Origin: Candidatus Cloacimonadota bacterium
GTDB taxonomy: Bacteria; Cloacimonadota; Cloacimonadia; Cloacimonadales; Cloacimonadaceae
Length of the DNA stretch: 37,082 nt
Direction: 5' to 3'
Assembly (NCBI GenBank): GCA_029561955.1
Contig: JAKQWO010000035.1
Coordinates: 1-37,082 of the forward strand
The notes beneath the pieces are model-generated. The model saw nothing but the letters and a program-made list of their open reading frames with translations, had not been told where the DNA came from and searched no databases. This document shows positions 1 through 37,082 of this stretch, in pieces. The stretch's first letter is position 1. Every line of letters starts with the position of its first letter. The translations under genes and the position numbers were made by a program.

Positions 1-2
1 TG

Positions 3-218
3 TTCAAGGAATATGGGTATGTGGAAACGGAGTTGATAAAAAGAGAGAAATGCGCGGTCTATATCGCTTCAGAGTTATCAAAGGACGATGATCGGCGCAC
101 CCATCGCTATACTTTCGAAGAAGCCGAGTATAGATTTGCTGGATTTAAGTTAGATGACTTTGATAAGGCTATCAATGAAATGAATAATATACAAGACTAT
201 CTGTTTTATGGGGATTGA
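3..218 (+). CDS. C-terminal fragment of an unidentified protein, cut by the window edge
   Basis: The frame is open from the first bases of the window to the TGA at 216-218, giving about 71 residues. A GTG at 21 could be read as a start, but the frame continues upstream without a stop, so this is most likely the end of a longer gene. The visible part is charged and probably helical (FEEAEYRFAGFKLDDFDKAI), with no motif I recognise. Its stop is followed almost at once by the nuclease-like gene (ATG at 221), so the two are probably co-transcribed and may work together. I cannot assign a function. Confidence 0.5.
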   Translation, partial: FKEYGYVETELIKREKCAVYIASELSKDDDRRTHRYTFEEAEYRFAGFKLDDFDKAINEMNNIQDYLFYGD

Positions 219-220
219 CA

Positions 221-826
221 ATGGAGTATCTTCCCGTAGTATCCAAACTTTTTGCAGATGATCCGATTGAATCTCCCCAGAAAAAGGATGGAACATATAA
301 AATCATTTTGGAAGAAAAAGACAAAAATGCGAGGCTCAGGGAAGTTACGATCGAAGACATGCCTGAGACATGCAGAGCGATTAAGCTTGATATGTTTAAG
401 CTCAACAACAAGTTTCTAAGGGGAGAAAAGGGTGAACTGAGAAGATGTGACTATGTGCTGTTTATCAAACACAAAAAGGAGTTATACAGATATTTCATTG
501 AGATAAAATCCGCAAAACCCAGAGGATATGATACCCAATTAAAAGCTTCTGCCTGCTTGATGAAATACTTTGACATCCTAGCTAAACACTTCCATAGTGA
601 TACATCCATGGAACTGTATAAGGATCGGTTTGTATTGCTGAAAAGGGGTGGAATTAAAGCTGACACGTCACCGGAACCTTATGAATGGGAAAACAACTCT
701 TACGACAGTTGTTATGAGATTGAATTTGACGATGTAGAAGTATCAATCAGTTTAGCAAAACTGCTGGCTGAGAGAAAACTGGGACCACTTGCACAGGCAT
801 ATGATGGGGATAGAGTAGTGGATTGA
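221..826 (+). CDS. PD-(D/E)XK nuclease-like protein, possible defence component
   Basis: About 201 residues. I prefer ATG 221 over TTG 215 because GGGG at 210-213 sits seven bases before the ATG. Residues 74-98 show the pattern Asp77, then Glu94-Ile-Lys96 (CDYVLFI followed by YFIEIKS), the layout of a PD-(D/E)XK nuclease core. A downstream Gln106 and Tyr116 on a predicted helix fit the QxxxY-type addition seen in some of these families. There is no signal peptide or membrane segment, so it should be cytoplasmic. It follows the upstream partial gene with only two bases between stop and start, as in two-gene defence or toxin modules where the partner is often an ATPase, but the partner cannot be identified here. 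The nuclease fold is inferred from the motif alone; a non-catalytic relative is possible. Confidence 0.5.
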   Translation: MEYLPVVSKLFADDPIESPQKKDGTYKIILEEKDKNARLREVTIEDMPETCRAIKLDMFKLNNKFLRGEKGELRRCDYVLFIKHKKELYRYFIEIKSAKPRGYDTQLKASACLMKYFDILAKHFHSDTSMELYKDRFVLLKRGGIKADTSPEPYEWENNSYDSCYEIEFDDVEVSISLAKLLAERKLGPLAQAYDGDRVVD

Positions 827-1073
827 TAGGGCTCTCCAAGTATTACGCTTCGGCAGAGCTAACACCCTCATTACTGCACCCCTTACGATATTTAGGTTGA
901 CAAAAAAGGCACCCTCTGGGACTGTGCTACAACTAGTGGGTTTTTTGCTATATCTTGGTGGAATGAGCCCTGTATGCAGATACGTAGCTCTTTATCTGCC
1001 AAATGGATAGCAAAGGCATAATGAATGCCGCTCGCTTTGTAAACAATACTTTATAATAACCAAGGAGAATACA
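827..1073. other. Intergenic region and leader ahead of rpmF
   Basis: No gene is seen in these 247 bases. A 7-bp stem (GCAGATA at 976-982 with TATCTGC at 993-999) and a 5-bp stem (GGCAT/ATGCC, 1015-1029) lie in the likely untranslated leader of the rpmF-plsX-fab operon. A TTGACA at 897-902 has no good -10 box at standard spacing. TGCTATATC at 946-954 resembles an extended -10. The operon promoter is probably in this gap, but I cannot fix its position. The yceD/DUF177 gene often found just before rpmF is absent. Confidence 0.4.
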
Positions 1074-1253
1074 ATGGCTGTTCCAAAGAGAAAGACCTCT
1101 AAGACCAGACGTGATAAACGTCGCACTCATGATGCTTTAACGCCTCCGAGCGTGAGCACCTGTTCCAAATGTGGTGAGCCCAAGCGTCCTCATCATGTTT
1201 GTGAGAAGTGTGGAACTTACAACGGAAGACAGATCCTGACCATCAAGGAGTAA
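1074..1253 (+). CDS. rpmF: 50S ribosomal protein L32
   Basis: This 59-residue protein starts [17 protein letters not shown], the typical basic N-terminus of L32. It carries two CxxC pairs (Cys30/Cys33 and Cys43/Cys46) that form the zinc ribbon of the zinc-containing form of L32. The ATG at 1074 has AAGGAG at 1062-1067. It is a structural protein of the large ribosomal subunit near the peptidyl transferase centre. Its TAA at 1251-1253 is next to the GTG of plsX at 1255, and the AAGGAG inside its last codons serves plsX. The order rpmF-plsX-fabH is a widely conserved operon linking ribosome and membrane lipid synthesis. Confidence 0.97.
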
Positions 1254-1254
1254 T

Positions 1255-2253
1255 GTGCGCATAGCCTTGGATGCCTTTGGCAGCGATAGGGCTCCTTATC
1301 CGGAAGTCGAAGGTGCCGTGATGGCCATTAAGGAAGACCTCTGCCAGCAAGTGATCCTGGTGGGGGATGAAGCCATCCTTTCCGCAGAACTGTCCAAGTA
1401 TTTCCACGATCCGAAGAGGATCATAATACATCATGCCAGTCAGCGCATTGGCATGGGTGACGAAGCGGCGGCGGGGGTGCGTTCCAAAAAGGATTCTTCC
1501 ATGCTCCGGACAGTGGAGCTGCACCGTGACGGCCAGGCAGATGCAGCTGTAAGTGCCGGAAATACCGGTGCTTTCATGGCTGCGTCTTTGATGACCTATG
1601 GTCGCATCAAGGGAGTTTCGCGTCCTGCCATCGCCATCATTTTCCCCTCGCAGGTAAACAACGAGATCATCCTCGATATAGGGGCAAATGTGGATTGCAA
1701 TGCCCGCAACTTGCTGGAGTTTGCGCATCTGGGGCGCATCTATTACAAATACTTTTTCGGCACCTCAGAGCCTCGGGTATCGCTGCTCAATATCGGCGAG
1801 GAAAGCGCCAAGGGCAATAGCTTGAGCCGTGAGGCTTACCGGCTGCTATCGGAATCTGAGGAGCTCAATTTCATCGGCAATATTGAGGGAGAAGACGTGC
1901 TGCGCGGCGTCACGGATGTGATTGTCTGTGATGGCTTTGTGGGCAACGTGGTGCTCAAAACAGTTGAGGGTGCGCTGATCTCCATTTTCGATATCCTCAA
2001 GGATCAGTTTGATAAGGACTGGATCGCCAAGATAGGTGCCCTCCTGTCTTACCCCGTGTATAGCTATCTGAAAAAGAAGTTTGATCACACAGAATATGGA
2101 GGAGCGCTGTTAGTGGGCTTGAATGGCAGCAGCATCGTATCGCATGGCCGTTCCAACGCCAAAGCCATCAAAAATGCCATTCGGGCTGCCGCAAAGATAG
2201 CTGAGAGTGGGTTTGTAAAACACTGCACAGATTATTTTGAGAGGTTTAAGTAA
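1255..2253 (+). CDS. plsX: Phosphate acyltransferase PlsX
   Basis: 332 residues, the usual length. The N-terminus MRIALDAFGSDRAPYPEVEG is the PlsX nucleotide-fold signature (commonly LDAMGGDxAP), and SAGNTGAFMAASL and DGFVGNVVLKTVEG are further family blocks. It makes acyl-phosphate from acyl-ACP, the first step of phospholipid synthesis by the PlsX/PlsY route, as a peripheral membrane enzyme. Translation starts at GTG 1255, four bases after AAGGAG in the end of rpmF. An ATG at 1253 is out of frame. Its TAA overlaps the ATG of fabH at 2253 by one base, which suggests translational coupling. Confidence 0.96.
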   Translation: MRIALDAFGSDRAPYPEVEGAVMAIKEDLCQQVILVGDEAILSAELSKYFHDPKRIIIHHASQRIGMGDEAAAGVRSKKDSSMLRTVELHRDGQADAAVSAGNTGAFMAASLMTYGRIKGVSRPAIAIIFPSQVNNEIILDIGANVDCNARNLLEFAHLGRIYYKYFFGTSEPRVSLLNIGEESAKGNSLSREAYRLLSESEELNFIGNIEGEDVLRGVTDVIVCDGFVGNVVLKTVEGALISIFDILKDQFDKDWIAKIGALLSYPVYSYLKKKFDHTEYGGALLVGLNGSSIVSHGRSNAKAIKNAIRAAAKIAESGFVKHCTDYFERFK

Positions 2254-3245
2254 TGTCACATTATAAAGCCAAATTTGCCAGTTTTGGGATGCACGTTCCC
2301 AAGAAGGTCGTCAATAACTTTGATCTGGAGAAGATCGTTGATACCACCGATGAGTGGATTCGCACCCGCACGGGGATGTTTGAGCGGCACCATTGCACCA
2401 AAGATGAGGCCGCCACCGATATCGCCGTTGTAGCAGCCACCAAAGCCATAGAGAGCTCACAGGTCAAGTATAAAGACATCGATCTCATCATTACGGCAAC
2501 TGTCACGGGAGACTACAACTTCCCCTCCGCATCCTGCATTTTGCAAAAGAGGCTGGGGCTGGGACGCATTCCTGCTTTTGACATATCTGCAGGTTGCACC
2601 GGATTTGTCTATGCCCTGGATATGGCCAAGCAATATGTGGAAAATGGCACCAAACAAAACGTGTTAGTCACAGGCGTGGATATTCTCACCAAGATCACAA
2701 ACTGGAAGGACAGAGGCACCTGCGTGCTCTTTGGTGATGGAGCCGGAAGCACCATCGTGACCAGAGCTGAACGCTCGGATATCTCGGAGATTATGGATTC
2801 GATCACCTTTGCGGATGGTTCTTTGGGCGATCTGCTGATCCAGGAAGGAGGCGGTTCACGCCGCCCCGCATCCCACGAAACTGTAGACCAAAACCTCCAT
2901 ACTATCTATATGGAAGGCAATAAAATCTATAGACACGCCATCAAATCCATGCAAGCATCCACAGAAGAGCTGCTCAAGCGCAACAAGATGACCGCCAGAG
3001 ACGTGGACTGGGTCATCCCACACCAGGCGAACCTGCGCATCATCGAGGGCTTGGCAGACAAGCTGAGGGTGCCTATGGATAAAGTGATCGTAAACATCGA
3101 AAAATATGGAAATACCTCCAGCGCAACCATCCCCATGGCCATGGCTGAAGCCGTCGGAAGCAGTAAAATCCGCCGTGGCGACATCATCCTGCTCACCTCT
3201 TTCGGAGCGGGACTCACCTGGGGCTCGATTTTGGCAAGGTATTAA
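2253..3245 (+). CDS. fabH: 3-oxoacyl-ACP synthase III (KAS III)
   Basis: 330 residues. The thiolase-fold catalytic triad is visible: Cys115 in DISAGCTGFVYALD, His257 in VIPHQANLRI, and Asn287 in YGNTSSATIP. The enzyme condenses an acyl-CoA primer with malonyl-ACP to start each fatty acid chain in the cytoplasm. The N-terminal block with TTDEWIRTRTGM is characteristic of FabH rather than of other thiolase-fold enzymes. It is coupled to plsX by a one-base overlap and is followed by fabD after 13 bases. Confidence 0.96.
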   Translation: MSHYKAKFASFGMHVPKKVVNNFDLEKIVDTTDEWIRTRTGMFERHHCTKDEAATDIAVVAATKAIESSQVKYKDIDLIITATVTGDYNFPSASCILQKRLGLGRIPAFDISAGCTGFVYALDMAKQYVENGTKQNVLVTGVDILTKITNWKDRGTCVLFGDGAGSTIVTRAERSDISEIMDSITFADGSLGDLLIQEGGGSRRPASHETVDQNLHTIYMEGNKIYRHAIKSMQASTEELLKRNKMTARDVDWVIPHQANLRIIEGLADKLRVPMDKVIVNIEKYGNTSSATIPMAMAEAVGSSKIRRGDIILLTSFGAGLTWGSILARY

Positions 3246-3258
3246 GGAGATTTAGACA

Positions 3259-4194
3259 ATGAAAACCGCTTTTGTTTTTCCCGGACAGGGTGCTCAATAT
3301 GTGGGCATGGCAATGGACTATATAACTGCCAATGAAGAATATAGCCGCTTTTTGACTGAGTTTGATAAAGAGCACAATACACAATTGAAGCAGATCATGG
3401 AACAGGGCCCGGAAGATGAGCTCAAACAGACGCGCATCACGCAGCCGGCCATCCTCTTCCACAGCATCTGTGCGCTGAAAAGCTTTCAAGCAAAGTGTGA
3501 TCTCAAGCCGGATTTTGTGGCTGGACACTCCTTGGGCGAGTTTACCGCACTGGTAGCGGCTGGGATCCTGAGCTGGAAGGACGCCATGCACATCGTGCAC
3601 AAACGTGGCGAATTTATGATCAAAGCAAATACAGACACTCCCTTCGCCATGGCAGCCTCCATCGGTCTGCCCGCAGAAGAGGTAATCGCCGCTTGCCAAG
3701 ATGCGGAAAGTGCCGGCTTGGTGAGAGCGGTCAATTTCAATACGCCGATTCAGACCGTGATTTCGGGCACCAAGGAAGGAGTGGCCAGAGCCTCGGAAAT
3801 CCTCAAAGAACGTGGAGCAAAGCGGGTTTTGCCTTTGATCGTGGGTGGGCCTTTCCACACACCGCTGATCAATGACGCTTCCCTCTGGTTAGCCGAAGAG
3901 ATGGAAAAGGCAAGCTGGCATGATTCCACCATCCCCGTGGTTTCAAACGTGGATGCCTTACCCTACACCCAAGGCAGCGTCGCCAAAGCCAAACTCACGC
4001 AGCAAATCATCTCGCCCGTGCAGTGGGTGAAAAGTGTCCGGTATATGTTGGATGCAGGTGTGAAGCGCTTTATCGAGTTTGGGCCGCAGAAAGTTTTGAG
4101 CGGCATGATTAAGAACATTGACAAAGAAGCCCAGATTTTTAATCTTGACGGATATAGCGATCTTGACGCTCTTCTGAGTGAGATCGAGCAATAA
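3259..4194 (+). CDS. fabD: Malonyl-CoA:ACP transacylase
   Basis: 311 residues. The N-terminal VFPGQGAQYVGM is the family signature. The nucleophile Ser91 lies in GHSLGEFTAL and the catalytic His200 in GGPFHTPLI. The enzyme transfers malonyl groups from CoA to acyl carrier protein, supplying the extender unit used by FabH and FabF. The start ATG has AAGGAG at 3245-3250, beside the fabH stop codon. It sits in the middle of the fab operon, between fabH and fabG, as in many bacteria. Confidence 0.96.
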   Translation: MKTAFVFPGQGAQYVGMAMDYITANEEYSRFLTEFDKEHNTQLKQIMEQGPEDELKQTRITQPAILFHSICALKSFQAKCDLKPDFVAGHSLGEFTALVAAGILSWKDAMHIVHKRGEFMIKANTDTPFAMAASIGLPAEEVIAACQDAESAGLVRAVNFNTPIQTVISGTKEGVARASEILKERGAKRVLPLIVGGPFHTPLINDASLWLAEEMEKASWHDSTIPVVSNVDALPYTQGSVAKAKLTQQIISPVQWVKSVRYMLDAGVKRFIEFGPQKVLSGMIKNIDKEAQIFNLDGYSDLDALLSEIEQ

Positions 4195-4211
4195 AATCAG
4201 GAGAACCCAAC

Positions 4212-4961
4212 ATGACATATCGCCTTGAAAATAAAGTGGTTGCCATCACCGGCTCCGCCAGAGGTATTGGCTTTTCCATAGCCGAAGCTTTTGGCGAACA
4301 CAAGGCCAACGTGATGATCATCGACCTCGCCCAAGAAGCGGTGGATGCTGCTGTCAAATCCTTGAAAGATAAGGGATATCAAGCAGCCGGTTACGTGGGA
4401 AACGTGACGGATTCCGCCGCAATGGAAACCCTCTTTGCCGACATCGTGAAGGATCATGGCTCACTCGATGTGCTGATCAACAACGCCGGTGTGACGCGTG
4501 ATAACCTCATGCTGCGGATGAAGGAAGAGGATTGGAGACTGGTGATTGATATCAACCTCACGGGTAGCTTTATCTGCACCCAGAAAGCCTTTAAACACAT
4601 GATGAAAGCCCGCAGCGGCAGCATCGTCAACATCGCCAGCGTCATCGGCTTCATGGGCAACGCAGGACAGGCAAACTACGCAGCTTCCAAGGGTGGACTC
4701 ATCGCCCTCACCAAGAGCTCTGCCAAAGAATTTGCCGCCCGCGGCGTGCGTGTAAATGCAGTGGCGCCAGGCTTTATCGAAACCGAAATGACCGCCGTCC
4801 TGCCAGAAAATGTGGTGGCGGAATATGCAAAAGCAATCCCTTTGGCCAAGATGGGCAAACCTGCCGATGTGGCCAAAGCTTGCCTCTTTTTAGCATCCGA
4901 TGAGAGCTCCTACATCACCGGCCAAACGATTGCCGTGGATGGCGGGCTCACCATGCACTAA
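4212..4961 (+). CDS. fabG: 3-oxoacyl-ACP reductase
   Basis: 249 residues, a short-chain dehydrogenase/reductase. The cofactor loop TGSARGIG is at residues 13-20, NNAG at 90-93, and the catalytic residues are Asn115, Ser143, Tyr156 and Lys160 (YAASK). It reduces 3-oxoacyl-ACP to 3-hydroxyacyl-ACP with NADPH, and the C-terminal YITGQTIAVDGG is typical of FabG. An AGGAG about seven bases before the ATG sets the start. Position between fabD and acpP supports FabG over the many other SDR enzymes. Confidence 0.95.
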   Translation: MTYRLENKVVAITGSARGIGFSIAEAFGEHKANVMIIDLAQEAVDAAVKSLKDKGYQAAGYVGNVTDSAAMETLFADIVKDHGSLDVLINNAGVTRDNLMLRMKEEDWRLVIDINLTGSFICTQKAFKHMMKARSGSIVNIASVIGFMGNAGQANYAASKGGLIALTKSSAKEFAARGVRVNAVAPGFIETEMTAVLPENVVAEYAKAIPLAKMGKPADVAKACLFLASDESSYITGQTIAVDGGLTMH

Positions 4962-5025
4962 AACCCATGGGTGAAAAACCCAAAAAATACAAACAAAACT
5001 AACTTCAGTAACTATAGGAGGAACA

Positions 5026-5259
5026 ATGGATATTGAAGCCAAAGTCAAACAGATCGTGAAGGAAAAACTAAACGTTGAAGAATCACAGATCGTGCCAGAA
5101 GCCAACTTCATCGATGACCTCAGAGCCGACTCATTGGACACTGTGGAACTCGTGATGGCTTTTGAAGATGAGTTCGAAATCAGCATCCCAGATGAGGATC
5201 AAGAAAAGCTCCGCACCGTCGGACAAGCCATTGAATACCTAAAGGAAAAACTGGGTTAA
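5026..5259 (+). CDS. acpP: Acyl carrier protein
   Basis: 77 acidic residues. The phosphopantetheine site is Ser36 in [14 protein letters not shown]. Residue 33 is Arg where most ACPs have Gly (DLGADSLD), a small departure in the loop before the prosthetic-group serine. It carries growing acyl chains between the Fab enzymes and to PlsX. A strong AGGAGG at 5016-5021 precedes the ATG, stronger than those of neighbouring genes and in keeping with the high demand for ACP. It is followed by a perfect inverted repeat and then fabF. Confidence 0.97.
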
Positions 5260-5276
5260 AACCCCAAAAGGTGGAT

Positions 5277-5307
5277 CAATCCTGATGGCGTTATACCATC
5301 AGGATTG
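5277..5307 (+). repeat. Perfect 12-bp hairpin between acpP and fabF
   Basis: CAATCCTGATGG at 5277-5288 and CCATCAGGATTG at 5296-5307 are exact reverse complements around a 7-base loop. The nearest T-tract (5323-5327) lies 15 bases further on and is not against the stem, so this is not a classic intrinsic terminator. A processing or stabilising element on the acpP mRNA, or a partial terminator that lowers fabF relative to acpP, would fit the position. Confidence 0.6.
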
Positions 5308-5404
5308 GCCCCCATCTGGTGTGTTTTTATCTAAAGGATGCGCTAAAACCATAGTTCAGATGAAAATAGACCTATAAAAACACAAGATTTTGAGGTAACA
5401 ACAC

Positions 5405-6646
5405 ATGAAGAAAAGAGTGGTTATCACCGGAATGGGAGCCCTTTCTCCCATCGGCAACAACGTAGAAGAAACTTGGCAGAGCCTCGTTAATGGCAAAAGC
5501 GGAATCGGTTTGATCACACGCTTTGACGCTTCCGACCTTCCTGCAAAGATAGCAGCAGAAGTGAAAGACTTCAAGCCCGAAGATCATTTTGAGCCCAACC
5601 AGATACGTAAATTAGACCTTTATACGCAATTTGCGTTAGTGGCAGCCAAAGAGGCAATCCAAGACGCTAAGCTCTTAGAAGATGAGAAGATAGATAAAGA
5701 CCGCGTGGGTGTGATCACGGGAGTGGGCATCGGCGGCATCCTCACCTTTGAAGAGGAGTGCATCAAGTCCTATACCAAAGGCCCACGCCGCATCAGTCCT
5801 TTCTTTATCCCCAAAATGATCGGCAACATCGCCGCTGCCCATATCGCTATTGAAAATGGCTTTAAAGGGCCAAACTTCAACGTGATGAGTGCCTGCGCCA
5901 GCGCAAACCACGCACTGGGAACCGCTCTGCGCACCATCCAATATGGCGATGCTGAAATCGTGATCAGCGGCGGAACTGAAGCTGCAGTCACCGCTTTGGC
6001 CGTAGGTGGCTTCTGCGCCATGCGTGCCCTGTCCACCCGCAACGATGATCCACAAGGCGCTTCCAGACCCTTTGATACCGATAGAGACGGCTTTGTGATG
6101 AGCGAAGGTGCCGCCTATTTGGTGCTGGAAGAGCTGGAACATGCCCTGGCCAGAGGAGCCCACATCTACGCTGAAGTAGCCGGATATGGCGCTACAGACG
6201 ATGCTTTCCACATCACCGCTCCCACAGATGACGGCGAGGGAAGCACTAGAGCCATGCTTGCCGCCATTCATGATGCCGGCATGAAGCCCGAAGATGTAGA
6301 CTACATCAACGCTCATGGCACTTCCACTCCCTTGAACGACAAGGGCGAGACGATGTCCATCAAAGCAGCCTTCGGCGATCACGCTTACAAGCTCAAGATC
6401 AACTCCTCCAAATCTATGGTAGGACACATGTTGGGTGCCGCAGCGGGCATCGAAGCCATCGCCTGCGTCAAGACCATTCAGACCGGCATCATCCACCCCA
6501 CCATCAACCTCGATAACCCCGATCCACTCTGCGATCTGGACTACACACCCCATAAGGCTGTGAAAGCAAAGGTGGATGTGGCGCTGTCCAACTCCCTTGG
6601 TTTTGGTGGACATAACGCCGCTCTGATCATCAAACGCTACCAATAG
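5405..6646 (+). CDS. fabF: 3-oxoacyl-ACP synthase II (KAS II)
   Basis: 413 residues, the normal FabF length. The catalytic set is Cys164 in SACASANHALG, His304 in NAHGTSTPLND and His341 in SKSMVGHMLGAAAG, with Lys336 nearby. The enzyme carries out the elongating condensations of fatty acid synthesis using malonyl-ACP. The N-terminus KKRVVITGMGALSPIG is typical. It follows acpP after a 145-base gap with a strong hairpin, so it may be read through from the fab operon or have its own promoter in the A-rich stretch before 5405. Confidence 0.96.
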   Translation: MKKRVVITGMGALSPIGNNVEETWQSLVNGKSGIGLITRFDASDLPAKIAAEVKDFKPEDHFEPNQIRKLDLYTQFALVAAKEAIQDAKLLEDEKIDKDRVGVITGVGIGGILTFEEECIKSYTKGPRRISPFFIPKMIGNIAAAHIAIENGFKGPNFNVMSACASANHALGTALRTIQYGDAEIVISGGTEAAVTALAVGGFCAMRALSTRNDDPQGASRPFDTDRDGFVMSEGAAYLVLEELEHALARGAHIYAEVAGYGATDDAFHITAPTDDGEGSTRAMLAAIHDAGMKPEDVDYINAHGTSTPLNDKGETMSIKAAFGDHAYKLKINSSKSMVGHMLGAAAGIEAIACVKTIQTGIIHPTINLDNPDPLCDLDYTPHKAVKAKVDVALSNSLGFGGHNAALIIKRYQ

Positions 6647-6660
6647 ATTCTCAAGGTAAA

Positions 6661-7479
6661 ATGAACGACCAGAAAAGCCGGAAAAGCTCTGGTGTAGCGG
6701 ATGCTGGCGGCGTAAAAGGCATCATCAGACGCATCGTCGACTACATCAGCGGCAAGGAAATCGGAGAGCAGTATCCCAGATGGGAAAAGAGCTTGCAGCA
6801 ACTGCAAAAGCGCATCGACTACAGCTTTCATGACGTCAACATCCTGCAAGCTGCGCTCACGCACAAATCCTATCTCAGGCGCCGGTTTGATGACCACCAG
6901 AGTCCTTCTCCTTTCGAGCGGATGGAGTTTTTGGGAGATTCCATATTGGGCTTTGTGGTGTCCAAAGAGCTGTTTGCCCGCCATCCCGATGAGCAGGAAG
7001 GCAAGCTGAGCAGCCTCAAATCCAAGATCGTCTCGGAGACCTATCTCACTCTCAAGGCAAATGTCTTGGAATTGGGCAAATACGTGCTGCTCAGCGCAGA
7101 AGAACAAGCCTCCGGCGGCGCTAAAAAACCGTCTATCCTCAGCGACAGTCTGGAGGCGCTCATCTGCGCCATATTCCTGGATAGCGGCATCGCCAGTGCA
7201 ACCAAATTCATCAAAAACCACATCCTCACGGATTATGAAAGCACCGTCCAGCGAAACGAGCTGGTAAACTATAAAAGCTTGCTGCAAGAGTATATGCAGC
7301 GACACAATCAAGACCCGCCCACCTATGTAACGATCGCTGAAGATGGGCCGGAACACAGCAAGGTCTTCAGCGTGGAAGTGCGGCAGGGCGAGAAAGTCTT
7401 GGGTGCTGGCAAGGGCAACACCAAAAAGAATGCGCATCAGGACGCTGCGCATCACGCCTGCCAAAAACTGGGCATCTGA
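6661..7479 (+). CDS. rnc: Ribonuclease III
   Basis: 272 residues, about 45 longer than the E. coli enzyme because of an N-terminal basic extension. The signature ERMEFLGDS is at residues 86-94, with metal-binding Glu89 and Asp93, and the second acidic pair Asp162/Glu165 lies in SDSLEALICAIFLD. A double-stranded RNA binding domain occupies about residues 203-270 (YKSLLQEY to KNAHQDAAHHA). It cleaves rRNA precursors and structured mRNAs in the cytoplasm. It starts 15 bases after fabF; the fabF-rnc or acpP-rnc linkage is common in bacteria. Confidence 0.95.
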   Translation: MNDQKSRKSSGVADAGGVKGIIRRIVDYISGKEIGEQYPRWEKSLQQLQKRIDYSFHDVNILQAALTHKSYLRRRFDDHQSPSPFERMEFLGDSILGFVVSKELFARHPDEQEGKLSSLKSKIVSETYLTLKANVLELGKYVLLSAEEQASGGAKKPSILSDSLEALICAIFLDSGIASATKFIKNHILTDYESTVQRNELVNYKSLLQEYMQRHNQDPPTYVTIAEDGPEHSKVFSVEVRQGEKVLGAGKGNTKKNAHQDAAHHACQKLGI

Positions 7480-7494
7480 GGAAATCTTAAGGGC

Positions 7495-8892
7495 TTGAAA
7501 CGAGATAAGCTGCGCCAAAATCACGTAGTGCGCCGCGGCATGCGCCTCTCCGTGATTGACGGTATTTACGCCCGCATCTATGCTGGTTTGTGCATGATTG
7601 GCAGCGGTTTTGTCACCAAGTTTATGCTGCTCTTGGGGGCTTCACCGCTGCATTTTTCCCTGCTCAGTGCCCTTGGGCAGGTGGCCACGCTCTCAGAACC
7701 CTTGGGTGTGGCCTTTACTCACCGGCTGCCCAGACGAAAGTGGGCCTGCGTCTGGATCACGGCGGCCGGACGCCTGCTTACCATGTTCCTCGGTGCTGCA
7801 CTTTTCTTTACCCTAAAAGAAGCAGGTATCTGGTTTGCCCTCACACTCTTGTTCCTGGCTGCATCACTGCAGGCGGTGGGCGGCAACATCTGGATCGCCT
7901 GGATGAGTGACCTCATTCCCCTGAAGATCAGAGGCCGCTTCTTTTCCAGACGCAATCAGATTCTCCTCTTGGCTGGCATGGTAGTGAGCTATGTGGTGAG
8001 CATCTATGTAGATATGTTTGAGTCTACAGGCGGGTTTCTGCGCCGGGTACTGATCGAAAGCGTTGGCTTGGGGAAATGGTTTGTGCCGCAGAATCAGGCC
8101 ACCTTCCTAGCATGGATGTTTGTAGGAGCAACGCTGATCGGGCTTTACGGCCTTACCATCCTGGCCAAGCAGCCTGAGCGCCCTTTGAAGAAGGTAGCCA
8201 AAGGTCGCCTCAGAGATGAATACAGCCAACCCTTTACGGATGCCAACTTCCGCAGATTGCTGGTCTTTGGCATCTGGTGGATGTTGGCCACGGGTGTGGG
8301 CTCCGCTTTCTGGGGGCCTTTCATGCTCAAAAACCTCGGTATGGGCATGTTTCGGATGCAGATCTATTCTACCCTGCACGGCGTTGCATCGCTGTTTAGC
8401 TGGCTGTATTGGGGAAAGTTTGTCGATCGTTTTGGTAATAAAACCACCATGACAATCTGCATCATCTTGGGTGGATTGAACCCCATGTTTTGGCTCTTCG
8501 TTTCGCCGGCAAATTACAATATCCTCTGGCTGGAAGCCGTCATTTCGGGCACCATGTGGGCTGGAAACGCACTGGTAACCACCAACTTTGTGCTCAGCGT
8601 TGCACCGCAAGGCAAACAGCAGATCTACAGCGGACTCTACAACGCCGTCGCCGGTGTGAGCATGATGTGCAGCACGCTGCTTTCCGGTATCTTCTTCCCC
8701 GCACCGCTGGACATTTTGGGCAAGCATCTGCAGAGCGAGCAGGTGGTATTTGGCATCGGCGGCCTCCTGCGCTGGTCTACCCTCATTCCTCTGGTCTTTG
8801 TGGTGGAGAAAAACCACGTGCCGCTGCGGGATGCGTTAGCCAGCAGCTTGAGATATTTCTGGGAGTATTGGCAGACTAAGTTTAAAAGGTAG
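7495..8892 (+). CDS. Major facilitator superfamily transporter, substrate unknown
   Basis: A hydrophobic protein of up to 465 residues with about 10-12 membrane segments and a basic cytoplasmic loop near residues 140-150 (LIPLKIRGRFFSRRN) matching the MFS loop 2-3/central motif style. The second half contains WGKFVDRFGNKTTMT, the usual MFS A-like motif. The start is uncertain: TTG 7495 has only a poorly spaced purine run, and an internal ATG just before RLSVIDGIYARIYAG is also plausible. It follows rnc by 15 bases. Its last 11 bases overlap the convergent formylglutamate amidohydrolase-like gene. Nothing in the sequence shows what it transports. Confidence 0.75.
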   Translation: MKRDKLRQNHVVRRGMRLSVIDGIYARIYAGLCMIGSGFVTKFMLLLGASPLHFSLLSALGQVATLSEPLGVAFTHRLPRRKWACVWITAAGRLLTMFLGAALFFTLKEAGIWFALTLLFLAASLQAVGGNIWIAWMSDLIPLKIRGRFFSRRNQILLLAGMVVSYVVSIYVDMFESTGGFLRRVLIESVGLGKWFVPQNQATFLAWMFVGATLIGLYGLTILAKQPERPLKKVAKGRLRDEYSQPFTDANFRRLLVFGIWWMLATGVGSAFWGPFMLKNLGMGMFRMQIYSTLHGVASLFSWLYWGKFVDRFGNKTTMTICIILGGLNPMFWLFVSPANYNILWLEAVISGTMWAGNALVTTNFVLSVAPQGKQQIYSGLYNAVAGVSMMCSTLLSGIFFPAPLDILGKHLQSEQVVFGIGGLLRWSTLIPLVFVVEKNHVPLRDALASSLRYFWEYWQTKFKR

Positions 8893-9676
8893 TAGGGCTT
8901 ATCCACCGCACTACGGCGTCGTAAAAGAGCTGTTGCAGTTGCTTCCAAAGGCTGAGATTCAGTTCACCCGTGTGTTCATCCATGAAGATTTTCTTGAATT
9001 CGATGGCCAAACAAATCACCTTCTCCGGATAGCGGGAATTGAGATAGCGGCTGAAATTACCACCAGGGAATTTGACGTCACAACGGCAGTCTATCTTGAT
9101 ATCGCCAAATGGCTTTCCATCTAGGAGTTGACGCAGCTTTTCCGCCTTATCATAGTGAATGGGATCGAGGTTGTTGCGTCCGATGATAATGTCCGGATTT
9201 CCCTCTTGAGGAGCCGGTTCTGCCTCTGGGCCACCGCGGCGATGGTTGTAACTATGCAAATCCAAAATCAAGAGCGGCTCGGTGACCTTCTCCGAATCCC
9301 TGCGGTAAAACAGCCTCCCCAAGTAGTCGTCCAACAGAGCATAAAACTCGTCATACTCGCCATATAGCCGTTCTAAGAGCTGAGCATCCATATCTTGTCG
9401 ATCAATTGGCAGACCCCAGCAGTCTTCCGGCTTTATATACACACATTTCTCACGGCTACGATTGAGATCCACCAGAAAGCGGCTGCTCTGCACGGTGATA
9501 TGATTGGGGAAGAGCCTCGCCATCTGATCCGTGTAGGGGTCTTCCTCCATTAGTCTGATTTCGGGGCTCAGGGAGCAGTTTTCGGCCAGTTCGGGACAGA
9601 GTTCATGCCCAGCGTGGATCGCCGTGGTTACCAAGGACAGTCGCCCGTCAAGCTTGGTAAAACTGGCCTGCATCAT
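8882..9676 (-). CDS. N-formylglutamate amidohydrolase-family protein
   Basis: 264 residues. His21 in TAIHAGHEL, the block SRFLVDLNRSRE (residues 65-76) and LILDLHSYNHRR (136-147, with His141) match the zinc-dependent N-formylglutamate amidohydrolase (FGase/HutG) family. Members remove formyl or related acyl groups from glutamate derivatives. No histidine-degradation genes are nearby, so the true substrate is open. It is the last gene of the recJ operon, with an ATGA overlap to the gene before it. Its 3' end overlaps the MFS gene on the other strand, leaving no room for a terminator between them. Confidence 0.8.
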   Translation of the reverse strand: MMQASFTKLDGRLSLVTTAIHAGHELCPELAENCSLSPEIRLMEEDPYTDQMARLFPNHITVQSSRFLVDLNRSREKCVYIKPEDCWGLPIDRQDMDAQLLERLYGEYDEFYALLDDYLGRLFYRRDSEKVTEPLLILDLHSYNHRRGGPEAEPAPQEGNPDIIIGRNNLDPIHYDKAEKLRQLLDGKPFGDIKIDCRCDVKFPGGNFSRYLNSRYPEKVICLAIEFKKIFMDEHTGELNLSLWKQLQQLFYDAVVRWISPTTF

Positions 9677-10326
9677 AGCTTCAGGCTCTGCACATACTGG
9701 ATCATCTTCTGCAGCGTGTTCAGGTAGCTGATCGCCTGTGGCATGCCGGAGATCAGCTCTGTGAGCGGGCTCAAATCTATCTTGCAGAGGTTGCTGGCTT
9801 GCTTGACCGCCTCCTCCAAGGTTGCGGGAACAGGCTGATCGTGAACGTGCAGCATTCCTTTGAGCACCGGATAGACAGCAGCGCGGGAGACGATCACCGT
9901 ATTCCGCACCGATGCAGGTTTATAGGGGTTATCCAGCAGCGCCTGACGGGTGAGCAACCACTTGCTACGCAGCTCACGTTCCATCTGCAGACGCAGGTCT
10001 ATCTTATCGAATCGCAGTCCCTTAAGGATGTTTGAATTGCAGATCAGGTTTTCATAGGCGGTGCAGATGTCCAAAAACTCCAGCGGATAGGCATCCAGAG
10101 ATTCTTCCACAAACTTGCGAGTGAATATCCAAGGCGGGATAAGCCGTCTTTTGCGCACGTATTGCACCAAGGGCTGCAGCGTTTCAAAGATATTGGGCGG
10201 ATCATCCTCAAAGATGAGCACAGCGCGCACATCACGGCTGTAGGAAGTGTGGATGGCAAGTTGTAAGAGCTGATCCTGCACATCTTTAAGGCTAAAGGGA
10301 AGTTCTTCATACATTTTGGCTTTCAT
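9673..10326 (-). CDS. Hypothetical protein, resembles a nucleotidyltransferase family but lacks its active site
   Basis: 217 residues from ATG 10326, chosen because a GAGGAAA in the end of glyQ lies at proper distance; an ATG at 10341 would overlap glyQ more. The middle ([10 protein letters not shown], then [14 protein letters not shown]) resembles a family of predicted nucleotidyltransferases in which a similar PLEFLDI...LRLQ.ERELR pattern follows the catalytic domain. The GS..(R/Y)G and DxD motifs of that fold are not visible in the N-terminal half, where only [10 protein letters not shown] is seen. It may be a degenerate, non-catalytic relative. It is embedded between glyQ and the amidohydrolase with overlaps at both ends. 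The family link is from memory and tentative. Confidence 0.5.
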
Positions 10327-11176
10327 TCTTATTTTCCTCATATTTCTTTAGGTAAACGGTGGCGCAGTTTCTGGCCAAATCACGGATTCTGCCGATGTAG
10401 GCCGCCCTTTCGGTGACACTGATCACGCCGCGGGCATCCAAGAGATTGAAGTAGTGAGAGCATTTGAGCAGCTCATCATAGGCGGGAAAGACCAAGCCTT
10501 TGGCGTTGAGAGCCTCAGATTCCGCTTCGTGAGCGCTGAAGAGCTTGAAAAGCAGGCCAGTATCCGCAGCATTGAAGCTGTATTCCGAGCATTCTTTCTC
10601 ACGGGTGTAAAAGAGATCGCCGTAGTTGGTAGTGCCGTTGTAGCGCAGCTCACGATAGTCGTCCACGTTTTGGATATACATGGCCAAGCGCTCCAAGCCA
10701 TAGGTCAGCTCCACGCTCACGGGGAAGAGATCACGGCCAGCAATCTGCTGAAAATAGGTAAATTGGCTGATCTCCATGCCATCCAGCCACACCTCCCAAC
10801 CCAAGCCCCAAGCACCTAAGGTCGGCGATTCCCAGTCATCTTCCACAAAGCGGATGTCATGGTCTTCGATCTTCACTCCAATCGCTTCCAAGCTCTGCAG
10901 ATACAGGTTTTGGATATTAGCCGGAGTGGGCTTGATGATCACCTGAAATTGGTAGTAATGACCAAAGCGATTGGGATTTTCGCCATAGCGTCCGTCCTTG
11001 GGTCTGCGACAAGCCTGAGGATAGGCGATTGCGGTGGGTTTGGCTCCCAGTGCGCCGAAGAAGGTAGCCGGATGAAATGTTCCAGCACCCATTTCCATAT
11101 CATAGGGCTGGATGAGCAAACAGCCTGCATCCGCCCAAAACTTTTGCAGCGTGAGGATCATATCTTGAAAAGTCAT
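10307..11176 (-). CDS. glyQ: Glycine-tRNA ligase alpha subunit
   Basis: 289 residues, the normal length of the alpha chain of the alpha2beta2 bacterial glycyl-tRNA synthetase. [11 protein letters not shown] (34-44), GRYGENPNR (62-70), HYYQFQVI (73-80) and [11 protein letters not shown] are family signatures. The subunit holds the catalytic core that makes glycyl-adenylate. The beta subunit gene glyS, usually right after glyQ, is not here: the next gene is an unrelated hypothetical protein. The ATG overlaps the merR stop as ATGA. Confidence 0.95.
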
Positions 11177-11529
11177 TTATCTTCCTTGTTTATCGCTTCA
11201 CAGAGCGAGATTATTTGTTCCATCTTACCCCTCAATTCCAGCATCTCACTCCGCAGTTCCGTTGCGCTGAAGAGCTGCTGTCTGAGCGGTTCTTTGGCCT
11301 TGGCATCGGCTTTCAGCTTGGCACGCGCTCCTGCAATGGTGTAGCGCTGGTTGTGCAGCATATCTTGTATCTTTTTGAGCATGAGGATGTTATCCTGCGT
11401 ATATCTGCGGTTGCGTCCGCCATCACGTCTGGGGCGCAGCATGCTGAATTCACTCTCCCAATAGCGGATCACGTGCGGCTTTACTCCCAAAAGGTTGCTC
11501 ACTTCGCCGATGGTGTAATAATACTTCAT
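11173..11529 (-). CDS. MerR-family transcriptional regulator
   Basis: 118 residues starting [19 protein letters not shown] chose ATG 11529 because GGAGGTGAGC stands just before it; a longer frame upstream would run into lnt. The N-terminal winged helix-turn-helix (residues 3-70, with VIRYWESEF and RNRRYTQDN) is the MerR DNA-binding domain, and the C-terminal part is a predicted coiled-coil for dimerisation. There is no cysteine-rich metal site, so it is not a metal sensor of the classic kind. Single MerR genes of this length next to recJ/glyQ-type housekeeping genes are common in the FCB group, but the target is unknown. Confidence 0.85.
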
Positions 11530-11533
11530 CTGC

Positions 11534-13048
11534 TCACCTCCCTTTACTAATAAAGATGCTCTTAAATGCACCGATTAGCGCCAGAACGACACTGATAACC
11601 ACAAATAAGGCCGGATAGAAGTAGATGTATCTGAGGACGGGCACTTGCGGGCAGGTGTAGAGCGGTGCGCTGAGATTGGTGACCTCAAAAAGCGGAGCCT
11701 GCCTCAGCTCGCGTCCCATGGGATCCACGATCACAGAGATGCCGGTATTGGCGCTTCGATAAATCTGGATGCGGTTTTCGATGGCACGGAAGCGGCTCAT
11801 CACCATATGCAGCCAAGGGCCGTAGGAGGTGCCAAACCAGGCGTCATTGGTGAGATTGACCAGAAAGTCCATCTTGTTAAAACCGCCCGCTGCATTCTTG
11901 GGTAAAGCCATGCGATGATGGATCTTATCAAAAGCCAGCTCATAGCAGATCGAGGGACTGAAGCGATAGCCATGACTCTGATAATAGGCCAACTCCTTGC
12001 CATATTCCCAATTTGCCTGCCCAAAATTGAGCTTAGCCAAGAAAGGAAAGGTATCCATCCACAGCATCCTCTCGCCCACAGGCACCAGGATGTTTTTGTG
12101 GTAGATGGCGCTGGGAGAGCCATCCGGCTTAAATAGCGACGCAGCGTTGTAGTAATAGGCATCACTAAAGTAATCGGCCGGCGCACGCTTAAAATCCGGA
12201 AAACCGGTGAAGATATCCAAGCCAGTGTCGCTGATAATGCTGCGGAATCTATACATTGCCAGTGGGTCATGGCGCAGGTATTTGGGGATGGCAGCTTCCG
12301 GCCACACAAGGAGTTGCGTCTTCTCCACAGCCGCTTGCTGACTCAAGGTATCAAAGACGGCCATCATGGAATCAAATTGGTCTTCATCCCATTTCTCACT
12401 CTGAGAGATGCAGGGCTGCATCACCTGCACGGATAAGGGCTTAGCTTCCAATTTGATGCTGTAAAAGCTGTATAATCCATAGCCTACCCAGAGCGCAAAG
12501 AGGATCACGATCCCACCCAGAGCCAGGTATTTGCGTTGCAACACCTTATCCACCATGTAGTTGACCAACAGGATAAACAGTGCGATCAGGCTCATGCCGC
12601 CGATGTCCAAGACCTGCAGCAGCAGGTTGTAATCCGCCAAGCAATAGGCCATATTCCACCACGGAAAGCGGGTTTCGCCATATTGCTGCAGATATTCAAA
12701 GCTGATCATGAGGCAGATGAAGCCCAGCCAGCCCCATTTGGGCATTTTTCGCCAGATCAGATGCGAGAAATAGAAGAAGATGCTGAAAGCCACTGTATAA
12801 AAGAGCATGATGCCAAAGAGCCCGCCTAACGTGACCAAAGCGATCCAATTGAGCACGATGGCGGTGTAAGTGACAGCCCAGATGGCAGCCATGAGGATGA
12901 TATTCTTGAGCTTTAAGTCCTTGGTTTGCAGGGCATGAGCCACCGGAATCCAGGCGATGAAGACCACCCAACCCATGTGGATGGGCAGCCTGGCGATGCT
13001 CAGCAGCAGCACCGAGGCAAAGGTGAGGATGAGCGCTTTATACTTCAT
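11534..13048 (-). CDS. lnt: Apolipoprotein N-acyltransferase
   Basis: 504 residues, close to the E. coli length of 512. About six to seven membrane helices fill residues 1-195, followed by a nitrilase-type domain with the triad Glu251 (VWPEAAIP), Lys318 (YHKNILVPVGE) and Cys368 (SICYE), and a final membrane helix near 480-500. It adds the third acyl chain to lipoproteins in the inner membrane, which points to a didermic cell with lipoprotein export. It overlaps the upstream lipoprotein gene by ATGA, and merR follows after four bases. Confidence 0.94.
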   Translation of the reverse strand: MKYKALILTFASVLLLSIARLPIHMGWVVFIAWIPVAHALQTKDLKLKNIILMAAIWAVTYTAIVLNWIALVTLGGLFGIMLFYTVAFSIFFYFSHLIWRKMPKWGWLGFICLMISFEYLQQYGETRFPWWNMAYCLADYNLLLQVLDIGGMSLIALFILLVNYMVDKVLQRKYLALGGIVILFALWVGYGLYSFYSIKLEAKPLSVQVMQPCISQSEKWDEDQFDSMMAVFDTLSQQAAVEKTQLLVWPEAAIPKYLRHDPLAMYRFRSIISDTGLDIFTGFPDFKRAPADYFSDAYYYNAASLFKPDGSPSAIYHKNILVPVGERMLWMDTFPFLAKLNFGQANWEYGKELAYYQSHGYRFSPSICYELAFDKIHHRMALPKNAAGGFNKMDFLVNLTNDAWFGTSYGPWLHMVMSRFRAIENRIQIYRSANTGISVIVDPMGRELRQAPLFEVTNLSAPLYTCPQVPVLRYIYFYPALFVVISVVLALIGAFKSIFISKGR

Positions 13049-13896
13049 TGTTCCGCCGCTTTATACTTGATTTTAAAGATGTTTACGCCCCAGTCACCGC
13101 TGTGCGTGAGCAGATCGTGAAAGATGGTCACTTCGCCTGGCTCGAGGATGGGCAAAAGTTGTTTTGCCTGCTGCTCTTCAGCCTGAGGCCAGCCGGAATA
13201 AGAAATGGTGCTGATCTGCTTGTCTACCAATAAAAGGTTGCCATGAATGTCCGCCAACACCTGTCCGCCCCGCTCCTGAATAAACTGACCGAAGCTGTCA
13301 AACACCTTGCTCTGGTTTTCGCTTGCGCTGTAAACGCTGATCAACTCACGGTTACAGCTTATTGCAGTGGGATTTTTAAACTGAAACCGGCCAAAGCGGT
13401 TAATCTCTTTACCGTCTAAAAGCGATACATTCACGATCTCACCGGGAGCCGCATCGTAGATAAACAGCTCTCCATCGAGATTGAGGCACAAAAGCTCCGG
13501 CTGGATCAGGTCTTTGAGCTCCAAGGAAGCGATGTAGCGTCCGCCACTGGAAAACTTCTTGATCATCGAGGCCATCTGATCCAATGCCAAGAGGTTACCC
13601 TCGGTATCGAGGGCTATATCCGTGAGCCTCTGGAAGTTATAGCTCATGTTGCCCAAGCCGCCGATCGTGTTTACCAGCTCCTTATCCTTGTAGATAAAGA
13701 CCTGCTGCTGGGCTCGGGAGAGTGTATAAACCGTGCCGGAAGCGGGATCGGTGATGGCCTTATCTACCTTAGTTTCCAAGGGGATAAAGCTTTCCAACAC
13801 CAGAGCATCTACCTCACGCTTGGCTTGAAACTTGATACCGCTACAGGCAGCAAGCAGCAGCGTTACCACGCAGAGAGCTAAGATCAAGTGTTTCAT
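13045..13896 (-). CDS. Predicted lipoprotein with beta-propeller-like repeats
   Basis: 283 residues. A short signal peptide ends in the lipobox LAAC with Cys18 as the lipidated residue. The rest shows repeated strands of the NHL/six-bladed propeller kind (ITDPASGTVYTLSRAQQQVFIY, ALDTEGNLLALDQMASMIKKF, LNLDGELFIYDAAPGEIVNV, split here by spacing in the protein). Such proteins usually bind ligands or scaffold complexes at the envelope; no catalytic residues can be named. It overlaps recJ upstream and lnt downstream by ATGA, so it is translated together with the enzyme that would acylate it. Confidence 0.75.
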   Translation of the reverse strand: MKHLILALCVVTLLLAACSGIKFQAKREVDALVLESFIPLETKVDKAITDPASGTVYTLSRAQQQVFIYKDKELVNTIGGLGNMSYNFQRLTDIALDTEGNLLALDQMASMIKKFSSGGRYIASLELKDLIQPELLCLNLDGELFIYDAAPGEIVNVSLLDGKEINRFGRFQFKNPTAISCNRELISVYSASENQSKVFDSFGQFIQERGGQVLADIHGNLLLVDKQISTISYSGWPQAEEQQAKQLLPILEPGEVTIFHDLLTHSGDWGVNIFKIKYKAAEQ

Positions 13897-15611
13897 GGGC
13901 GTAGACGCAGGTCCTTGAGTTTGCCCTGAATGGTGTTTTGCGCACCAAAGCGGTTGTATTCCAAGGTGTAGACGATGTCCAGCAGACTGTCTTTTTTCAC
14001 TAAGCTCACGTAATCGCCCAGATTGTAGCCGATCAGATCGAGCGTCACACCGTCCTTTATCGTCTTGAGTTTGAGGTGATTACGCCCCACGGTGTAGGGG
14101 TAGCTACAAACGCAGACATCCTTGGTAACGAAGATGGGACGGCTATTTCCCGGGCCAAAAGGCGCAAAGCGCTCGATCCATTCCATCAGCTTGTCATCGA
14201 TGTCGTAGAGCTGCAATTCGTGATCCACCTGCAGCGGCGGCTTGATCTCGTCCAAATCCAGATGTTGGCTCACATAGCGGGTTAGATCGTTTTCAAACCT
14301 GTCGATATATTCCTGATAGATGGTAAATCCCACGGCATATTTATGCCCGCCAAAGCTGTGTAGATTGTGCTCGGTATGCTTGAGCGCACCAAATAGGTCA
14401 AACACGCCGGGACTGCGTCCAGAGCCGCTGCCAAAGCCCTCTTTGAAGGAAATCATGATCACCGGACGGTAGTATTTTTCTACCAGCTTGGAGGCCACGA
14501 TCCCGATCACGCCGGGATGCCAGTCGTCTGAGGAAATCACCATGCAGGAGGTGTTGCTGAGGTCTTTATACTTCTTTTCGATGATCTCACAAGCCTCGTA
14601 GAAGGTGCGCTGGTCAAGTTGTTGTCTCAGCGAGTTTTGCCTCTCTATCACCTCGGCCAAGACCTCGCTCTCCTTTTCCTCTCTGGAAATGAGCAGGTTC
14701 ACGGCTATCGAAGCAGAACCCATGCGTCCTGCGGCATTGATGCGCGGTGCGATGCCGAAGACGATGTCGTTGCTGTCTAAGTTCTTTTGATTCAAGCCCG
14801 AAATCTGGATCAGGGCATTGAGCCCCAGGTTTTTCATATTGATCAGGTGTTGCAGGCCGATGTGTGCAAAGATGCGGTTTTCATCCGTGAGCGGCACGAT
14901 ATCGGCGATGGTGCCCACGGCGACCAAATCAAGATATTTGAGCGTGTTTTCCTCGCTCGTGATGCCCAAACGCTCATACACGGCCATCAGCAGCTTGAAA
15001 GCCACTCCCACACCCGCTAAATGTGGGAATGGATAGCCGGAATCCGCCAGTTTGGGGTTGATGATGGCCAGAGCGGTGGGGAGCTCGTCTTTGGGGTTGT
15101 GATGATCCGTGATGATGATCTCCATGCCCATCTCATTGATGGCGGCGATCTCTTCCAGCGCATTCACACCGCAATCCACACTCACGATTAGCTTGCTGCC
15201 GCTGTCCTTGAGATAGTCTAAGCTGCTCAAAGACAAGCCATAACCGTCTATCATCCGATGCGGGATATAAAAATCCACGATCGCACCCACACGCGTGAGC
15301 CCCAAAAGCAGCAGTGCCGTAGCCGTAGCTCCATCAACGTCATAGTCTCCGTAGATGGTGATCTTTTCCTTGTTTTCGATGGCACGGATGATGCGCGCAA
15401 CCGCTATCTCCATGTCCTTGAACAAGAAAGGACTATGTTGCTGAGCCAAATCGGGTGCGAAAAATCCCTCGATTTCAGCGTCTGACTTCAGCCCTCTGCG
15501 GATCAAAAGCTCCGCAATCATGGGCGGACACTTGAGCAACTCCGTAAACGAAGCCGCCAGAAGCTTTTCCTCCTCTGTGAGAGGCGAAAGGCTAATCCAT
15601 TCTTTCTCCAT
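13893..15611 (-). CDS. recJ: Single-stranded-DNA-specific exonuclease RecJ
   Basis: 572 residues. The DHH phosphoesterase motifs are present: GDYDVDG at 88-94, VDCGVNA at 145-151, the DHH triad at 169-171, and HLAGVGVAFKLL; the DHHA1 part has FGGHKYAVGF. The C-terminal part is the OB-fold region. It degrades single-stranded DNA 5' to 3' in recombination and mismatch repair. It is the first gene of the seven-gene minus-strand operon; AAGGGAAA lies just before the ATG. The promoter must lie in the 15612-15960 stretch. Confidence 0.95.
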   Translation of the reverse strand: MEKEWISLSPLTEEEKLLAASFTELLKCPPMIAELLIRRGLKSDAEIEGFFAPDLAQQHSPFLFKDMEIAVARIIRAIENKEKITIYGDYDVDGATATALLLLGLTRVGAIVDFYIPHRMIDGYGLSLSSLDYLKDSGSKLIVSVDCGVNALEEIAAINEMGMEIIITDHHNPKDELPTALAIINPKLADSGYPFPHLAGVGVAFKLLMAVYERLGITSEENTLKYLDLVAVGTIADIVPLTDENRIFAHIGLQHLINMKNLGLNALIQISGLNQKNLDSNDIVFGIAPRINAAGRMGSASIAVNLLISREEKESEVLAEVIERQNSLRQQLDQRTFYEACEIIEKKYKDLSNTSCMVISSDDWHPGVIGIVASKLVEKYYRPVIMISFKEGFGSGSGRSPGVFDLFGALKHTEHNLHSFGGHKYAVGFTIYQEYIDRFENDLTRYVSQHLDLDEIKPPLQVDHELQLYDIDDKLMEWIERFAPFGPGNSRPIFVTKDVCVCSYPYTVGRNHLKLKTIKDGVTLDLIGYNLGDYVSLVKKDSLLDIVYTLEYNRFGAQNTIQGKLKDLRLRP

Positions 15612-15831
15612 TTTTTCCCTTTTATTATCTTTTATTTTTATATCATGTCAGCCTGCCATGACGCCTTAAAGCAATGTTTTAACTTCAACCTTATAACAGC
15701 CTGCAAAAGAGCACAATAAGGCATTTCATGGCGAGGTTGCAAGATTATCAAAAGGGCTATTGGTGTAAAGTCTTTTTTTCATGCCAGAGCGATAATCTGG
15801 TGATCTGAGCCGTGGATAGCTCCTGTCGAAT

Positions 15832-15867
15832 TGATGTTACTATATGATATTCTAGATAGTTACATCA
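15832..15867. repeat. Imperfect inverted repeat upstream of recJ
   Basis: TGATGTTACTAT (15832-15843) and ATAGTTACATCA (15856-15867) pair at 11 of 12 positions around a 12-base AT-rich loop. It lies about 220 bases before recJ. It could be a regulator site or a leftover repeat end; there is no T-tract to make it a terminator. Confidence 0.45.
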
Positions 15868-15962
15868 TTTGAGGCTCAAGCTTGAAATGTTGTAGCACAA
15901 ACCCAAATAATGCGGTGCTGCTCCCCTGAGTCCGCTTTTTTTCATCTTGCCCACCCGCTCGG

Positions 15963-16050
15963 CCCTTGCTTAGCCGCAGGGTGATGCCGTGGTGATACTC
16001 GGGTTTTTCCCGGGAGGCACCGAGTAATCACCGGGCGGGTAAGCAAGGAA
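15963..16050 (-). repeat. 88-bp palindromic repeat, copy A
   Basis: The reverse complement of these 88 bases matches 26146-26233 at about 79 of 88 positions by eye. The unit is itself an imperfect palindrome: ends CCTTGCTTA and TAAGCAAGG, inner arms CCGGTGATTACTCGG and its near complement, and a central CCCG/CGGG hairpin around AAAAA. Similarity stops sharply at both ends. This looks like a REP/MITE-type element that can fold into one long hairpin. Confidence 0.8.
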
Positions 16051-16067
16051 GGGGGCAGCTACGCTGC

Positions 16068-16301
16068 AGTTGTGAGTTGTGAGTTGTGAGTTGTGAGCTA
16101 TCCCAGGGTGTAGATGGGAAGCGATGTTTTGGGGATGTGGGGCCCTAAATTATAATAGAATGTCACGACAGCTTGCACCCTTAATTCGTGTAATTCGTGG
16201 AACAAAAAAGAAGCACCGAGCCATGAGAATCTATACCACAACTACCTGTATCTACGAAACTTGCGCAGCGACTCACAACTCACAACTCACAACTCACAAC
16301 T
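16068..16301. repeat. 30-bp perfect inverted repeat made of heptamer arrays
   Basis: Positions 16068-16097 are about four copies of GTTGTGA. Positions 16272-16301 are the exact reverse complement of the same 30 bases. Just outside each array is a small GC-rich palindrome-like motif (GCAGCTACGCTGC at 16056-16068; CGGCGCAGCC at 16305-16314). The 174 bases between show a doubled AATTCGTG (16183-16199) but no gene. A similar GCGGC-TGC-GCCGC then AGTTGTCAGTTG motif recurs at 36884-36906, so this is a repeat family in this genome. Confidence 0.75.
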
Positions 16302-16322
16302 GGACGGCGCAGCCGGCCCCGG

Positions 16323-17936
16323 CTAATAAACCGCCACACTAAACTGCCTTTCATGCTGTTTGCCAGATGAGCTAACGGAGTGCCAGGATATGAAATACAA
16401 GCCTCTACCCACATACTTCCCTTGGGAATCACGTCCATCCCAGATCAGCTCTCCCGTGGCTTCCGTGCTGCTGTTGGCTGCCAAGACCCGCACCAATTGC
16501 CCAGCCCGAGACCACACTTTGCAGCTCACCTTGCTTTGCGGCTCATTAAACTTGAAGGACACGGAGATATACTCGCCCGCTCTCACCTTGGCCGGACTGC
16601 CAAACACCTCCACCGCACGCTTTTGCGTATCCGGAACCTGATGTGGTTTGCTGTTTTCCCGCCCCGGTGTAGCTCCGGATTCATCCAAGGAAGCGCGCCA
16701 CAGCACCTCGCCCTCACGCTCATAGCGTTCCAGCGACTGGTCGGCCTGCGTAGCCCCGCTTGCATAGCTCATGGAGTCGATCAGCTCCTCATCGGCATCA
16801 AAGAGGTAAATATCGTCACCATCGTTGTTTAGCGCCGTCCAACGCTTCACTTCGATGATGGAATTGGCGTCGCATTCCGGATAGCGTGCCTGCAATCGCT
16901 CCGCCGAAGTGCAGAGCACGAAGTAGCCTCTTCGGCCCGGAATTTCAAAGTCAAAACTGCCTCCCGAGCGGTCTTGGATGTAGTAACTGCCGCCGGATGA
17001 GCCGCTTTGCCAAAGCTCGATCCACTCCTGTTCACCCACGGCGGGTCTATACATGATCTCGTTGAGCACGATTCCGCTTTCGCCCACAGAACCGCCCACG
17101 TTCAAGTAAAGCTGGTTGTTGCTCTGATCGGGGTCTGAGGGGTGATCCAGCAGGATGCGGATCTGATGCTCTTCTTCGTCAGCGATGGGAATCCAGGCCT
17201 GCAAGAGCAGCGAATCAGAAGCGGGGATATTGCCCAAGCTGATGTCTTCTACATTGACTTCATCCAAGTAAAACTGCAGCTTGACTTCGCAGGAACTGGG
17301 AGCGGGAGAAAGGTTTTTCACCCAGACCTCACAGAGCCAAGAGTCCGCTTCCGGCCAGATCTTGGCGTGATCCAGAGCGAAGTCTATCCTGTGAGGATTG
17401 GGGTTGGCGGGTGTGGGATTGGTTTCCACCACCCAGTCGATGGCACAATCATCTGTATCAAAACCATTTACGATCCTGGCTAAAGAGGTTCCCGCCGGGC
17501 CACGGGATGCAAAAGAGGTGGCTACATTTCCCGTATCATCGGGAAGTTCGTTGGAGTTGGGAGTGTCATAAAGCACGGTGTCCTTGTAACTTTCGTCTGC
17601 AGAGACAAAGCGCACCCCATCCGTAGCTCCGCCGCCGTTTTGAAAGGCTAAAGTGGCGTAGAAATGCGCATTGTCAACCTTGCTTTCCGCCAAGAGCAGA
17701 TACCTGCCCGCCCTCAGGATAAAGCGTGGAAATTCAAACACTTGCACAAAGCTGCTGCCCGCTTTGAGAATGCGTGCTCCTTCCAGATTGACGTCATGGA
17801 CGCCGGCGTTGTAGAGCTCGATCCACTCATTGCCTGTGTCCACGCCGGGGTGATCGTAGTAGAGTTCATTGATCACGACCTGTGCACCTAAGATGCTGAT
17901 GCACAAAGAGAAGAGCAACGCAAGATGGAGCTTCAT
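16323..17936 (-). CDS. Secreted protein with two lamin-tail domains and a FlgD-like C-terminus
   Basis: 537 residues with an N-terminal signal peptide (MKLHLALLFSLCISILGAQ). A first lamin-tail domain spans about residues 20-135 (VINELYYDHPG, NEWIELYNAG), a CARDB-like adhesion domain about 190-285, and a second lamin-tail domain about 290-400 (IVLNEIMYRPA, QEWIELWQSG). The C-terminus (470-530) resembles the FlgD Ig-like fold (LIWDGRDSQGKYVGRGLYF). Such modules occur in surface or exported proteins of FCB-group bacteria. It follows glgP by 11 bases on the same strand, so it is probably in its operon, an unexpected pairing. Confidence 0.8.
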   Translation of the reverse strand: MKLHLALLFSLCISILGAQVVINELYYDHPGVDTGNEWIELYNAGVHDVNLEGARILKAGSSFVQVFEFPRFILRAGRYLLLAESKVDNAHFYATLAFQNGGGATDGVRFVSADESYKDTVLYDTPNSNELPDDTGNVATSFASRGPAGTSLARIVNGFDTDDCAIDWVVETNPTPANPNPHRIDFALDHAKIWPEADSWLCEVWVKNLSPAPSSCEVKLQFYLDEVNVEDISLGNIPASDSLLLQAWIPIADEEEHQIRILLDHPSDPDQSNNQLYLNVGGSVGESGIVLNEIMYRPAVGEQEWIELWQSGSSGGSYYIQDRSGGSFDFEIPGRRGYFVLCTSAERLQARYPECDANSIIEVKRWTALNNDGDDIYLFDADEELIDSMSYASGATQADQSLERYEREGEVLWRASLDESGATPGRENSKPHQVPDTQKRAVEVFGSPAKVRAGEYISVSFKFNEPQSKVSCKVWSRAGQLVRVLAANSSTEATGELIWDGRDSQGKYVGRGLYFISWHSVSSSGKQHERQFSVAVY

Positions 17937-17947
17937 GGAGATGAGGT

Positions 17948-20476
17948 TTAGCTCTCTTGGGCCTCCGCAGAGGGCTTGGACATAGAGATGGAGACGTTTA
18001 CCGGCTTGATCTTCCAGATCTCACGTGCGTATTCGGCGATGGAGCGGTCGGCAGAAAATTTGCCGCTGCGGGCGATGTTGAGCACCACCTTGGCAGCCCA
18101 TTCATTTGGCTTCAGATACAGCTCATCCGCTCTAAATGAGGTGTGGACGTAATCTTCAAAATCCGCCAACATCAGATAGGGATCGCCGTTTTCCAGCAGC
18201 GATTGGCCGATGGGCGCAAAGAGTCCGGGCTCATCGGGGCAGAAGGTGTCGTTGCGGATGGAATCCAAAACCTCACGCAGCATTTCGTTTTGATGATAAC
18301 ACTTCCAAGGGTCGTAACCTTCACTCTTGAGAGAGCTTACCTCATCCGCCCTCAGCCCGAAGATAAACATGTTTTCCTCGCCGATCTCCTGAGCCATTTC
18401 CACCGTGGCGCCATCCAAAGTGCCGAGGGTGAGGGCGCCATTGAGCGCAAACTTCATGTTTCCCGTACCGCTGGCCTCAAAACCGGCGGTGGAGATTTGC
18501 TCTGAAAGATCCGCCGCGGGGATGATCTTTTCGGCTAAAGAAACGCTGTAATTGGGCAAGAACACTACCTTTAGGGCATCGTTGATCTCGGCATCGTTGT
18601 TGATCACGTCGGCGATGGAATTGATCAGCTTGATCACGCGCTTGGCCATGAAGTAGCCCGGTGCGGCCTTGCCGGCAAAGATCACCACTCTGGGCATGTA
18701 GTCAGCTTGGGGATTGCGCTTGATCTGATAGTAGCGAGCCAGGGTGCCTAAGACGTTCAAGAGCTGACGCTTATACTCGTGCAGACGCTTGATCTGCACA
18801 TCAAAAACCGCCTCCGGATTCACGCGCACACCGATGCTCTGGTAGATGTGCTTGCTCAGCGATTTCTTGTTGATCAGCTTCACTTCGCGCAGCGCTTCCA
18901 AGAAGTCGGCATCCTGCGCAAATGGCTCTAAAGCACGGAGTTGGCTGAGGTCTTTGACCCAGGCATCGCCTATGTGTTCGGTGATCAAACTGGCTAACTG
19001 CGGATTGCAAGCACGCAGCCATAACCTCGGTGTGATGCCATTTGTCTTGTTTTGAAACATCTCGGGGCGCATCTGATAGAAGTCTGAAAACACACGCTCT
19101 TTGAGGATTTCAGAGTGGATCTGCGCCACTCCATTCACCGTGTGCGAGCCGTGCATGCAGAGCTGAGCCATGCGCACGGATTTCTCGGGCGATTCCTCGA
19201 TGATGGACATGTTGCGCATGCGCACGAAGTTGCCCGGATAGGCACGGGAAATCTCTCCCATCACGTGGTTGTTGATCTGATAGATCAGCATCAGATGCCG
19301 CGGGAGCAGCTCTTCAAAGAGACGGATATTCCACTTTTCCAGCGCTTCCGGCAGGATGGTGTGGTTGGTGTAGGAAAAGACATTCTTGGTGATCTCCCAG
19401 GCATCCAAAAAGGATAATCCCTCTTCATCGATGAAGATACGCAGCATTTCCGGAATGGCCAAGGCGGGATGGGTGTCGTTGAGCTGGATGGCGTTTTTGT
19501 CTGCAAAGCCTTCAAAATCATCATGATCCTGCTTCCAGGCGGCGAAGATATCCTGCAAGGTTGCGCTCACGAAAAAGTATTCCTGCTTCAGCCTCAAGGT
19601 GCGCCCCAGGTGGAAGTTGTCGTTGGGATACAGCACTTTGGAGATGTTTTCGCTGATGTTCTTTTTTTCCACAGCCTTCACGTAGTCGCCGCTATTAAAG
19701 TAATCAAAGTCAAATTCATCCGTGGCGGTGGCTTGCCAGAGGCGCAAGTTATTGACATTGTCGACCTTATAGCCGGGAATGGGGATGTCCCACGCCACAG
19801 CCATCACGTCCTCGGTATCCACCCAATCGAAGACAGGCAGCCCGTCAGCGTCCTTTTTCTCCAAGACTCGGCCGCCAAAACGCACTCTGTAGGTGATTTC
19901 CGGACGTCTGATCTCCCAAGGACAGCCATATTTGAGCCAGTGATCCGGCTCTTCCACCTGATAGCCCTGCAAAATCGCCTGTTTGAAGATGCCAAATTCA
20001 TAGCGAATGCCATAGCCGTAGGCGGGATAGGAACCCGTGGCCAGAGAATCCATAAAACAGGCAGCGAGGCGGCCTAAACCACCATTTCCCAAGCCCATAT
20101 CTGGCTCTTGCTCCACCACGTCTTCCAGGTCGTAGCCCATCTGCTTGAGCATGTCATACGCCTTGTCAAAGGCATCCAGATTGATGAGCGTGTTCTTCAA
20201 GAGCCGCCCGATCAAAAACTCCATCGAGAGGTAATAAACCTTCTTCACATCCTGCTTGCGATACTGATACTGCGTGCGCAGCCAGCGCTCAATCAGCCTG
20301 TCCCTCAAGGTGAGCGACAGCGCATAATAGACGTCCCAAGGCTGCACCGTGGTGGTGTCCTTCACTAATGAATACTCCAGATGGCTCAGGAAGCGGGAGA
20401 GCATGTCTCTATTATTGGTCGGCGCCGCATCCGTGAAGAAGATGGAGCGCAGGCCGTTGTTATTGTCGTTTGTCAT
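17948..20476 (-). CDS. glgP: Glycogen/alpha-glucan phosphorylase
   Basis: 842 residues from ATG 20476, preferred over ATG 20497 because AAGGA lies seven bases before it. EPDMGLGNGGLGRLAACF and ASGTGNMKFALNGALTLG are phosphorylase blocks; the Lys of GNMK (about residue 674) is the pyridoxal phosphate lysine. The length equals that of typical glycogen phosphorylases. It releases glucose 1-phosphate from storage glucans in the cytoplasm. No glycogen synthase or branching enzyme is in the window. The promoter must lie in the gap before 20815. Confidence 0.95.
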   Translation of the reverse strand: MTNDNNNGLRSIFFTDAAPTNNRDMLSRFLSHLEYSLVKDTTTVQPWDVYYALSLTLRDRLIERWLRTQYQYRKQDVKKVYYLSMEFLIGRLLKNTLINLDAFDKAYDMLKQMGYDLEDVVEQEPDMGLGNGGLGRLAACFMDSLATGSYPAYGYGIRYEFGIFKQAILQGYQVEEPDHWLKYGCPWEIRRPEITYRVRFGGRVLEKKDADGLPVFDWVDTEDVMAVAWDIPIPGYKVDNVNNLRLWQATATDEFDFDYFNSGDYVKAVEKKNISENISKVLYPNDNFHLGRTLRLKQEYFFVSATLQDIFAAWKQDHDDFEGFADKNAIQLNDTHPALAIPEMLRIFIDEEGLSFLDAWEITKNVFSYTNHTILPEALEKWNIRLFEELLPRHLMLIYQINNHVMGEISRAYPGNFVRMRNMSIIEESPEKSVRMAQLCMHGSHTVNGVAQIHSEILKERVFSDFYQMRPEMFQNKTNGITPRLWLRACNPQLASLITEHIGDAWVKDLSQLRALEPFAQDADFLEALREVKLINKKSLSKHIYQSIGVRVNPEAVFDVQIKRLHEYKRQLLNVLGTLARYYQIKRNPQADYMPRVVIFAGKAAPGYFMAKRVIKLINSIADVINNDAEINDALKVVFLPNYSVSLAEKIIPAADLSEQISTAGFEASGTGNMKFALNGALTLGTLDGATVEMAQEIGEENMFIFGLRADEVSSLKSEGYDPWKCYHQNEMLREVLDSIRNDTFCPDEPGLFAPIGQSLLENGDPYLMLADFEDYVHTSFRADELYLKPNEWAAKVVLNIARSGKFSADRSIAEYAREIWKIKPVNVSISMSKPSAEAQES

Positions 20477-20696
20477 TGATTTATCCTTCATTTGCATGTG
20501 TAAAGAGTAGTGAAGGGTCAGAAAAAGGGGTGGGGGTTATTTGTCAAGTTTGGAGATATTGACGGGTGCTGAAAACACCAAAGATCGTTTTCAAATGGAT
20601 TATGCTTGCCCACATTGAGGGCGTCTTATCGTACCACAGCAAATGCCATGCATGCTGCTATCAGGAGATAGGAGATTTTCAAAAACGCTTTTTAGC

Positions 20697-20724
20697 TTGA
20701 CAGATATGTCAGCCGTATTATCGT
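20697..20724 (+). promoter_or_regulatory. Candidate promoter and operator for the phosphatase/kinase operon
   Basis: TTGACA at 20697-20702 is followed after 16 bases by TATCGT at 20719-20724, a fair sigma-70 pair. The inverted repeat TGACA-GATA-TGTCA (20698-20711) overlaps the -35 box, so a repressor could compete with RNA polymerase there. Both are short motifs and could be chance. Confidence 0.35.
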
Positions 20725-20814
20725 TGTCTTGAGACGGGTGGATATTGTGTCCCCCGGATGCGTATAGCTGCACCGTCATCATCAAGAAAGATATTGATAG
20801 CACAAGGAGACGCC

Positions 20815-20952
20815 ATGAATTTCAGGATCTATTCCCAGCCGGAAATTTCTAAAAACGGGGCTTCCCAGTCCCTCAAGCTCAAAAATGCTCTGCCAAGATC
20901 AGCATTGATCAGAGCGATAACATCAGATAGTCTCTACCTGCCATGGCAATAA
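20815..20952 (+). CDS. Possible 45-residue peptide ahead of the PP2C gene
   Basis: ATG 20815 has a strong AAGGAG at 20804-20809 and opens a 45-codon frame beginning MNFRIYSQPEISKNG and ending LYLPWQ. It has no signal peptide, membrane helix or known motif. It ends 50 bases before the PP2C start and would be on the same transcript. It may be a genuine small gene, a regulatory leader peptide, or a chance frame; the good ribosome binding site is the main support. Confidence 0.35.
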   Translation: MNFRIYSQPEISKNGASQSLKLKNALPRSALIRAITSDSLYLPWQ

Positions 20953-21002
20953 CAGATTTCAGAACATCAAAGACAACACCAGCTTATTGAAAGGAGGTGT
21001 AT

Positions 21003-21725
21003 ATGTTTAGTGTTTCCTATTTTTGCAACCCGGGCAACCCTCAAAGAGCGCATCAAGACAGGGTTTATGTCAATGGGGTTGTGTTGACTGAAGGGATCTT
21101 ACATGCCGTCGGCCGCCGTTCACTCAGGTGTTTCGTAGCGGATGGGGTCGGAAGTATGATCAACAGCGAACATGCAGCGCAATACGTCCTGCGTCAAATA
21201 GGCAGGCTCGACAATGTCATTAACAGCCAAGAACGGGATCTTTTCCAGACTCACCTGCTCAAGATAAACAAGGACTTGGTACAGCTCAATAGAAACAGTG
21301 AGAAGTATTGGAAATCTGCCACCACTCTCTGCGGCCTGGTCCTGGATGAGCATGGTTTGATGACTGTTAATGTGGGGGATTCGGAGATTTTGGTTTTCAG
21401 GGGCGACATGCTGAGCAGGGTGACAACGCCGCAAGTATATGATGAATTGACACCTAACAGCCCTCTGATCAGTTATCTGGGCTCAAGTCGAGAGGAAATG
21501 AGAGTGGATTTCGATTCTTTTTATCATCAGTATAACAAGGGTGATATCGTGATCGTAACCACGGACGGCCTGCTGAAAGCCATCTCCAAAAAGGACTTGA
21601 GAAGCATCCTGAACGGGCAGGGAACACTGCAGCAAAAGGTCGCCGAGGTCTATTCCGTTCTCCAAGAACAGCCTGCACCGGATAATCTGGGAGCGATATT
21701 CATCACAGAGGAGGAAAGCACGTGA
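21003..21725 (+). CDS. PP2C-family serine/threonine phosphatase
   Basis: 240 residues from ATG 21003, with AAGGAGG at 20991-20997. The metal-binding and core PP2C motifs are in order: HQDRV (Asp19), VADGVGSM (Asp47, Gly48), NVGDSE (Asp126), TTDGL (Asp188) and DNLG (Asp227, Asn228). It should remove phosphate from Ser/Thr residues in the cytoplasm. It is the first certain gene of the operon that also encodes the kinase, so it most likely reverses that kinase's action on itself or on the FHA partner. Its TGA overlaps the GTG of the next gene. Confidence 0.88.
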   Translation: MFSVSYFCNPGNPQRAHQDRVYVNGVVLTEGILHAVGRRSLRCFVADGVGSMINSEHAAQYVLRQIGRLDNVINSQERDLFQTHLLKINKDLVQLNRNSEKYWKSATTLCGLVLDEHGLMTVNVGDSEILVFRGDMLSRVTTPQVYDELTPNSPLISYLGSSREEMRVDFDSFYHQYNKGDIVIVTTDGLLKAISKKDLRSILNGQGTLQQKVAEVYSVLQEQPAPDNLGAIFITEEEST

Positions 21726-21940
21726 GGTTGAAGTGGTATCATTGGCTGATCATCATCATCTTGGTGGCACAAATACTCCCATTGGGAGCGGTGCTCAGAC
21801 CCTTTCTGATCTTGATATTGCTGTATATCGGTGTGAGAATTCTGCTGGGAGGTCTGGGGCTAAAGGCAAATTATTGTCAGCATTGCGGGGCAAGGGTAGC
21901 CTATGGAAAGTATTGTAAAAATTGTGGCAGGAGGATATGA
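21722..21940 (+). CDS. Small membrane protein with a C-terminal zinc ribbon
   Basis: 72 residues starting at GTG 21722, overlapping the PP2C stop as GTGA. Two hydrophobic segments (about 8-22 and 26-44) are followed by a zinc ribbon with Cys52, Cys55, Cys65 and Cys68. The ribbon probably faces the cytoplasm if the two helices form a hairpin. Its place between phosphatase and membrane kinase suggests an adaptor or anchoring role, but that is inference. I do not recognise a named family. Confidence 0.7.
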   Translation: MRLKWYHWLIIIILVAQILPLGAVLRPFLILILLYIGVRILLGGLGLKANYCQHCGARVAYGKYCKNCGRRI

Positions 21941-21943
21941 CAC

Positions 21944-24900
21944 ATGACACACACAAACAAGACTGATATTTTGAATCAGACTCCTGGGGAAGTGAGGAGA
22001 GAAGCTCCTCCATCCATAAATCTCCAGACTGTGAACGAAGAGACCGGCGAGCCCAGACAATTCCTGATCTTACAGGAGGGTGAGACACTAAACTTGAGGA
22101 TTGATAATGCGGAGGTGCCCTTCCGGATTGCCGGTGTGATCTCAGAGCCAGGCACAACCGGTGAGGCTGTCGTCTACAGGGTCTTGGATGCCGATGACCA
22201 GGAATACGCTCTGAAGGTATATCGGATACTGAGCCGCGACGAAGAGCCAAACCCAGTTGCCCTGAAAAGGATCAGGAAAATCGGTGACGCCGATATCCTG
22301 CGCCTGTATGCCTACGGTATGGGGCCAAATAGAATCATGAATGCCTACTGTTGGGAGTTGCAGGCCTATGCCCGTGGAGGCAACCTGCTGTCTGTGCCCA
22401 GCCTGAAGCAGAAATACACTCCCAAATTCCTGGAGGAAGTGATTGTCCCACAGATTCTCAATGGGATTTGGACATTGCACGATGATTTGATCTACCACTG
22501 TGACCTGAAACCTCAGAATATCTTCTATCTGGATGAAGGCCAGAATGACATCGTCATCGGCGACTATGGCTCAGCCAAGACCAAGGAAAAGGGGAGCGGG
22601 GATTCCTTTATTACAACTCATACCATAAGAGGTTCACGTTTCTATGTCCCACCGGAGTTTTTTGGAAGCATCGTGCGTGATAAATCTGACTACTATTCCA
22701 TGGGCTGCATTCTCTTGGAATTGCTCTATTCTGAACTGTTTGCAGAGGACGATGTCGCAGCTAAGGATAAGATAAAACTGCTTCAAAATAACCATGAGAA
22801 ACTAATCGACTATAATCCGGACTATCAGCATTTGAATAGCCTGATTGAAGGTTGCACGCTTAACAACTGGGAGCTACGCTGGGGCAGGAAGGAGGTCGAG
22901 GAGTGGCAGAGAGGTGGCTCGCCTGCCATCGTTTATCGGGGCATGGGTATGCAGACCAACGAGTGGAAGTTGACCCGAGAAAAGGTTTTAAGAACTGCGG
23001 AGGATTTTATTGACCATGTTCATAGTCTGACCCCTGATGATTTCTATACAGAGCTGATTGAGGACGAGAACACTTACAACAAGATGCGCACCTGGCTGGG
23101 TGATCTGCTATCCTCGGAGGATTCAAAACACATCGACACGATACGTAATACGCAGGGGCTGAAAGGTAGACCTCAGATACGCGAGGGAATTCTCCGCTAT
23201 CTCGTACCCGAGCTTCCCCTGGTCTGCGAGGGTCAGAGCTTTGACCTGGCTGCCAGTGATCCCTACACCGCCGTTAGAAATTATCTGATTCATACCTGCA
23301 AATGCCTGAGCAACTTCAATCCGGTCATGGCCAAGGAGTATGTTTTTCAATTGGAGTTTGCCCTCAAGCAACTGCTCAGGACGGCTAAAGACGACGATCC
23401 CAAGATAGCTCACTATACCCGCATCCTGAACATTATGAGCCTGATCATGGAAAACGCAGGCAAGGTAAGCGCTGAGTCTGATTTGGAAGTAGGAAGCATT
23501 TCTGCGATACAACTGCTGGGTACCACCTGCGACCACCAGCCAGATGAAAAGTTGCTCAATCTGCGCCTGAAACTGCTGGGCTTCCTGTTTGAGCATCACA
23601 TTGACGCTGTCAAATCAGCACAACTACCTGAGCTGATTACCACGATCAGGCAAAGCCTCGCGGAAAGCGGTTTGTATACCAATTTGATTGAGTTGATAAA
23701 CGCAACTCCAAAAAACAGCAATCTGCTGAAATGGTCTGCCCAATTCCTGCCCGCCAATCTATCAGAAATATATTCAGACTTGGTGAACAGGCTGCAAAGC
23801 TATGATAAGCAAAAGCAAAGCTTGCTATTGGGCTATTTTTGGTCTGGAAAACACGATGAGTATTCAGAACAGAAGATCAGAGAGAAGATAAAAACGCTGG
23901 ATACCAACTATCTTGGCATGTCTGAGGATGACCTTGTCAATGGCTTGATGGATGTCCAATTTGAGATCAATTTTGCCAGGGCAACACACTTGGCAGAGAG
24001 CGATTTTCTTACCGGATTGGCGAAAGTTTACGCACCCCGAGCAAGTTCTTTATTGGATTTCTTCTCTTTGGGGTGGATAGGGAATCTGGAAGCGTTACAT
24101 ACACTGGTGATCAAGCTTGCATACATGGTTAATCCAGATAGGGGAATGCGTATTAGCGGCAGCTTATGCCTGCAGTCGATCGGAGCATATCTACGGGAAT
24201 TGCTCATAGGGAATTGCTATTACGAAGCAGACGATCCAGAGCTGCAAGTGTTTCTTGAGCATCAAAATCGCAGTGATCTGCTGGAATTGGGTTATAATGA
24301 GTTTCTCTGGGAATCCATAGACCTGTTAGAAGGCAATGAGTTAACTTACTCACGCTACAAAGATCTTGAACTGTCGAGTGTGAAGATAGACATCAGGACG
24401 GGGTTAGTCAGGGTGAATGGTTCTTTGCATCCGCTGTTAGTCGTGAAAAACAGCAAACAAGCCGATGCGGAACCTCAAATCTTCTATCAAAAGAAGGATC
24501 AACAGTTAGCCTATCGAGAATTGGATTTACACATCGGTTACCGAAGAAACAGCATAACCGCGGACGGTAACAGCCTGAAGAACAAGGAAGATGTGCTTTG
24601 GCTGGAAGGTGAAATCCTCCAAGGAACAATCACTCCCGGCACAGGAGGTTCGAGCCAAGGGCAGCGACCAAACTCGACATTCTCAGTCTGCCCTGCAAAA
24701 CTGTCGGCATTTGCCACAAAAAGGCGGTTAATGCTCTCTCGTGAAATTGAGGTGTATATCGGCGACTGGAGTAAGCAGTTTGCAAAAGCCAATGAAGTTG
24801 CACTTTTCCATGGTCTGCAGTGGCTGATTTATGCTATCTTGCTTTTTGTCAATCTGTTGGCCTTGACCGGTCCCAGGCTTTTTTATCACCGTTTTGGAAT

Positions 24901-26083
24901 CTTGTGGGTGATCATTAGTGCAGTTCTGTGGTTAATGACCACAGGCATAAAAGTGATCCCGGTAAAACTAAGGGAATTGTCTTTCGCCTATATAGTTGTG
25001 CCCTATGTGATAGCCCTTTTTTTTAGTTTGTCCAATACGTCGGAACCCTATTTCCCTTACCTGCTCAAGGCACAGTTGGCCGTCACTACTATTGCTTGTT
25101 TGATAGCGATTGTAAGCATGCTTCATGTGTATCGAAAACAAAGCAAGTTGCTGAAAAAAGCTGCCTTCCTGCCGGTGGTTGGGATTTTGACGGCATTGGG
25201 ATGTCTGAGTGCCATTTACGTGAAAGATTTGGGTGACAATCTCTTTCCCTCCCACTTTGCGAGCCAAGACTCTATGATCCAGATGATAGAAGTTGAGGGA
25301 GGCAGTTACTATTTCCAAGGTCGAGAGGTAATTATCTCTGACTTTTACATCGCAGAACACGAAACACGTTATGCTGATTTCAGCAGGTTTGTAGCAAACA
25401 CCAATTATGTAACGGAAGCAGAAGAAGGTGACGGGTCTTACGTTTACACTGATCAATCCCTATTGGGGCTCTTCAGGACAGGCGGTACTTGGCACGCAGA
25501 TACCGCATCCTGGAGGAATAATTTCTTTAAAAAGCATACAGATCAAGACCCAGTGGTATGCGTTTCCTTCAAGGATGCGGCAACCTTCTGTAACTGGCTG
25601 AGTTTCTGGGAGGGGTATGATGAATGTTATACGATCAAAGGAAATAAGGTGACCTGCAATTGGGACGCAAACGGATACCGGTTACCTACTGAAGCAGAGT
25701 GGGAGTATGCAGCTTCCGGTGGCAAGTATTCAAATAGTTATCAATACGCAGGTTCGGATAATGTGAACAAAGTAGCTTGGCGTCCAGGAAATGCAAAATA
25801 TCGGATCCATCCAGTAAAGCGGAAAAAGCCCAATGAGCTGGGTATTTATGATCTCAGTGGCAATGTCTCCGAAATGTGTTGGGATTACTACCAGGAAGAG
25901 CCACCAAAACCTGGAACAAAGGACCCTCACGGCCCGAAAACTGGCAAATATAGGTGTCTCAGAGGCGGTTCCTGGCTATATCGTAATGGCATGGTTTATA
26001 CGAAAAGGGTACACAACAGTTTTGAAGATAAGCCCTTACAGAGCGCATCATTTGTCGGTTTTAGGGTGGTCAGAAAGATGTAG
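21944..26083 (+). CDS. Membrane Ser/Thr kinase with extracytoplasmic FGE-like sensor domain
   Basis: 1379 residues; AGGAGG at 21929-21934 supports the start. A protein kinase domain fills about residues 60-340: loop VISEPGTTGEAVVYRV, Lys91 in YALKVYR, HCDLKPQN (185-192, Asp187, Asn192), DYG at 207-209 in place of DFG, and PPE at 236-238. The Arg of the HRD motif is Cys186, a non-RD kinase. Residues 340-950 are mostly helical with no recognised family. About five membrane helices lie between 957 and 1092, so the last 270 residues should be outside. These form an FGE-sulfatase/C-type-lectin-like domain (RLPTEAEWEYAASGG, GIYDLSGNVSEMCWD, CLRGGSWLYRNG, GFRVVRK). The cysteine pair used by true formylglycine enzymes is absent, so it probably binds a ligand. 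Confidence 0.88.
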   Translation: MTHTNKTDILNQTPGEVRREAPPSINLQTVNEETGEPRQFLILQEGETLNLRIDNAEVPFRIAGVISEPGTTGEAVVYRVLDADDQEYALKVYRILSRDEEPNPVALKRIRKIGDADILRLYAYGMGPNRIMNAYCWELQAYARGGNLLSVPSLKQKYTPKFLEEVIVPQILNGIWTLHDDLIYHCDLKPQNIFYLDEGQNDIVIGDYGSAKTKEKGSGDSFITTHTIRGSRFYVPPEFFGSIVRDKSDYYSMGCILLELLYSELFAEDDVAAKDKIKLLQNNHEKLIDYNPDYQHLNSLIEGCTLNNWELRWGRKEVEEWQRGGSPAIVYRGMGMQTNEWKLTREKVLRTAEDFIDHVHSLTPDDFYTELIEDENTYNKMRTWLGDLLSSEDSKHIDTIRNTQGLKGRPQIREGILRYLVPELPLVCEGQSFDLAASDPYTAVRNYLIHTCKCLSNFNPVMAKEYVFQLEFALKQLLRTAKDDDPKIAHYTRILNIMSLIMENAGKVSAESDLEVGSISAIQLLGTTCDHQPDEKLLNLRLKLLGFLFEHHIDAVKSAQLPELITTIRQSLAESGLYTNLIELINATPKNSNLLKWSAQFLPANLSEIYSDLVNRLQSYDKQKQSLLLGYFWSGKHDEYSEQKIREKIKTLDTNYLGMSEDDLVNGLMDVQFEINFARATHLAESDFLTGLAKVYAPRASSLLDFFSLGWIGNLEALHTLVIKLAYMVNPDRGMRISGSLCLQSIGAYLRELLIGNCYYEADDPELQVFLEHQNRSDLLELGYNEFLWESIDLLEGNELTYSRYKDLELSSVKIDIRTGLVRVNGSLHPLLVVKNSKQADAEPQIFYQKKDQQLAYRELDLHIGYRRNSITADGNSLKNKEDVLWLEGEILQGTITPGTGGSSQGQRPNSTFSVCPAKLSAFATKRRLMLSREIEVYIGDWSKQFAKANEVALFHGLQWLIYAILLFVNLLALTGPRLFYHRFGILWVIISAVLWLMTTGIKVIPVKLRELSFAYIVVPYVIALFFSLSNTSEPYFPYLLKAQLAVTTIACLIAIVSMLHVYRKQSKLLKKAAFLPVVGILTALGCLSAIYVKDLGDNLFPSHFASQDSMIQMIEVEGGSYYFQGREVIISDFYIAEHETRYADFSRFVANTNYVTEAEEGDGSYVYTDQSLLGLFRTGGTWHADTASWRNNFFKKHTDQDPVVCVSFKDAATFCNWLSFWEGYDECYTIKGNKVTCNWDANGYRLPTEAEWEYAASGGKYSNSYQYAGSDNVNKVAWRPGNAKYRIHPVKRKKPNELGIYDLSGNVSEMCWDYYQEEPPKPGTKDPHGPKTGKYRCLRGGSWLYRNGMVYTKRVHNSFEDKPLQSASFVGFRVVRKM

Positions 26084-26376
26084 AGCGATTAGCTTGAAGA
26101 TTGTCCCGGATAATGCAGTTATTCCTGTGTGACCCTTCCTACCTCTTCCTTGCTTAGCCGCCCGGTGATTACTCGGAGCCACTCGGGAAAAACCCGAGTA
26201 TCGCCACGGCATCGCCCTGCGGGTAAGTAAGGAAGAAGCAGGGGTACTCGCCACACCGCCCAAGAAGAAAGTAACTGGCAGTTTCATTGGGTCACTTTGG
26301 CAAGCGTCCATACTGCAGCGATATGCAACCGCCGGCTACCGCACTACTTGGGTTGGGAAATCCTGACAGGTGTGGG
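26084..26376. other. Convergent gap between kinase and FHA genes
   Basis: 293 bases with no gene. It contains the 88-bp palindromic repeat B, which can fold around CGGG-AAAAA-CCCG and may act as a two-way transcription stop. A stretch GGGTCACTTTGGCAAGCG at 26289-26306 recurs with few changes at 31258-31275. Confidence 0.6.
26146..26233 (+). repeat. 88-bp palindromic repeat, copy B
   Basis: About 90 percent identical, by eye, to the reverse complement of 15963-16050. Ends are TTCCTTGCTTAG and TAAGTAAGGA, with nested arms and a central ACTCGGG-AAAAA-CCCGAGT hairpin. Several differences from copy A fall in the arms and do not destroy the fold. It lies exactly where the two signalling operons converge. 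Confidence 0.8.
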
Positions 26377-26946
26377 CTAAGGTAGCTCAGTCATGTGTCC
26401 GCAATCTGGACACATTGGTGGGAGCTCGCTGCTGTCGATATACTCCGTTTCCCGGCCACAGCTATGACAACGATAGACCGATTTACGGGCGATGGTTTCC
26501 CCGGCTGAATCACGGAGTTCGGGCAGCTTGATCTCCACCAGAAACTCCTCGTTAGCCAAGACCAGATGCTGGCCGTCCTCCAGCAACACTCTGGATTTCA
26601 GCCGGATACCGTCCAGAAAGGTTCCGTTGGTTGATCCCAGATCACAAATGTAAAAACCAGCGTCGGCATAGTCGATATTGCAGTGCTTCCGGCTGATCGC
26701 CAGGTTTTGGAAGATCTCCTCTCCATAACTTTCCCGCCCTATGGTTTGCGTCCCTTCGGCAATCAGGCTGATCTTTTCACCGGTGGACAACTGCGTTATC
26801 CACAAGACTGGTTTATCCGATGGCGCAGGTTCAGATGAGGTCTCCACTTGCACATCCCGACCGCAAACCGGACAGGTGAGTATATTCGAGCTCGACTCTG
26901 CGCCGGTTCTTTGCAGTTCGGTGCCACAAAAATCGCATTTGGTCAT
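26377..26946 (-). CDS. FHA-domain protein with zinc ribbons at both ends
   Basis: 189 residues. An N-terminal zinc ribbon has Cys4/Cys7 and Cys25/Cys28. An FHA domain fills about 47-140 with the phosphothreonine-binding residues Gly70-Arg71, Ser85-Arg86-Lys87-His88 and Gly-Ser-Thr-Asn107-Gly. A C-terminal zinc ribbon has Cys160/Cys163 and Cys179/Cys182. FHA domains read phosphothreonine, so this is the natural reader of the membrane kinase's signal. It is the last gene of the minus-strand operon and lies 23 bases after the radical SAM gene. The kinase operon ends on the other side of a repeat. Confidence 0.85.
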   Translation of the reverse strand: MTKCDFCGTELQRTGAESSSNILTCPVCGRDVQVETSSEPAPSDKPVLWITQLSTGEKISLIAEGTQTIGRESYGEEIFQNLAISRKHCNIDYADAGFYICDLGSTNGTFLDGIRLKSRVLLEDGQHLVLANEEFLVEIKLPELRDSAGETIARKSVYRCHSCGRETEYIDSSELPPMCPDCGHMTELP

Positions 26947-26969
26947 GATATGATTCTCCTTTCGTTATT

Positions 26970-27575
26970 TTACTCCCATGTTAGACCACGTTTGGCCAAC
27001 AGTTCTTTCAAATTGGCGACATCCCCTGCTTTGGGGATACCACTGAGGATTGCCTTGGTATCCAGATTGACAGACAAGGCAGTCCCATTGGCCAGGGTGG
27101 GCAATTCCAACACTTCACCAGCGGCAAATTGATAGATTCTCTGGTTTGCAGAGCCCCGGATATTGTCTTCCGATGGGGAGTTGCTCCTAAACCGGCCGTC
27201 GATCAGGTAATCAAAAGCTTCCTGAAAATATAGGTCAGGATGCGCTCCGCTGAGCTCTTCCAAGGTGTAGCCACTATAGACAAGCAGATTCAGTTTGCAA
27301 CTATGTTTCAGGATGGAAGCCAGATATACCAAAGCATCATACTGGTCAAAAGGCTCTCCGCCACTGAACGTGATCCCATCGTAACCCTCGCTGATTTCCA
27401 TCAATAGGATTGCCAAAGACATGATATTCACGCTCACCCCAGCTTCAGGATTCCAGGTTTCCGGATTCAGGCAGTCGGGACAATGGATGCTACAGCCCTG
27501 CGTCCACAAGGCGATACGTTTGCCGGGGCCCAAATTGTAGACTGGATACAGGATCTGCCTAAGCTTCAGAAACAT
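26970..27575 (-). CDS. Radical SAM 4Fe-4S protein of the NrdG/activase type
   Basis: 201 residues. Cys28, Cys32 and Cys35 in GCSIHCPDC form the CxxxCxxC cluster site, and SGGEPF (71-76) binds SAM. The N-terminal [15 protein letters not shown] is like anaerobic ribonucleotide reductase and glycyl-radical activating enzymes. The normal partner, a glycyl-radical enzyme, is not nearby. Instead it overlaps the AAA+ ATPase gene by 10 bases and precedes the FHA gene. It may activate or modify a partner in this system. The last 60 residues ([12 protein letters not shown] onward) are an addition beyond the core fold. Confidence 0.85.
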
Positions 27576-29476
27576 GCAAAGACGACCCTGTGAGTGCCAT
27601 TTGGATCGGTAACGACTTCCGCCTTGATCTTCAGGTTTTTCAGCTCGCTGCGGTCGTTGAGAAATGAGGTGAGACTACTGATGATGTAACTCTCGATGCG
27701 GTTGTTGATCCCGCGTCCACCGTCTATCAGCTTTTCGATCAGAATCTTATTGCGAAAGTCCTCAATGAAGACATCACTAAAATGAATCTCGCTGGAATAC
27801 AGTTTCATCATGTTTTTGGTTATCGTGTTCAGCTTCATTTTCACTATCTCCTGATCGTAGGGCTGGCGGATAAAATCAAAGATCACAAAGTTCTCGCCAA
27901 AGCGGTTGCGAATCTCCGGACGGTTGAGCTTGGAGTTGAAAAAGAAATCTATCTCCTTCTGAATCTTGTCCCGCATGGTTTCATAACTATCCGTTTTCTC
28001 GGGATCATCAGGAAAGCGTGGATCATATAACACATTTGGCTCCCGTTTACCAAGCCTACCCTTCTTGTAAATACCAAGATTGCTGGTAAAGATGATCAAG
28101 GTTTGCGAAAAGTATACGGTGTTGCCCTGGGAGTCGGTCAGTCTGCCATCGTCCAAAATCTGTAAGAACTTGTCGAACACTTTATCATGTGCCTTTTCAA
28201 TCTCGTCAAACAGGATAATCGAAAAAGGCTTTTCCCTGACGCGGCTCGTTAACTGTCCGCCTTCTTCATAGCCGATGTAACCGGGCGGCGCACCAATCAG
28301 TTTGACATCCGAATTGGAATCGTTGTACTCGCTCATATCAAAGCGGATGATGGCGTCTTCCATCCCAAAGATCAACTCGGCGACGGATTTGGCCAGCTCC
28401 GTTTTCCCCACACCGGTCGGCCCGGCAAAAAACAAGACTCCCTTGGGCTTGGTTCTCATATTGGCTTGCTCAAGACCATCCAGACCGAGCCTTGCCCGCC
28501 TGATCACTTCCACCGTTTTGGCGATTGCATTGTCCTGGCCTTTGACCCTCTTTTTGAGCTCAGATTCAGCTTTATCAATCCTTTCTTTATCCAGCTTCAG
28601 CCAAAAGTTTTCCTTGGTGCCAAATTTATACAAGTCAACAATCTGGCGGATTTCAGACAATGGCAGCGATGTCTTCAACGAGATAGAGCGTAGGTTTTCC
28701 AGCTCACGGTTGGACAGCCCGTCAGTATGATCCAGAAAAACATTCTCGATTTGCCTTTGATCAGGTGGCTCCTTATCGGGGTCTTCAGGTGCGTAATATT
28801 GAGCTTGTGCTTGGAAATAGAGCTTGCGTTCCTCTTTGTTTGGCTTGGCGATCTCAATCGAGCGGGCATGAGGATTATTGACCAAGAGCCAAGACGGAGC
28901 ATCACAGAGATTGTCCAAAACCATCACTATGCAACTACGCAGAAAATGCTTGTTTTTAAAGGGTTTGGTCTCGGCTGCGGCCTTGAGGATAGTCAGATAT
29001 ATAAGGCGTTCTTTTTCGGCTAAGCGTTTGGGGTCGGCCGTTATTCTGGAGCTGAAATTGTAAACACACGCACACAACTTGTTGGTGTTGGCCATTATCT
29101 GTCTATACAGGTCAACTGCATCGTTTTCAAGATACTTATCCGGTTCCTTGGCTTTCACATCGACCAATTGTTCGACTGTCTGCTTAAAATCCGGCCTTCC
29201 ATCTCGTGAGAAAACCGAAAAGCCATCTATCACATCGTAATAGAACACCAGATCAAATTCCTCATCCAAGAAAAAGTAGCGCAGAAATTGCCCTGCCAGA
29301 TTGTCCATGAGACAAAACTCCAGCTCCTCCTTGCTCTGCGCTTTCCCGAAGTTCAGAGGATAGTAGTAGCAATCATAGATATTTCCATGCAGGAAAAACA
29401 GTGACTTCAGACCGAGGAATCTGTGCAGATCCTGTGTCCATCTCGGCATAACAGTAATCAATTCGCTGTCAATCAT
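27566..29476 (-). CDS. ClpB-like AAA+ ATPase with a degenerate first ATPase domain
   Basis: 636 residues. The C-terminal half is a good class-I Clp second ATPase domain: Walker A GPTGVGKT (352-359), pore loop GYIGYEEGG (399-407), Walker [11 protein letters not shown] (421-430), sensor 1 in FTSNLG (463-468) and sensor 2 near [10 protein letters not shown]. The N-terminal 290 residues look like an AAA fold ([31 protein letters not shown]) without Walker A, and there is no Clp N-domain or ClpB middle domain. It should thread or remodel a protein using ATP. It overlaps the coiled-coil gene by 8 bases and the radical SAM gene by 10, so all three are probably made together. Confidence 0.88.
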
Positions 29477-31016
29477 GATCCATCCTTAAAATTCTTTGTT
29501 CTTCTTCGTGGGCGACTTTTTCTTGCCGCAGAAGGTGTTCGACTCTACCCCTCAATCGTTCGGGAATGGGAACCAGCCTTTCTGCTGCGGCTCCCAGTGG
29601 CTCGTTCTCACCCCTGTTCACGATCCCGCGCAGGGCAAGCATTCTCAACAACTTACGGTAATCATCGCAGACCTTGCTCATCTCGATTACCTTGCGATCC
29701 TTTTGGGCTTGTGACAAATCCCCAATCTGCTCCGGAATCAGGAAATTGATCAAAAACCGATCATTCAGGTATTCAAAGCAGATGAAATTGTCCTGATTGG
29801 GAACCTGGAACAGGTATATGTTATCAGAAAAATCAATCACCGTGGTGTCCGACACCACTTCGTAGTTCAGATATCTGAGAGCATTGATAATCTGGTTCTT
29901 TTCATATTGAACCTGAGTTGCACGGATCTTTTCCGCTTCCCGCCTTCTTTCTTCTTCAGCTATGGTAGCGTCACAGAGTAGACACAGGCGTGCATGCTGG
30001 CTCTCCTTGATGGTAGACTCATTCAATGCACTTTGTAGACTCTCGATGGCTTCGCTGACTTGTGGTGACTGGGAGGAAAGCTGCTGTAATTTTAGCAGAT
30101 GATTGTTTAGATCAGCTCTTCTTCCCAGGCTTTCTTTACGCAAATGCAGATCAGTTTTAAGGTGTCTAAATCTATGCAAGAGAGAGCTATCATAACACTC
30201 CCTCATAGTATTGAACTCGGCCACAAGATCATGGACATCGACTTGGTTGGGCATCTCTGCTATCAAAGTCTCAATCTCTGCTTTGATCTTTGCCAGCGGA
30301 TTATCTTGCTGCGCCTGTTGCCGCCGGTGCTGCATTTCCTTGATGTTCATCAGGTTGCTGTAGTCTGCCCGAAGTCTAAAAACATCCGTCTGAAGCTGCT
30401 CCAACTTAGTTAGTTTGCCAGTTTTATCATCGCTAAGGTTTTGGGTTAAACGGACTTCATGTTTATGCAGATCAATCGCAAACTGCGGGAGCTTAAAATC
30501 CACCTTGACGGCATCTAATCTGCCAATGTGTTGAGTGTGGTCAGATTCCGATATCGTGTCACGACAGGAATCAAGATAGGATTTGATTTCTTGTTTAGCA
30601 GAGCTAACGGTTTTTGTCGCATTCTCTGTTTCCTGCTTTAAGTCCCGATAAGACTGCAGTGATTTGTGATAATCCTTTTCCATTGTAGAGCATGTGTTGA
30701 AATGCTGCTCCAAGGTGGATTTCATCTGATTCAAGGATCTTAGCTTTTGACTGACTTTATCCGAAAATTGATTATACTCATCTTGAGTTATGGTTCCGGT
30801 AAACGGCACGTTGAAAGCAGCCAAGCAAGCTTTGATCTGAGAATCCCGACCTTCCAGGTAAGTGGAGCCTTTGATATTGATGCCATGCTCCCGATCATGG
30901 ATACAGAAATCCTTTAATTTGCCCAATAGCGTTTGAATACGAGCTTGTTGCTTGAATATCTCCACCAAGCTGGCATCAAAAACGCGTGCACTATAAGTAT
31001 AAGTCAAATGGCTCAT
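29469..31016 (-). CDS. Coiled-coil protein of the signalling island
   Basis: 515 residues, no signal peptide or membrane helix. Residues about 75-385 are strongly charged helical sequence with heptad-like spacing, including a CLLC near residue 347. The last 130 residues ([32 protein letters not shown]) look like a small mixed domain. It is the first gene of the operon and overlaps the AAA+ gene, suggesting a scaffold or substrate of that ATPase. I do not recognise the family. The ribosome binding site before ATG 31016 is weak. Confidence 0.7.
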
Positions 31017-31353
31017 ATAACTACACTCTTTTGAATATCTTAGGTTGGTTTAAATCTCCACTTATTGATTCGAAGGTTCCTTGAGGACGTCTCTACTTCC
31101 TCGCCAATCACATCTATAGAAAGTCAATCGACTCGTTGCATCGTTTTAACACTGCTGATAAAAGTCAAGTGTTTTCTTACATCGAGCCACCTTGCCGCGC
31201 TGGGATTGAATCTTGCAGATGCGGCACTGCTACCTTTGGCTACTGTCGGCTACTTTTTGGTCGCTTTGGCAAGCGGCTATACTTGACGGCGGTTCAGCGA
31301 CCGCCCGTACATCGCAGTCTGTAGCTGCGAAGATAGCCCTGAAATTCAAACCA
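31017..31353. other. Intergenic region upstream of the coiled-coil gene
   Basis: No convincing gene. The promoter of the minus-strand signalling operon should be near its left end. A short frame at 31065-31286 on the other strand has no family features. The right part holds the repeated GGTCGCTTTGGCAAGCG (31259-31275) and the 24-bp palindrome-like repeat at 31287-31310. Confidence 0.5.
31287..31310 (-). repeat. 24-bp GC-rich inverted repeat unit, copy 1
   Basis: The reverse complement of 31287-31310 matches 36911-36934 at 23 of 24 positions (GTACGGGCGGTCGC start). The unit is internally palindromic (GGGCGGT with ACCGCC) and can form a small hairpin. Both copies are intergenic. Confidence 0.7.
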
Positions 31354-31389
31354 TAAAAAAACAAGCCTGGCGTAGGCATACCAGGCTTG
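31354..31389 (-). terminator. Intrinsic terminator after tRNA-Asn
   Basis: On the minus strand, CAAGCCTGG and CCAGGCTTG form a perfect 9-bp stem around a 10-base loop, followed by a run of seven T. It lies about 30 bases after the tRNA 3' end and is a clear rho-independent terminator. Confidence 0.92.
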
Positions 31390-31418
31390 CTTATCATAGA
31401 AGACTTGTGAGCAAAAAA

Positions 31419-31493
31419 TGGCTCCGGAAGAGGGATTTGAACCCCCGGCCTAGTGGTTAACAGCCACCCGCTCTACCGCTGAGCTATTCCGGA
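31419..31493 (-). tRNA. tRNA-Asn (anticodon GTT)
   Basis: On the minus strand the acceptor arm TCCGGAA pairs with TTCCGGA, followed by discriminator G and an encoded CCA (75 bases with CCA). The D arm is GCTC-AGCGGTA-GAGC, the anticodon stem GGTGG/CCACT encloses CTGTTAA with anticodon GTT, and the T arm carries GTTCAAATC. All arms fold. A single tRNA gene, with its own terminator downstream. Confidence 0.96.
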
Positions 31494-31642
31494 ACACATT
31501 GGTGAGGACAAAGTCTTTATAAGGCCAGATTTTGTCAACACCTTTTTTGAGCAGGCCAAACCACCAAGCCACTAATTGCCACAAAATAGCGGCTTAGCTA
31601 TGCCGTAGCTATAGCTGTCCGGAGCTAAAACCTTCTTCCGCT

Positions 31643-32221
31643 TTAGGAAATGACGACCTCTTCGGCTCCTCTCAGGTTCTCGTAAAAGATGGCCGTGGAA
31701 GTATGGATGTAGGGCAAGAGCCAGAGGAAGCCTATTCCTGCGGTGAAGAGGCACAAAAACGCCCATCCTATAAAGGAGAGGTAGAGCCAGAAAAGCTCCG
31801 CCTTGTGCCCAAACATCATGTTTTTGCTCATGGTGATAGCCTCAGAAGCTGTCACATCGGGATTGTCTGCCAAGATGTAAAAGGTCATGGAATAGGACAG
31901 TGCAGCGATGATGCCAGGCACGATCAAGAGCAAAGACCAGAGAAACACAAAGACAATCATCAGCAAACCTGCCACCAAACTACGGACAAAATCACTGAAA
32001 CCATCAAAAAGCATCTCCACGTTGATGTCCTGATTGCGAACCACCCGCAGGGACAACAGGGCAAGCCCCAAGGCAAAAGGCCCAGCAATGATGAGGCCGC
32101 TCCCCGGCAAAGAGGCAGTGGCACTCTCAATGAAAAAGTAGGCGAGCCAGATCAGAGCCAACAAGTTCCACTTGCCGGCAAGCAAGGCTCTGGCTTGCGT
32201 GCGAATAGCGACTCGATCCAT
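31643..32221 (-). CDS. DUF975-family integral membrane protein
   Basis: 192 residues with about five membrane helices. VPGIIAALSYSMTFYILADN and the block ITMSKNMMFGHKAELFWLYL match the DUF975 pattern, as does the end PYIHTSTAIFYENL. The function of the family is unknown; members sit in the cytoplasmic membrane. AAGGAG lies before ATG 32221. It has no obvious operon partner; the tRNA is downstream on the same strand after about 150 bases. Confidence 0.82.
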   Translation of the reverse strand: MDRVAIRTQARALLAGKWNLLALIWLAYFFIESATASLPGSGLIIAGPFALGLALLSLRVVRNQDINVEMLFDGFSDFVRSLVAGLLMIVFVFLWSLLLIVPGIIAALSYSMTFYILADNPDVTASEAITMSKNMMFGHKAELFWLYLSFIGWAFLCLFTAGIGFLWLLPYIHTSTAIFYENLRGAEEVVIS

Positions 32222-32560
32222 AATAATCTCCTTATGATGTTTATGAAGCTTGAGTTTCGGGTTTTTGAGTACACCCTAACTCTTTGGTTTGATAGGCACT
32301 TGAGGACGGCTACACCATCCCCATTCTACACACACTATAGTTTAGGGGCATGATTTTCGCTCTACACCAAGCTGTCAACGCTTTTTTAGCTAAGGAAAAA
32401 GAGGCTCATAATCAGCACATCTTACCCAAACTCCATGAGTTAGCACCAAAGAGAGTCCACTCCCTGCCTCCATTTGTGAATAATAATTTACACTCGCTGC
32501 CAATACAAAAAAGCCCGCACATCCAACGGAACATGCGGGCCCAATTATACCTTTTGTCGT
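32222..32560. other. Gap between the DUF975 gene and the large secreted protein
   Basis: About 340 bases without a gene. It carries the terminator of the large gene (32507-32540) and must hold the DUF975 promoter, reading leftwards; no clear -35/-10 pair stands out. Confidence 0.5.
32507..32540 (-). terminator. Intrinsic terminator of the large secreted-protein gene
   Basis: On the minus strand, GCCCGCA and TGCGGGC (32540-32534 and 32519-32513) form a 7-bp GC-rich stem followed by six T. It is about 20 bases beyond the stop codon at 32561. Confidence 0.9.
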
Positions 32561-35500
32561 TTAAGGTCGTTTTAGGGTGCTGCTTGCAGCTTTCTCCTTG
32601 ATGTCTTTCCTCTCATCGTTGTGTTCGATGATGGCAGAGCTCTTCTCTTGTGAGCCCACCTCGCCTTCGCTTGCTTCACGATTATTGCTGCTGGTGACTC
32701 TGAAGAAGCGTTTAGCAGTCGTTGCCGGTAGCGTGTAACTGGTAGAACTTACGGTAGTTATGGGAACGGAGCCAAAGCTGTAAGGATTCTCTGAAGCGTA
32801 GATTTTATAGCTGGTTGCACCGGGGATCGGATCCCAACTCAATACAACGTTTGAACCAGAGCGTGTCACACTCACCACGGGTGCAGCCAGGGCGGTGGTG
32901 ACGTCAATGGTGACATCGTCAATAGCGATGTAGAATACATCAGTTTGAGAGTAGGCGTGCCAGCCAAAGTGATAGATACCCGTGCTGGTTGGCACAAAGA
33001 CCGCACTAACATCAGTCCAGGCGGAAAAACTCATCTGGGAGTTATTATAAAGTGGCTGGTTCATGAGCATGGAAGCCACTTTGGAAGCTCTACCCCAATA
33101 CAGAGCCAGGGCTTCGGGCATTCCACCCCAACCCGGAGCTTTTACTTTGAAGGATATTGAATATGCCTGTCCCGCCTGCAACCTTAGGGGAGGTGAGATC
33201 ATCCACTCGTCCTTGGGATAAGAGCCGTGCCATTTCACGTTTGCGCAGTTGGGGGAAGAGACAGGAACATATTGATCATTGGCTTTCCAAGGTCTCGCAT
33301 CATTTCCAAAGTGAGAAGTATACACATTCCAGCCAACGGGCATTCCCCAGGTGCCAACCGTATCAAAGTTCTCGGTCCAGGGGAAGCTGTCGGTGGTCGG
33401 ATAGACCTCAGTATCAAACAGACGAGAGACCGCCACTCCTTCCCCATAGCTATTGACGGCTTTCACCGTCCAATAGTAGCGTTCGCTATAGGCAAAGTCA
33501 GTTCCACTCTGGACAACCGGGTTGTAGATACCATCATTCACCACCCAACTGTGTTGACCATAGAGGTCGTTTTGATCAGTGGAGGCGTAGAGGATGTAAT
33601 AATCGGGTACCCCGCCGGAAACCAAGTCCGGCTTCCAAGTGCAGTTAAACCCGGCTTTGGGCACGAAGGAATAGTGCTCGGGATAGGAAAGTGAGACAAT
33701 TGGAGGAATAGGGGCTCCCCCGCTTGGGCACGCAATGTTGAGTTTGATATTGGGACGGTTGTTGCTTCTGATTCCCGTGGTGACAGTGTTCCAGGCGACA
33801 TCATCACTGCGGTAATACATGGTCTGATACGCAGAAGTGGTGCTATACGTTATAGTTGTGTTTGCCGACCATATTTGCCTCATAGTAAAGCTAGCCTGGA
33901 TCACGAGGTTCGATGTCCCATTCCAATAGAAGGGCGTATTGAGCATATGCGGATTTGTTCCCACATAAGGAGTGTAGCTTGGACTATAAAAGACATCTTT
34001 GAGACCGGTGAGGAAGTTGTCACTGGTAAAAGAAGTGGCGGTTGTGGTTCCCATACTCAGAGTAAAGTTTGGCAGGGGACCACAGTCGTTTGTAGCTTGA
34101 ACAAAGAACCCGATTTGGTCGATATAGCCGGCTTTGGCTCCCGCTGAAATCAATTCAGAGGCGGTTATGATATACTGCTCGCGGGCGTTTCTGTAGTACC
34201 CACCATAAACAGCGGGATAGACTTGAGGGTAGTTAGACTCATTACCCGTGCCTATTGTCACGTTGAGGGGATAAGATTCTTCCACCTTGATATCATCAAT
34301 ACTGATATACCAGGGATAGACATTGATCATGCCATGAATGCCCAGCCAATAAGTGCCGGTGGTATTCACCCTAAATCTACCGGAAATCTGCTGATAAGCG
34401 CCATTAACAATGCCGGTCTGGGCTTTGATGGTATTAGTCATGGCGGAGATTTTGGAATTGTTCCCCCAGTAAATGCCCACGCTGGCGTTGGTTGCGTCAT
34501 TCCCATCCTGCCTGGCCCAGAGCGAAACATCATACCACTTTCCGGTTGACAGATAGAAAGGTCTCATCAGCCAATTGTCGGTACTATAACTCAGAGTAGC
34601 ATTGAAAGAGCCACTTCGGGGAGAGCGGTTGTAGGTAGTCTGGCTGGAATTTGCTATCCAAGATTTGAAGCTGCCGCGCTGCGACCACGCCTTCACGGCA
34701 GTTTGATCTGTCTGCCCGGACTCAAAGCCTTCATTAAAGGGATATTCAGTGACGCGTCTTGCTTTTACAATATACAGATTTGGCCTATGGTTATCCAATG
34801 TCCCCATACCTGTGGGCTCGCTACTGTCACTACGCCAATATTGATGATAGTTTGTATCAGAGAGGGTAAAATAGAAATAGGGTGCTGAATTGCCAACTCC
34901 ACCCAACCCATAATTGGCTTCCACACCGATGAGCAAACTGCCGCTATGGTAATTGAACGGTGTATCCAGTTCAAAGACATGCCAACCATTGCGATTGAAG
35001 GTATAAGTCCCCTCTTTTACCAGTGTGGCTCCATTTTTAAATTCATTCCAGGTCATCGAGCTCATGGAATTACTGGTATCGCTATTCTTGGCATAGATCT
35101 TGTAAGGAATGGCATAACTGCAAGATTGGAACACCTGCCAACCTATGTCGGTGATCCATCCATAACCTCCCAATTCACCCCATCTATAGAGCCCCAAAGA
35201 GCGTCCATAGCCGTAATAGGCATTAAAAGGTTCACGACCGGCATTATACATCTCTGAACCGACAACGGTTCCATCTATGACATAAAACTCTCTTACCTCG
35301 GATCGGGGAGAGACACCGTTGACATTGCGGGCATACACATACCACGTGTAGCGACCCGGTATCAGATTTGTGATGTTATAAGAGGTGCCGGGTTGGTTTG
35401 AACTCACCATAAGACTATTGATATAGACATCGTAGCCGGTGATATTTGCACCTCCGGGAGGCAGAGTCCATGATAAGTATTGTCCATTGATCACCTTGGC

Positions 35501-36151
35501 ATTATTTTCAGGGTAGTTGAGATCAGGAATCGCAGGCGTACCGTTGAAGACTAACTTTATGCGGTTGTTAGTATGAAACAAATTGGTCGCCATCGGCGGA
35601 TTGCTGGGATTGGGGCAGGTAGCATCGTCATAACAACCTATTGACGTAAAACCTGATGTGTTGAAAGAGCCCCAATACAATCCCCAATTATGGCTACCGG
35701 GAGTAGACTCCCGCACCGCAATCACCAGGTTGTCTCTATTGTTGTAATAAAAAGTAGATTGCAAGGGAATAGTCATCCAGTGCCCGGGTGCGGGATACAT
35801 AGACGACACATCTCCACTGAAAACTTGGGTCAAGGCATCGTAAGAAATCCAGTCCATTACGTTACTAAAAACCGTTTTCGTGGTGTGCCCCAAGTAGATG
35901 GTCCAATTTTTGGTGGTGGAATAATCTATCCCATCATCATAATAGAACTTGATGCTGTTGATTTCTCCCACGGCGTTGATCCAGCCCCGGCTGTAAATCT
36001 GCTGACTATAACCATAGTTACTGATAGCTTGTACGGGTAAGGAAGAGTCATAAGCGGTTCCACTGCCTACCGATACTTCGAAGGCAAAGCTCAGGCTCGA
36101 GATGCTCAACATCAGAGCGAGTAACAGGATTAAATTTAGATGCTTTTTCAT
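32561..36151 (-). CDS. Large secreted multi-domain protein (fibronectin III and choice-of-anchor J modules)
   Basis: 1196 residues from ATG 36151, chosen because AAAGGAAAG stands just before it and a signal peptide (KKHLNLILLLALMLSISSLS) follows directly; the frame is open 70 codons further upstream but without export or domain features. Layout by eye: sugar-binding-like domain about 22-205, fibronectin III 207-295, a second unit 296-465, choice-of-anchor J 468-620, a repeat of the first type 622-808, fibronectin III 812-912, choice-of-anchor J 915-1085, fibronectin III 1088-1165. The last 30 residues are a charged tail instead of a recognisable type IX secretion sorting domain. It is probably a surface or released adhesin or enzyme accessory. 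Its terminator follows at once. Confidence 0.82.
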   Translation of the reverse strand: MKKHLNLILLLALMLSISSLSFAFEVSVGSGTAYDSSLPVQAISNYGYSQQIYSRGWINAVGEINSIKFYYDDGIDYSTTKNWTIYLGHTTKTVFSNVMDWISYDALTQVFSGDVSSMYPAPGHWMTIPLQSTFYYNNRDNLVIAVRESTPGSHNWGLYWGSFNTSGFTSIGCYDDATCPNPSNPPMATNLFHTNNRIKLVFNGTPAIPDLNYPENNAKVINGQYLSWTLPPGGANITGYDVYINSLMVSSNQPGTSYNITNLIPGRYTWYVYARNVNGVSPRSEVREFYVIDGTVVGSEMYNAGREPFNAYYGYGRSLGLYRWGELGGYGWITDIGWQVFQSCSYAIPYKIYAKNSDTSNSMSSMTWNEFKNGATLVKEGTYTFNRNGWHVFELDTPFNYHSGSLLIGVEANYGLGGVGNSAPYFYFTLSDTNYHQYWRSDSSEPTGMGTLDNHRPNLYIVKARRVTEYPFNEGFESGQTDQTAVKAWSQRGSFKSWIANSSQTTYNRSPRSGSFNATLSYSTDNWLMRPFYLSTGKWYDVSLWARQDGNDATNASVGIYWGNNSKISAMTNTIKAQTGIVNGAYQQISGRFRVNTTGTYWLGIHGMINVYPWYISIDDIKVEESYPLNVTIGTGNESNYPQVYPAVYGGYYRNAREQYIITASELISAGAKAGYIDQIGFFVQATNDCGPLPNFTLSMGTTTATSFTSDNFLTGLKDVFYSPSYTPYVGTNPHMLNTPFYWNGTSNLVIQASFTMRQIWSANTTITYSTTSAYQTMYYRSDDVAWNTVTTGIRSNNRPNIKLNIACPSGGAPIPPIVSLSYPEHYSFVPKAGFNCTWKPDLVSGGVPDYYILYASTDQNDLYGQHSWVVNDGIYNPVVQSGTDFAYSERYYWTVKAVNSYGEGVAVSRLFDTEVYPTTDSFPWTENFDTVGTWGMPVGWNVYTSHFGNDARPWKANDQYVPVSSPNCANVKWHGSYPKDEWMISPPLRLQAGQAYSISFKVKAPGWGGMPEALALYWGRASKVASMLMNQPLYNNSQMSFSAWTDVSAVFVPTSTGIYHFGWHAYSQTDVFYIAIDDVTIDVTTALAAPVVSVTRSGSNVVLSWDPIPGATSYKIYASENPYSFGSVPITTVSSTSYTLPATTAKRFFRVTSSNNREASEGEVGSQEKSSAIIEHNDERKDIKEKAASSTLKRP

Positions 36152-36571
36152 AATGTCTTTCCTTTTATGATGTTTTTGGTTGTTGGCTTGGGTGGATCTG
36201 CCTATTGTCGCCGTAGACATACGATAGGCTGTTCCGGTTTGATTACTAAGTTGGAAGGTTGGAGATGCAGCACTGCTAAAATCAAGCAGACACGACTCAT
36301 CAGCAGGGTTGTAAGCCCTGTTTGCTCTGGTCTCTGACTGGCATAAAATCCCGAAAGTCATCGTACATCCTTGCGCTGCGTGAGCATTGAATTAGGTTAA
36401 AGATATTATTATAACCCCCACGTGCGAAAACACCGCGGCGATTATACCATGCAAAGAATCCAGTATGATCAATCAAGGAATTTTGTCAAGCTTTATTAAC
36501 CCAAAATATCTGCAATTTTAGCGTCACACTGAAATACCAGAAACTTTTCGGTGCCAACCCTGCGCAGAACT

Positions 36572-36588
36572 CCTACTAATTTAGTAGG
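36572..36588. repeat. 17-bp palindrome
   Basis: CCTACTAA and TTAGTAGG are exact reverse complements around a single T. This perfect dyad could bind a dimeric regulator or be part of the surrounding repeat-like DNA; no T-tract follows. Confidence 0.5.
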
Positions 36589-36910
36589 CATTCCCAAGTG
36601 ACGGACGCCACCGGAAAAAGTGGGGCTTTCTGAAATATTTGACCTCCGCACGGGAATTTGTAACAAGAAAACGCCATTTTGGACTCCCCTCAAAGCCGCT
36701 GTTTATGCGGCTTCCCTACCCCGCCCCTGCTCGGCTCCTCCTCCATCGAGCAGGAATGGCATAGGATACCAAGAGGTTACACGTTTGAGCGTAGAAGGCG
36801 CCCAGAAAGAGGTGAACCTTTTCAAAAAGTCAAATGTTGAGACAAGCATCTGGTTTTTGAAAGGGATTTTTCACGGATGGGGCGGCTGCGCCGCAGTTGT
36901 CAGTTGCCCT

Positions 36911-36934
36911 GTACGGGCGGTCGCCGAACCGCCG
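36911..36934 (+). repeat. 24-bp GC-rich inverted repeat unit, copy 2
   Basis: Differs at one position from the reverse complement of 31287-31310. It stands between short CAGTTGTCAGTTG-like repeats at 36894-36906 and 36950-36970, so several repeat families are nested here. Confidence 0.7.
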
Positions 36935-37082
36935 CTTCCCAAGTCGTCAGTTCCCAGTTGTCAGTAGTCAGCCGCTGCGCTGGTGGTGAAGAGGCGGGAG
37001 CCTTTGCCGCAAGAGGGAGAGAGAGGGAGGGAAGGGGCTACAGAGCGGCTTGGGAGTTGGTTTAGTTTCTTATCAATTTCCT

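Follow-up and report, generated by a model that had tools for sequence, protein, structure and literature searches.

A scattered, putative phospho-signalling module with an Hsp100/Clp-like AAA+ ATPase, an NrdG-like radical SAM protein and a new coiled-coil family in Candidatus Cloacimonadota

TerY-P triads and DO-GTPase/GAP1-N2 systems link a zinc-ribbon kinase with a PP2C phosphatase (and a vWA protein), in some cases with Hsp70, and are thought to be conflict systems, as set out in PMC7159879 (eLife 2020). The same paper describes FtsH ternary conflict systems, with a vWA-MoxR/FtsH core and a radical SAM effector reported to modify a peptide encoded apart from it. We analysed a stretch of 37,082 nucleotides from a Candidatus Cloacimonadota bacterium (hereafter the window), where an island of two converging operons shares parts with these systems. 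As in the TerY-P and DO-GTPase/GAP1-N2 systems, kinase and PP2C are linked genes, but the island has no vWA (TerY) gene, and no vWA, MoxR, GTPase or GAP1 gene lies beside it. With the FtsH ternary systems it has in common an AAA+ protein and a radical SAM protein; a kinase/PP2C/FHA circuit combined with an Hsp100-like AAA+ protein is not described in the accessible sections of PMC7159879.

The threonine-phosphorylation branch of type VI secretion (PpkA/PppA/Fha, ClpV) also consists of a kinase, a PP2C, an FHA reader and an Hsp100-type ATPase. The module differs from it by the degenerate first AAA domain (D1) of its AAA+ protein, by the added radical SAM protein and coiled-coil (CC) family with an MSG-type start, and by the lack of Tss genes: no baseplate or sheath gene was found among the scanned window ORFs or the annotated or scanned neighbours of homologues. 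The defence proteins Mokosh (MkoA) and Hhe/PDC-S37 (DUF4011-SF1 helicase-nuclease) are resembled by two relatives of the module, L036 and L037, in which the kinase lies beside or is fused to an SF1 helicase-nuclease, whereas the window has the kinase part only. The AAA+, radical SAM, FHA and CC proteins are, to our knowledge, not components of either system. The gene combination was not described in the open-access papers and the 2023 defence library that were searched, PMC7159879 being the sole thematic relative.

Layout and borders of the island

The island and its features are as follows.

20561-31351, no strand: variable island with both operons, between conserved glgP and tRNA-Asn/DUF975
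20997-21725, forward: PP2C-type protein phosphatase, eraser (Pfam PP2C_2, 7e-11; metal-binding motifs intact)
21944-26083, forward: Ser/Thr kinase, writer and putative receptor (Pfam Pkinase, 3.7e-23; FGE-sulfatase, 3.9e-46; transmembrane estimate)
26138-26242, no strand: palindromic repeat in the intergenic space where the two operons converge (inverted copy, copies in G033, hairpin energy)
26377-26946, reverse: zinc ribbon-FHA-zinc ribbon protein, phospho-reader (Pfam FHA, 1.2e-13; pThr-binding motif residues)
26970-27575, reverse: NrdG-like radical SAM protein (Fer4_12, 6.6e-29; NrdG, 6e-29, under the curated cut-off; family-alignment motifs)
27566-29476, reverse: Hsp100/Clp-like AAA+ ATPase (AlphaFold2, Foldseek; AAA_2, 7.5e-50)
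29469-31016, reverse: CC protein of a new family, 515 aa (no Pfam or NCBIfam family)
31419-31493, reverse: tRNA-Asn gene at the island border (ARAGORN and Rfam; same gene in G033 and G029)

The six protein-coding genes reported in a preliminary description of this DNA were all present as ORFs at these positions with intact catalytic motifs, as confirmed by the window ORF list, Pfam matches and motif checks. In the reverse-strand operon, neighbouring genes overlap by 8-10 nt (CC/AAA+ at 29469-29476, AAA+/radical SAM at 27566-27575). Comparison of the conserved flanks, glgP and tRNA-Asn, showed that the whole 10.8 kb island was missing from two genomes of the same genus, G033 and G029, which have only 2.1-2.9 kb between the flanks, with an unrelated secreted repeat-protein gene. 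No att-type direct repeat of at least 10 nt was found on the tRNA-Asn side.

The six protein families

The CC protein is a core family of the module and its most unusual part, overlooked by the preliminary description. No Pfam or NCBIfam model matched it or its family. All 30 homologues begin with Met-Ser, Ser2 thus being invariant, and keep one Cys near the C-terminus (C450 in the window copy), and in 22 of the 30 the start is MSG(x)PK or differs little from it; such a start was found only at the CC gene, in 22 loci. The window copy begins with MSHLTYTY, keeping Ser2 and losing G-P-K. The predicted architecture (model pLDDT 72.6) comprises a disordered N-terminal tail, helices and a C-terminal alpha-beta3-alpha domain, and the fold search against the PDB gave no match with E <1. 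Neither Pfam nor that search revealed a glycyl-radical enzyme motif or fold, and a PGYGV-like sequence of proteobacterial members, considered as a candidate glycyl-radical motif, was rejected as not conserved. Membrane-anchored CC-like variants also exist, e.g. in L170 and L153.

The AAA+ protein is, by its structure model (AlphaFold2, pLDDT 89.4), an Hsp100/Clp-type protein with two AAA domains, a degenerate D1 (~aa 1-290) and an intact ClpB-like D2 (aa 300-620). Alignments for the structure models were built from genome loci only. In Foldseek the fold matched ClpC, ClpA and ClpB over its whole length (~670 columns, best E 4.4e-33). The Walker A and B motifs and the pore loop of D2 were invariant or nearly so in the family alignment. 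The protein thus resembles the ClpB/ClpC/ClpV unfoldases in its two-AAA architecture and in a ClpB-like D2 with pore loop, but differs from them in a D1 without Walker A, where GNxxD stands at the corresponding position, and in the lack of a match to the ClpN domain. The earlier term "ClpB-like ATPase" needs correction in that a further, degenerate AAA domain precedes the ClpB-like one. Distant members are ~20-28% identical in D1.

The radical SAM protein has intact CxxxCxxC, GGEP and GSANQ motifs (RGSxNQ in the family alignment), as in the radical SAM core of NrdG, the activase of class III ribonucleotide reductase. However, it scored 101 bits against the NrdG model, under the curated equivalog cut-off of 126.1, and no nrdD gene accompanies it in the module. 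In the host, nrdD is located on a different contig and has its own activase beside it, assigned by eye to the NrdG2 type, and a role of the module protein as housekeeping NrdG was rejected for this reason. Phage proteins that matched the radical SAM query were ordinary NrdG or PflA types.

The kinase protein (1379 aa) comprises a kinase domain (aa 74-314) with an intact HCDLKPQN motif, a helical middle part, ~5 predicted transmembrane segments (aa 957-1087) and a C-terminal FGE-sulfatase-like domain. The PP2C motifs DGVG/DG/DN and the GR...SRKH...STNGT motif of the FHA protein are also intact, and both ends of the latter are Cys-rich and zinc-ribbon-like. The preliminary description had the FGE-like domain sensing an outside signal. 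This role is putative: the kinase-FGE fusion recurs outside the window only in the cyanobacterial locus L144, and most module relatives have other kinase C-termini. In L141 an FGE-ending gene converges on the locus.

Recurrence of the module in other genomes

A full-length AAA+ query against genome contigs gave 80 loci, only 10 of them with true full-length homologues and the remainder of ClpB type; an alignment of the degenerate D1 (AAA-N profile) then took over as the query. The module was found in 4/125 genomes of the host phylum and in 5/242, 6/291, 6/247, 6/274 and 1/289 genomes of five other classes (~0.3-2%), with the seed genome of the respective class counted in each of the last four. 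Overall, it is scattered over several bacterial phyla at a frequency of ~2% of genomes, on chromosomes and plasmids, and its hosts include relatives of the present host, Clostridia, Cyanobacteria, Actinobacteria and Proteobacteria. Against viral contigs the AAA-N profile gave no usable pattern.

Among 39 loci chosen by the AAA N-domain alone, a radical SAM gene lies within ~10 kb of that domain in 30, a kinase gene in 22 and an FHA gene in 19, while PP2C is present in only nine. All six families occur together in seven loci of four phyla (the window, L139, L036, L144, L149, L150 and L155), mostly as one co-oriented cluster. Some AAA+ homologues stand alone (L041-L043). Distances within the AAA+ family correlated with those of the radical SAM (r=0.84), CC (r=0.89) and kinase (r=0.89) families, each value being reached in 0/500 permutations, and radical SAM with CC distances (r=0.86); these correlations still contain species phylogeny.

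Found again in further phyla, the gene set is far beyond chance. The joint absence of both operons from the sister genomes and the co-occurrence of all six families in different phyla support one functional unit, as had been proposed. The kinase, PP2C, FHA protein, NrdG-like radical SAM protein, Hsp100 protein with dead D1 and live D2, and MSG-type CC protein are thus one horizontally scattered module.

Possible function and rival readings

The module looks like a signalling machine not described before, probably of a defence type. Our main reading, to which we give a probability of about 0.5, is that the products of the island make up a single machine for protein remodelling under phospho-control, with a conflict (anti-invader) response as output; its substrate and outcome we infer. 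The kinase would mark one component (CC, AAA+ or an effector), PP2C would reset it, and the FHA protein would bring the component so marked to the complex. By its active D2 the AAA+ ring could thread and remodel the CC scaffold, gripping the flexible conserved N-terminus. The radical SAM protein may use radical chemistry to modify a partner, for which the CC protein, given the conserved Gly at its N-terminus and its invariant Cys, is the best candidate. Where SF1 helicase/nuclease effectors are encoded, they would execute the output. Links to such proteins speak for this reading. In L036 a DUF4011-SF1-MTES_1575 helicase-nuclease adjoins the kinase and in L037 it is fused to it, with the same profile matches in L038, L045 and L046, the four proteobacterial fused loci being related to one another. 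MkoA-like helicases lie near L045 and L151, and type III-B CRISPR genes directly follow L048. SF1 helicase (DUF4011) and nuclease domains, present in the relatives L036, L037 and L151, are absent from the window island. Against the main reading, the window has neither a helicase or nuclease nor any other defence effector that could be recognised beside the module, its CC copy has lost G-P-K, some AAA+ homologues stand alone, and few loci have PP2C.

Alternatively, the module may serve protein maturation, which we regard as possible although on the unlikely side: the radical SAM protein would modify the CC protein (glycyl radical, thioether or other) at the N-terminal Gly and/or Cys, the AAA+ protein would be a maturase presenting or extracting the substrate, kinase, PP2C and FHA protein would time the reaction, and the modified CC protein would be the effector. 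The frequent proximity of the radical SAM gene to the AAA+ gene, its co-variation with CC, its NrdG-type motifs, the Gly in most CC N-termini, the universal Cys and the separate activase of the host nrdD are consistent with this. However, the CC protein lacks a glycyl-radical enzyme motif or fold, the window copy has no Gly, and the cyanobacterial loci L142 and L143 keep MSGSPK with no radical SAM gene within ~10 kb, so a function of the CC tail for the radical SAM protein is not required. Rather unlikely, in our view, is a further reading in which the phospho-relay (kinase, PP2C, FHA) gates the Hsp100 motor on a tagged CC protein that the NrdG-type enzyme makes radical-bearing or cross-linked, as a new immune or signalling machine; if true, phosphorylation would control a protein radical, or a modification made by radical chemistry, outside metabolism. 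In the CC family, Ser2 and the Cys, both invariant, offer handles for sharp, cheap tests.

A stress or envelope response other than defence, in which the membrane kinase would perceive damage or a ligand by its FGE-like outer domain and a coiled-coil scaffold would be disaggregated or reset by the AAA+ protein, the island being an adaptive accessory locus, seems doubtful. It would agree with membrane kinases of varied C-termini (FGE in the window, L141 and L144), the membrane-anchored CC-like variants, the vWA and Hsp70-like neighbours seen only in one cyanobacterial subtype (L145) and the missing effector in the window, but the sporadic distribution, the plasmid copies, the helicase-nuclease fusion and the type III-B CRISPR adjacency point to conflict. 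A degenerate or derived type VI phosphorylation branch (PpkA-PppA-Fha-ClpV) is very improbable despite the similar parts list: the AAA+ protein reached 202 bits with the ClpV1 model TIGR03345 (cut-off 885), in the D2 region only, and is thus not ClpV (TssH), the TagH model gave 33 against a cut-off of 120, and that branch includes neither the radical SAM nor the CC family. It was rejected on these scores and the missing Tss genes. The preliminary description had named the edge of a known type VI or conflict-system locus as an outcome that would refute it; the genes are not the edge of a type VI locus, and the helicase-nuclease ties of relatives fulfil the conflict-system part to some extent, although no named system fits. 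That unrelated genes without common function were collected here is hardly credible: the tRNA-side locus is variable, with another gene there in the sister genomes, but in four phyla these six families are found together again, and the distances between the families correlate.

Thus, the module appears undescribed as a combination and has in CC a component without a Pfam or NCBIfam model. Should it act in defence, Ser/Thr phosphorylation would govern both an Hsp100 motor and a radical enzyme within a conflict system; otherwise it would define a new pathway of phospho-regulated protein remodelling.

The palindromic repeat at 26138-26242 has a 91-nt inverted copy at 15964-16054 and two further copies in G033. 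It folds into a hairpin of -62.8 kcal/mol (z -6.7), and its position between the converging operons is consistent with a possible bidirectional terminator.

The six genes as one segment

The host genome comprises 2.1 Mb in 81 contigs, the window being contig C27. All six open reading frames claimed in the preliminary description were present in an ORF listing of the window, and the domains it had named were backed by Pfam, the 515-aa coiled-coil (CC) protein remaining without a family. Two sister genomes of the same genus (G033 and G029) aligned with the window as far as base 20560 and resumed at 31351, with only 2.1-2.9 kb and one unrelated secreted repeat-protein gene between these points. 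Since both operons are missing together, they were gained or lost as a single segment. The tRNA-Asn gene was located at the segment border in all three genomes (3/3), and a search for an att-like repeat at the island border found none. The closest relative of the module, locus L141 (genome G006; AAA+ identity 63-64%), matches its arrangement exactly: genes in the order CC, AAA+, radical SAM and FHA, with an FGE-ending gene converging. The earlier idea that the genes form one functional unit was thus borne out by their joint absence from the sisters and by the co-occurrence of the six families elsewhere. We put the probability of all six genes belonging to a single module at about 93%, and in the mechanism considered below the integrity of the module is treated as observed.

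The site between glgP and tRNA-Asn is a variable integration site. The secreted repeat protein found there in the sisters has a C-terminal sorting-like tail (L178 of G033, 6590-8266; L179 of G029, 14945-16672). We also noticed a palindromic intergenic repeat of ~91-105 nt (window 15964-16054 and 26142-26232; L178 12337-12442 and 19123-19228), folding into a hairpin of -62.8 kcal/mol (z -6.7); one window copy falls exactly in the gap where the operons converge. Adjoining the palindromic element is a 31-nt perfect inverted repeat with a GTTGTGA-type unit (16067-16097 and 16272-16302, ~170 nt apart).

Distribution and neighbourhoods

A profile was built from the N-terminal half of the AAA+ protein, a region that ClpB does not match. 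It was positive in 4/125 genomes of the host phylum and in the classes of a Leptolyngbya (5/242), a Lachnospiraceae (6/291), a Streptomyces (6/247), a Burkholderia (6/274) and a Bradyrhizobium genome (1/289), the last four counts including the seed genome. Homologues were plasmid-borne in Aristaeella, Rhizobium, Caballeronia and Geminocystis. This is the pattern of a horizontally moving accessory module.

Gene neighbourhoods, which the preliminary description had proposed to search for the AAA+, radical SAM and FHA homologues, were examined in 39 loci, a non-random sample selected solely by the AAA N-domain. Near the AAA+ gene, a radical SAM gene was present in at least 30 loci, a kinase gene in 22, an FHA gene in 19 and a PP2C gene in 9, these being lower bounds because several contigs are short; 30 CC-family proteins were assembled by profile and by eye. 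All six families occurred together in seven loci (the window, L139, L036, L144, L149, L150 and L155). Pairwise distances correlated for AAA-rSAM (0.84), AAA-CC (0.89), AAA-kinase (0.89) and CC-kinase (0.92), values reached by 0/500 permutations, with species phylogeny not factored out; FHA-PP2C distances showed no correlation (r=0.07, n=9).

Some loci differed in content. In clostridial L041, L042 and L043 a full-length AAA+ relative stands on its own, with CC, radical SAM and kinase genes all absent, and in the latter two it is followed by a gene for a small conserved-looking protein. A cyanobacterial subtype (L145 2899-7332, and L146) has vWA, Hsp70-like and coiled-coil proteins upstream of the radical SAM, MSGTPK and AAA+ proteins. 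The Geminocystis plasmid locus L039 (3557-9284) carries three small GTPase genes, DO-GTPase-like by eye, between the radical SAM gene and an MSGSPK/AAA+ pair. In L150 (3580-6814) the module is preceded by a ClpP-like protease together with a coupling protein of the TraG/VirD4 type, which suggests that a conjugative element carries it.

Properties of the encoded proteins

Motif inspection showed that the kinase, the PP2C phosphatase and the FHA protein carry catalysis or binding motifs, and family alignment showed the catalytic motifs of the radical SAM protein. Five membrane segments are predicted between the kinase domain and the FGE-like end, which would lie outside if the kinase is inside.

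The N-terminal profile of the AAA+ protein gave only a weak match in the PDB (VCP/Vps4 AAA region, E 0.012). Its AlphaFold2 model (pLDDT 89.4) aligned with ClpC, ClpA and ClpB over the whole length. The first AAA domain (D1) is degenerate, having lost Walker A, and the second (D2) keeps both Walker motifs (A and B), the pore loop, and the sensor and arginine positions; the protein is an Hsp100-type translocase with one working ring. Its identity as ClpV was ruled out by model scores.

The radical SAM protein is NrdG-like by profile, with a score below the NrdG cut-off, and retains RGSxNQ, an NrdG-type motif by comparison with E. coli NrdG. The host nrdD (contig C35) adjoins its own NrdG2-type activase (type assigned by eye), which rules out the island protein as the housekeeping activase. 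Homologues occur in aerobes, e.g. Rhizobium and Streptomyces.

For the CC protein, starts were searched with the pattern [MV]SG(x)[P/T]K at a start codon whose reading frame runs for 150 codons or more. The pattern was present in 22 loci, at no gene other than CC, and was mostly preceded by a ribosome-binding-like sequence. Ser occupies position 2 in 30/30 homologues, soluble and membrane-anchored, and all 30/30 have one Cys ~50-75 residues before the C-terminus. The window protein starts with MSHLTYTY, keeping Ser2 and the Cys and losing G-P-K. In the structural model the first 12 residues are disordered (pLDDT ~37). A conserved flexible N-terminus would fit either a handle for an unfoldase or a site of modification. 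The C-terminal alpha-beta3-alpha domain had no match in the PDB, and the family lacks a model in Pfam, NCBIfam (2026) and PADLOC (2023), the age of the PADLOC release limiting the claim of novelty. Membrane-anchored variants (L170 7375-8574, MSGEV; L153 10320-11702, MSSGG; L154 13282-15615, MSAGI) keep the C-terminal Cys.

Proposed mechanism and relation to known systems

The enzyme families, their intact motifs, the degenerate D1 and the conserved CC tail and Cys are the observed basis of the mechanism. FHA docking would probably act as a phospho-switch. The AAA+ protein might grip the CC tail, a tentative step, and action of the radical SAM protein on CC as its target is rather doubtful. An anti-invader response as the output is slightly favoured.

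The type VI and TerY-P systems, listed earlier as relatives, hold as analogies and not as memberships, as the tested features of either system failed in the island. Within the open-access literature, a scope that limits the novelty claim, the nearest published theme is that of the NTP-dependent conflict systems (eLife 2020, PMC7159879). Genes of the kinase/PP2C/zinc-ribbon kind are among those described there, as are Hsp70 and a radical SAM effector, although, unlike in the island module, around vWA-MoxR or GTPase cores.

Upstream of the module in L036 lies a DUF4011-SF1 helicase-MTES_1575 nuclease protein (PADLOC PDC-S37, 1309 bits; Hhe, 545 bits); L037 has a kinase fused to these domains, and the same profile matches came from L038, L045 and L046. 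MkoA-like helicases adjoin L151 and L045, and Cmr1, Cas10, Cmr4, Cmr5 and Cmr6 directly follow L048. No helicase-nuclease, MkoA-like or CRISPR-type effector adjoins the module in the window, and the defence reading of this copy therefore leans on its relatives. DUF4236 proteins also recur by the module (L036 1-267, L038 10091-11809, L148 6227-7504), the one in L148 having a second match, to a model for methyl-directed restriction enzymes of type IV.
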